Positions 1 through 64,000 of a stretch of 64,000 bases of DNA are shown piece after piece. Both the position numbers and the translations under genes were made by a program. The DNA lies in NCBI RefSeq assembly GCF_019649055.1, contig NW_026570228.1, positions 1,798,001 through 1,862,000 of the forward strand, given 5' to 3'. Within the stretch, counting starts at the first letter, position 1. Each line of letters opens with the position of its first letter. This stretch comes from Paramacrobiotus metropolitanus (taxonomy: Eukaryota; Tardigrada; Eutardigrada; Parachela; Macrobiotidae). The notes beneath the pieces were generated by a model. That model saw only the letters and a list, made by a program, of their open reading frames with translations. It ran no database searches and was not told the DNA's origin.

Positions 1-1
1 G

Positions 2-496
2 ACGGATAAAAACCAGTTCCATCATCGTTGCGGAACGATCGTCTTCGAAGGGTATCTGTACTTCACGGGTGGCTGTTCCGCTACAGAATACTGGGACGTA
101 AAGCCGCACGCAGTGACCGCCTGCTACCGCGTATCTCTCTCCGACGCCACCCCGCAACCGCAGCCCATTGCCCACCTGAACGTTGCTCGTTATGATCATT
201 CCATCTTTATCAAAGACGAGCATATCTGGGTGTACGGCGGAACGACCCACGTCGACGGCAACAAACAGGAAAGTACATTGTTCGAATGTTATGATCGAAA
301 TGCCGATCGTTGGATGGCTATGCCAGTCTCTATGTCGCAAGATCTGCAGGCGGAACTGATTAAGGAGAACTATCAACAGAAAACTTTTTTCCTCCCACTG
401 CGCGCTCCGGTGGTGAGCGATGGGGGCGTTTGCCAGCGATTTTATGAAGGCGACGAAAAAAAGGTTTTTTACCGGACGTCGAGCGATAAAATCTAA
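2..496 (+). CDS. BTB-kelch family protein, C-terminal exon (5' end outside window)
   Basis: The frame is open from base 2 to the TAA at 494-496 (about 164 residues). It contains kelch-blade signatures: LYFTGG, then IWVYGGTT, with YDHSIFIKD between them. It aligns along its length with the last exon of the intact BTB-kelch gene at 28613-29318 (shared CYR(V/I)SL, ARYDH, FIKD, IWVYGGT, LQAEL, YRTS). It is therefore the end of a kelch propeller, and the BTB and BACK parts should lie upstream of the window. Kelch-BTB proteins usually act as CUL3 substrate adaptors. That role is known for the family, not shown here. A poly(A) signal AATAAA lies at 747-752. A broken copy of this exon lies at 26332-26841 on the other strand. 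Confidence 0.85.
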   Translation, partial: TDKNQFHHRCGTIVFEGYLYFTGGCSATEYWDVKPHAVTACYRVSLSDATPQPQPIAHLNVARYDHSIFIKDEHIWVYGGTTHVDGNKQESTLFECYDRNADRWMAMPVSMSQDLQAELIKENYQQKTFFLPLRAPVVSDGGVCQRFYEGDEKKVFYRTSSDKI

Positions 497-1693
497 TGGC
501 CTACTGGGTTGGATTTGGACGACTGAATGATTTTGTAGCGGTATTAATTTTACTCACTTCCCTGATATTCCTTGATATTAACGTTTAAAGGTCGCACGAT
601 AAAGTAACACTATCTTTGAAGTTGAGAGAATTTGGTATATCTAGCCAAGTGTACGTACGCGTGTTTCTAAGTCTTTTTTATTGTACGAGTATGCATTTTA
701 TCAGTTATTGGTTTGGATACGCGAACTTACAGTTTCTTTGTGGTTCAATAAAGCTTTGCATAATGTTCGTGAAATTTTCTGCACAAACTAGTTTCCATCG
801 TGCCACCAAGTGTCACCAATTAAGATCAGTCATATGATATCTACGATTTATGAAGAAAAAAGTTTGTTGGTAAAATTAAAAATCTGGACATTTCTGCAAT
901 AACCGTATGTGTACAGTACTACAAGTTCTACAACCAAATGTACAAAACTTTATGTGCGGCGCGCATTCTGCTGCAGCGCGGATAAATCAGCACACCATTT
1001 AAAAGCGCAAATAAATAGTCAGACCCTGATAGAAATTAAGCAATATCCAGTGCAGCAGTGGCCGAAAACAGCATCCCGGCGCATTTCTCTTTCGATCTTT
1101 CTCCAACATGTCAGCCGGCGGAAGTTGCGCGATGCTGCGTGCATTTCATAGGGGCCTCGATTGTGTTATCCGCTTGCCAAAAAAACCGTGCCATGCATTC
1201 TTCCACCACTCTCTCTCTCTCCATCCAAATTATATGGAAACTCATGAGTGAGAAGTACCCAGGATATAGTCTCATCATCCTGGTGCAAAAACTCCAAGCA
1301 GCTGCTGTCTGCCTCACACCCGCATCTATTTTTTTATTTTTAAACCCAGCCTAACCGTTATAAACGCATATATTCCACTTGTCTCCGTACGGCACGGAAT
1401 AGGGCGCGTCCTTCTCCACAGTAAACTGATCATTGACATTACACCGCCTAAATTTATGTTATTTTTCTAAACATATATTTCCCGTCCCAGGCCGGAAGTG
1501 CACACGAAGAAAAAACCTACCGCCGCCACTTTGTACGTATATCATATATGTCAGTCAGCATATACTGCGTGTACGACTGGTATACTGTGCAAATATATAC
1601 GGATTATAATTTGATATTTCTGTATATTTGTGCGGTTAAAGTACATTGCAAGATATATACAACCACATCAGCGAGATTCACGGTGGAGACGTT
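497..1693. other. Intergenic and 5' flank of Zasp
   Basis: This holds the 3'UTR of the kelch gene, with AATAAA at 747-752, and then AT-rich sequence up to the Zasp start codon. Short open frames here show no recognisable protein pattern. No RNA gene was recognised. Confidence 0.6.
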
Positions 1694-4600
1694 ATGGCAG
1701 CGCTAGGGCCCCGCTCATTGATTGCGGTACAGCTCCACCGGAATGCTTTCAATAAACCCTGGGGATTTCGTCTGCAGGGCGGCGCTGACCAGGGCCAAGC
1801 ACTGACTGTCCAGCGGGTATGTTCAATCCTGTGGTATATATTTACGCGCTTGCAGATACTTTCGTTTACCGCCTAACATTTCTTAATATTGCTTTTATCC
1901 CCATCTTATTGTTACAAACTGTATTATAGAATTTTTTAAAAATAAACTTGGATTAGTGGTGCAAGCAGTCACCATGGCCATCATGCTTTATCGTGCTCTC
2001 CTGCGGTATGTTTGCGGTATAAGTATGTTTGTCCAAGTACATATTAATCGAATCGAAGCGATATTGCGTCTTAATTGGTTTTTCTTTTGTTTTCTCGAAA
2101 TTTTTTTATTCCTGAGAAGTTACCTTTATAATCCAGCACGGTCCCAGAATCTCTTTGTAATTCACACTTTTGAGTTATAATGTGGGTTTATGGTACGTCG
2201 CTATTTAGCACGCCGCTTGTATTGTTTCAATCGACTTCAATCAGAAAAGCGTGCCTGTGCATTTTTGGTCTTTGTTGCCCACGCCAAAACGGATTTTTTG
2301 GAAACGCAGAAAATGTAATATCTGCTGTTTATAAGTGTAATTAAATTAATGGGCTATCTGGAAGTATTGTGATGTTGCAGTGATCGATGCTTATACCATG
2401 TTGACATATCTATATTCTATATTCCATACATACATACCTATATTCCAATAATAATTAGTTACTACGCGTGCGTGTATTACGAGTTTACATCGAGCTTATT
2501 ATACATAAATCACCGTTTTGCCATTGTTCATTTTTGGATATATGCGAACACACGCTGACTAATACTAAACGCATAAGTCATCGTGTATCAATTCGCAATT
2601 TCGCATTTCCCTCGATCTGGCACATTCCTGGGAGATGTAAACGGAAATTCTTGGTTGCCGCTGTTTAAAGCCGGTTCATACCGCATTTCCGTTGCGCGCT
2701 CATGGACGATATCATTAAGCCGGGCAATATTTTATCCGCCATTCTGACATTTTCATTTTATCCCCTTTGGAGGCTACATAACGCGGAGATTGTGAAACGG
2801 GCGAGAGCTAAAAATATTACAGTTTTTCGTCTCGCGTGTGGCAGCAGCAGCATTAACATATAAGCAGAACACGTAATAGTTTATTACTGTACGCAGTCTG
2901 CGGTACTCGACGATGGGAACTACGGATGGAAGATGCTATTGGTGCATATATAGTATAATGTGCGTAGGTGTTTATGCAATCGCCCTCCGAAGGAATACTA
3001 CATCGCGGTGACATTCTCTTACGGATTAACGACTACGACGCCAGCCGATTGCCGCTGCAGGACGCCGAACAGCTCATTAACAATACCGCACTGTCTCTCA
3101 GGCTGGAGGTTCAAAGGTCAGCACAAAAGATATATACAGTTGCATAACGTTTCGTAACGGCAGCTACGGAAATTTTGCCGGTGTTTTAGGACTTTATAGC
3201 ATTTTTGCCTAACAAGATTTAAATATTAAGACTTAAATTATGAAAACGCTATCTAGGACCACAATTTGATGCGCTAATCCACAATTAATAACTTTACAAT
3301 TTTTCAGGAATGTAACAGATGTTGGTACTTATACATTGAACTTTCTGTAACCTTGAGTAGGCGCTTTTTTTAAAAGCTGAATTGAAGGAAGCGCCTTTTA
3401 ATTCAAGTTTCTGTTAAAAATAATTTTGATTAAATAAAAGGTTTTCAAACGATAACTTCTGTCAAGCCGAAATTGCTGATAGATACTGTACTTCGGAAGC
3501 TTAAAATCTTAGCCTGTATTTGCTCAAATGCGTCGCGACCGCCGTGTTAGTTTTTTCAAGAGCTGAGCCCACATGCAGCGCCGAAGATAAATGCTTTTTA
3601 AACTTGATCTTAAAACTCTCCCAAAGGACAAGTGACCGGTTACTAATGTAGGTCACATCTGTAGCGATATTAAAAGATGGCAGTCATCATCGCTACTCGC
3701 AGTTTATTCCGTCGCTTTTAAGGACCTGTATTCGTATGTAGCGATGCAACACTCCAAGTTTGTTTGTTGCTCTTAAAAACCGATTTACAGACGTTCTCAG
3801 AGTGTGAATATGTTACTGCTGCCAGCAATGAACTAGTACAAATACCTACGCTGTCCGCAATCGACTACACAATTAAAAAAATTAATAAGAAAAATAGTGT
3901 CGTAAGTTGTGGCGTCATTATAATTAACCCATGGTCACGATAAAACTGAATACTAATATTATACATATATAATTATATTTACAAAGTACAGCGATAATTC
4001 TTTGTTAGACGAGAAAAATTAATAACAATTGTAGAAGCACAGATACTAATACTAATAAAATAAACGAAATTTTTAAAGGTGTAAAATTCAACCGGCATTT
4101 ATTTCTGTTAAAGGTCAAGCGGGGGCTCTACGCCCACCAGCCCCCAACCGCAAGCCTACCAGCAAGGGCCGCCGTCTTTCCAGCGTCAGAATTCCCAGAC
4201 ATACCAGCAGAATCTCCAGTACCAACAGGAGCAGTTGCAGCGCTACCAGCAGCAGCAACAGCAACAACAAGCATGGCAGAACTCTCCCACCATGCAGATG
4301 ATCCAACAGGGCGGAGCGCCTGCGCGTGGCGGTCCGCGTTGGGAACGTGAACAGGCGCCGGTGGAGGACGATCCCGGTGCGCCGGGAATGCGCCGGCTCA
4401 TGGAGGTGGAAAAACAGAAAAAGTCACATGTACTGGACTACGCTGTCCCGCTGCCCAATCTTGATAAACTGAGCGTTACAAATCAGGTACCAAAATTGTG
4501 CAAGAACTTATACTGCAATAATGTGCAGTTATTCCTAATGTAAAATGTCGTATATATGTGTTATATTAATTGTTAATTTGTCTGTTGTAGGCAAAGTTCG

Positions 4601-6447
4601 TCTTAATGTAGATAATGCACATCGTCATAATATTATTGCCAGATATTTCATCTAAATCTTGTGATGTAACAGTGCATCCAGATTGAAAAGGTTACATAAG
4701 TCACAGCTGGCATATTAAAGTTTATTTTCGCTTGCAGACATATCGCTCTAATCAGCTGATTGCGCCGGGACCGAAAGCCAAGCACTACCGCCCAATGGGT
4801 TCCTATTTACAGTCGTCGTTTGGCCGGCAGGAACTGCCACAACCGCGAGTGGCACATGACTCACAATATACTCCCGTGAATACGCGCAGTTATAACCGAG
4901 GGCAGCAACGACCGAAGAGCGTCTACGATGCTCCACAAGGATATGGAGCCAACCTTAGGTACCGCATTCTTATAGTACATGCATTACTGACAATTTTGCG
5001 AGGTGGACAGGATTTAAAGACGTTGGTTTCTTTCCAGCCCTTACAGCGCTGCCAATGGATTTCAACGACAGAATTCGCAATCGCCAGTACCACAACAGCT
5101 CATGGGCGGACGACAGGTAACGGTCAACAACTTCCCTAACAAATCCAAACATTCCGAACCATACAGGCTGTTTAACTGCAGAGCTTTTTCCGTACAATTT
5201 AGCAAACAAAAATAGTGCCACGAGGAAGAACAATGCTGTAAATCCGATATTTGATATTACTATGTACCCAAGCTGCTTTACATTATACAAATCCATACTG
5301 TGAGAACATTGTTAGCATTACTTTAACAACTCTATTAAATTTCAAGACATCTGGTATTTTGAATTTGCTGTATTTAATATTGTAACGCGTTTACGTCCAT
5401 AGCGGAAACATGGGGTTTCCTTAATTGACCTCCCGATAATGTCGTGACCTTTACAGTGGCCACCCCCACCACAACCCCCGAGCCCACCGGCTCCGTACAG
5501 TCCGGCGGCCAATGCCAACCCGTTTAACTTCAACGGCGCGCCTAATTACAACCAGCCACAGCAGCAGCACAGCAGTCAGCTCCCTTTCGAGATCCCCCAG
5601 GCACCGCAAGCCGGTCGCAAGATCATCCACTCCAACTACAATTCACCGGCTGGTTTGTACAACACACAAAACGCCGTGGATATGTTCACTGCTCAAACCG
5701 GCCTGCGACCGTAAGTTTACAATACAGATTAAGCCTTGCAAGAAATGCAAGTGCCTACTCGAGTAATACTACATATAACCTGTAAGACAATATATATATC
5801 TCTGCACTCTACAAATTCAAACTAGAGGGAACGCTATGTGCGTGATGGGCACAATACAGGATTCGGAGAAATTACGAAATTTTCTTGTTATAGCCTCTTA
5901 AAAGTGTGCTGTTGTTGTTGATTATTTTTTAATACCTTCGAAGTAGTTGTTTACTGTTAATTGTTAAGTGTAACTCCATCTTTACACTATGATATAACTA
6001 TGCACAGTACAATGTATGCAAATCAAACCCTTAAAATATCGTTAATAAAATATATACGAAATCCTTAACTGCGCATGACCTTTCGGTATGTATTTCGGTA
6101 AGACGTTAATCTGATGGTTGTAGTGCGTGGAACTAGACACTAGACAGTAGGTACCTCTATAAATTTTTGGGAAATAGCATGTGACCTTTTAAACCACGTG
6201 TGCCGCATATCTCTAATTTCATAACCATTTGGTGCATTGGTGTCATTTGGTGATCCACATCAACAGGAATCAAGTCAGTGGAAGCGGTAAACCGTTGACC
6301 GACTACAAAGAAAGCCCCACGTATAAGGCTCTCATGCAAGCGCAAGGCCAACGTCATGCCACCACCGACTGGGGCAGCGCACCAAAACAATCCCGCGCCA
6401 TGGCATCACTCAATCAGGGAAATGGATATGGTCTGACGGAGCTGTAA
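1694..6447 (+). CDS. Zasp: Zasp-like (Alp/Enigma family) PDZ and ZM protein without LIM domains
   Basis: Seven exons: 1694-1816, 2968-3116, 4114-4486, 4738-4958, 5038-5116, 5457-5710, 6267-6447 (459 aa, all phases consistent). The PDZ domain is at residues ~8-91, with carboxylate-binding loop KPWGFRLQGG and IL..GD.LLRIN. Residues ~95-310 are Gln/Pro-rich and include a CAG/CAA poly-Q run near 4246-4269. The Zasp motif is at ~365-392 (NYNSPAGLYNTQNA). The C-terminus carries KESPTYKAL, like the short repeat in Zasp proteins. Family members bind alpha-actinin at muscle Z-discs and integrin sites. With no LIM domain, this resembles the short fly form Zasp66. A poly(A) signal is at 6895-6900. Exon 2 and its flanking intron have a second inverted copy near 27.3-27.9 kb. 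Confidence 0.9.
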
Positions 6448-7490
6448 AACTGAAAGCGGATTGGACTGGAGACAGTTTGTGTCGCCATATTATGATGTTG
6501 CTGATTTTGTAATACCACGCTCTTTTATTATGCGCGCCTCTTGCTGGAGAAAATGTCTAGTAGAGATTTATATATGGCATAGATTCATGTCTATACGCTG
6601 CAGTGTAATTAGTGCTACTACTGCAAGCTCTCCCCATACGAGAAGTTTTACATAACGAATATGCAATATCATCTGATTGTGTAATTGTGTCAACTTATTC
6701 ATCATAACTGAGATAATTTATTCTGTTTAAATTCTTTTGCTTTTTTTTGCCTCATATACATCTTTGCTATGACTCTAAAATTCTGCACATCTTTGCTATG
6801 GTTTTTTCTTGGCCTTTCTTTTACACTTGCTTATCAGTGTTAGCATGCCGGTTGCTTGCCAATGTCGACGTCGTATGCAATTTACAAAGTTTTCAATAAA
6901 AAAAGAATCAAGAACACTATCTGGATGTCCGGACTACTTCTACTGAGGGTTGCTTAAGCTCAGTTCAATGAACTGCATAACGGCAAATTAAAAAAAATAA
7001 AGTAGGCAAAATTCGTATATAAAGAGTGAGTATTTATCATTGATAAAGAAAAGCGTGCACAAAACCGCGTTTTGTTAAAAGATACGAGTATTTCATCGTG
7101 ATAACAAACACACAGGATACGCAATCAAGAGCCAAATTAAAAGAAGATACACAATCATATCTCAGTATGCAAGAGCGATACGCAGTGCATACAGCAAACG
7201 ATGCAGCAGCATACACGATGCAGCAAACTGGTGCTCATTCTTTGTAAAAGCGTACAGTCAGTCTGAACCCGACGTTCTCACAATACACGCCCATATGTTA
7301 ACACTATGCGAGGCGCGCGATTGAAAGCTTGTTATGGCAAACATTGCGGAAACTTGCGTTTACAAACGTTTGTAATACTTATGTCCCACAATTAAATCGT
7401 TTACTGCATAATATTAAGTACATATTTTACTTATTAGTTACTGCATATCAAAGGCCAAACGAAGGGGATCCTGGAATGTGAAATGCTGCA
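6448..7490. other. Convergent intergenic region between Zasp and RFX
   Basis: This holds 3' flanks of two genes that face each other. AATAAA for Zasp lies at 6895-6900. The rest is AT-rich with repeated ATACRCA-type words near 7110-7260 and no coding pattern. Confidence 0.6.
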
Positions 7491-10400
7491 TTATTCCCAT
7501 TCGCCCTCGGCTAGCCAGCGATTCCGTCCTTTTCCCGCCCGATGACTGGTCCGAACGCCCTCCATCAACTGGGCTTCCGAAATATCGTACGCAACACCGG
7601 CTAACGCGGGAAAGGTCCGGACGTATGTTTCCGACTGCAGAATATCCTCAGCAATCGGCATCGAGGAGATGGTGGGGAAATCCGGCCACCAGCTGTAGTC
7701 CATAGACGCGCTGAAATCTTCCGTATTGTCGGAAACAACTGGGCGAGCAAACTGAATATATAAAACACCATAATTATCGTCTAACAAAAGCGCCAGTTAT
7801 CGCCAGATTAACGATAATGAGTATAAAAAAAACCAAACAAAAACCTAAACAAATATCAGAGATGAAACCTGAATAATCAAAATTCAAAACTGATGCTCTT
7901 TTATGGGCTCACGCTCAAATAACGAGTTTAAACCGAATTTAATTTGCGCAGGCGCTAAGCTATGCGCCTTTGGGACATATAAAATTGACTTTTGAATTAT
8001 TTTATGGAAATATTTTATTAACAATATAATTTACAGGATACCTTAGAATAAATATCCAAAGACGTTCCCGCCGAAATATCCTTCATAACCGACAACACCA
8101 CCATACAGAACATGCTGACGCACATAGCGAAAAAACCGGCTTTAATGTGAAGGTCACCGTGAAAACCGGTCATCGCATCTTCGGCAGCGGTCCTACAAAA
8201 AGGAAACAAATGGTCTTTGTCTTTCTGTAGTTTTTCTTATTCTGTTATGTTTGCGTTTTATGCTTACATGAAAAGGCACCAGTCACCAGCCATTAACCGC
8301 AGCGTGGTCAGTTTGTCATCGGTCGTCGCATACCGGTCCACGTAAGACGACACCAGACCCTTGATCCAATTAGCCCACGCGGTGACCGCATCGCGTTTGA
8401 TCTCCGAGAAGCTGACGAACGTCTGCAGCGCTGTCAGAAGATCACTTAGCGCGAAACGCTGCAGCCATAGAAGACAATCCTGCCAGCAAACCAATAAACA
8501 ATCGCTGCATACGAGTATATATTATGTAGTTTAGGCTGTATGTATTTTACAATAAATTTTACTTTAATTTATCTGTTTAATTTAATTTACATTTTAACCG
8601 AACAAACTTCAGGAAACTATTTTCTCTGTTGTATCACAATGGTTAATTTAAACAGCGGTATACTGTATATATTACAAGTAATGATACGTAGTAGTAAATG
8701 ATAATAATATAAATAACGATAAGTAAAATACAAAGTAAAGTAATAAAAATAGCGACAAAACAAGTTACGCTGGTGTATTTTCAAAATGTTAATTAAGTGC
8801 ACGCACCAGTAATTCACTTCGCATAAGGTTGTTTAAGGCACCGGTCAGCAAGGTAACGACGTTTTTATCCATACAGGTCAGGGAAATATAACAAGCATCG
8901 TGGTTGGCATTGAGCAGGTCACGGAGATATTGCGCGAAGCTCTGCGCGCCATTGACCAACATACCGCGCAATTCGTTGGGTAATCCGCGTGTTACGTACT
9001 CCATACACTGATAGTACTTACTGGCCACCACAAATAGAATACCCCAAACATGTTCTGCAATGAAACACTTAGATTTCTTCCCATATCTAGCTATAACTGC
9101 ATAGTTAGCGATCATTTCATACCATCCAAAGGGACCAAGTAATCCGCGATAAACAAATCCATAATACTTTCGTACAAATGCCGGTATACTTGGGTAATAA
9201 AGGTTTGCAGTGGTGGCCATATTAACGGGGCAAAGGTCACCGTGTCAAAAACTTGCACACTGGAATTTCAAACGAAAAAATTAAGTTGTTTTAACTAATT
9301 GCCCAATGTGTTTTTAACGAAACTCTTGAAAACAAACCTTCGCTTTTTGTTTAACCAGAAATTCTCCAAGATGTGAGGAATCGCGGTCATGTTGTATCCC
9401 AAAAATACACTGCTGAGAATCTATTTAAAAACAGCCATATTTGTAGCTACTTTGTGGGTTATCAGAGATTATCATAAGTAATAATAAGAAGATTTGATAA
9501 TAATATGTGAGTGATATATCTGTACATAATTCGACATATGTATTTGACACTATTATCTTACTCCGATATGTGCTCGCAGTCCGACCAGAAACCGGGACAC
9601 CTGCACTTCCGTCACGCAATTGGGCAACACGCCCACCGCCGCCGGGAAGCGGGCACTGAACATGACACTGTCCAGCAGTGCCGGATGGATCATGGAGCGG
9701 TGCTTCTCTTTATTGTGCTCCATCGTAGCTAGTACATGCGCACAGCCCTCATCGTCAAAACGCTTTAGTGCCTCCTCCAGTCGAGGCTCACCGTTCTCGC
9801 GCACGGCACTGTATGATGTATAGGCCAATCGGCGCTGTGTAAAGCCGGGCAGGTAGGGCGGGATTTTGAAAACGATCGGTACCGACGCACAGTCAGTGTC
9901 CAGTTGCGCATCGGCGGCTGGGCTGGCTGACCGACTACAGAAGGTCACAATTTGCCAATAAGATATACATGTAACATTCGTAAGATGCATAAATGCGTTG
10001 CAAGAACAGCATACTCTGCAGCAAAATACAGCATACTTTGCAACAATAAGAAGAAGACAGCCGAAAACAAATGAGTTAGATAGAAAATAAATCAAATCAA
10101 ACAGCGGGTTAGTTACAAAATTCTGGGTCGATAGCCTAAATAACGGTAGAATATTATCGCGTCGTAAAATTATGAGAATTACAAAAACCGAAAATAAATA
10201 AACAAGTAAAAAAACAACCTAATGCATGAGAAACGCGCAACATGCAAATACTGAACGATGACACACATAATTATGTGAATACACCTTCTTGACATTGTAA
10301 TTAAATGAAAATATTAATTTAGAAATTAGCTAGCCATGCTTACAAAAGTATAACACAAACACAGAACCGAATAAAACTGCAGCGGAAAAAATTGACAATA

Positions 10401-12103
10401 ATAATAATATGAAGGTTAGGCATAGAACCGAAAAGCAAACCTGACCTTTGCGCGTTTTGCGTGCTCTGTATCCGGTTACGACGAATGTTAACCGACTGCA
10501 TCTCCTGACGAATCATGGCCGCATACGGACTGGAGTTGCGAATGGCTAAGTTATTGTAAAAGTATCGCGATTGCTGGCTGCAAAAACACCGAAATAAGTC
10601 ATTTCGGAAGTCTTCCGCTTATCGAATTACGTTTATTTATTTTATTAGCAATAATAATAAATAGAAACATTCTGCTTTATTTCTTCGGATTTCGTTTTTG
10701 TAGTTGTTTATTTATAACAAAGGAAAATATACGACGTTGATGTGCCTGTTTCAGTTTACGACAATAAGAATAAAAAACCAAAAGTGATTAAGTAGAGATT
10801 TCGGGTTGTAAATAAAATACGTGCATATATACAGTCTGTACGTACCGCGCTCCCAGTCGTCGAGTTTCCAGCTTGGGGAAGACGCCGCGAATAAATCGGC
10901 CCAGTGTGGCGTTGTTCATTGGTTTGCGTTTGGTCCGCGTGCAGAATTCCTCGTAGCGATCACACAGGAAACTCTTGGGAATCAGACTACCGCTTTTCGC
11001 ATGGAAATGCTCTTTTAGCCATTCGGCCTATCAAAAAACATACAAATTTTATTTACATATACAAAATTAATACAAACTTTACAAATTTTAAGAGCAATTT
11101 AGAACAACCCGAAAACCGTATTTATTTTAACGCACGCCCAAAAAAATCAAATTTGGTTAATAAAATTTTTACCGAAAAAGCCGACCAACTGACTTGTGAA
11201 CAGCTGTCAGAATTTGCCTGGAATCGGCTACAATGTTTATCTGATGTTTGCTGTAGCCGTTGAGCCAAACATTTTTTAAGTTAATTTAAGCTGACAGTTA
11301 ATCATACTTAGAATACTGATTACTTAAAAGACAAGTAATGGATTTTTCACATTACGCGTTCGAGAACACAGCGAGTATTTCACCAGTGTGTCGTACTGTG
11401 GCATTATCGCTGAGACCATTGGTAAAAGGTCGCGCATGGACAAAGCGTTTGGGTTGACGGCGCAAGTAAAACGTGGGTTTACTGGGCACATAATCCGCAT
11501 CATCCCGATCGACGATATCACTGTCTTTTTGCTCCTCACACGGATCCGTATCCGCCGTCAGAAAAGTGTCCTCGTTCTAGCCGAAACCATGCAATATATT
11601 TTACTATAAAAATATTTTTTATCATTTTTTAGTAAAATAAATTTTTTGTATGAACAGTAAGAAAAATAATTTATAATTATAAATACTTTTTTATATAAAT
11701 AATATGAAATAATTTTATATGATATCAGTAGTGCAATATATGGATACTTTCAGCAAAATGAGCAAGAAAGGTCATACTTGATCGTGCATGTGCAGATCGT
11801 TGAGTGTGTCAATCACAGCGCTCTCATCCAGCATATCGACATTGTCTTCGGATATCATGGATGCTGCACAATAGGCAGTAGATTAACAACAGTATGTAGT
11901 CATATTGGTATATGCAGCAGCAAGTGCATCCATAATTAATTACTGCACCTCTAGCAGACATTTCTGGGTTCGTAGTCTTTACAATGTGTAGAATCTTCTG
12001 TCTGTTTTATCCAGTTCGTACCTGATCGTTGTCGAACCGTTATGAGACGAGGGCGTTTATTTGGAAGTGAATCCGCGTATGTATGATCACCTTTCTGGCT
12101 CAT
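7491..12103 (-). CDS. RFX-family winged-helix transcription factor
   Basis: Twelve exons on the minus strand: 12103-12022, 11863-11778, 11576-11397, 11027-10846, 10577-10446, 9934-9562, 9420-9338, 9259-9123, 9054-8807, 8479-8268, 8192-8042, 7751-7491 (about 708 aa, phases agree). The RFX DNA-binding domain starts near residue 117: AEWLKEHF, CDRYEEFC, PMNNATLGRFIR, FPKLETRRLGAR, and then SRYFYNNLAI, where other RFX proteins have SKYHYYGI. Downstream exons match the RFX extended dimerisation region (ILENFW; LPNELRGM, then FAQYLRD). RFX factors bind X-box promoters, including those of ciliary genes. The DNA-binding domain is divergent, so I do not assign a subtype. The acceptor of the 8479 exon and the donor at 11397 are the least certain boundaries. 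Confidence 0.88.
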
Positions 12104-13396
12104 GCTGCCAGTAATTCGGTCGTTCTGTACACTTCAATATTTGTTAGAAAAATACGAATTCTTAAACAACGTATACTCGATATTCCGGTGGATTGTTAAC
12201 TGAAAAAGTGATCACGAATTATATTTAAATATATTTAAGCAGAATTAAGCTGCTTCAATGCTAACTTCGGTTACAATTTGCAAGCGAGAACCACGCAAAA
12301 CATTTACTGCACATGCGTGAAGTCGTAAAGAGCTAGCGAATCTCAGAACGTCGAATGCGCAAAAAGTGGTTTTTACTTTATACAGTATCAACGGCGGCTA
12401 TGGTTAGAAACCAGCATCTTCAACGTCGTCGATTCGATTTTCAGCACGACGGCACAGCTGTGCCCTGCCGTAAGCACTGTAGTAGAGCAAATTACTAATT
12501 AGTGATACGGGACATGTTCACTCGCAGTAAGTTAAACATATATAAGTAAATTAAACATATATAAGTACAACCGCAATATTTATCCTGTACAGATAGTTCC
12601 ACAAATATACTTTAAAAAATACAGGGTCTGTACACAGTGTACTGCACAAATCCTGATATTTACGCTTTTCAGTGAGAAAATATTATGTTGTAATTTAAGA
12701 AGCCTGCAGCGGATGATTGTAAAATGTTAAATATTTAAAATACTTTTTTAAACTAAAAATATTACCCTAGTATTATAATAGTAATATTTAAAAATATTAT
12801 TTGCAGTATTAAAGTTTTCAATTTAAAAAAGCTCCTTGCAGGAATTTCTCGTTGTACCGCTTAACGAAAATGCCTAGGGTACGTTTTTCACACAAACAGC
12901 ATACCAACCATCATGTATGTATAATATGCGTAGACAAACTTCTTTCGAAATTTACAAGAACTTCCATTCCAGTGCCTGGACAAAACAACCCATTTATTTG
13001 AGCAATTCACACCATAACTCAAAAGTCCCATGTGTAAAATCTATAAAGCAATTCATTCATATAATTATACAGCACATAAACAGTTTATAATCGGAGTACA
13101 TAAAATGTATATTACAGGCAAAATAATCAATGTAATAAAAACGCACAACGCCGCTCCATCACTAACACGGGAACACATGAGCCAAAAACCTTTACAGATT
13201 TACAAAAAATGAAAATAGTACAAATTTATTATTTTCCAAAAAAAAGATTCATGCGAGGATATAAATAAAAGAATATTTCGCAAAGTCTGCACGGTTCAGT
13301 TAATCGTTCCCCGAGCATAATTAAATAAATACGTCCATTACAGCGAACCAACCGGCCAAACGCAGACAACCACAGCCAATTTTCGGGTATTCCACT
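12104..13396. other. RFX 5' flank and 3' flank of the coiled-coil gene
   Basis: The RFX promoter should lie just above 12103. A minus-strand AATAAA at 13225-13230 sits about 170 bp past the coiled-coil stop codon and is its likely poly(A) signal. The remainder is AT-rich with no coding pattern recognised. Confidence 0.55.
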
Positions 13397-16190
13397 TCAG
13401 TAAGGTGGACCTGAGTGGCATGGTTTACGGGAAAATATATGCACGCCGAGGATATTAAACGAGATGAGATCCAGCAGGTAGAAGAGCAGACCAATCACGA
13501 AAATAGCGCGGAAATTATTTTTGAGACGATCCCCCGTACAAGTCCGGTCAGTAGATGCGACCACCGCTGCAGGTTCTCTACAATACTGTACAGCATGTTC
13601 CAACAATAACTAAAACAATCAGCAATTCAAAGTGGCGACTGCCGAAATTATTGAAGAATTATGTACTAAATTCAATCATGAGATAGACTAACAGCAAACT
13701 TCCAAACAATAAACCCACTGAAAGAAATCGTTTTCTTCAAGTTTCTTATGGAAACATGGCGAAGAAAGCAGAAACATGGCGAAGAAAGCATTTTTACGGT
13801 ACACAACCAAATCCTACCTATCATGCAAGAAAGCGTACGTACGAAGTTTCAAATCACAACATAGACTTCGAAAGTTTTACGAAAAACGTATAATAATATG
13901 AACTAAATTAACATTAATAATTTTTATAATAAAAATTAACGGAAACCGATAAAGTAAAATCTGTACGTATCAAAATTAGCGCAAAACCCTTAATTAACGA
14001 AACCGTTTCAACCGTAATCGTATCTCGATAACATAATCAGCTGGTTCGCGAGGTGGCTCTTACTCAGTATAATTCTCAAACAGTTTCCGACCCGGAGATC
14101 CTTCCTGTGTGGTTTTGGAAAACGCAGAATCCCCCGCTTGCTCGACAGTCTGATTGGCGACATCGGAAAACATGGGTGACCCGGCACGATCGCGAGTGCG
14201 CTCGATAAATGATCGATTCGCCGACGCTACAATCACAAGAAACAGTCAGATCTGCATTTCGCTGTCACCAGATTCAAGGCAGTTAACTTACAGTCCAGAG
14301 AATTCAACTCGCACATGAGACTGGTTCGCTTCGAGCGACCACGATCGGCACTGACGTCTACAAAAAACAATCTGTATTATACCTGCATGAAGCGAGGGAT
14401 TTTGTAAAGAACCAGTCAAAACAATTACACCAACTCACACCGAAAACTACCAATAAAACAACTGCGTGCTATCAAGTGTGCAATTTTAACATAAATTTCG
14501 CATTTACAGCCATCACTGACTGTCAAATACAGAAAAGTCTGGGCAGTTGTTACCAGGTAATCAATAAAAACTTAGCAATGACACCAATATCTTTAAAATT
14601 TTGAATTAGTAAGTGCGCTCAGAACTATCGCAGTGCACAGATCTAACTAATACGCGTACCGCGTACGTAATTATTTTTCTGAAATTTGAAAACGAGCAAA
14701 CTGACTAATAATGTCGCAAACAGTAAAACCATATACTTCTATAGTGTTTAGCTTTAACACACCTTTCGGTGACATGGACGGATTGCGGTCGGCCAGGAGA
14801 CTGCGTAGATTCTCGTTGTCGTCGCGCAGCATGTGCAGCTCATCCAGCAGATCCGACGTGCAATGCGGAATCTCCACACGATCAGCGCGCGCCCGCAGCT
14901 CATTCAGTTCATCATCCTTACGCTGGATCTCACCGATCAAATGCTGCACCATACTCCGGCCACCAGGAGAAGAATATTTGGACTCATCACCCTAAAACAT
15001 CAAGAAAAACTGTAAGAACACCAATAAAAAACACTACACAAAATCTTCAACTTACGTCAATGACACGCGCACAAAATTATACATATCCAAAAGAAGGAAT
15101 AACATAAATTCTCTTAAAATATAAGAAAGCGTTCATGCTAAGGAAAATGCTGCGCATAAAAGCGTCAACACAAAATAAAGCTTGAGCTATCTGACCATGT
15201 AACGCAAAGGAAATTATATCTTCGAAAACCTGATTCATCAATAAAATTATTCTGCTGAAATAAAAAAAAAATATATGATGTTACGAGTATTACTGTAGCG
15301 ATACCACTTGCAATACTTTCTCGCTCACGGAAAAATGAAAGCTTAACATTTTCATTCAACTCGTGCGCAACAGATCAAAAGGCAGGCAAAAGTCAAAGGT
15401 CGCCAAATAAATTTTCAATAAAAATTTACCTCGTAACCTTCGGCATCCGACTCTCCGGTCTCAAATTCACTGGAATCCAACAGCGATGTCATGTGATGGC
15501 TGCGGTTTTCCCAGCGATCACGAAAAGCACGCAGCGCCTCTTCGGCTTTCTTTTTCTCATTACCGAGATGCTCCAGTTCGCGCTCCATTTCATCCAAGTG
15601 CAGTTTCAGGAACTTCCTCTCCTCTTTCCCGTCTTCCAACTGTTTCACGTACTGCTGGACTTCCGCCGCCCAATTCTTCTCCACTTCATCCACATACTAA
15701 ATAAATTAATGACTAAATTTAAAATCCAATAATTCATCTGTAGCTAGCTGCTAATTGTTACGGAAAAAATCCCAAAAAATGTTCGTTAATTTAAAAATAA
15801 TTCTTCCATAATGCATTATTTAATTCCAGAAGCTCAACTGCACTCCTACTAATTGTCGAAAATCACTGTTAAATTTAAATTTATTCTGCGCTCGAAAGCG
15901 AAATAATCTCAAGGTCAGAAAGTCACCTCGTCTCGATCTTGGCGTGCTTTGTACACATCCTGATGGATTTTCTCCACATCCACTTTGAGCTGAGTGTTCT
16001 CTTCTTTCAGTAAGCGAATGACATCGGCCTGTTTCTCGCTCATGTCTACCAGGATAGAGCAGTTCTCGCAGATTTTCTGCAACTGAACGTTGTCATGCAA
16101 CTCAGGATGATCCGACCAGAATTCCATGAAGAGTTTGTGGAAGGCATCGTACACATCCGCGGAAACCGTTTCCTCATCACCTGCTGGCAT
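13397..16190 (-). CDS. Coiled-coil protein with predicted C-terminal membrane anchor
   Basis: Six exons: 16190-15927, 15696-15430, 14991-14763, 14357-14292, 14226-14064, 13577-13397 (389 aa). The start is the first ATG, after an upstream in-frame stop. Residues ~45-250 are charged and heptad-like (LLKEENTQLKVDVEKI; LDEMERELEHLGNEKKKAEE; DLLDELHMLRDDNENLRSLL). A Ser/Arg-rich linker follows, then a hydrophobic stretch near the C-terminus (IFVIGLLFYLLDLISF), which suggests a tail-anchored membrane protein. I do not recognise the family. A second acceptor at 13609 fits the same phase but opens another frame that ends at 13495 without the hydrophobic segment. The first exon and its upstream DNA are duplicated at 30.8-32.5 kb, where they form the 5' end of a BTB-kelch gene. 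Confidence 0.72.
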
Positions 16191-17520
16191 GTTTAGGCAA
16201 GAACAAACAAAATCAGCACTGGATAAGCTTACAAAATAGAAAATTGATTTATGCACGACAGACACCGCACAGATGGAAGTAATCAATTAAAAAAGAAAAA
16301 ACGGAAGTCTGCAGAATCAACTCAAATCGAAATGCGCAGTTGCAGCAACTTAAGTTTTGCTGTTAAGCGTAAAGGCGGTAAAGCTTCCATTACTCTTCGC
16401 TAACCGACGCACTGACTATCAAAGACCCCGAAAGACAATTACTGGTAGCATTACACTATGAACAGTCGCAAATCAAAAGATTGTGATGGTTAACGAGAAA
16501 TCAAATCATCGAGGAAGTTGTGAAAAGAGAAGGGCGACGAAGGAAAACAAAAATGAAATGCCTTTCGTGAGGTTCTCGGTCTGATAAAGTCAAACAGAAG
16601 CAACAGACAAGCCAGGAACGACTGGCATACGCGGCTTTCTTACTACTGTTATCATAAGTACTCGTTCCACCATTTATGTGGCTGGCTAGCACTCTGCACG
16701 CTCCCCGTGGGTGGGGGCTGCTTCCGTTAGTGTATACGGAACCGTACTTACTTTACGCCTTTATACGGATTGATTTTCTTGAAATTAGATAGTTTCATGC
16801 GATCTGTCATTGCAATCAATGTACGATACGTGTAATAATTTGCTGTACAAAAGAAAACTAGTTTTCTCTAAAAGTAAAAGATCTTTACTGATCATGCAGT
16901 CTTAGCCGACAACGGAAATAGGCGACCTAATCACACTGAAGATTTCTTCTAAATTACCCGACTGCTGGTGCTAATCGTTTACGTGTATTAATTTTCTCAG
17001 TTATCGCTTATCATTACTAACTGGCTAAAAAAACGCTCAAAAATATTTTTATTTATATTTTTATTCATTTGCTGATGCATTCACATGTTTTACTTGTAAT
17101 CCTTTGATTCATTGAAATTTCAAGAGATTTTTTTGGAAAAATTTGTCAGCGAAATGTTCATACGCAAAAAATAAGTTTTCTTAATGAATGTATTATATTT
17201 TTTCTTCGCTAACAATAAGTGGACAGCTTCGACAGAGCTGCAATAAATCTGTTAATATATATGTATGTTTGTTCACATTAATACGGTACTCCTAGCATCG
17301 CCGGCCCAAGAAAAGCCAAACGGTTTTGACAAATTTTTATTTCTAGTAAAAGAAATAAAGATCCAAAAACCAAACATGTACAATGCACATTCGCCCATAC
17401 AAGAAAAAATAACAAACAAAACCATTCACCATGCCGATACAGATCCAACGAAAAACATCTGACCGCAAAATTCCTTAACACACATTCTTTACCGACAATA
17501 ATGTACACACGGGATGGTAC
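15985..17520. repeat. Segmental duplication, copy 1 (partner 30800-32500)
   Basis: Three aligned patches appear in the same order and orientation in both places. The first is the coiled-coil first exon (15985-16190 vs 30800-31010). The second is 5'UTR and promoter (16225-16300 vs 31045-31110, and the GC-rich box at 16690-16730 vs 31218-31260). The third is a strongly similar block at 17278-17520 vs 32240-32500, which lies just past the end of the NHL gene in copy 2. Similarity is clear by eye (long exact runs such as TTTATTTCTAGTAAAA) but broken by many small indels, so the event is not very recent. Confidence 0.8.
16191..17277 (-). promoter_or_regulatory. 5'UTR and probable promoter region of the coiled-coil gene
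   Basis: There is no coding pattern upstream of the ATG at 16190. The stretch to about 16740 has a recognisable counterpart upstream of the chimeric BTB-kelch gene. This includes a GC-rich segment (CCCGTGGGTGGGGGCTGCTTCC at 16705-16726) set in AT-rich surroundings, which is a plausible core promoter. No TATA box was chosen with confidence. Confidence 0.4.
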
Positions 17521-18039
17521 GGAAGATTGCCAGTGTTAACCATATGTTGGGTTAGCTAAAAACATTCATGTACTTTGACATAATTGGGATTATGTTGTAT
17601 GACTTTACTGTGCGTTTGTACGTGTATTCCCTGTTGCACTAGCGATGACGTATGATCCGTGTTCTTATCGGTAGCCTCCGATCAGAAGCTGCGCTTCGTC
17701 GTCGGCTAGTATTCAGTAGTTACGGTGTGACTGAGTTGGAGTGAACATCAATATAAGATTAAAGTGAGTAACATCATTGTGGTCCTGTTGGTGTTTGAGT
17801 TGTGGTGACCTTCGTTTAGGGAAAGCAGTAGTGTGTACCTAGGCGGAAGTTACTGTGTGGTATTCCTGTAGTGTGGTAGTGAGTGTGGTGAGAGTGTGGT
17901 TGTGTAGCACCTGTTGTCTACGGAAGTGGGCAACAGAATCAACACCAATCTCCAGAGTTCCTTCTCTGCTGACTGCGGTCAGGTTGGTCGTAGTACACGC
18001 GGTGCGTGTATTATGTCAACTTTCATTCATGTACTGTAC

Positions 18040-18170
18040 TTTAAGAAAATTTTACGTCCGGATAACATAACTAGCTAGTAACTACATACCTGTTACTTAT
18101 TAACTTATACGCAGGTTTTTTCAGCTTGGCTGAATGATCTTACTGCTTGTAAACTGTCGCGCCAGAGCCG
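18040..18170 (-). pseudogene. Relic of NHL gene exon 2 (donor end)
   Basis: The stretch matches 36285-36375 of the NHL gene: the donor side of its second exon and adjoining intron. Shared runs include AACATAACTA, ACCTGTTACT, CGCAGGTTTTT and AACTGTCGCGCCA. The rest of the NHL coding sequence is missing here. With the matching NHL 3'-flank block at 17278-17520, it marks a deleted second copy of that gene. Confidence 0.65.
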
Positions 18171-18189
18171 CCGTATAAAAAGGTGAGTT

Positions 18190-18478
18190 ATTAATATATT
18201 AACGGGGAGGTAATCGAGCGAGTGACCGCCCACCGCACACTGGGCGCTGCTATCCCGGCCATCCAGGCGCTGGCCCACAACGACAGCACCCAGGAAGCGC
18301 TATATAAAGAGTATCGAGCATAAGAGCATATGTACTTGTAATTCGTATAAGAGCATCGCCATGACGCATTTCGTGCTGGCTTATCTGCACATGTGGGAGC
18401 AGTGGCCACTCTGGATAAGGAGAAACAGGGAGAGTTCTACGAAGTAGCGTCGGCAATCGATGTCAATCTGGCACATTA
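18190..18478 (+). pseudogene. Unidentified coding relic
   Basis: A GC-rich island in AT-rich DNA. One frame reads as coding for 38 codons (TAHRTLGAAIPAIQAL, then a stop). After a short AT-rich break, a second coding-like piece (ATLDKEKQGEFYEVASAI) follows in another frame and ends at a stop near 18478. It could be two decayed exons or one exon broken by an indel. I do not recognise the protein and saw no intact copy in the window. Confidence 0.45.
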
Positions 18479-20286
18479 AGCAGCATTACCTCCTGGAAAG
18501 CGATAACCAACATAGTCAACCAAAATAATAACATTTTTTATACGCTTTTTAAATAGTATTTTTTTAATTTAATATCTTTTTAAATAATACCCTTTTTTTG
18601 CAAATTTGCTGGTCTTTTCAAAGAAAAAATATCCTGCATTACTACCGAATACAAAGAACGTCCGTTTGAAAACAGCACTGAAATAAAGAATCATAAAAAA
18701 AGATCTTATATGCCACCAGTTTTTACCGTAGTGCATATGAAGGAGACTTTATACGCCTTACGCGGCTATTCATGTGCACTACGTTTTAATATCCTTTTTT
18801 ATTGTTTTTACGGCATTTCCATGCTAAATCACTGCAAAAAATTTGATTTAATCTAATTTAACAGACAAATGGTGTGGGGCAAATGGCCAGGCTCAGCTCG
18901 CTTAAGCGTAGTGCGAAAGGTCACTTTCTAGTCTCTACAGTCAGCAGCAACTGAAAATTTGGATGCAAGTGCTAAAGACAAAATGCCAGACACACATCTT
19001 ATAATTATGGTCTCTTCGCAAAATGAAACAACAAAAGTAGGTCATCTTCTGCTAAAGATGACAGGGAATAGGCAGAGTGCAGACCGTCCAAGAACCGAGC
19101 AGGCTAATCATTGCCGGTAATTAGGGAAACTTCCACGGGCGCTTACAAAAAAGAGGTCACACTCAACAGTTGAATTCTACCTCGATCCGAGAAAACTCCA
19201 ACGGTCTGTTATAACTAAGTGTCTCGCGGAATGAAAAGATTGGCCGTTTCTCTGGCTCCAACTTTAATATCATTTGAGTATATATGATACAGAGTAACAG
19301 AGTAGATCAGTTTATTACATTATTTTTTAATAGTGTGAATATCTTTCAAGAAAAGGAAGGTTGTATTTCTTGCTTCCAGTAACATTCCTCTCTTTGCAGT
19401 TTGCATACAATTTTGGCATTACTAATATCCTGTTACTGGTTTTATTGTAATCCTTTGGCTGTGGTACTCGAGTGCTTTTTCACCCGGTACAGTACATGGT
19501 ACCCAACTACTACCCATGGTACCAAATTCGTGTACAGCACGAAAACTTTCACTTTCGCGCATTCCTAAACACTTTTTCTCTTTGTTTCATGACATTCTGC
19601 AGTCAGATGATTCGTATTGTATATATACTTATACATAGGCGGAAAAACCGCTCGTGCGCGCACGAACACTTTTTACGCCTATGTATATAAATCATTTGAC
19701 TACAGAATGTCATAAAAAGAAAGCGAAAAAGTGTTTGGGAGTGCGCGAAAGTGAAAGTTTTCGTGCATCCACACGAATTTAGTAGCATGTACCGGGCCAC
19801 TTCCCTTCAGAAAACGATCCCATCTATCTTGCATTTCTCGCACGAATTCGCACCACCGATCTCTCTCAGAGGCAACTTGGTTTCCAAGTACGAGCCACAA
19901 CGAGAACGTGTGATATTTTTCATTGTACAGTGGAAGCGGAACAACATGATTACGTTCACGATCGTTATTGAGTAGAATTTATATTTATTCGGCGATTTAT
20001 ACGTATATTTTTGATATTATGGCAATGCCAATTTACATAATACATAGTACATACATAATACTTACATAATTTAATGTGTTACTCTAATTCCTGTAGTTGA
20101 CCTTTGAGCTGCGTGTGTTGCTCTGACTTATCGCGCGGGCTTGCACTTTTTGGTAACTTTGATGACTGTTGTTGATTAATGATACACTGTTTACTTTAGT
20201 TTCTTCACTTGACAAGAAATCGGCAGTTTTCTCTTAACAGGAGCATGAACCAATTGATGTTGTACAGTTGTTTTGTTTAGGCTGCC
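18479..20286. other. Gene-poor spacer with a long inverted repeat
   Basis: AT-rich sequence with no coding pattern. It holds the long inverted repeat at 19483-19797 and, at its right end, the likely 5'UTR of the F-box gene. A pyrimidine-rich acceptor (TTTGTTTAG) lies 6 bases before the ATG at 20287. Confidence 0.55.
19483..19797. repeat. Long imperfect inverted repeat (fold-back or MITE-like)
   Basis: The left arm from ~19523 and the right arm to ~19780 are near-complementary. Both contain AAATTCGTGT, GCACGAAAACTTTCACTTTCGCGCA, AAACACTTTTTC, ATGACATTCTG and ACATAGGCG. The arms meet at CTCGTGCGCGCACGAAC around 19652. An outer pair CCCGGTAC / GTACCGGG extends the ends to about 19483 and 19797. 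Arms are about 130 bp with scattered mismatches and indels. No coding sequence is inside. I could not settle a target-site duplication. Confidence 0.7.
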
Positions 20287-23200
20287 ATGACCTCCCCCTC
20301 CATGCCCCCGTATCAGCGGATGCTGGCGGATGCCCGTCAGCTAAGCTACCAGAACACCGTGGCGGTCCGTAACGACGACGGTGTATGTTGGCTGGGACAC
20401 ATTCAGGACATCGCCGGCGACTACGCCTTTATCGATTTTCAGAGCAAACTGGCCCCAGCCAGCTGGCAACATGCGGGACGGGTGTGGTCTTTACCGTTTC
20501 CTTATTTTAATAACGAATTCGAAGGAAATGAGCCTCCGGTCTAGTTGGCGGCTCTCCGTGACGAGGACGACGGACCATTCCGCTTTCGTCCTGTCACAGT
20601 ATTGATTCTTGGTGCAGGATGGGGCGCATTAGTGAAGGATTACGGCACAACCGATATTGCCCCAGCCAGTGGTGGATCGCAAAAGGCTCGTATGGAAGTG
20701 GTGGACGTTTGCCAAACTGTCGAGCAAGCAGCGCTGGCACAGCCGCCGTTGCTGTACAGCAAGAGTTTAATATTCACCAAGCTTTTTGTTTCCTTTGCCA
20801 GTGCGCAAGACGTTCTGTGCGACGCTTCCGATAAGTCGCGCATCATCAAGCACTTCTGTGAGTCTTCTAGCCGCGCTGCTGGAATAGGGGGTTCATTTGA
20901 TTACGGTCGCTTCCATCTGCACATTGAAGAGAATGGATGCGCGTTTATCAGCGGCCATCCTCCGACGGAACCCCCAACCGTGGCGGCACTGTCCGATATG
21001 CTGCAAAGACATTTAGACTTCCGGGCCTATCTGCCGGCGTTCATTTACGGTGACCTTTGCGGCAGTGGCAACACACCCAATGGCAAAGCTCAAGCGCTAA
21101 GTACGACATTAATTATTAACATGAGGTAGCCATTGCTCAACCAATCAGATCAAAGTGACTTGCACTAGAACACTATAAACCTAGCAAGTATTTGATTACG
21201 GTTTTCGGCTGAAGCTACGAACCTGCTTCTGTAATAAGGAGTATTTTCGCTAACTGCTAGCTATGATTCGCATATCTGTAGATGAACGAATGGAACCGCC
21301 GCTTGACGATGCATCGATGGTTCATCTGCCAATCTCGCTTTTATGCGAGATTTTTGCTCATCTGGACTTGCATTCACGTATGAGGGTTAAACGGTAAGGA
21401 GGATCATAGTCCAATCTATAGGCCGATGAACGGAATACATATCAGAAATTGTAGTTTCTGTTCTTGGTGTCCGAATTCGTGTGTAAACAAAGAAAATTTC
21501 TGGCGGTCGTAGAGGGCGGAATGGCCCGGCAAGTTGAAGGCAGCGGTCGGGCCTAACAGCAATGTGTGAGGTGTTTTGTGCTCTGGTAGAGGCCCGTAGA
21601 GTAACGATGCGTGACGAGTAACACCATGAGATGTAGGAAAAATGTGTATAGATTGTACTGATTGTAGGACATTAGAAAAACTCTTAACTCTAGAAAATTG
21701 TCGAAAAACGGGAAGTTTCGAGAGTCAGTGTTTGGCAAAGAAAAAGTCTAACTGGGCAGAAACAGAGTAGAATGTAAGTGCTACAACGGATATCCATCGT
21801 GTACCGTATATAAAAACCTGTCACGGTTCGCTTCGATGGAACCTGCCGTAAAATGATAACAATTAGACTATAATTCTGCAATTCCTCATAACTATACCGA
21901 GGTTTATACTTGTAGTACTACGCTGTTAATTTTGGCGCTTGACTGGTGAGTTATCCATCACTTATTTATTCCGCGCAATTTTTGCAGGGTCTGCTAGTTA
22001 GAATTATTTTGGTGCCCGTGCACGTTATCTTAACAAAATATAATATACTCCAATTTTTCTCATATTTGCTCATTTTAGTTAGATGATTAAGATTTTGCTT
22101 ACCGGTTACCAGCACCACTTTCCATGTGGCGTGCTATGTATTTCAGTTACTACTGATCGCAAGACATCCCTTTTGACTTGTTTTTTCGCGACTCTGAATT
22201 ATCTGAACAAATCGAATTTGTTGAAAATTGCAGTAGCTGTAGTATTTATTGAAACTACAGATACAGAAGAATGCGTGGAAGATCCGTTCTTCTCCATTGC
22301 ATCCAGTCCACTTCCTGTTGTTCCTTTGTGTTCAAAGTAGTCATTTATGCAAGTTAAATTTTGTTAGGAATCTTAATACCTGGCGAGCAAAATATGAAAA
22401 CGTAACTTAGTAATGTGAGCAAAATACAAGAAAAATCAAATTATCACCTTTAATTTTGCTGTGTTTTGCAGAGTGTGTGCATTGTGGATTTCGCTCCTGA
22501 GTAGTCGCTCTGTGACCGAACACATCAGCATCTGTTTGAAAACCTGCTCTCAGACCACGAAATCCCACAATCTAAACAGCTACAAAGTCGCATCCCTCCT
22601 CAGCCGCACGGTCGATTCAGCAACTAAAAGCCTCACTCTAGTGCATAACTTCGACTACCACTATTGCTTAAGCTATCTTTTGGCGGGCATGGAAATCACG
22701 GTGCCGACAATAATCCTCAAAGACCACACGGTCACCAATAATTGCAGATACCCGATAACATACGATAGAGATATTATCGGGTTTCCGCTGAATTACGCAC
22801 TGACGTGGCGCACTGCCGTCCTCAACGACTGTTGTCAGCGTGTTCTTGTTTACAACTGGAAAGTGGACAAAATTTTTGGCGCTGCAGTCTTCGAGCTGTT
22901 CTATTTCTCACGCTGCGAAAAAATCCAGCGCTTCGTTGGACTACCCGCGAGCGAAGTAAAGCGGATGGCACATCTGACTTGCGAGTCGAATGTCGGCGTA
23001 CTCGCCGCTGACGCCCTGCAAATCACTATTCCGCAGCTGATTCTGCAGAGTAGCGATGGGCGATACCACATGATGCGCCGATTTATGTGGGGTTTAAACG
23101 ACAACTTTCCCCCGGTCACCGAGGACATATATGCAAAGGTCACCGCTGTGCACGCTCGCTGGGTGCGCAATCTGTGGTATCCGGCTGAATGGGACATGAT

Positions 23201-24130
23201 CCGAGGGTATCTTACCATGTAAGTGTTAAAGCACAGCCCAATAATACTACTACTGTTCCTCGCCCCTCGGCTGTGGTTAAAGTGTTCAAGTGCTGCAACC
23301 GATCATACAAACTGCAGTCCAGCTCTACTGGCTCGATTGATCAATCAAAGCATTGCGTATCATAACCATGTAGCGCATTCAATAATGTTTTGGCTATCTT
23401 TTTACCATTAGATACATACTTCTATCTAAAAAATCATAACTTTCAATCAACTTCAAAAGATTAAGATGTTGTACCACAGGTGAATAAAGTGTTATGTACT
23501 TCAAAATCATACTTCCCAGTGTTTACATGATGTAAACTGTAATTCTGTAAATACTTAAGTGGCAATAGCCAACAATTTAACGATACTGCTCACAAGTCAG
23601 TAGTTGCATTTTTTTAATGTGCATAATAGCCTAAGTTGCGATGCGATAATAAAACTACACGGGATAGGGTGGACACGGGATAGGGTGGCACCATTATTGT
23701 CATTATCGCTATCGATCTCACATAAAGAGCTTTATACAACTTGAGTCACGAGACTTCAACGACTAATACGAAATAATGTAAGTAGTCGAGCCAGTACGAG
23801 TAGCCATTGCCTTTGCTCTAGGACTTAGGAGTACGAGAGGAATGAATGAACGTTCATGTTCCTTTATTCCTCTCGGTCTTCTAAAGCAACAGCAATGGAG
23901 TAGCCAGTAACCATGTGCGCCCCGGAAAGTTACATAAGATCTAATTTGATTGAATAAATGCAGCCTTATAACGTACGTAAATCAACTTAACGGTTATTCG
24001 TCGCAGATTTAGCGGGTTCTACACTGACGGATCACCAAAATCCTGGGACGATGTGGATCTGCGAACTGAAAATGTGCGCACATGGAGCAGAATGGCGGTG
24101 TTTGGGATCAAGGACATATTTTACATCTGA
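20287..24130 (+). CDS. F-box protein with novel N-terminal region; in-frame TAG at codon 86
   Basis: Exons: 20287-21100, 21261-21393, 22472-23218, 24007-24130 (606 codons, phases agree throughout). The F-box spans exons 2-3 (MVHLPISLLCEIFAHLDLHSRMRVKR|VCALWISLL), the usual site of SKP1 binding in SCF ubiquitin ligases. The N-terminus (VAVRNDDGVCWLGHIQDIAGD) looks like a small SH3/Tudor-type barrel, which is a guess from pattern. The C-terminal ~270 residues are unfamiliar and show no clear leucine-rich or WD repeats. A TAG at 20542-20544 interrupts an otherwise coding-like frame. It could be a true nonsense mutation, or the 3' end of a 63-nt retained intron (20482-20544, GTGTGG...CTAG, a multiple of three). 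A decayed tandem copy follows. Confidence 0.65.
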
Positions 24131-24904
24131 AAATGTTATGCGATTGTGTCTGTCCTATCTGTATGCATGTGCGCTAACCTTTCCCACGATCGCGATGGCC
24201 AGTTCTGCATTAAGTACGAAGTACTGAATTCATCTGGTAACAGCAACTGTGTAAAATTTAAAACACAGTTGTTTTTTTAATGTTTAATTTTTAACTATTA
24301 AGTAGTGTACCAGCGCTTGCAATTATTGCCATTTGGGCGGCTATTGCCAATAAACACAGTTACACCTAAATTTTTAATTATTCGGTATTATTCAGGCCCA
24401 CAGTTTCATTAAAGGTTTTAATTGCTTAATGTCTACAAATACAAGGAATCGCTCCTTATCAGCATCTATAAGCTATAAACAATAGACTATAAGACTATAA
24501 ACTATGAGACTATAAACAACTGAAACAACAAGAAAACATGAGCCGGGAAAACATCGAGCATACGTTAAGAAGAAAAAACACTGACTGTACATAAACGTAC
24601 ATCAAACTGAGAGAACATCGAATTTTGCGTGAGTGCGTAATGACAAGTTTTCGTAATTATCCGAAACTCTTTTCACCGAATATTCAGGCACACAGCCAAG
24701 ATTCTGCTTATCCTGACCGGGCGCATAGCGGTATAGCGCTGACCTTAAATTTATTCCGTGTTATAGATTATTATCCCCTGTAATAAAGCTGCATAGAAAT
24801 GCACAAGGTCTTTGAGATTAACAATTAAAACCTTAAGTAGGCGCGGGAGTTGATTAGAAATAAATGCGGAAAAAATTTGAAATGTTTTGATTGTGTCTCT
24901 TTGC

Positions 24905-26296
24905 GACTCCAAATGGAATCTGACAGAGAATCGGCAACTGAACAGGCAGCAGCAACTAATGACGTACAGTTGTTGCTTAGACTGGCATGCCCTTCCCCTC
25001 CATGTCCTCGTATCAGCGGATGCTGGCGAGTGTCCATCAGCTGAGCTATCGAATACTGTGGCGGTCAGCAACGACGACGGAGCATACTGGCGGGGACGCA
25101 TTCAAGACATCGTAGGTTTCTACGTCCTTCCTCAACGCACGGTAAGCCCCGCGACCAAAAGCCTCTCAATACTGCAAAACTTCGACTTATATCTCTACTG
25201 TCTGAGCAATCTGTTGCAAGGCACTGGAATCAAAGTGCCGACAACAATTTTTAAAGACCACACTATTACGAATAAAAATAATTTTGCATATCCCGATTTG
25301 TCCCAGTGACAGTTTCCGTTGAACTAAACTTTGGGGGCGCGGTTGTGCCATCTTCGACGACTGCTGTCAGCACGTTGTAATTTACAAATGGGAAGAGAGT
25401 GAAATTTTCGGCGCTGCAGCGTATGATCTATTTTGGTGATACTCACGCCGGGAATCTGTACGGGAACTGCTTCGACTGCCCCCGCGGGCGAAACATGGTC
25501 GATAGGACGTCTGACTGACGAGTCGCATATCGTTGTACTCGCTGCCGACGCACGGGAAATCACTAGAGTAGGGTATTCCGCAGGTGATTCTACATAGCAG
25601 CGAAGGGCGATACCACATGATGCGGCGATTTAAGTGGGGCTTGAACAACAAATTCTCCCCCGGTCAACGAGGACATATATATATATATATATATGCAAAG
25701 GTCGCAGCAGTGCACGCTCGCTGGGTGCGCAATTAACGCTATAGAAATATGGTCATGGGAAACGATGCGAAAGTATATTACCATGCATATGTAAGTGTAT
25801 GCGCACTGAAAATGTCCTCGTAAGTCGTAAGTGTATATGACATTGTGCGTTTTTCGCGGCTTCTTTATTTTATTGACTGTGAATCTTGGCCGCGCCGGCA
25901 GTAAACTGATGCTCTCATAATTCTCACATGACCTGCGTATACGTAGCACCGACAACAATGAAATTACACAGAATACAGTGGTACTGCAGTTTAGTATCTT
26001 CATCACAACAAGAGCTGACAACCCGGTTAACGGGACTTCGCCATGTAGTTGGTACTTGTTAGTCAGTAGCCATGTGTCATATGCGCCCTGGAAACATAAA
26101 TTTGCTTGAACAAGGTGCAGTCTTATTGCGTGAACCAATATAATGATGTTTTTGCAGATTTAGCGGGTTCCACGCTGATATATCACCGAAATTATGGGAC
26201 GAGCTAGATCTGCGAACTGATAATGTGCGCACACGAAGCGGAATGGCACTTCTCGGAATTTCACCATTCTTGAAATTCCACCTGTTTAGCATCTGA
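24905..26296 (+). pseudogene. Decayed tandem copy of the F-box gene
   Basis: The stretch starts with the F-box gene's 5' end (CATGCC..CCCCTCCATG and CAGCGGATGCTGGCG, matching 20286-20335) and continues to ~25115. It then jumps directly to sequence of exon 3 (CACGGTAAGCCCCGCGACCAAAAGCCTC vs 22600). The F-box exon is therefore deleted. Exon 3 survives to ~25790 with stops and indels, including growth of an (AT)n run at 25676-25693 where the parent reads ACATATATG. The last exon survives at ~26158-26296 (AGCGGGTTC..GCTGATATATCACC) and ends in a stop. It cannot encode an F-box protein. Confidence 0.8.
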
Positions 26297-26331
26297 CAAA
26301 TGTTGTGCTAAGTGCGACTACAATTACGTAA

Positions 26332-26841
26332 TTAATCTCGGGTCGTCCCACCGTACAACCAGATCTGGTCATTCTTTAGGAAAATGCAGTGATTATATCG
26401 GGCGACGTCGAAGGCCGTGATGGGCTCCGGTTGGGACTGGACGTGGCTCACAATTAGCGAGACACGGTAGCAAGCGGTCACCGCCTTCGCACTTTCTTTC
26501 CAACCGTTCAGCTCACATTCGGTAAGCGCACACACACAGCCACCCGTGAAGTAAAAATAGTCCCGCATATATAGGAAGAATATAGTCGGAAGAATATAGT
26601 TTCGGAAGAATATAGTCCCGCAACAATGCTGGAACTGGCTTTGACCCTTCCAGCCGGCATGCTTCGTCCATTGGTTGTCGTGGTTTGTCAGGCTCCGGAT
26701 GATATCGTACTGCTCTACCCAACACTCCGGATGATGATCGTGCTTTTCAAAAAAAGCTGGCTGATAGGAATCAGATTTTACCGTGAGGAAGGGATAGGTC
26801 TGCATCGTAAAACTGCAAACCGCAGTTAGCGTAGATATCAT
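26332..26841 (-). pseudogene. Broken copy of a kelch C-terminal exon
   Basis: The frame matches the kelch exon at 2-496 (YFYFTGG, VTACYRVSL, ARYNHCIFLKNDQIWLYGGTT) and also its upstream part (WTKHAGW, as in 29150-29230). It stops right after YGGTTRD, so the last ~70 residues are missing. A triplicated 13-bp word (GGAAGAATATAGT) at ~26573-26620 adds residues inside the blade at CGTIFF...YFYFTGG. It has the same orientation as the intact gene at 28613-30974. It is most likely a relic, although the frame is still open. Confidence 0.7.
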
Positions 26842-26846
26842 TGATT

Positions 26847-27050
26847 TTATTCCTTGTCACAAACATCCTTACCGACTACAGAAGTATCGAACAATTGAAC
26901 ATGCGCTGCCACTCTTCTACCGAGCATCGCTTCCACAGGCAGTCGCTGGTCCCACGGTAAACCACGGGCGGGATCAAACTTCTCAATGGCGGTCCCTAGC
27001 AAGTGCAACAGGGCAACTGGAATACTCGACGGATTGTCCGGTGGGCACAC
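26847..27050 (-). pseudogene. Unidentified short coding-like stretch next to the kelch relic
   Basis: An open frame with balanced coding-like composition (SIPVALLHLLGTAIEKFDPA, then PWDQRLPVEAMLGRRVAA) ends at a stop just upstream of the kelch relic. It may be another piece of the same broken gene or a separate fragment. I do not recognise it, and no partner was seen in the window. Confidence 0.3.
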
Positions 27051-27279
27051 TGGAGCAATAAATTACTGGTAAAGCACCGTACAGTTCATTCCCCATCGCC
27101 ACCACTCATGCATTTTTTGAAAGGTCGAATGGCTCAGGACAGTGCAGCTGGATCCACTCATGTACTCCATGACGGAAATTTCATTTTTCATCTTACCAGA
27201 AGCCGTGGAATCTTATTTAAATCTAATTTGGCAAAATATAAAAAATTTCTGAAAACATCGGCGAAACCTCCGTAGCCGT

Positions 27280-27900
27280 AACGAAACGTTATGCAATTGC
27301 ATACATATTTTGTGCTGACCTTTCAACCTCCAGCCTGATCATGAGAGACAGTACGGTACTGTTAATGAGCTGTTCAGCGTCCTGCAGCGGCAGCCGGCTT
27401 GCGTCGTAGTCGTTAATCCGTAAGAGAATGTCACCGCGATGTAGTATTCCTTCGGAGGGCGATTGCATAAACACCTACACACATATTACCGCATAATATA
27501 CGGTAATATGTGTCTAGGTAACTATGGATGGAAGATCCTATATTGGCATACACTGTATGCAGATAGCATCTTCCATCCATAGTTCCCATCGGCACACCAC
27601 ACTGCGTAGTGCGTACTGTACAAGTACAGTTATGCACAGTTACAGTTATGCCGTTATACACTACCACGTATTCTGCTTATATGCTAATGCTGCTGCTGCC
27701 ACACGCGAGACGGCAAACTGTAATTATTTTTAGCTCTCGCCCGTTTCACAATCTCCGCGCTATATAGCCTCCAAAAGGGATAAAAGTGAAAATGTCAGAA
27801 TGGCGGATAAAATATTGCCTGGCTTAATGATATCGTCCATGGGCGCGCAACGGACGCGCGGTATGAAGTCTGAACTATCTTTTAAAAAGCGGCAACCAAG
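27280..27900 (-). pseudogene. Inverted duplicate of Zasp exon 2 and its upstream intron
   Basis: Read on the minus strand, this matches 2690-3150 of Zasp: CATGGACGATATCATTAAGC, TTTTATCC(C/T)TTT(T)GGAGGCT, GCAGCAGCAGCATTA, ATGGATGGAAGAT, and then the PDZ exon (VFMQSPSEGILHRGDILLRI). The exon frame stays open but has a 6-bp insertion (LSLMIRLEV vs LSLRLEV) and a few substitutions. No first PDZ exon or ZM exons are nearby, so it is a fragment. The intron part has grown hairpins at ~27488-27516 and ~27521-27587 that the parent lacks. Confidence 0.8.
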
Positions 27901-28612
27901 AATCTCAGCTTACTATTCCCAGGAATGTGTCAAGTAGAGGTAAATGTGAATAAATATACGATGACTTATGCGTTAGTATTCGTTTGCGCACTTATGCATA
28001 ACCAAAAATGAAAGGCTAAGGTCTACTGTACTGTAACGATTGTTTTGCTATACAGTTAATAAAAATGCGAATATATACTGCTGCTTGATCTGTGTATATT
28101 TGTAAATGCGGATTCACTACGATATACCCTACTTCAAGGAAACTCTCACAATATGCGTAACGTGATATGATTCGTATCATAGTACTTACTGCGCCATAAG
28201 AGTATTTATTTATCTAGGTAACATGGGAATCCAGAAAATTCTGAAGATAACTAGTACGATTATGCGCCCAAGGGTGAGAGTACAGAAGGAGCAACCTTAC
28301 ACCAATTCCATAAAACCGCAGTTCTACATCCAACATTCAAGCAAACTAATACTATACATATAAAAGGTACAAGTAAAGAACTGCATAAGCTGAAAATATA
28401 ATTTAAACAGGAAATACACGACACAAAAAGACACGCTTACGCATAGTGGGCTCGAAAGATATTCTACGATCAGCCAAATGTACCCATATATCGTCGTACT
28501 CACGGCTACACAGTAGATGCCAGTGGAAATGTTTAAAGAGAGAAAATTAACCGATAACATACTAATCTGCCAACCCGATGACGCAAGGAACACACGGAAA
28601 ATTCACTAGCCA
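27901..28612. other. Spacer downstream of the chimeric BTB-kelch gene
   Basis: AT-rich sequence with no coding pattern. It should contain the 3'UTR of the gene ending at 28613. I saw nothing else that I can name. Confidence 0.5.
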
Positions 28613-30974
28613 TCAATCATCCCAAATCACAGGCCAAGTGGTCTCATAATCATTGCAAAGACTGCGCTGTCTCACGTATTCAGATGTGCGGTAAGTGTGA
28701 TCTTGCATGACACATGCGTATTCGTGGTGGAACTCAGCAAATCCACTGCCCATTGTAGGAGTCTGCAGCGCCAGACAGACTGTCTTCTGCGCGTAATCAC
28801 CGCCAACCAATTCCGCCTGCAGTTCCTCTGACATCGGCACTTTCTCCCGTGTCCATTCGTTCGTGCCCTCATCGTACTTCTCAAAAGATAAAGCCGGTTT
28901 TTTCCGATTCGCACTATCTTGGATCGTGCCTCCATACACCCAAATCTTCCCGTCCTTGATGAAGACGCAGTGGTCATAACGCGCATCGTTCAGCTTTCCA
29001 ATGGACTCCGGTCGAGAATGGACGCGTGCTAACGAAATACGGTAGCAGGAATTAACCGCTACATTCCTGCCATCTTCGTGATATGCTCCTTGTACGGCTC
29101 CACCAATGAGGTATAAATGTCCTTTAAAGATAATAACTCCACAGCGATACGGGTTCTTCACTTTCTCTGTCCAGCCGGTATGCTTCGTCCATTTGTTGCT
29201 GCGAACATCGTACATTTCCACCACAGTCTCCTGACGCTTAGAGTTTTGTTCACCGAAGGAACCAGATGTAATACACCAAATTTTTCCATCCGGAAGAGGA
29301 CAAGTCTCCATCGAGTGGCTGCAAACCGAAACTTAATTTAAAGCACAGAGCCAATGGCTTTCTATCAAATCTCTAAAATTACCCAACTATTAATAATTAA
29401 TATTATGCCACACATTCTTACATAAAATAGCGATGGTACACAGCATCTCCGCCCCGGAGAAACGGCTGCGAGACATCTTCGGCCAGCTGGGTAATAGGGC
29501 CGAACTGTCCGGCAGAAAAATCACAATAGTACCACGTTAAGGGATCGTGTGTCGCACCGAAGACATCGTTGCCCACCGCCACCACCGAGATGCAGTTATT
29601 AAAAGCAGGTTCTTTCATCAACGTACGCCAACTGCCAGTTAAACAGTCAATCGCGATTATTTCCCCTTCTCGCAGACTTCCTTTAGTGCCGACAATAAGC
29701 TCCCGGCCAACGGCCACTGCGAAACCATCGGGTCTGATCTTGGGCGACAGCTCCGTCAGTGTATTTTGCACTAGGGTGTCCATCTTGGTCAGTTCGTTGC
29801 GGTAGAAATCGTATCTGAGCAACTGATGGGAATAGCCTTCGCGCATGTGGTAGAAGATAGCTTCTTTCGGAATGGCACGCTTGGGCAACACTCCACCGCG
29901 CAGCTGGCCGCAGTTTCGATCTGCCAAAATTTGGGATAACAATTCGTGTAAATCTCCCGTCGTACACGCTCTCAGAGCATCGATGTCTACCGAATCCCAC
30001 ACAATGCACGATTTCAACAGCTGATCCAAGTGTGGCATGCGTAAGGGAGCAGCCATGCACCAGCGCACAACAGCCTGCAAATTTCAAACATGTAACTAAC
30101 AATACTTAATAAACCATTTTACTATACAATTAAAATTAAGAAATATAAGATCTATGAAGCATAAATTACTTATCATTAATTAATCATTACAGAAATTGGG
30201 CTGCTTCAAAATTCGATTTAAATTTGACTGCTATGCTTAGGGTCTACAAATCGCACCAACCTGATAAACTGATGTTTCGGATTGAGGAAAGTAGCCATTG
30301 TCGGTTAGCAGGTCAATAACCTCCTCTGCACTGCACTTCAGAAAAGTCTCAGAATCGGCGAACGCGGAGCGACGCGGAAGTTTTTGAAGAATCCCTTGGA
30401 ATGCCAGTCTTTCCAAATCCACGAGTCTATCGCGACGAGCCAGACGCCACAGACGCCACACGTTCTCCTGCCGTATCATAATTTTCCGCAAAATTTTCTC
30501 TGCTGTAATCAAGGCTTCTTCCATTTGCAGATATTTGGCGGCGATCCACATTCTGATGGCGTCATCGCGTTTGAAAGACAGTTTTAAATCTGAATTACCC
30601 AGACTTTTAACCAGTGAAGCCAGCATGTCACGGTGGACATTCTCGGGCAAACCAACGAGAAGATCAACGCTCGCAGGGCCGCCATCTGGAGAAGTTAGAC
30701 GTTCGGCGAAGAATCCCGACTTCTCGACTAGAGTATCTTTATTAACTACCACAACTTCCTTATCGCCGATTCGAACTTCGATCTTTGCAGGACCCTCACC
30801 CACTTTCAGCTGACTGTTCTCTTCTTTCAGTGTCCGGATGACATCGGACTGCTTTTCGCTCGTTTCTACCAGGATGGAGCAATTCTCCCAGATCTTCAGC
30901 AACTGAGCATTGCCCTGCAACTCAGGATGGTCGGTGTACAAACCTTCGAAGAGCTCCTTGATGTCCGACGGCAT
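28613..30974 (-). CDS. Chimeric coiled-coil/BTB-BACK-kelch protein
   Basis: Three exons: 30974-30261, 30074-29422, 29318-28613 (690 aa, phases agree). Residues 1-~58 copy the first exon of the coiled-coil gene (DHPEL, NCSILVE.SEKQ.DVIR.LKEEN.QLKV). The sequence then passes, with no intron, into a BTB domain (~62-160; KIEVRIGDKEVVVVNKDTLVEK, FFAERL, ASVDLLV). BACK follows (~165-330), then kelch blades in exons 2-3 (LYLIGG, KIWVYGG). BTB-kelch proteins typically recruit targets to CUL3. The parental ATG is not kept: that site reads VPPGD, with GTG for ATG. The first ATG is at 30974 (MPSDIKELFEGL). The chimeric N-terminus could add a dimerisation surface (inference). No breaks were seen. Confidence 0.85.
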
Positions 30975-32500
30975 CGTTTCCTTGTCGCCAGGGGGCACAA
31001 ATTGCACAACGGAAGGGGGCAATAAATCACCACTTGAAAACCGTGCAAGGTAAATCACTAATTTATGCACAACAGACACTGCACAGATCCAAGTAATCAA
31101 TTTAAAAAGTTAAATGCAAAACGGAAAGCAGAGGGCTCTAAACTCCAGAGATGGAAGAGAAAATCAGTAGCGAGTCGCGACTAGCACACGCAGCTTTTCA
31201 CTGTTGTCCTACTCGACTTACGTGGCCTGCACGCCGCCCGTAGGTGGGCGCTGCTTCAACTAGCGAACTAGCGACTGGCGTATTATTGACGGGCTGGTTG
31301 ACGGTTGTATACGTATTACGTAATTCAACCTAACTACAGAGTATAACCGTATATTTTCAATTGCTAATTTGTAATTATTTAATTCTGTTTGTGTTACAAA
31401 GTTCGCAGTGTGACTGGCTTGTGCTAATAAAGAGAATTGCTAATATTTTTTTTAGACTTCATGGTGTAACAGAAATAAATTTATCGCGAATCGTTCATAC
31501 TCTACAAGTGTTGGTCGCGCTAGCGCGCTCCCAGTTGAGTCTAGGTATGGAATTTGGAATAAAAATTTGGAATGTTGCAATATGTTGCTTATTTTATTGA
31601 ATTATTTCGTATAATACTATTTGACTGTTGTAATTACTGTAATTAAAGTTCTTTGTCAATTTTTATTTGAAACTTTTTCCACACGTAGAAATGCTGAAAT
31701 ATGGAGGTATTGGCCCCGCGCAGCGGGGCGAGCTCTGGAAACATTTTAAAATTTTTAGAAATTTTTAAATATGGAATTCCAAATTTTTAAGGTATTTCAA
31801 TAAATATTTTCAAACAGCGCTTCGCAAATATAATATTCCGAAATGTTAAGAAATATTTGAAGATCCTGTATATGGGTGTGATTCCTTCACGGTTAATGAA
31901 GTCCGGTACTTATAGACATCATTAATACGGTGAATAATAATTATTATCATCGGTTATTATAATCTTCGTGTTGCTAAGTACTCTGAATTCACGACGCTTA
32001 ATTTAAAAAATAAAAATTTTCTGCTATTGTTGACCTTCCATAACTTTCAAACATTCGACAATATCACATATCTAAAGAAAAAATTTCGAAATTTAGTACT
32101 AAGTTTTCTTGACTGACAAATTTTGTTTTTTTTGCTAAGTGGACAAGCACAAAGTAGGAGTAGTAACGAAGCCATCCATATGTGCTTGTTGACTTAAAAT
32201 GAATGAGTACTGTACTCAACTTTTAGGGCCGTAGAGTGACGGCGTAGACCCTAGCATCGCACCACTGAACGCCGGGCCAAGAGAACCCAAACGTGTTTGA
32301 CAAAATTTTATTTCTAGTAAAACCCATAAAGATACAAAAAACATACACGTATGCACATTCGCCAAAACAAGAAAAATAACAAACAAAAACCATTCACCAT
32401 GCCTAAAGATCCGAAGAAAAAAACAACAGATTTGACCGCGAAATTCGTTAACACACATTCTTCACCGACAATATACACAAGGGATGGTATGGAAGATGGC
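30800..32500. repeat. Segmental duplication, copy 2 (partner 15985-17520)
   Basis: This carries the first-exon segment of the coiled-coil gene, its 5'UTR and promoter, and the 3' flank of the NHL gene, in the same order as copy 1. The inner breakpoint is inside codons after QLKV (near 30800), where similarity to 15985 ends and BTB sequence begins. Confidence 0.8.
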
Positions 32501-32841
32501 CACTCGCAGCGGCCACTCGCCAGCGGCCACTCGCATTAATACCGACACACATGGACAATCCAACCCAAACCAAAGTTGACAAAAAAATAATAAACCCAAT
32601 TAAACACAAGATCTAAACGATAAACGCCGACACACTACACAAATTCACTGAGCACACGAAAAACAATCGCCGAATTAAATTCTGAGGGAGGGGGGCAAAA
32701 AAGAAAAGGCTAAACCATTTGATTAAAAAATTGCAAAACTATAAAGGTATGAAAACACTTTGGTCGTAGAAAGAACAAAACATCCTCACACAGTAACACA
32801 GCGCGCGCCATCACGTCCCCCATGCGCACACACGTCGACCT
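30975..32841. promoter_or_regulatory. Captured promoter region of the chimeric gene, and NHL 3' flank
   Basis: 30975-31280 resembles the coiled-coil gene's upstream DNA, including the GC-rich box GCCGCCCGTAGGTGGGCGCTGC near 31230. Further left-to-right, 31360-32240 is AT-rich and shows no gene. It holds a short GC hairpin GCCCCGCGCAGCGGGGC near 31713. 32240-32500 is the block shared with 17278-17520. A small tandem array of GCGGCCACTCGC occurs at 32500-32535. Confidence 0.45.
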
Positions 32842-35800
32842 TCACGGAACGGTGGCGTCCTTGTCGGCAATCTGATACTGAAAGTCCGGTGCGTCCACAT
32901 TCAAACCGGCATGCACATTACGCACGTATCCGCTACTGCCCTCCTGGATACGCATCACCAGCACCATGTGATCCTTCTTTACCGCCGTGATCAGCTCCCC
33001 ATCCTGATTCATCACAATGCCACAACTGTGGCTCACCTATTCGATAAATCAGCAGAATTATACTAACAGAGTGACAGTTAAATTCAAATCCTAGCTCGAA
33101 CTATACAGAAATCGCAGACCATTAACAGTGTTCCATAAAATAAAGAAAACAATCATAAGACGCAAATTAACTGATTTGGTCAAAATACAGACGATACAAA
33201 AAAATTTAAACTACTTAATTCAAAGGTTACCTTCGCTTCTTTAAACAATATCTTATTGCGACAGTTGTCTTTTACATCTGCTTAGTAATTTCAGTGTTCA
33301 TTGTGAGTCTTAATTTCATCACTATTTGAAGCCTTGAAGGTACTGACGAAGTCGTAGCATAAATATTATTTCTGTCATTAACTACAAGTAAGCATGTAAA
33401 AGAAATCCTTCTCAGCTGCGGCAAAATGTTGGAAAAAATTATCTCTAAATATTACGAGTACAAAATTTGCTGACAAAAAAGGTAAACATTGCTGACAAAC
33501 AAAGAACGGTGTTAACTCGCGTACCTTCATATCCAATAACGCATGGTAGCCAATCAAATCGCCGGTATCGGCGCTCCACACCGACACATGAAAGCGATTG
33601 AGATCCGTATCGGCCACCAGCAGATTTCCATTGGGCGTCAGACCCAATCCGCGCGGAAAGCGGACAATGCCCTCCTGATTGGAAGCGCCCAGGCGCTGCA
33701 GCAGATTGCCCCAGGTGTTGAACACACAGACATAATGTCCCCGGAAGTCACTGATGTAAAACTTGTGATCAATGACCACGACATCCGACGGCTCCACCAT
33801 GACGCTCTCCAGCGAGAACCAGTGGTGAACATGGCCGTCTTCTTTCAGAATGACACACGCCGGTGGTTGCACTTCCACGACGACAATCTGCAAAAACAGA
33901 TATTAACAAAGTTTGCAAACTGTTTTATGTAACCAACGATATACAGCGAAATTTCATAAACCGACAAGTAATCTTAAAATGTCGGAAAGGGCGTAATTTC
34001 AGACGAAATTTACCAAAGTTTGCATTTATTTTCTAGGTATAACATTTGCACCATTTTCTGCTGCGAAAGACGAATGCTTTCCAATAATTTTCTTGACTTT
34101 TTTCTTAACTTAACTGCATAGGAATCATGTAAGGCACGTGCGTACTCATTAACTCAAAATAGAAATATTAATTATATCGTTTCCGCACCTGATCATTGAA
34201 GACGGTCAAACCAGCCGTCGTTGTGTTCAAAGCCATTCGCAGACTGTGCAGATTGCCCAGCGTGTTGATGTATGCACCAGTCCGTTCAAAGATCTGAATG
34301 CGCGAGCAGCCATTGACCCGGTCACTCACCACGATGTGCTCCGTCTTGGGGATGAAAGCCACCTTGCGCGGATGCCACAATTGTCCCTTCTTGACACCGG
34401 AAATACCCCATAAAAATTTGAAATTCCCCTTCTTGTCGAAGATCTGGATGCGGTGGCTCAGTGTATCTATAATTGTCACATAAAGAAGTTAAGTGTTCAC
34501 CGATTTACGTCAACGAAAAACGCAGATGTATAAATCAAAATCTATTCTATCCGTGTCTACATATGTCGTACGATAGCTAACTTTAAAGAACGAATTAATG
34601 AGATTACCTGCTACAATAATTTCGTCATTCAATCCAAGACACAAGCCCTGCGGCATATTGAATTGTCCAGCCGATTGCCCCGCTTCGCCAAATGTGCTCC
34701 TGTCAACACATTACTGTAGTTTTTATCAAAGTCAGACATCAAATTCAGACAAATTGGACCACAAGTCAAACGAAAATGAAGCAAGCAAACTCGATGGAAT
34801 TCTTACACAACAGCCAAATCCTGCTGACGGTGTGGCACGGTGGCTGCCTGCGCGTCCTGCGCATTCAGAGTTTCAAAAAAGTCCACACTGGGCGACGGTT
34901 TGGACAGTGGTCCATTGTGGCGCAGATGGTGCATGTTGTTCATCTGGCCGCCGCGCATCCGTCCGCGGCCATTACGATGCGGCGAATGCAGGTGGTGGTT
35001 GCCATGACGTGGATTGTGATCGCCGGTGGCCTGGTGGTCAGCATACGGGTTGACCGGCTGACGATTGCCGCCTTCATTGTAATCGTGACCGGAAGGCGCA
35101 TCTATAAATAACAATGCCTTATAAAACTAAAACTACCTCAATTTTACACGGAACTTTACAATAAGTAGGAAAATTGCTGACACGAAAAAATAAGACACTG
35201 CCAGTCGAAAATATTCAACATGATAATTACACGTAAATTAAAACATGAAAGTTTTAGCAGCGGTAATTTGTTATCTAGGTGCGCAGCAAACTGAACATCA
35301 GTAAAATAAAATAATTCTGAATTTTTACTGCCTATTGAATTGAGTGCCGGCTAATTTCGCAGACCCGTACAGGATGAAATTTTGATGATTAGTATGATAA
35401 GGAAATTTGAGAGATTCACACTGTAGCTGGTCAACGATGCCTTATGCCGAGTCTGCTTTTATCACAACCGCAATTTAAACTTCAGTTCAAAGTTTATTTC
35501 GTCTGGCTTACATGGATTGCGCTGGTGCTGCTCGCGCCCATCGCGATGATTCAGACGTCCATTAATGAAAACCGGCGACGGGGAGCGCCATGCCGCACAC
35601 GGATTCCGTGCATGGCCACTGTTGCCCGATGAATCCAGTGGCAGCGAGAAGTTGCGGGAACGACCATGCCCGTGGTGGCTCGGTGGCGACGCATTGGAAC
35701 GGGGCATGCTCAGTGGCTTGCGCGGCGACTGTCCTGCCGGTCGAGGAGGAGCGTCGGGACGCTCGCGTAAAACACCGCTGACTGCAACAAAGAAATGACG

Positions 35801-37416
35801 TCAACTTATGAACTGCTACTACTGCGACGAAGTCAACAAGCTTGGCCGGCATTGATGGCCAAAAGAACTGAAGAAGCCGCACACCAAATGCAACAGAACA
35901 TATCTTCGAAAATCTGTCGAAGAGAATGAAAAGGTCGAACTGTTGAGCGGCAGTCAGTCAAAAGTAAGCAATAACAACAACTCGCCGGCATCTTTAATTC
36001 TAATACGAAGGATTAAAAAGTACATATTAAGCAAGAAAAAGAGGCCAAAAACAAAAACCTGATTTAATTTTAGTAGCAGCAGCAGCTTTGTGTGGCGACA
36101 GCTGCATGACATCACCGAGTTTTGTCTTTTACGCTATTTTTCATTTTAATGAGATGGGCAAAAACTTGTACAAAATTTATCTTGTAGATTATTTCATAAT
36201 TATACCATACGGAATTTTACAATATGTAATTCATACCGGATTGCATTTCAGCTAATAATAAATTCGCTTATTATACATGTACGAAATTTTACTTCCGGAA
36301 AACATAACTACCTGTTACTACGCAGGTTTTTGTCAACTTTTGCTGATAAATCTTACTGTTTAACTGTCGCGCCAACGCCACCATCCGCTCCATCTCCATG
36401 GCCGGATCCAGCTTGCCCGGATACATGTTGTGCAGGGCAAAAACACTGCCATTGGGGCCATTGTTCAGGGAACGGTCACGCGATGGTACAGTCATCGCGT
36501 CATCCACGCCGTAGTTGACAGCGTTATCGCTGCTCACCATCTGCAGATTGTGGCTGAAGCGTTCCAGGGCCGTGTTACCCGACCACTGACCCTCGATGTA
36601 CGATCCAAGATGGCGTTTACCCGTATCCATGTCCACACAATTCAGCGTCACATCGCTGCCGCTGCTGCTCTGTAAATGCGGAAAGAAGATAAACACACTT
36701 TTTTTCCCCTTCACCAAAACAACGGTAATAAAGGTGTGGTGACTCTTTGTGTTCTGCCGAAACCAAAAGCGAAAGCGACTGCGTGTCGCCAGCTTTTTAA
36801 TGACGGCTGGCTGTGTCCACTTTAAGCGACACTGGTCTGACCAGTTTCAAACGGATAAATTTCTTGTTAATACGACAACAAAAGGGAAAAAGTAGGTTTG
36901 ATCAGATAACAACACACAACACGGCATTTTAACGAGCACTTAAAGATTTCCTGGAAACACAAAACAGGCTTCGACCAAACTGTATTTTATGCAGTACAAT
37001 AACAATTACAATTTTGGACTAGTTAGTGACCTTACACAACAACCAAATTAATATTAATCAAATTTGTACGTAATTTTAATCAGCTCTTACGGCAATACAA
37101 ACAGCCCTCACTTTATTACGTCATCTGAATTTCTGCTACAGCTAATTCCGCCATTTGAACCAATCTGACCGTACACAGTGCAAATCTGCCTAACGAAAGC
37201 GTGCTTGACCATTTTTTCACTGCTTTCCGTCATTCTTCAAAATTTTCAGAACTATACAAGACTTTTCACATTCTTTACCTGCGCTTCTCCATATTCAATG
37301 GGCGCATAATCAAACATATGCGGACTGGGTACGGAGAAGAAGGGCTGTACATCCGGACCAAACGCGTCATAGCCGCCATTATCCACATGAGTGACCCCCC
37401 AATCTAGACATGCCAT
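32842..37416 (-). CDS. Brat/TRIM-type NHL-repeat protein without RING or B-box
   Basis: Eight exons: 37416-37279, 36669-36312, 35781-35512, 35101-34807, 34699-34608, 34466-34189, 33887-33525, 33036-32842 (662 aa, phases agree). The C-terminal ~310 residues form an NHL propeller like that of fly Brat. Blades are seen at FGEAGQSAGQFNMPQGL...DEIIVADTLSHRIQIFD, then FLWG...QLWHPRKVAFIPKTEHIVVSD, then FPRGLGLTPNGNLLVADTD. In Brat this domain binds RNA and represses translation. The N-terminus (MACLDWGVTHVDNGGYDAFG) and the middle region, rich in His/Gly/Arg/Ser, contain no cysteine pattern for RING or B-box fingers. The protein is therefore NHL-only, or its finger exons lie elsewhere. A relic of exon 2 and the 3' flank lies at 17.3-18.2 kb. 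Confidence 0.85.
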
Positions 37417-38823
37417 TTTCTTCACCTGTCATCCGAATAGTAAGACCCTCAATTACCAGCGCAGACATCGATACATGTCGCTTCAGTATACCAAGCAGCC
37501 ACACCTGCGCATGGACGTCTGACGGGATCGAGACAAACACATCGACTCAAACGGGAAGGGATGTTGCCAGGAGAGGGGAATGAAGGCACACTGAACTGAA
37601 AATCAATCCGCCTTTAATTGGGTAAAAATACGACCCAACGATGGGAAACAATATAAGGAACAGATAAAATTAACAATTTAAAAACACAATAGAACGTGCC
37701 AGTTTCAACAGGTAAAACGATAAAATAAAACGCGTAAAAGTTCTCGAAACGATGAAACGGCACAGAACGGAATGAGGAGGAAACTAGCCAGACTGATCGG
37801 CCATCGTCAAAACTTACGCTACAGCGAAAAAGTTTTGGCCCGTGATCGATCGGTGCCGTATCGATGAGTCACTTTCTTACACTTACCACAGCGAGAAAAG
37901 TTTGTACGAGTTGTACCGCGTGGCGTAAGTATACTTACGTACTACTCGGGCCTAATAACAGTTAATAGACAGCACCTAATCAAGGGAACACGATTTGAAT
38001 AACTTTGATTAACGTCAATCCTAATTAATTTTTAGTATGGATGTCTTCACAATTTCGCGTACTATTGTAAATCGTTATTATTCTGGTTAATCTCAATAGC
38101 CAAACCTTGCAAGCATAAACAAGATTGAGCACACAAAGCTGATACCGTAACTCGTATAAAAACAAGGTACAATAATCAATCAATGCATAATACTAATTTT
38201 TAAGGTCAGATGAGAAATGCACAGTTTCCAATTGTCCGCTATAGCCGCGCTATAGCCGAGCTTGAATGAAATATTTTTCAAATTAATGAAGCCGAAATCG
38301 TCACGCCCGTGCAACGGTAAAACCAGTCAATAGGGCCATTCCTGTAATAATTAATATAATAAACCACTAAATTACTGTAAATTATTGTAAACGAAACTCA
38401 TGCTAAATTAAAGAGAATACGGAACTGAAATAGATAAAACTGAACACTAACGTTTTTAGCATTAATTATGTGAGAAGTGAGAAGAATGTAAAAGCTAAGC
38501 AACGATTCAGGAGCTTGATTGAGGAGGCATTGCATTTTTTATGCACCGGAAATGCTGCCCTAACACCATATCAGATCAGATATTACCGTATAAAATGCAC
38601 CTGAAATATAATATCTTTTGCTCCCAAGTCAGCTGTGTACAATAGATCCTTCTTGCATAAGTCAAGTTCCTACGTATTGTACATAGGCTATGAAAGAATA
38701 AACAAGTACAGTTTACATTAAAATTAAAATGTTAAAAAGGTCAAGCCACATATTCTGCAAAGCAGATGGAAGTATTGTACTGTACATGCCTGTACAGTAC
38801 GATCGTATAAGCAAATGTAAAAG
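37417..38823. other. NHL 5' flank and 3' flank of the small-protein gene
   Basis: AT-rich, no coding pattern. It contains a hairpin-like TACTGTACATGCCTGTACAGTA at ~38773-38795, just past the stop codon of the neighbouring gene. NHL promoter elements are presumably just above 37416, but I cannot name them. Confidence 0.5.
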
Positions 38824-39654
38824 CTAATCTTGGCTGTAACAGCGATGCAAGGGATGGTTTATAGCGTGACCGGAAGAAGGTGTGCGAATCGGCTGCCGTC
38901 CGCCAATACTTGCCACGTGCGTGTTAACCAGCTCGGCGGATGAGCGTCCACGGACGATTTCCGGTGCGTAGCAGTGTCGGGCGAAGGACAGCTCCTCGGG
39001 ACGCATGTACTTGGCAGCCACCGGATCAACCTTTTTAAATATTATATGATGAATAACCTGAAATTCTGCATACAATATAGAATATATCAAGATGCTACGT
39101 TCTATCCAGCATACCATTTTCGATAAATTACACTTAGCCATGGAAGTTTGCAGAAAAATATCATGTATGGTAATTCGTAGTGCGTATTTGTTTTCGCAGT
39201 ACATTAAGATACGTAGTCATAATTTTGCTACGTTATAATATTATTTCGGTAATTTACGTATACTGTATTCAGTGTATTGACAATATATATCTATATAAAT
39301 AGATACCATCCATTGTCACGAACTTTCAGTGTGTGCACGAATGAACACTGCATAATAATCAAGTGCCTTGCAATTGGGCTTTCTGCTTAGATTCAAAATT
39401 TTGCTGAGATTTTATTTAAAGTTCCTTACCGGATTATCTAGTAAATGTGAGTAAAGAGCGGAAGGTGCATAACCATGTTGGGATGCGGCATGTTTTAATG
39501 CGTAATTGAATGGCTTTTTCTTGGTGGTTTGTCCAATCCTGTCCAAGTCTTCCGCTTTGAGTTTATGCGCATTTACCAACTGGTTATCCTGTTTACTAAG
39601 GTTATCGTCAGGAACGCTACCACTGTCAAGGCAACAACTGAAAAACGCTCCCAT
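38824..39654 (-). CDS. Small protein with N-terminal acylation motif
   Basis: Two exons: 39654-39430 and 39030-38824, with a 399-bp GT-AG intron in phase 0 (143 aa). The start MGAFFSCC has Gly2 for N-myristoylation and a Cys-Cys pair for palmitoylation, so membrane attachment is likely. There is no hydrophobic segment. The body is polar, with LKAEDLDRIGQTTKKKPFNY and then ALYSHLLDNPVDPVAAKYMR. The C-terminal half is Arg/His-rich. I do not recognise the family. Support as a gene comes from the precise intron, GC-rich codons on both sides and the plausible start. It is divergent from the FBXW10-like gene, so 39655-40587 may be a shared promoter region. Confidence 0.65.
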
Positions 39655-40587
39655 TCAAAGCTCTTTAACATAAGTAAATCTGGGAATATACAAGTTTGCA
39701 AACTGACTACTTATGGGTGATTACGAGTAATCACGACGGGTATTTACGAATTTTTGCATTTAACAGCAGTGCTATTACCGCGCATTCTTCTATTAATTTT
39801 ACATATTATTAGCGTGGCTTTACATATCTGAGTGTGTACATACAATACACGTTTTTATGGCACCTATACGCTAGTAGTGCTGTATCACGGTATAAATATT
39901 CAGCATATGTATACGCGCATACAAATTCAAAAATGCTGGCAAAATAGAAATAGCATCAATTCGCATGAATATATCGCGGTGTCATGATGTCATTACTTTG
40001 CTGAAAAATTAAAGGCAAATTCAAAACGATTTGTCTTCAAGCAGTTCTACCCTAGTTTAGTTATTTGTATAATATCACGGCATGCGGGGAATTTGAATAA
40101 GTATGTAACCGATACCTGATCGCTTAAGTAGCCGATGCTCTGCAGTACTAGTAACTCAAGATTTACCAGTTCTGCACGTAACAGGATGATAGATAACTGA
40201 AATAAGAAATACAGAAATTAATATGCACTCATGCGCGTGTTCGATTGGCACAATATTTAATACGAGGTAATTCAAGCACAGTACTAATCAGAGGCATACA
40301 CGTCACACCACCTGCATCACCTTCTGTATGAATGGTACCAAGTACTTACTATAGTGTCTCTACCTCTAGTAAGTTCTTGATGGTACGTACTACGTACAAT
40401 CAGCTTCAGTACTATTACTTACAAAATTAAATAATTATTATTACAGAATCATAGATTAAATGATTTTCGTGCACTTATTCTAACAGAAACAGAATTTTTG
40501 CAAGTTATCTTATCATGAATAGTGCCATGTCATGTGAAATGTAAGCACATCTTAAGGCCGTGACCTTAATATTTATCCGATCGTAGC
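39655..40587. promoter_or_regulatory. Divergent intergenic region
   Basis: The spacer lies between two genes transcribed away from each other. It is AT-rich with no coding pattern. Promoter motifs were not identified with confidence. Confidence 0.35.
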
Positions 40588-43500
40588 ATGCCAGAAACGG
40601 TGACGATTCCCTCCGAATACCAGGCCGAAGAAAAAGAACCCCCATTTTTTGACCTTTTTGAGAAACCCCGAATCCCATCCCTTCTGAACCCCGGGACAAT
40701 TCGCTGTACCAACGACCCTCCCTGCAATAATTGCAACCACTGCCAACTTGAGCAACATGCTGCCAGCTTCATTGCATGTATGCAGCGGATCAGCGGTACA
40801 CGGCAGCATGAAATCCTCATGTGCTTCGTGGACGTCATGCCCATCAAGACCGCGGTGTGGACGCTCGATCTCCTGCGCCTGCATGTTGACACGATGACCC
40901 CAGGAATCGACAGTATTGCGCGCGAGCTGCAGCAGCGCACGCTGCGCCAATCAGGAGCCACGGTGACTGATGCCCCGCCCCTTGCGGATGTCCACCGCTT
41001 AATCACATCTGTCGAGCAGACCGTTGACTGGTTTACACGGTGCGATATTCTAAATCAACAGTTATTTATTATGCGTTGCTTGCTTATTCAAGATTATTCC
41101 CAATTATTGTGGTTTTATAAGGAACTAAAGGCGGCGGTCGTCGAGCGGCTTCCTCCTGAACCCGAAAAACCAGCGATCTCGGCCAAAGGAAAGACGCCAA
41201 TTCCCAGTAAGAGTAAAGCGGAGACACCGGTGGCAGTGGTAGCGACGCCATGGCTGAAGGAACCGGTGAAACCGGATGTCGTATTCGGGAATCCCAATCC
41301 GAGTTACAAAGGTCACATTTGTCTGGATTTGGAAGGAGCGGGGTTTGTTACACTGGAAGAACGGAATGTCTTCTGCTCGAAATTCGAGGAGTTTCGCTTG
41401 TGGAAATCAGAAGGAAGTATTCCGATAGCGGCGGTTTGTCCAAACTCTGGACTGTGGGGAGTTTATTCAAAAATACACAGAAACATCTCCATTTATGATG
41501 GTGAGAAATAGAAGTACTGACCAAGTGTTCTGTATACATTTATAATTACTTATTTATTTTTGTCTGGTCAAATACATTTATTATTTATGACCCAAGAAAA
41601 CGCTTTCAGCAGGTTCGAGTGCAAGTATATATGCACTACAAATAATTTTTAAAATAGACTTAACAGAAGCCTAGATTCTGTTAAATCATCGCGCGTACCA
41701 AATACAGATATACTATGTAATTGTTAATGGTTTTTTCAATTGAAATAAAATCGCGTAAATTTGCTTTACTGCGCCACAAAAAGGAGATCGAATCCGTTTG
41801 GGCGCCAGTTCAATACGCTTTTGCTGGTTTGTGTACGCGCTCCTTTAATAAAATTCATTTGCTGTTATTTTTTGTACTGTTACGTTGTACAACATGCGTA
41901 AAGGTCAGTAGTATCTGAAAATTTGGACCGGCAGGATGCAGACTCGTGGAATGAATGTCGTAATTTATAAAGTAGTGGCAAGCGCCACATGAAACCGTTG
42001 ATGCTATACGCTGGTTAATTTTAGTGGCAACAAAGCAGATTGTTGAGGCCATTTCAGTGAAACCGGAAACCACTCCTGTCTTAAGGATGGCCATTTCCAG
42101 GAACGCCTCGTACATCTTTGTTCAAGCGTCCCATTTTTGCGTCCATATTTACCAAAAAACCCTGCCTAAATTTGTCTTTCTTAAACAAATATCTTTGGAC
42201 CCAGAAAATGGCATTAACTTGCTGGACACAACGCCGAAGGACCAGCTAGTACTATCGTCGCGTAGTGCCAGCATTTACATTTACCAACACGAAAACCAAT
42301 TTACTGAGCCGAGTCGGATTTACACATTAGGTACACCCATTTAAATGAAAATATTTTATTTTTTATGAAACCATGTCCTTTTATCATTTTTGACCGTCGT
42401 GTTTGATAACTGCACTTATGCGTATAATAAAAACGAACGCTTCGCACAAGATCTTTTTGCCAATCTGAGCATACTGCACAGGATTAGGCACTCTGTATAC
42501 TATATGCAGCAACTACAATGTACAGTACCTACAATAGCTTGCAGCTCTCACAATACAGTAACATAATAATTATGACAAGCTGTGCAATTTTTGTAAAACA
42601 AAGCAACAACCTTTATAAGTTTTCACTATGTATTTATTGCATAATTTAAGGTTTAAATGCGTTTATAGCTATTATGTTGATATCTCCCTTTCTTAGAGTT
42701 GTTTGGTGTGAACTACTTACTATAACTAATTAATATTTATATGTCCCTGTTTGCAGGTGGGAACATCTGGTCTCACTGCAGTACTCCCATCTTCTCCCTT
42801 TTCTTCCCCACTTCCTCCAGTAGCGATATTTTTGCCGCATCTCTCGGCAGCGGGTCCGTCGTGCTGGTTAATACCCAAACCGGTTGTATTCGTAAACTGC
42901 TGACCGCCCACTCGCTCCATCCGGGTCCGGTGCGGTATCTGCACTGCGACACATATTTCTGCATAGGATGCGTGCACAACGTGGCGTACATCTGGGAGAT
43001 TAACGGATCCCAATCAGCAGCACGCCATACTTTGCCGCATCCCGTGGAGATTAGCGCATCGAATGCACTGTACCAGCGCCTTGTCACCGGCTGCCGGGAT
43101 CACAGCATTCGGGTGTGGTCAGTCGTGACCGGTCAACTTTTGCGGGTGATGGTGACCTTTGCGGATGTGGCCCATCCGCTTTTAAAACTGGATATTATCG
43201 GGGAAAGGATCATCGTTGGCACCATGTTGACGGGATTGTATGTTGTTTGGTTCGAAGAAGTGGAGTGGCAAGAAAGTAATCCATTGATATTTGCTTGTAA
43301 GTGAAGATTTAACGCTGCGTTGCCGGTAACATATGAGTATTAAGCGAGTTACTTCTTTTCTACACCAAATGATCATCGATCGAGCAGTTAACAGCGTTTT
43401 GTTTTGAATAAGTTAACACGTTTTGTTAACAAGTTAACACAAGTTTTTGTTTGTTTTAACTAGATGTCTGTTCGGTAAAGGTCAAGAATGTCTTGTGAAG

Positions 43501-44068
43501 CGATTCAAGTAAAATATATTTCGTCAAACTTTCTGCAGGTGAAAATGAAAGTTCAGACCGATGTATTCGCATAGAGCAAAAGAAGATTTTAGACCAGCTG
43601 ACGCCCAGTAAGCCGGCAGAAACCGATTCAAAATGGCGACAGCGACTGGTTCGTCTCCTAAACCATCACGCAGTTCTAATTGCAAGTCAGCCTGGAAACG
43701 CCACAACGACGCATAATTTACCGCTGCAATCACATCCTATACCGTACACTAAGCCTCCTTTAATGGAAACATTCACCGAAGAAGCCGCTCGTGAAATCGG
43801 GAAGAAAGGTCAAGCTGAGGAGTTTGCAGCGCAGTTGAGCATCAGAAAACAGCAGTCGGCGAAAAAGAGTGCAATGGTTAATCAAAATGCCGGTGTCTTA
43901 TCGGAGACTACAAGAGTTCAGTTTAGCGCCGCTGGAGAACGGAAAGCGGAATTGCTGAGCTATCCAAATCAGGCAGAGGAGCTGAATACTGCGGTTGTTG
44001 CAGCCTTAAATGCTTCTAACAAGGCAACCGATCAGAACAAGAAAAATAAGACGAAAGCCACGCATTAA
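40588..44068 (+). CDS. FBXW10: FBXW10-like WD-repeat protein lacking a visible F-box
   Basis: Four exons: 40588-41500, 42025-42330, 42757-43296, 43539-44068 (762 aa, phases agree). The N-terminus has a Cys cluster CNNCNHC at residues 46-52 and then VEQTVDWFTRCDILNQQLF. These recall the N-terminal region of vertebrate FBXW10 (a Cys pair and a ...WF.. helical segment). Near residue 255, LEERNVFCSKF matches the FBXW10 segment just before its WD repeats. WD-type blades follow (GCVHNVAYIWEI; TGCRDHSIRVWSVVTGQLLRVM; VGTMLTGLYVVW). I found no F-box between the N-terminal domain and the propeller. The C-terminal tail is Ala/Lys/Gln-rich, with EEAAREIGKKGQAEEFAAQL. Exon 4 has a decayed copy at 48148-49075. 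The assignment is from remembered motifs, and function is unknown to me. Confidence 0.7.
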
Positions 44069-44500
44069 CTTGTTGTTCGTCAGCTGCTTTTCAGTATAAT
44101 TATTGCAACAAAATAGAGTTTAATGACGCAAGATCGTCCCAAACATCAAATACCGAGAGCAGCATTTTTGCAAGCATTTTCAATAGCACAAATCATCACC
44201 GTAAGCACCCAACAACGTGCATCAAAAAGCGGAGCTATAATTTTTGCAAGAACCATAAAGCGCATCGTACTCAACAAATTGTAAAGAAACAACATTGTCA
44301 CAAGCCTGAAAAAGCAAGAAAAAAAACATTTTCCCATGTATCAAAAAGCTTGGGGATCATTTTTGTACGCAACAAACAACATCAACAAAAAAGCACGGCT
44401 TGCATCAGCTTCGTAAGAAATAAAAAACGAAAATAACACTTTTGTACGCATTAAAAAGCGAAGAAAACAATATTTTTGCAAGCGCCAAAAAGCGGACGAA
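44069..44500. repeat. Degenerate short tandem repeat downstream of BTB copy A
   Basis: A loose repeat with a period of about 40-60 bp contains (C)ATCAAAAAGCG, then CAATTTTTGCAAG. Examples are near 44220, 44340, 44385, 44450 and 44490. A similar array lies at 49216-49560 beside BTB copy B. It sits in the 3' flank of these minus-strand genes. I read no protein in it. Confidence 0.55.
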
Positions 44501-47500
44501 TCAAATATCCAATAGACCGAAGCTGTGTCCGCCGTTCGCCTTCCACAACGCGACATGCTCTTTGCGCAGCATCAGATCCGCCAGTTCCACGATCCGATCT
44601 CCATTGACCCGGTGCTGTCCATCCTTACCGATATATCCATACGTGGCGTAGGCTTTCAATGAGCGCACATACACCAGCGGGCCGTCTTGCAAGAAGTCCT
44701 TCGCACGAATCACCTGGTCGGCCGTGGCGGTGTCCGTCTCGCCATTTTTGCACCACGTAAACGTCACATGATGGGGATGGCACGCGGTCACGCGCGCTGG
44801 CTGCCACCATGGTCCCATTTTGCCGGGCGCATGCACAAACACTGCCTCTCCCGTGTGATACATTAGCCATTCCTTCTGCTCTTCGCTCGTGATACGGCGC
44901 TCGGTGGGGAACGCCAGTGCCGGCTTCACCGTGGCATTCTTGAACATGAACAAACTCAGCAGCTCCGCTTCCGTCAACAGTCCGCTCTGTAGCACAGCAA
45001 TCACAAAATAGTACCGTAGACGGCAAGTATATGCATCCAGTCTTAGAGATATATGAGCATCCTTAATCCTTAATGTCATTCGTGACCTTAGATCTCAAAT
45101 GAACCGCGCCATTCAGAGGGACATGGCATCAGCCTACCTTGCCCGGACCGTCCGCCAATTTGGTGTTACTTAACAGCGGAAATCGCACATGGAACAATGC
45201 GTCTCCCAGCATCTGACGGCGATTGGCCGCCGAGGCGTCCACGGCATTACGAGCGCAGGCCGCCGTTGCCCATCTAACGTAAGTAACAACAGCAAACGGC
45301 ATTTATTTCAATAGTGTGTCGACACTTATCAGCAAATCTTTATGTTAAGTTTTGGCAAAGTGGCAAACCCTTCTATATTTCTTAGCGGATGATGAAAGAC
45401 ACAAATTATTTAGCACCGGGTTCCCACGTTCGTAGATGTTTCGCACACTGTATTGGCTAATCGATAGTTGTCGCATCTTTTTAATTTTATCCTGCTACGC
45501 GCACCTGCACAGATTATCCAAATCTCGTATTTCACCGACTATTGTATGCCGGCACGCATAATTAGCCAAAAACGGTGCGATAGCTATCGATACTTTAAAA
45601 TTACCATATTTTCAGCAGTTTACAGTTGTTTTATGTGTTTGTTATCACCGATTAATTTGCTCTACAGTCTACATGTTTGAACAACATTTGCAGTTGTTTT
45701 ACATGCAAGCAAATTACCCAGTGAACACAAACAACACACAGAGGTTCTTCCGTATATCGATTACAGTACTTTTACTACATGGATCGCCGATTGTATTCAG
45801 ATTTGTAGAGGTACATTATGATTTGATAAAGATTCGGTTTACTTCTTTTTAACGCAACAGAGCTGGAAGAAAATACCGGTTTTTGCAACTGTTTCAAAGT
45901 TTTTATAAATTGAATAGTACTGGTGAGTGTTGGTTATCAAGTGCATCGTTGTATGCTGAACTGACAATGTGAGGAGGAACATTGAAAACTTTACATAAAC
46001 TACCAGAAATACCTATATATCAACATCATTTTGTAATGACGTATCTTTTAGAAAATTTGAAAACGTGGATTATCGATGTGGCATGTGTTTACAGTAGTAA
46101 AAGATTTGTGTACGAAGATGAAAATTTATACCGTTCAACAGCCAAGTAAATCATGTGCTCCTCCGCCAACAGCGTACTGCGCTCCAGAATGCGCTGCAAT
46201 GTTTCCTGTGTGATGTCGTTGAACGGGTCCGACTGCAGAATGACCATACCGTGCTGATCCACCAAAGTCAGGCATTTCTCCACGATGTTGTCAGCATGCC
46301 AGAACACAGCCTGCAGATAAAGATAAACCCAGATCACTCATTTCCGCTACTACGGTGCTTACCATCGCTCTTTTTAAATCTTAATAATTAACAGATAAGA
46401 ACTCTTGTTGTTAAATTTCCATGATAACTAGTTTCCCTGCCTGTTTCAAAGTGGCCAGACAGTTATCGGCATTCAACTGGCTGCTGATGAAACTGCTGCA
46501 CAACTGCACCAGCTCCGGTAAGTCGTACTTGCCGGCGCAGTTCATCGTGGCGAACGCGTTATGGACGTTAAGCTGGCCCGCTGGCACTCCACCGGTGTAC
46601 GTAAAACTGCAACATTTTGATAATTAAACAGGAGCTCACCCCATTTGTAGGGAAATACGTGTTGGAAAACAGTAATAGAAATGCAGATCGTCTGCTATAT
46701 ATGGGATTTACGCCCACCACGGTGCAGTGTATTACAAATGCCACGCTGCTACTCCAGACATATACCAGACTTGACTATAAGGACTATTTTTAGCTTATTC
46801 ATGAACTGTTAATTTCCTAGAGAAATCCACCGCGTAGAGAAAAACTTGTTGTATCTATTTACCAATTAAGTCGAAAACAGTAGAGCAAGGATGTAACTTG
46901 TAACATTCGTAGTTTTCAAAATAAGAATTCAAATTTTAATTCTTGAATCAATCGAAGTATTCGGTTCGGTTAACTAAGTAACCGACACTATTTTAACTAA
47001 ATTTAATTTTAAGAAATACTAATAATCAAAAACATTCAATTATAAAAATTTATCCTAAAATAACGTAAGAATTGTTTAAGTAAATAAGCGTAATAAACCT
47101 TGGAACCATCCTATTCTACCTGAGCATGTGGCAAAGGCGTCCGGGTGAATATCGGGAATATCGACGACACCTTGACATTTTTCCGGCTGGTCGCCGTAAA
47201 GCATCGTACGGAACACCGGGCTGCGAATTCCCAGGACGAACCTGCACACCGATTAACAGTTATTAACACCGTCCACGGAAAATACGGTGCCGAACAGCCT
47301 CGGCTCTGACTGCAGTGCTGAGGCACCGAAATAAATACATGTACGAGCAGCGATATCTTACTTATGCGCGGTGAAGTCCCGTACACGTTGTCCAGACTGG
47401 CGTCCAACGGTAAACCGCACATCACTGAGGTCTCCGCTGGCGAACGCCTGCTCCAGTAAACCAGCAAGCCGATTGCGGCCTGTTGGCGCTCCCGTCCCAT

Positions 47501-47539
47501 GGTTCCGCCCAGTCTTCGATGAACTTACTTTGGCGACAT
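44501..47539 (-). pseudogene. BTB-BACK protein, tandem copy A, with frameshifts
   Basis: Six exons parallel to copy B: ~47539-47343, 47241-47120, 46606-46441, 46310-46132, 45273-45138, 44986-44501. Domain content is the same as B: BTB (DVRFTVGRQSG, SPVFRTMLYGD, IPDIHPDAFA), BACK (LATLKQAVFWHADNIV, LFHVRFPLLSN) and the unusual C-terminal region (TGEAVFVHAPGKMGPWWQPA). Compared with B, the ATG at 47537-47539 is out of frame by one base and hits a stop after four codons. Exon 2 also lacks one base near its end (GCCACATGCTCAG vs GCCAACATGTTAAG), which spoils the join to exon 3. The exon 3 donor is GC (CAG|GCAGGG). Exons 3-6 are still open. It is a recent pseudogene, unless the indels are sequence errors or a different 5' exon is used. 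Confidence 0.75.
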
Positions 47540-48147
47540 GGCTATGTGACGGATTTCGTCGACAGTTAGATAAATTAATGTAGAATGATGAAATGCCACG
47601 AAAGTACAAATTAATTTTGTGCAAAGGCGGACAGAGAGATGCTCTTTCGAACTGCAAAACGGAAAGAATAAAACAGAAGTTCGAGGCAGAGCAGAACTGG
47701 CAAGAGACGTGGAAACTGGAAACACTCGATAACCGAAAAACATGATGAAATCGAGCGTTACAGCGGCGCGATTAGCCAAAATGGGCGCGAAATGGACGCG
47801 CGTTCACGTAGATGTCACGCTGCAGCGCTTGGTATTAGCGCTCGTATGTAGTTGCAAGTCGCAGCGTATACTCACTAATACTGGGTCCGAAGTATCAGAA
47901 GTCAGAACGAACGAAGTAATTACAAATGTATGCTTAGAACGTTTTATTTTTACAATGCGTAATCGAGAATATAAGTTTTTGATTAAATCAATAAGTTAAA
48001 GGATTTCAGCTCTCTTTACTGCGGTTGTTGCTGGATATGCATGGTTGTTGAAGTTTTACGCTTTAATTTCCTCTTTATTTGTTCGGTAAAGGTCAAGAAT
48101 GTATTGTGAAGCGATTCGAGTGAAATGTTTTGTTACGCGCTCCACAG
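47540..48147. promoter_or_regulatory. 5' flank of BTB copy A and junction of tandem units
   Basis: 47740-47870 matches 52580-52680 upstream of BTB copy B and so is likely promoter or 5'UTR. The unit 1/unit 2 junction lies between ~47880 and ~48060. No gene was seen otherwise. Confidence 0.5.
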
Positions 48148-49075
48148 GTGAAAATAAAAATTCAGACCAATGTATCTGCATAGAGCAGAAGAAAACCTTT
48201 GACCAACTCATGCCCAATAAGCCGACAGAAACCAATTATAAATGGCGACAGCGGCTGGTTAATTCATCTCCTAAATCATCACGTAATTTTCATTGCATAT
48301 CAACCGAAAGAAGCTGTAACAAAGCATAATTTGTCGATACATGCACATTGCATATCTCATAAGTTCTTCAACAAGCCTCGTCTGATGAAGAGGTTTACCG
48401 AAGAAGCCGCACGTGAAATCGGGAATAAAGGTCAAGCAGAGGAGTTTGCAGCGCAGTTAATTACTGTAGCCGCTAGATGAAGTGGCTCCACAGTGTCTGG
48501 TATACGGGAAAATGCAAGCCCAATATACACACATTGCTCCGTGCAGAATTGTTTTTGGTTTCAAACAATTTTGACTCTGATGCTGACGTTCTACATGTTT
48601 TACTGAGTTTTATTATTTTTTAGCAAAGTACAATAATTATTGTAAGAGCATAATGTCAGAGCACTGACAGTTTTCAATTTATAAACCTGGTTTGTTGTGG
48701 TTTTTGGGGTGCCCCTGGCAGGGGCAGCCAACAGTTTATCGAAAAGCAAAGTGTGCGCCCCTCGGTGGGGGGAAGGCTCGTGCTCAATGCCCGGCCAGAG
48801 GCAGGCAGCGGTCGGATCTAACAGTGGAGCCACTTCATCTAGCGGCTACAGTAACTGAGCGCCAGGAAACAGCAGTCATGTGATTAAGATCATGAATAAG
48901 CAAAACCCGTTATTTTATCGGAGACTAAAAGAGTTCAATTTAGCCAGCTGGAGAACGGAAAAAGGAATTATTGAGCTATCCAGATCAGGCAGATGCCTAA
49001 TTGAATACTGTGTTTGGTACAGCCGGAAATCCTACCAAGGCAACCGATCAGAACCTGCAGAAATACAAAATTACT
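48148..49075 (+). pseudogene. Decayed copy of FBXW10-like exon 4
   Basis: It begins at the same acceptor (CCACAG|GTGAAAAT) and follows the parent exon (EQKK.LDQL.P.KP.ET; FTEEAAREIGNKGQAEEFAAQL). The frame is broken by indels near 48260. It is then split by the 394-bp element at 48461-48854, and resumes with GCGCCAGGAAACAGCAG and GAGACTAAAAGAGTTCAATTTAGC to a stop near 49075. The upstream exons 1-3 are not present in unit 2, so this fragment could not make the full protein. Confidence 0.85.
48461..48854. mobile_element. Non-autonomous DNA element (MITE-type) with perfect 31-bp TIRs
   Basis: The 31-bp ends at 48461-48491 and 48824-48854 are exact reverse complements (TTACTGTAGCCGCTAGATGA... 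and its mirror ...GCGGCTACAGTAA). The unbroken parent exon (43845-43860) shows that the element interrupts a continuous sequence: GCGCAGTT on the left and TGAGC..CAG on the right. The interior of 332 bp has no transposase-like frame. A target-site duplication is not clear. Flanks suggest only one or two extra bases, perhaps blurred by later change. The perfect TIRs point to a fairly recent insertion. Confidence 0.85.
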
Positions 49076-49081
49076 AAAAGC

Positions 49082-49591
49082 CGGCCACACGAGTCACTTC
49101 ACCAGCTGCCATTCGCTATGTAACTGCAAACTGGATTCGTAATTTCGTACTCGTACTATGCAATGAAAAACTGAATTCCGAATAAGATCTCAAGTAACGA
49201 TGCTTCACATCGTAGTCAGGATTTGAAAGTCAAAAGAGCATAAGTGAGGTTCAGTCTTCGCAAACATGAAAAAGCAAAGTAAGTGTTTACGTACGCATCA
49301 AATAGTGAAAGCAGCATCTTTGCAAACATCAAAAAGCGTACAAATTTGTAAATATCAAGCAGCGTTAACAAAAACAAACGTATCAGCTTCGTAAACATCA
49401 AAAAGCGCAGGAATAATTTGCGAAAGCAATCACACTGTGAAGAAAAAAGTTGTCGGGTGCAATGCGGTGCATCAAAAAGTAAAGATAACAATAGTTTCGC
49501 ATGCACGCATTAAAAAGCGAAGACAACAACAATTTTCGCGTGCATAAAAAGGCGAATGGGTTCAAAGTCCGATCCGGACAAAGAACGTGGC
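49082..49591. repeat. Degenerate short tandem repeat downstream of BTB copy B
   Basis: Same type as the array at 44069-44500. It has repeated ACATCAAAAAGCG / GCATTAAAAAGCGAAG words spaced roughly 40-60 bp apart between ~49260 and 49560. It lies in the 3' flank of BTB copy B. Confidence 0.55.
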
Positions 49592-52387
49592 TCATTTCCG
49601 GCCCGCCTTCCACAACGCGACATGCTCTTTGCGCAGCAGCAAATCCGCCAGTTCAACGATCCGATCACCATTGACCCGGGGCTGTCCGTCCATGCCGGCA
49701 TGTTCGTACCGTGCGTACGCTCGCATCGAGCGCACGTACACCGTCTGGTCGCGTTTCAGGTAGTCTTTGGCACGAATCACCTGGTCAGCCGTTGCGGTGT
49801 CGCTCTCGCCGTTTTTGCACCAAGTGAACAACACGTGATGGGGATAACACGCGATCACGCGCGCTGGCTGCCACCACGGTCCCATTTTGCCCAGGGACTG
49901 CACAAACACTTCCTCTCCCGTGCGAAACAATGTCTGTGGACTCTGTTCTTTCTGTTGTTCCTTCGTTAAGCGGCGCTCGGTGGGAAACGCCAAGGTCGGC
50001 TTCACCGTGGCATTCTGGTACATGAACAAACTCAACAGTTCCGATTCCGTCAACAGTCCGCTCTGCGATTCAACAGCAAAGAAGCCAGATAAAATTAGAA
50101 AACAATGTTCAGAAGCAGAAGCGCCATTCAGCTTACTTTGCCCGGGCCGTCTGCTAATTCCGTGTTATTCAAGAGCGGAAACCGCACATGGAACAATGCG
50201 TCTCCCAGCATCTGACGGCGATTGGCCGCTGAAGCCTCCACGGCGTTACTAGAACAGGCCGCCGCTGCCCACCTAAAACAACAACATCCAAGATATTTAC
50301 ACGATAGCCTCGGCATATCAGGAATATTATTGGTATATGTTAAAATTAACGTATGATGATAGACACAAACTATCCAATATACCGTTTACACCTTTAAAAG
50401 GATGTAAATCATGTAACCATGTCTCCTACATTCTACAGTGTTTCCTCGATAGCTGTGGCATCTTTTAACTCTGCTGTATCTACATGCATCTGCACGAGCT
50501 GCAGAAATCGATTAACCTGTGCTACCGAGTACCGGATACAACTGTTAAAGAGATGTTTACTCTGTTAGTAAAATCGTGTTTTTACTCAGTACGTTAAATA
50601 TGTTTGGAAAAAAATACAATAGAAAGTATAAGTCCCCAAAAAATTTCAACCGTAACGTACGTAAGTAAAAATAAATAAACTTTCAAAAGCGAATAGTAAC
50701 AATAAAATGCGCCTGCACGCTAATTCCAATAGGGCAAAAAAGATGCGACAGTTATCGAGAAAAGTGTCACAGCCTTTATTCCCAAACAAGGTCTTCAACG
50801 TTTTACAATGTTGCTCTCACAAGTAAAACAAATTCAACAACGACAATAAGAAGACAACAATACAACAAATACTATAAATTTTGTACCGTTCAACAGCCAA
50901 GTAAATCATGTGTTCCTCCGCCAACAGTGTCTTGCGCTGCAGAATACGCTGCAGTGTTTCCTGTGTGATGCCGTCAAACTGGTCGGACTGCAGCATCGCC
51001 ACACTGTGGTGATCCACTAACGCCAGACACTCGTCCACGATGTTGTCAGCATGCCAGAACACAGCCTGTTAAAGAGAAGACCTGATGACTACGCTCAGTA
51101 CGCTGTTCTTAAATCTTATTCAATAAATACATTTAATTTTAAATTTTGTTAAATGCATAGGATGATAATTTTCCCTACCTGTTTCAAAGTGGCCAGACAA
51201 TTATCGGCAGTCAATTGGCTGACGACGAAATTGCTGCACAGCTGCACCAGCTCCGGTAAACCGTACTTGTTAGCGCAGCTCATCGTGGCGAAAACGTTGC
51301 CGGCGTTTAGATCATCCACTGGAACTCCATCGGTGTACACAAAACTGGAACATTAATAAATTACGGAATCATGGCAGGGGAGAAATACGAGTAAAGAGTA
51401 CAATGCGAGCAAAAAACGCATCACGAGCATACGGAACTACAAGCTCGGAACGTAAGGTACAAAATCAAAATGAGTGGCTACCCACAGCGGTGCACATAAT
51501 TTTTGCAGTTTGTTACAATGCTACGTTATTTTTTCACAGACACCAAATTAAATCAAAGGGCCGCTTTGGCTTATTCGTGTACAACCGGTTTCCTTAAAAA
51601 ATTACGACATCGAGCAAAAGTGGTTTTACCCATAAGTGGAACACGGAAGAGAGAAGCCAAAACAATTAAAACTGTTAAGAATACTAAAAATAAGATTTTA
51701 TAAAATTTGATTTTAAAATGGCCTATTTATATTAATTTGATTTAGGAATCTAATTTAATTCAGCATACTAATCAAGAATGTTTAACATCAAAAAGGAATC
51801 GTAAAATTTAATAAGAATATCCGATAATAATCCTATATTTTTCTCTAACAGTCTAATTACTTTTTTTAGTAATATTAGTTTCACTTTTACCTTAACATGT
51901 TGGCAAAGGCATCCGGGTGAATATCGGGGATATCTACGGCGTCCTGGCCGTTTTCGGGCACATTGCCGTAGAACATCATGCGGAACACCGGGCTGCGAAT
52001 CCCCAAGACGAACCTGCGCAGTGAACAACAACGTTTAACTGACAAACGGCACAAAAGGCAGATAATGAGCAGCCTGGGACACGAAACGAAAGTTCCAAGT
52101 TTGGTTGTGGTTCCAAAGTTCCATGTTTGGGTTTGGTTACCAAAGTTCCATGTTTGGTCCGAACCTGCCTTAAGATACAGTTGTATACAGTATATTCTTT
52201 CTTACTTGTGCGCGGTGAAATCCCGCACATCGCCAGACGGACGTCCCACAGTGAAACGGACATCACTGAGGTCCCCGCTGGCGAACGCCTGCTCCACTAA
52301 GCCAGCCAGACGATTGCGACCTGTTAGCATGGCCGTCGCATGGTTTCGCCCGGCCGGAGCCTCCGATAAAGTTGCACTGGTGGACAT
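49592..52387 (-). CDS. BTB-BACK protein (BTBD3/6-like N-terminus) with a non-PHR C-terminal domain, copy B
   Basis: Six exons: 52387-52206, 52013-51891, 51344-51179, 51065-50887, 50272-50137, 50062-49592 (418 aa, phases agree). BTB is at ~25-155 (LSDVRFTVGR, HKFVLGIRSPVFRMMFYG, VDIPDIHPDAFANML, FVYTDG, ANKYGLPELVQLCSNF). BACK is at ~157-300 (CLATLKQAVFWHADNIV, ITQETLQRIL, FHVRFPLLNN, LFMYQNATVKPTLAFPTERR). These match the BTBD1/2/3/6 family, known CUL3 adaptors. Those proteins end in a PHR domain, but here the last ~110 residues instead read EEVFVQSLGKMGPWWQPARV, then TWCKNGESDTATADQVIRAK. This looks like a small SH3/Tudor-type barrel, which is a guess. The gene is intact, unlike copy A. Confidence 0.85.
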
Positions 52388-52683
52388 GACTAGTTTTAAT
52401 TCGTCGACAGCTTTAAGTTTGATTTTATAGCACTGTAAATATGTTGAGAAAGCTTAATAAAGGGCAGGTTCGGACAAAATCTGAGACAAAATCATATGGC
52501 AAAACGGAAAGAACAAGTCAGAAACGGAATGTAATGAATGTACTCTGTAACTGACACTGACTGCGAGACTCAAAAACCCGAAAAGCATGACGAAATCAAG
52601 CGTGGGCCGAAATGAGCGCGAAATGAGCAAGCGTTCACGTAGACGTTACGCCGTAGCGCTCGGTAGGTGGACGCAAGTTGTCC

Positions 52684-52750
52684 TTTTCGGCATGGTCTGT
52701 GTATATAATATATATGGTCTGTGTATTATATACACAGACCATGTTTTCGG
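52684..52750. repeat. Short perfect hairpin flanked by direct repeats
   Basis: Arms ATGGTCTGTGTATATAATA (52692-52710) and TATTATATACACAGACCAT (52724-52742) are exact reverse complements. The word TTTTCGG flanks the structure on both sides (52684-52690 and 52744-52750), as a target duplication of a tiny insertion might. It lies just past the end of tandem unit 2. Confidence 0.7.
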
Positions 52751-55532
52751 GCCTGATTTTCCGAACACAGCTTTATACAACGGTTAGATCCATAGAAGTT
52801 CTTTATGTACGAATACAGAATACAGATTGCCGATTATTAACGCAAGTCAAGCAATAATAAAATGCACATCTCCAGTAAACTTATTTTCGATAATATCGAT
52901 AATTTAAGAGCTCTATTAGTATTAACGTGTGGCTCTTCGTACCAATTGCGAGGTTGAAACAAATGAACGCGGTACATATAACATAGGAAATGAATGGAAA
53001 ACGATTTTTTCAGTGGATTAAATGTGCAGGATTCGTGTTTTTGGATGGATGGTCAGTTAATACGCTACAAACTACACGCATTCATTAACAAAACCGGCCA
53101 GCTAATCGCCATAATTATTTTGTCTACTGGGTTTTGGTATTATAATAAGCGCTATTTTTTCAAGGCATGCATGAAACCAGCTGTATGTATACTTTCGGTA
53201 CGGAGTTACAAACACTGTGCGATCGGCAAAGGCTTAAAAGCAGCGCCTATACAGAATGTGACCTTTACTGTAAAGGTCTCACCGCTTGCCACATTCACTG
53301 ACAGAGCCCATATTTTGCATATATGCAGTAAGGATTGTATTGCAACTTCTATTCGAACGCCCGTAGCTGCAAAATTTTCAGTGCTGTGCAGGTAAGAATT
53401 TTAATTTATTGCAAAAATGGAACATCCAACATACGCACGCTTGTAAGCGCATATTGCATTATTGTTGAGTCAGTGTAGGTAATTAATTTACTTTAAAAAA
53501 GGCGCAGCCACTTCGCCTACCACGAAAGAACTATGTATACGAAAATGCTTAAGCTTGTCGAAACTTTTGATTTTTTGCACACTTCGAGCAGTGCAGCAAA
53601 ATATCTACGCACGAATTAAACTTGAAGTACCTTGTAATTATACTGAAATTATAAATGCGCGATATACGCTTCCCTTTTTGGGCTAAGTGATTTTAGAAGC
53701 TATAATTAAAATACAAAGTAATAAGGCGACCAGAAATAATGCTGTAGTGCAAACCGTATAAAGTTCGTGAAAGTACACCAGAGTACTACAGTATTAGGAA
53801 ATTAAATCTACCATAATTGCTGCTACGAAACAAATGACTTTTGACAGTGGATCTAAATAACATCCATGTAAGGTTTATCCTTTTAGCTTAGCTGAAACGT
53901 GCAAAAAAAATTGCATTGCTGATAATTTCCTGTCGTGAACAGTCAAGCTCGCATACTGTCATACAGAATGTTCAACGAGATCCATCAGTATCTTAGAAGA
54001 ATGAGCAGGAATGTATAGAAGTACGCGTATTACTGTAATTTACGTAGTTACGATGTACAATCAAATTTTTTGCGCTCTACAAGGCTTTAGCGCTCTAGAT
54101 CTGAAATTTTAGAGCTCTGGAATCACATTGTTCCAGTAAAGTTTGAGTTCCAGTAAAAGCCGTACATACAGAAACAAACTTGCCTTTTGAAACCAGCCAA
54201 ATAAAAGCGAAATTTCGACTGGTCAAGGATTTGAAGTCGGAGTCTTCTGGTCAACAGCCGATAAAAGATGCATTCGATGCTGGATTCTCACCAAAATGTG
54301 CAAAAAGCAGTCAAACTATTTTGTCGTTTTAGTAAAATGTTTATGGCGACACTCCAACCAAAAGCCCATTTCTAAGAATTTTTTTTCGAAGGTGAACACA
54401 CTTGGCTGAATAACCCTCTGTATTAATTTATACGCGTGCAGATACAGCACGTACATGCGTATGTATTTCACAATTCTTTGCATAAGCTTATTTTAAAATC
54501 TTTATCATACTCACGCTCTACGTAATACGCTTTGTACTCTAGATCTGATGCAACCAGTATAAATTAATGAACCTGCATTTCCTGCTCCGGTGTTTTTACG
54601 CCGCATTACCTCCACCCCGTCGTGAATGGAGCCTTATTACCGCTGCCCGCTGGCTGTGCAGTATACGTACAGCAACGCCGCCGGCCGGCATTTATAACCG
54701 ACGTTTGCAGGATGGATGCACAGTAGGGGCGATAATATCCCCCGCTCACCGGAAGTGGCCCTGAGTGGGCTTCATTCAGCCGGTCTGGTTGACAGTGTAC
54801 AGCCTCGCCCATCATACAGAAATCTGACAAGAGAGCGACGGCAAGAGAAGAAAAAACCACAAACCGGCAAAGACGGTTAATTAAAATTACTTAGCACGCT
54901 TTAATAGTTATGACCATCCACAGCAGTGGCAGAGCGCGCCAGAGCCGGCCTCCCACATTTATCCACAGGGAAGACTTTTCTCCTTGACACGCAATAGGCC
55001 CCAGGAAGCCCTGTCAGGCATTCACGTCAAGCGGCATTCCATTTCACCAACTACACATTTTATTATACGCGACGATCATTCTTCTACAAGCGACGTGTCG
55101 CGGTATATATAAAACACTTGTTATCCCAATGCTCATGTTAATCCGCGCTGATGTATTATACTCCAACGTCTTGGTTATATATGTGTGTCATGTAATATAT
55201 TAATCAAACCCTCCCGTGTGGGGATTAATGTATTGAGGCATACACTATATCTACCGGAAGAAAAAGCCGGATTATAAGGGAGTAATTTGTCGACACGTTA
55301 GACAGAGGCTGGCCGCGGCGGCGGTGCACGACTGATTTCATCCCGGCACGTTTTTGCTGATGCCGGTCTTCCGGTGATCCGCGTTTAGGGTTTTTCTATA
55401 ATTTATACCCCCTCATTCATTAATATCAGTCCTTAATGCCCTGCGATGAATTTATATGGTGTTGCAGATTGGCACGCTTAATGTGCACGGTGATATTTCC
55501 TGGCTTTGATAATTGTAGATAGGAATTTTTAC
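52751..55532. other. Long spacer upstream of the RASD-type gene
   Basis: No gene recognised. A 133-codon open frame at 52994-53395 has no recognisable family pattern and AT-rich codon use, so it is not called. GC-richer islands at ~54590-55020 and ~55300-55380 could be promoter or a non-coding first exon of the GTPase gene. No splice link could be fixed. Confidence 0.45.
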
Positions 55533-58500
55533 ATGATGAATGATTTACTGACGGAGTTGCAGTGCACGCAGCCACCAGCGGGCAACTGCTACCGTTTGAT
55601 AATATTAGGTAAGTTTTCATTTTTAGATTTAAACCATTTTTGTCCGTGCATTGTTAATAGCTCTAGATTAAATACTTTCATTGCTCTAGAAATTGCCTAA
55701 TATGATGTTTTTTAAAGATGTATTTTGACCACTCTGACAGATTGAATTATTTTAACTACAACATGTACATAAAACGGTGCGCTGTCTTCAGTAGTATGAC
55801 ATAGACTGGTAATAGGTACTTGTACAAAAATAACATAATACTAGCCCGTGTATAAAATTACTTACGATTAATACTGTACGTTGCCTATAGCCGTTGTTTT
55901 GTCTATAAAAACGACCGCAGGATTGCTTATTACAGATTTTTTATAATCAGAAAAACCGTGGCATCACGTTTGGTGTTAGACTGTACACTTACAATTATCG
56001 TTGCTTCATTTTGTATATTGTTTTTACAAAGCGTAAATGTAAGCTGGGAAATATTACTACTCTGTGAAACTTTTGAAAACCATATTAATTTTAGTACGTA
56101 GTCTTCTTATCGAAATATCTACATTATACCGGTGTTTCAGCACTCATAGGCTACGAAATACGTTTTATAAAAGTGCAGTACAGACTGTACAAGTATACAG
56201 TGTTAAAGATTAGTAGAACGGACTTGTGAATTATTTGATTGCCCGTTATTTGGCAATGTTTTGACAGTATTTTAATTTTATTTATCCAAACTTAGCGTTG
56301 TGTCTTTTGCTTCTGTTTAATTTAAATAAAAAATAGTCCGTGTTTGTGTTTAGGATCAGGACGTGTGGGAAAAACAGCCATTGTTAAGCGATTCCTGTCT
56401 GATGACTTCACCGAATGCTACATTCCCACCATAGAAGATTTCCATCGGAAGATCTACAAAATCCACAACGACGTCTATCAGCTGGACATTGTTGACACAT
56501 CAGGCATTCATCCGTTTCCGGCCATGCGCCGCTTATCATTTCTAACTGGTACGGGAGACGCATTTCTGATAACATTTATACGCAATCCGCCTTGTTGACC
56601 GAAATCCATATATAGTGTGCAATTTTTAATTTCCGGTGCAGTGCAACATCGGTAAATACAACTGAATATCCTTAAGACAGCGCTTATGCAACTCTTAACA
56701 TCCCAGTCAAAAGCATCTTCTCTTTCTGATAAAAATAATTATTAAGACTTATGTTGCAACATAAGTCTTAATAATTATTTTTATCAGAAAGAGAAGACGC
56801 TTTTGACATGAATACTTTTGACACTTTTGACATGCTTTGAATTGACTATATTATTACAAACAGTTAGTGTTACTGGAGCGTATAATTTTTTCCTATTTGT
56901 CGGAAATACAATTTACACTTATAAGTTATAAGTAAGAGTAATGAACAAAAATATGTTGACATTTTGGATAAGAAAAATAGGGATCAGATTACGCAGAGTT
57001 TTAATTAAGTAGTAGATTGAATTGCGATTTTCCCTGATGCGTGTGTACGGTGCAGGTGATGCCTTCATCCTGGTGTACAGTATCGATTCCCGGGAATCTT
57101 ACGAAGAGGCCTTACGCCTTCGGGAGCAAATACTGGAATCGATACGCTCGGCCGCCACCGGAAACAAGAGCAAATCAGGCCGCTCGCACAATAAGAATGC
57201 TCCCACGGTGCCCATGATTATTGCAGGTATAACGCAGGAATTTGCCGGCAGAGCAGTTTATAAATAAAAGTCGTCATAATAATATGGTACGATCGATGAT
57301 TTTATGTATCTTATTATAGAATACGTAATACGTGCTAATTGTGCAATATATTATACAAAGTAGCTAATGGTGTACAGCTGAACGATCAAATTTTTTATTA
57401 GTATGCCTATGATTAAGAATCATTACATGACGTTATCATAATGCAGTCTAATTATGGGTTTCCACTACATACATATCGGCAATTTTGTAAATGAGACTCA
57501 CAACGCATAAAAGAATCAATAATCGAGACTTGAATTACAGATAATTAAGCGCTTGTTTCACGATGCCCATAGCAGTGTTTTCCTCACACTCATCTAATGG
57601 TTTATGGTTACACTGTTTATTTATGTCGGAATGGAACACTCAGAATGTAACGCATAAATAACAGTTTCATACAAATTGACACTCATTACAGTACAAATCG
57701 CAGTATATAATTTTAACCTTTGGTGACACATTTTAATGTAGAGGGCAAATACATGTAGTTTAACTACGGATCAGAAGGAAAATTAACAACATCGTAGAGC
57801 AATGGCAATTTTGGTATAAAACTGCTCGGTGATAATGTAGACAGCATCCTTTTGGTGTACATTATGCCAAATTTCAGTTGTAAATCTATAAAACTAAAAA
57901 AGGAAAAAATGTTTTTGATGAAAACGCATGAGTGCTAAAAATATTTACTTACTTTTTCATCAGAAAATTTTCGCCTTTTATAGTATTAAAATGATGTAGT
58001 ACTTATCTGTAAGCCAACCGATGAGGTATGAAAGCAAATGTTGTAAGTTTACGAGACCGTTGGACATTTTTTTTTACATTTGGGCAAATAGCATAATATT
58101 CAAACGCTAATTCAAGTGCTGTTCAGTTTTAAACAGGCTAACGAATTTGCTATAAGTCAGTTTAAGTTACCGGCGTTGCAGTACGTACTTATTACCGACG
58201 TGAATGATACATTGTTTTACATTGTATCATTCTGTCGATCAGTTGATGTCGTCTAATGGCAATATAATATTATTCTAATGTTGATAAAACAATAGTAATA
58301 ATTATCATTATGCAGAAATATTGTGCAGAATCAAAATGTAATAATACATTATTGATTATGTTATGTAGTTTAATACATATGTAGTTCTATTTTTCAGTTG
58401 CGTAGTACTGGTATAATAATTTTTTCCTGCCACGTTTGCTATGCAGAATAATCATTTTCTTATGTGTTACATATATAGGCAACAAAAGCGACAAGGCGGA

Positions 58501-59170
58501 AGCGTCGCGTGTGGTCAGTACGGCGGAAGTGGAGCATATGCTGGGCCGTTTCAAGGACAACGTGGCCTTCATCGAATGCAGCGCCAAAGACAACACCAAC
58601 ATCGCCGAGCTTTTTGAATCCCTGTTTGTCATGGCGGATTTCCCGGACGAGATGATTCCTAATGCCGGTCGACGCATCTCCCTGACACATGGCGGGAATG
58701 TTTTAATTAACGATAACAATACGAGCAAAGCCGGCAACCAGTCGGCGGCATCCCGGCTGCCGTTGCAACGCGCCGGGCAACGGGGGGATGACTATAATGC
58801 CGGCGCAAATGGCAGTTATAATAAAAATCACAATCCAGCCATGCGACACGGCATAACACTCCGTCGCCGGCTGAGCGACGCCTACAGCGCCCTCATCACC
58901 AACGTCAGACGTCCGTCCATTAAGGCTGATCTGATTATGGTCAGCGAAAAACGCCAGCAGCCCGGCGGAGCGGGCGGTCGGGTGAAAAATCGTAAGAAAC
59001 GCTCCGTCGTGCACCGTGCCGCATCTGCCGCCGGGAAGAGTACCGGTCGCAGTCATGCGGAGCGGGAGATTAATGGGACTGCCGCCACCGGGGTGGGCCG
59101 GCGTTCGCCCGATGATAGTCAGGAGGATGTGAAAAAGAGGCACTCGTGTTTTAAGCGCTGCTGGAGCTGA
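55533..59170 (+). CDS. RASD: RASD-type (Dexras1/Rhes) small GTPase
   Basis: Four exons: 55533-55608, 56354-56548, 57056-57226, 58479-59170 (377 aa). All GTPase motifs are present: P-loop GSGRVGKT (26-33), switch I TIEDFHRK (Thr51), DTSG (73-76), NKSD (149-152) and SAK (182-184). The signature DTSG.HPFPAMRRLSFLTGD is that of RASD1/RASD2. Where Ras has Gln61 this protein has Ile77, so intrinsic GTP hydrolysis may be low, as RASD proteins already differ there. The C-terminal ~150-residue extension is basic. The protein ends HSCFKRCWS. The last Cys is third from the end, so there is no standard CaaX box for farnesylation, unlike the vertebrate proteins. The first of two adjacent ATGs was taken as the start. 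Confidence 0.92.
56706..56807. repeat. 102-bp near-perfect palindrome in the RASD intron 2
   Basis: Arms of 51 bp meet at ATGTTGCAACAT with no spacer. The only mismatch by eye is at CATC/GACG (one base pair). It would form a strong hairpin in DNA or in the unspliced transcript. It is followed by two further CTTTTGACA words. Confidence 0.85.
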
Positions 59171-60190
59171 ACGTTGTATAAAGGCAATAGCCGTCGTAGT
59201 TTCACCTTGAAACTGTAAAACATTTCATTATTAACGACATTAATATGTGGAAGTTAATGCGATAGAGCGAATCGCATTTTACAGTATTTTCTATAGCTTC
59301 TTTCGTTGTTGCTCTGTACCTTGCTTTTTGTAATCGGAAAAGGCTACGCAGTCATCCCTGTATTTACCGGAAATCGTAATTAATGAAGAAACAATGTATG
59401 TAAATAAATTTTGATGCTGTCGATAACTTGGTATTGGACAAATGGTTTCGTTTATTTGTCGAATCAGACCAGTATTAGCTCGGTAAACAATTTAATAGAT
59501 TGCAAAACGTGTTCAACAATCAACACAACTAAACCATGTTTCATAGACTAGTAAGATGCCATGATCGACCGGCCATAAGACGGTACACTGTATACCGGTA
59601 AGCCCGGCACACGGTGCATGCATATAATAATTATGTTCATTTACTTCAGCTAATACGCCATAGTTTATATACCCTAACTCACCTAAGATACCTATTACCT
59701 ACTTACCCAATCTGATTTACCTTCTGTTCAAAGTGTTAATGATTACGTCTTAGACTCTTACGATACCGTTGTAAACTTATAATACATTTTTATTAGGTCC
59801 GAAATACACGAAACTAAACACAGTGGAATCCGTGGACAAGTGGACAACCATAGCATCTGAAACTAAATTTGAAAATGTCGCTATGTCAGCCACAGAATTA
59901 AGCAGTCAGAATAAATACAAACAGCAGTCGCAATGAAGACCACCGTTCGCCTGAGCGTTACGTACAAGCAAACACTGGTCGTTCGCAATCTCAAAAGTTG
60001 CTCACTCATTTGGAGTCGTTTTATATGGAATCAGGAATCAGGAATTTTTATATTCTATTTTCGTTTTACTGTTTTCCGGTCTTCCAGTCTTCTTTCAATA
60101 TTACTGTTACAATAGCTCTGTGACTGCCAGCCTTTCCTGAGTTTCCGCATATCGTTGTGACATCCGTAATCTCTCCAGTTGATCCCAAAA
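59171..60190. other. RASD 3' flank and CCT3 upstream region
   Basis: A poly(A) signal AATAAA lies at 59403-59408, about 235 bp after the RASD stop. The remainder shows no coding pattern. The CCT3 promoter should lie in the last few hundred bases. Confidence 0.55.
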
Positions 60191-63100
60191 ATGATGCTCG
60201 GAAGCCGTCCGATCTTGGTTCTTAGTAAGTTCTCTCCGACTCTTTCGTTTGGACGACGGAGTTTTCTGTCATAAGCTCCAAACAACTGTCGCTTTTTCCA
60301 TACTGAGGAGGATTTATAACTCGTCAGTCCATTTTGAACGCAGATAATCAGGGTTGTGCCGTTACAGATCAGAATACGAAACGTGAATCAGGACGGAAAG
60401 TTCAGTTAGGCAACATCGCCGCTGCTAAGGTTCGCCGCAGTTCTTTACCCTTATCCCAGCTACTTTCGCCCAATCATTTTTTTAAAAATAATTCCAGAAT
60501 GTGGCTGATATAATCCGGACATGTCTGGGTCCGCGCGCCATGCTGAAGGTGAGTCTGGAATAAATTTTCATAATAAGGATGATTTTCTTGCGATTTTCGG
60601 GTTTCTGAATTGTTCAAAAATTATTTACTGCAGATGCTGATGGATCCCACGGGGGGAATTGTCATTACAAACGACGGCAACTGTATTCTCCGCGAAATCA
60701 CCGTCCAGCATCCGGCTGCTAAGTCGATGATTGAAATCTCGCGGACGCAGGACGAAGAAGTGGGCGACGGAACCACGTCGGTTATCGTTCTCGGTACTAA
60801 GGATTTTAATTGAATCTTTTCGGTGATTGCGTGCACAATATGGATGGTTTTGTAGCGGGGGAAATGCTGACGGCCGGGGAGCCGTTTTTACAGCAGCAGC
60901 TGCATCCCACCGTTATCATCAGCGCCTATCGTCAAGCGCTGGAAGATATCATCGTCCTGCTGCGCTCCGACCAGATCAGTGTCTCTCTGGATCCCAATAA
61001 TCGCGAGGAGATGATTAAAATCATCAGCACATGTCTGGGGACGAAAATGCTCGGAAACTGGTAGGAAAATTTACATTTTATTTACTTCTGAATTATTGTA
61101 ATTGTTTTAAAATGATCGATTTTTATATGTGAATCACGAGATAATTTTTGCAGTAATTCCGGGAATTTTTCGTTTTCCGGCATCGTAAAAAAATTAATAA
61201 TTTATTGATTGGTGAATAATAATTCAGGTAGTTGTTAAATAATAATTCAAGTAGTTGTTACTGAAAATTTAACTGTTAAAAGATTACGGTGATGTCGAAA
61301 TGTTTTTCTGAAATTCATAGGATCGATTGTGGAAATTGATAAAATTCTTAATTTTCTACAATAGTGGATAAAATTCTTATTTTTTGTTCTTGTGATGCTT
61401 AAATGCTTTGTGATTTGCTTTGCGTGTGTCTGCTTGAACACGTGCGGTGTTTTATGTGAGTCTTACGTTATTGCCTGAATGGGTCAGTCGAAAATTTAAA
61501 AATTCTGGAAAAGTTGCAACGCGTGTACACTGTTTGTTTATCGTTTGCAGGGATAAGTTGGCGTGCGAATTGGCGTACCAGGCAGTAAAAACGGTTTCAA
61601 TTGAAGAAAATGGTCGCCGCGAGGTGGACATTAAACGATATGCTAAAATTGAAAAGGTTCCTGGTGGTGCTGTGGAAGATTCACGTGTTTTAGATGGTGT
61701 AATGATCAACAAGGACGTTACGCATCCGAAAATGAAACGGTAAGCTCACCGTAAACTTTTTTTGTTTTTAGACACCGCTCATATTTTTAATGGTACAAAA
61801 TACTAAATGTATTCTCTTATTCTGTCTGTAAGGTTACTTACACGGTATTGTTAACAGGAGGATTGTGAATCCACGAATCATTCTGCTTGACTGTAACCTG
61901 GAGTACAAGAAAGGTGAAAGCCAGACGAACATCGAAATCAGCAATGAAGCGGACTTCACGCGCATTCTACAGCTGGAGGAAGAGTACATCAAACAGATGT
62001 GCGACGAGATCATCCAGTTCAAACCGGACGTGGTCTTCACCGAGAAGGGTGTTTCCGATCTAGCGCAGCATTTTCTTCTGAAAGCCGGCATCACGGCCAT
62101 ACGTCGCTTGCGCAAAACCGACAATAATCGCTTAGCCAGGTTCGTAATTACTTTGATTAATGGGAACTGGTCCTTTTTTTAAGGAATTCGAATGTTTTCG
62201 AACATTTGATCTTTAGCTAATTTTGGTTAGCGTATTTTGCTGAAATAAAGAAACAATATTTTAAAATAATTTAATTAGACTTTTTGTCATTAGGGTTATG
62301 ATGGCTGTTTGGCATAGTCATAGTTTAGCAAGAAGATGGTGTTAATTGTAGTTTAGTAGTAGCATTAAAACATCGCATTCTCGACTATCCAGTGCGGTGA
62401 TTAGTGACGAGATACATGTACAAGTTACAGTCTTAATGCTGGGACAGGGTTATTTGAATTTTTTTCCTAATTCTGATATCTATTTTTTCTTCAAGCCAAA
62501 TCTTTTTGCTTATCCTGTCATATAGTTTTGTTAATCGTGTAGAGCTTGTGGCGCGCGCATTGTCAACCGGACCGATGAGCTGCGAGAGGAGGATGTGGGA
62601 ACACAGGCCGGTTTGTTTAATGTGGAGAAGCTTGGCGATGAGTACTGGATTTTCGTCACTGAGTGCAAGCAGCCCAAGGCGTGCACTATCCTGTTGCGCG
62701 GGGGCAGCAAGGACATGCTTAACGAGGTGGAACGCAATATGAATGATGCCATGAACGTGGCGCGTAATGTAATTCTGGAGCCGAGAATCGTACCTGGCGG
62801 CGGCGCCGTGGAGATGTTTCTGTCTCAGGTATACATTTCCGTTGCTCACCTTTTACTTGTCACATGTAATGTGTGATCCTACGAGTATATGTTTTGCTGT
62901 CAGGATAGTTCAACTGAACAGATTTAATTATATGGTTAATACGAGCGTAAAATCACTACGCAGGAACTCTACGAATAACTGGCACGAACTAAACCGTTTT
63001 CATAAGTTGAAACGAATTCGGCTGTGTATTTTTGTTGTTGTGTGGTACTGCTCTCAGTACCGACATTACTGTTTGAAGCATCTTTATTAGTACGAGTAAT

Positions 63101-63613
63101 TATTCAGTTAAAACTGTTTGCATTATTTTTGTTTGATATTACTCATATATCTGTACGGTAGAAGTATTCTTTTTTGCAAAATACTGAAGTGTGTTCATCA
63201 TGTAATCAACAGTAGCAGTTGATAAACTGGTTTGTGGCAGCGACTTACTTTGCATGATATTTATTGTAGGCTATTGCCAAGAAAGCCGAGGAGCTGAGCG
63301 GTGTACGCAAAGGACCTTATGCCGCCGTGGGAACGGCGCTGGAGATTATTCCGCGTACGCTGGCGCAGAATTGTGGTGCTAGTCCGATTCGGACGCTGAC
63401 CGCACTGCGGGTAAGTTTTTCGATATGGTTTTCTTGTCTTGTTTTCGGAGCGAATTATATGTCGATACCTTCGCTGTTAAACAGGCTAAACACAGCACCG
63501 CCGGTGGAACGTGGGGTGTTAATGGGACCACCGGGGAGATCGTCGATATGAAGGAGTACGGTGTCTGGGAGCCGTTGGCTGTCAAGATGCAGACCTACAA
63601 AACAGCCGTCGAG
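60191..63613 (+). CDS. CCT3: T-complex protein 1 subunit gamma (CCT3), last exon missing
   Basis: Ten exons seen: 60191-60224, 60368-60429, 60498-60548, 60634-60793, 60856-61060, 61551-61739, 61858-62139, 62543-62828, 63270-63410, 63485-63613 (513 codons, phases agree). It is an unmistakable match to CCT3: [13 protein letters not shown]-type start (here [16 protein letters not shown]), [20 protein letters not shown] with the ATP-site [79 protein letters not shown]3 is one of eight subunits of the cytosolic TRiC chaperonin that folds actin and tubulin. The family usually has about 545 residues, so roughly 30 C-terminal residues lie beyond 64000. The 34-bp first exon was placed because [11 protein letters not shown] joins in phase. 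Confidence 0.97.
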
Positions 63614-64000
63614 GTACGTGATGTGTTGTTATGTCCCCGCGCGTATATTGCTGAACTATAAGAATTCTATATATCGGTTTATAAGAAGTAATTATGTGTA
63701 ATAATTAATGATGGTGAATCGTTTAGTTACGAGTTGCTGAGTTTGTGAATTGTTCAGTTCGTAATTCGTATTAATGACGAACATAATCTACCGGTAGTTA
63801 TCAGCGAAGATGAAAAAAATTCAAATAATTATGTCATGAATGAACGACTGATGACTTGATTGATCATTGATTCATCAATAGTGTTGCTGAATTTTTTTAT
63901 TGCTTTATTGAATTACTATCGATAAAATTCACGCTTTTAGTAATACAGTAACTAATAAGTTAAATACTCGTAGATATGAAGTTTTGCTGGTGGCACGTTA
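63614..64000 (+). other. CCT3 last intron (partial)
   Basis: AT-rich sequence after the donor GAG|GTACGTG. No match to the expected final CCT3 exon was seen before the window ends. Confidence 0.7.

Follow-up and report, generated by a model that had tools for sequence, protein, structure and literature searches.

An old in-exon fusion joins the N-terminus of a coiled-coil gene to a BTB-kelch body in Paramacrobiotus metropolitanus

The genome of Paramacrobiotus metropolitanus harbours a fusion gene composed of two parts of different ancestry within one open frame, an N-terminal segment shared with the first exon of a neighbouring coiled-coil (CC) gene and a BTB-kelch body. The fusion is real, old and apparently selected, it arose by local duplication, and this kind of event is already known. 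We lean towards the reading that an old duplication and fusion put the BTB-kelch body under the promoter of the CC gene, and that the body left the CUL3 system either at that time or afterwards. The fusion gene is located at 30974-28613 on the minus strand of the window, i.e. the whole stretch of 64,000 nucleotides that was analysed, and its three exons encode 690 aa without an internal stop. The parts of the gene and of its neighbours are the following.

30974-30261, 30074-29422, 29318-28613, minus strand: exons of the fusion gene, open throughout, with GT-AG junctions
30801..30974, minus strand: 58 codons of the fusion gene homologous to CC exon 1 (identity over the last 45 residues, dN/dS, Met positions)
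30261..30800, minus strand: BTB and start of BACK, in the same exon as the CC-derived codons (family alignment, Pfam rows); CUL3-contact residues replaced at about 30704-30678
29422..30074, minus strand: exon 2 of the fusion gene, BACK and linker (gene model; tblastn matches to relatives)
28613..29318, minus strand: exon 3 of the fusion gene, kelch repeats and stop codon (Pfam Kelch_6, Kelch_1)
30975..31226, minus strand: remaining putative core promoter and 5'UTR, partly common with the CC gene (alignments)
31227..31257, minus strand: GC-rich box of the putative promoter of the fusion gene (matches 16694-16724; the surrounding stretch beats 300 of 300 shuffles)
32270..32502, minus strand: distal part of the 3'UTR, including AATAAA, of the NHL-repeat gene that precedes the fusion (82.6% to 17299-17532; two copies in the assembly)
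32845..33036, minus strand: last coding exon of the NHL-repeat gene (genome and window searches)
33522..33878, minus strand: NHL-repeat exon (Pfam NHL E 5e-7)
15927..16190, minus strand: CC gene exon 1, 88 codons, the first 70 shared with the fusion (gene model, genome search, codon alignment)
13397..15696, minus strand: CC gene exons 2-6, single copy (gene model; self matches only)
16694..16724, minus strand: GC-rich box of the CC gene (31-bp match to 31227-31257)
17299..17532, minus strand: truncated copy of the NHL 3'UTR, located upstream of the CC gene (search for adjacent NHL coding sequence negative)

The two loci were compared by blastn of positions 27501-34000 against the 64-kb window. 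The fused part of exon 1 and the 5'UTR (30794-31114) match 15974-16300 over 333 columns with 70.9% identity (E 2e-48), and positions 32270-32502 match 17299-17532 over 242 columns with 82.6% identity (E 9e-55). When the two upstream regions were compared alone, the GC-rich boxes 31227-31257 and 16694-16724 aligned over 31 bp with 87% identity (E 7e-5). The stretches 31115-31330 and 16301-16790 reached a local score of 33.5, a value attained by 0 of 300 dinucleotide shuffles (maximum 15.0), and the control stretch 18301-18790 scored 9.0, with 266 of 300 shuffles as good. Pairwise alignment thus places the similarity of the upstream regions, proposed in the preliminary description, beyond chance. 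The spacers 31331-32269 and 16791-17298 do not resemble each other significantly (26 of 300 shuffles score as high), and above the 3'UTR block nothing is shared between the loci (112 of 300). The similarity is formed by ordered islands, found in the same order at both loci, rather than by one continuous block.

The non-coding flanks, namely the promoter and 3'UTR islands, were duplicated together with the coding part, and the body has kept its introns, as in its relatives; the shared flanking islands bear out the proposed origin by local duplication. As a genome query the promoter stretch matches itself only, and its match to the CC locus comes from the direct comparison. A dispersed repeat was rejected as the source of the similarity, with two matches for the exon region, two for the UTR block and one, itself, for the promoter stretch. 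An assembly error is not favoured, because the two copies differ by about 30%.

Residues 1-58 of the fusion protein align to residues 9-70 of CC exon 1 with one four-residue gap, and 34 of the last 45 residues of the fused segment are identical, so that blastn and protein alignment confirm the approximately 58 shared N-terminal residues first described. The two parts meet within exon 1, following QLKV (residue 58), in the linker just before the BTB domain. Gene model and alignments agree with the earlier placement of the fusion point within a single exon, with no intron there, and with a whole frame that is open over 690 codons and three exons. The ATG of the CC gene has a GTG (30998-30996) opposite it in the alignment, and the first ATG in frame after that starts at 30974, again in agreement with the replaced parental start and internal ATG of that description. 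After Met 1 the next Met is residue 117, inside the BTB domain; since there is no Met between the two, only the CC-derived start can yield a complete BTB-kelch protein. The fusion gene also possesses BACK (PF07707, E 1e-6, 29 bits against a cut-off of 20.9), Kelch_6 (E 3e-10) and Kelch_1 (E 2e-9), both kelch matches being above the cut-off. The N-terminus had been described as a helix, and here a coiled coil has no statistical support: heptad spacing is not significant in the fused segment (p 0.30) or in CC residues 37-70 (p 0.17), and is weakly significant in CC residues 37-88 (p 0.02). A single-sequence fold of the exon-1 segment gave a mean pLDDT of 47, too poor to use; at such low model confidence the added segment may be helical.

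The genome searched comprises 169,799,020 bases in 533 contigs. Against this assembly the CC exon-1 protein matched itself (E 1e-54), the fusion (E 1e-18) and one further place at chance level (E 0.69). No trace of CC exons 2-6 was found at the fusion locus, and a search for paralogues of the CC gene in the assembly returned self matches only. The best Pfam match of the CC protein, TMEM192 (E 0.006), is under the cut-off, and its PDB matches are chance-level from E 0.019. The modelled CC protein ends with a transmembrane-like stretch and a short tail ending in CHSGPPY (13397-13577, minus strand), which we take to resemble the proline-rich termini of nuclear-envelope KASH proteins.

The kelch body has at least 84 matches in the assembly, its own three exons included, with 70 of 235 candidates scored. 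Twenty stretches with BTB exons and upstream DNA were fetched, along with 16 gene stretches. Forty loci gave 20 distinct BTB exons, the rest being repeated sequences or stopping short of the motif; loci L012 and L014-L017 are outside this count. Since the CC segment is missing from the upstream frame of all 20 distinct relatives, the N-terminus was most likely gained by this one family member. Seventeen of the 20 relatives possess a lysine/arginine-rich (basic) tail just before the BTB domain, as judged by eye, and the three-exon plan is common to the fusion and the relatives wherever exons of the latter were found.

Trees were built from the 16 fetched stretches and the local kelch copies, with 15 to 19 rows each. 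The kelch body forms a long branch, and the trees of exon 2, exon 3 and exons 2+3 leave it alone; under midpoint rooting it falls outside all others in these three trees, as the longest branch. Only in the exon-1 tree is the fusion grouped with L039, and weakly so (83/76). L039 was rejected as a close relative located elsewhere, the pairing being confined to the exon-1 tree; with 70 of 235 candidates scored, a closer one could be missed. Two local kelch copies were also rejected as a close source of the body, with dS of 1.71 (395 codons) and 1.26 (113 codons) and no sister grouping. A literature search revealed no report of such a fusion or of kelch expansion in tardigrades, most subscription journals being outside its reach.

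The neighbouring kelch copies are broken. One of them is split and located upstream of the window, and the other is found at 27188-26335. The plus-strand copy (upstream of and at window positions 1-496) appears to be split by an insert (L038 4007-6523, minus strand), which carries an open THAP/P-element-type transposase frame (Pfam THAP, Tnp_P_element, TNP-like RNase H). Positions 27214-28012 (minus strand) and 2527-3225 (plus strand) form an inverted two-copy duplication with 74% identity overall and 82% over 360 bp, which includes a PDZ exon and the DNA before it (Pfam PDZ E 2e-5 together with the exon near 1695). About 26 bp separate the end of the 27.2-28.0 kb copy from the broken, 5'-truncated kelch copy 27188-26335; here too a kelch body adjoins an exon of another gene, which makes a second composite. 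The window also contains a tandem duplication of about 4.5 kb (43441-47834 and 48051-52665, blocks with 64-75% identity) and two self-inverted stretches, 19515-19789 (78%) and 56706-56807 (98%), possibly small inverted-repeat elements.

A Pfam BTB match is present in 12 of the 13 aligned family rows, and the fusion is the exception, with none up to E 1. Its BTB region aligns full-length with those of the relatives, 12 of 12 of which match Pfam BTB at E up to 1. KLHL3 in 4hxi is the best solved match of the family profile (E 1e-8), and 4hxi is the structure of KLHL3 with CUL3 described in PMC3616122. KLHL3 residues A77, M78, M83 and E85 align to A, M, F and E in the relatives, and residues E91, R92, D97, G98 and G99 of the fusion are opposite KLHL3 A77, M78, M83, S84 and E85. 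The phi-x-E motif is in place in 19 of the 20 distinct relatives (exception L013) and absent at the equivalent place in the fusion, where a phi-x-E-like FAE is found out of register at residues 89-91. According to the same source, A77E, M78V and E85A in KLHL3 each severely disrupt CUL3 binding (PMC3616122). Because the CUL3-contact residues are replaced in the fusion and KLHL3 mutants severely disrupt binding, we infer that the fused protein works without CUL3. On the best reading of the sequence, CUL3 docking would have been lost with the fusion or later.

Sixty-six fused codons were compared with CC exon 1, which gave dS 0.75, dN 0.23 and dN/dS 0.31 (bootstrap 0.13-0.69), both branches pooled. 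With a dS of 0.75 on the fused codons the gene is not young, and the word new in the preliminary description is dropped; by this measure the fusion event is old. Compared with 18 copies (16 fetched and two local), the kelch body shows dN/dS of 0.20-0.36 and dS of 1.24-2.08, the latter near saturation, and the fusion has kept the invariant columns of the family alignment. Both the fused codons and the body look constrained. The dS of the body exceeds the 0.75 of the fused codons, and the body was thus probably a separate lineage prior to the join. The 3'UTR block shows a divergence of about 0.2 per site (Jukes-Cantor by hand from 82.6%) against the synonymous 0.75 of the fused codons; being less diverged than synonymous sites it is constrained or converted, and is unusable for dating the event. 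The stranded 3'UTR copy 17299-17532 is better kept (82.6%) than the adjoining coding exon 1 (70.9%), and no gene was seen using it. Its folding is no better than that of shuffles (31 of 200 as good), no unusual folding of the UTR block was detected (z 0.25 and -1.00), and the block has no Rfam match at gathering thresholds within the window.

The 3'UTR block was found at two places in the assembly, the fusion locus and the CC locus. The assembly search revealed NHL coding exons beside the fusion only, plus two weaker relatives on contig C34. Because NHL coding exons continue from the 3'UTR only at the fusion locus, this locus is probably the ancestral address of the promoter, which would have stayed there, and the CC gene is probably a relocated copy. 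The truncated 3'UTR of a third gene is an unusual clue to the direction in which the event proceeded. The preliminary description had the promoter and first exon captured from the CC gene; promoter and exon are indeed shared, but the direction is not supported, the NHL 3'UTR being joined to coding exons on the fusion side.

Copying of the promoter and exon 1 from the CC locus, with insertion before a BTB-kelch gene as first described, is therefore an unlikely route, although the same DNA similarities fit it. The CC gene is a plausible owner of exon 1, heptad phase 5 being the best for residues 71-95, second for 40-70 and tied best for 56-70 (a weak pattern; 89-150 prefers another phase). However, the NHL 3'UTR runs into coding exons at the fusion locus only, and the whole NHL gene would have to be copied too and the original then lost to a point inside the UTR. 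Somewhat less credible is a reverse capture, in which the kelch gene next to the NHL gene owned the N-terminus from the start, and the promoter and 70 codons were acquired by a younger, composite CC gene. This is consistent with the truncated 3'UTR sitting at the CC locus, with a CC gene for which no paralogue, Pfam match above the cut-off or convincing PDB match was found, and with the outlying position of the kelch body under midpoint rooting. Nonetheless, 0 of 20 distinct relatives show such an N-terminus, and the CC exon carries its helical pattern on past codon 70, a weak point. That the fused frame exists in the DNA only, in a decaying pseudogene, as the unrecognised BTB domain and the broken neighbouring copies might suggest, is highly improbable in view of 690 open codons with GT-AG junctions over three exons, the dN/dS of both parts and the retained invariant columns.

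Under the preferred reading of an old duplication and fusion, the CC gene would originally have been the next gene downstream of the NHL-repeat gene, in the same orientation. A duplication whose start lay within the NHL 3'UTR would have produced a second CC copy about 15 kb further on, and the copy beside the NHL gene would have lost exons 2-6 by deletion or rearrangement. By the same deletion or rearrangement, codon 70 of CC exon 1 and the linker preceding the BTB domain of a BTB-kelch gene would have been brought together in one frame. This would have cost the kelch body its own promoter, its start codon and, judging by the relatives, a short basic tail, and its expression would since have depended on the promoter and start region of the CC gene. 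The predicted protein has kept BACK and kelch and seems subject to purifying selection, with a BTB that lacks CUL3-docking residues.

Most likely the fused protein acts without CUL3, as a kelch scaffold or competitor, and is produced at the sites where the CC gene is expressed. Given the non-significant heptad spacing of the fused segment, its pairing with the CC protein, which appears to be membrane-anchored, is a guess. It is doubtful that the swap of the N-terminus and the loss of CUL3 docking are linked, such that the protein, made from the CC promoter and paired with the CC protein via the shared segment, would be a ligase-free competitor shielding kelch targets from the expanded CUL3 adaptor family. 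If true, a degradation adaptor would have become an antagonist of its own family through gene fusion. The fusion is old enough to show what was kept (promoter, start region and kelch body) and what was lost (CUL3 docking), and the families of both parents survive, so that it can be compared with them. The case suggests that exit from the ubiquitin system is possible for a member of an expanded BTB-kelch family once its promoter and N-terminus have changed.

Similar to the KLHL family, of which KLHL3 (4hxi) is the nearest solved relative, the fusion would have the domain order BTB-BACK-kelch, with a putative BTB region in front; it differs in the replaced CUL3-contact residues and in the extra N-terminus from another gene. 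Jingwei is a chimeric gene that arose by retroposition. In jingwei-type chimeras, as in the fusion, a gene body joins the N-terminal coding part and the regulation of another gene, whereas the body of the fusion keeps its introns. To our knowledge, most known chimeric genes are young. According to work on Drosophila yakuba, which combines a population sample with RNA-seq, chimeric structures there result from tandem duplication and regulatory elements are shuffled (Rogers, Shao and Thornton 2017, PMC5460883). These chimeras share with the fusion a local duplication that creates a chimera and shuffles regulatory elements, whereas the present fusion is old (dS 0.75), is joined within an exon and is known from the DNA of one assembly.
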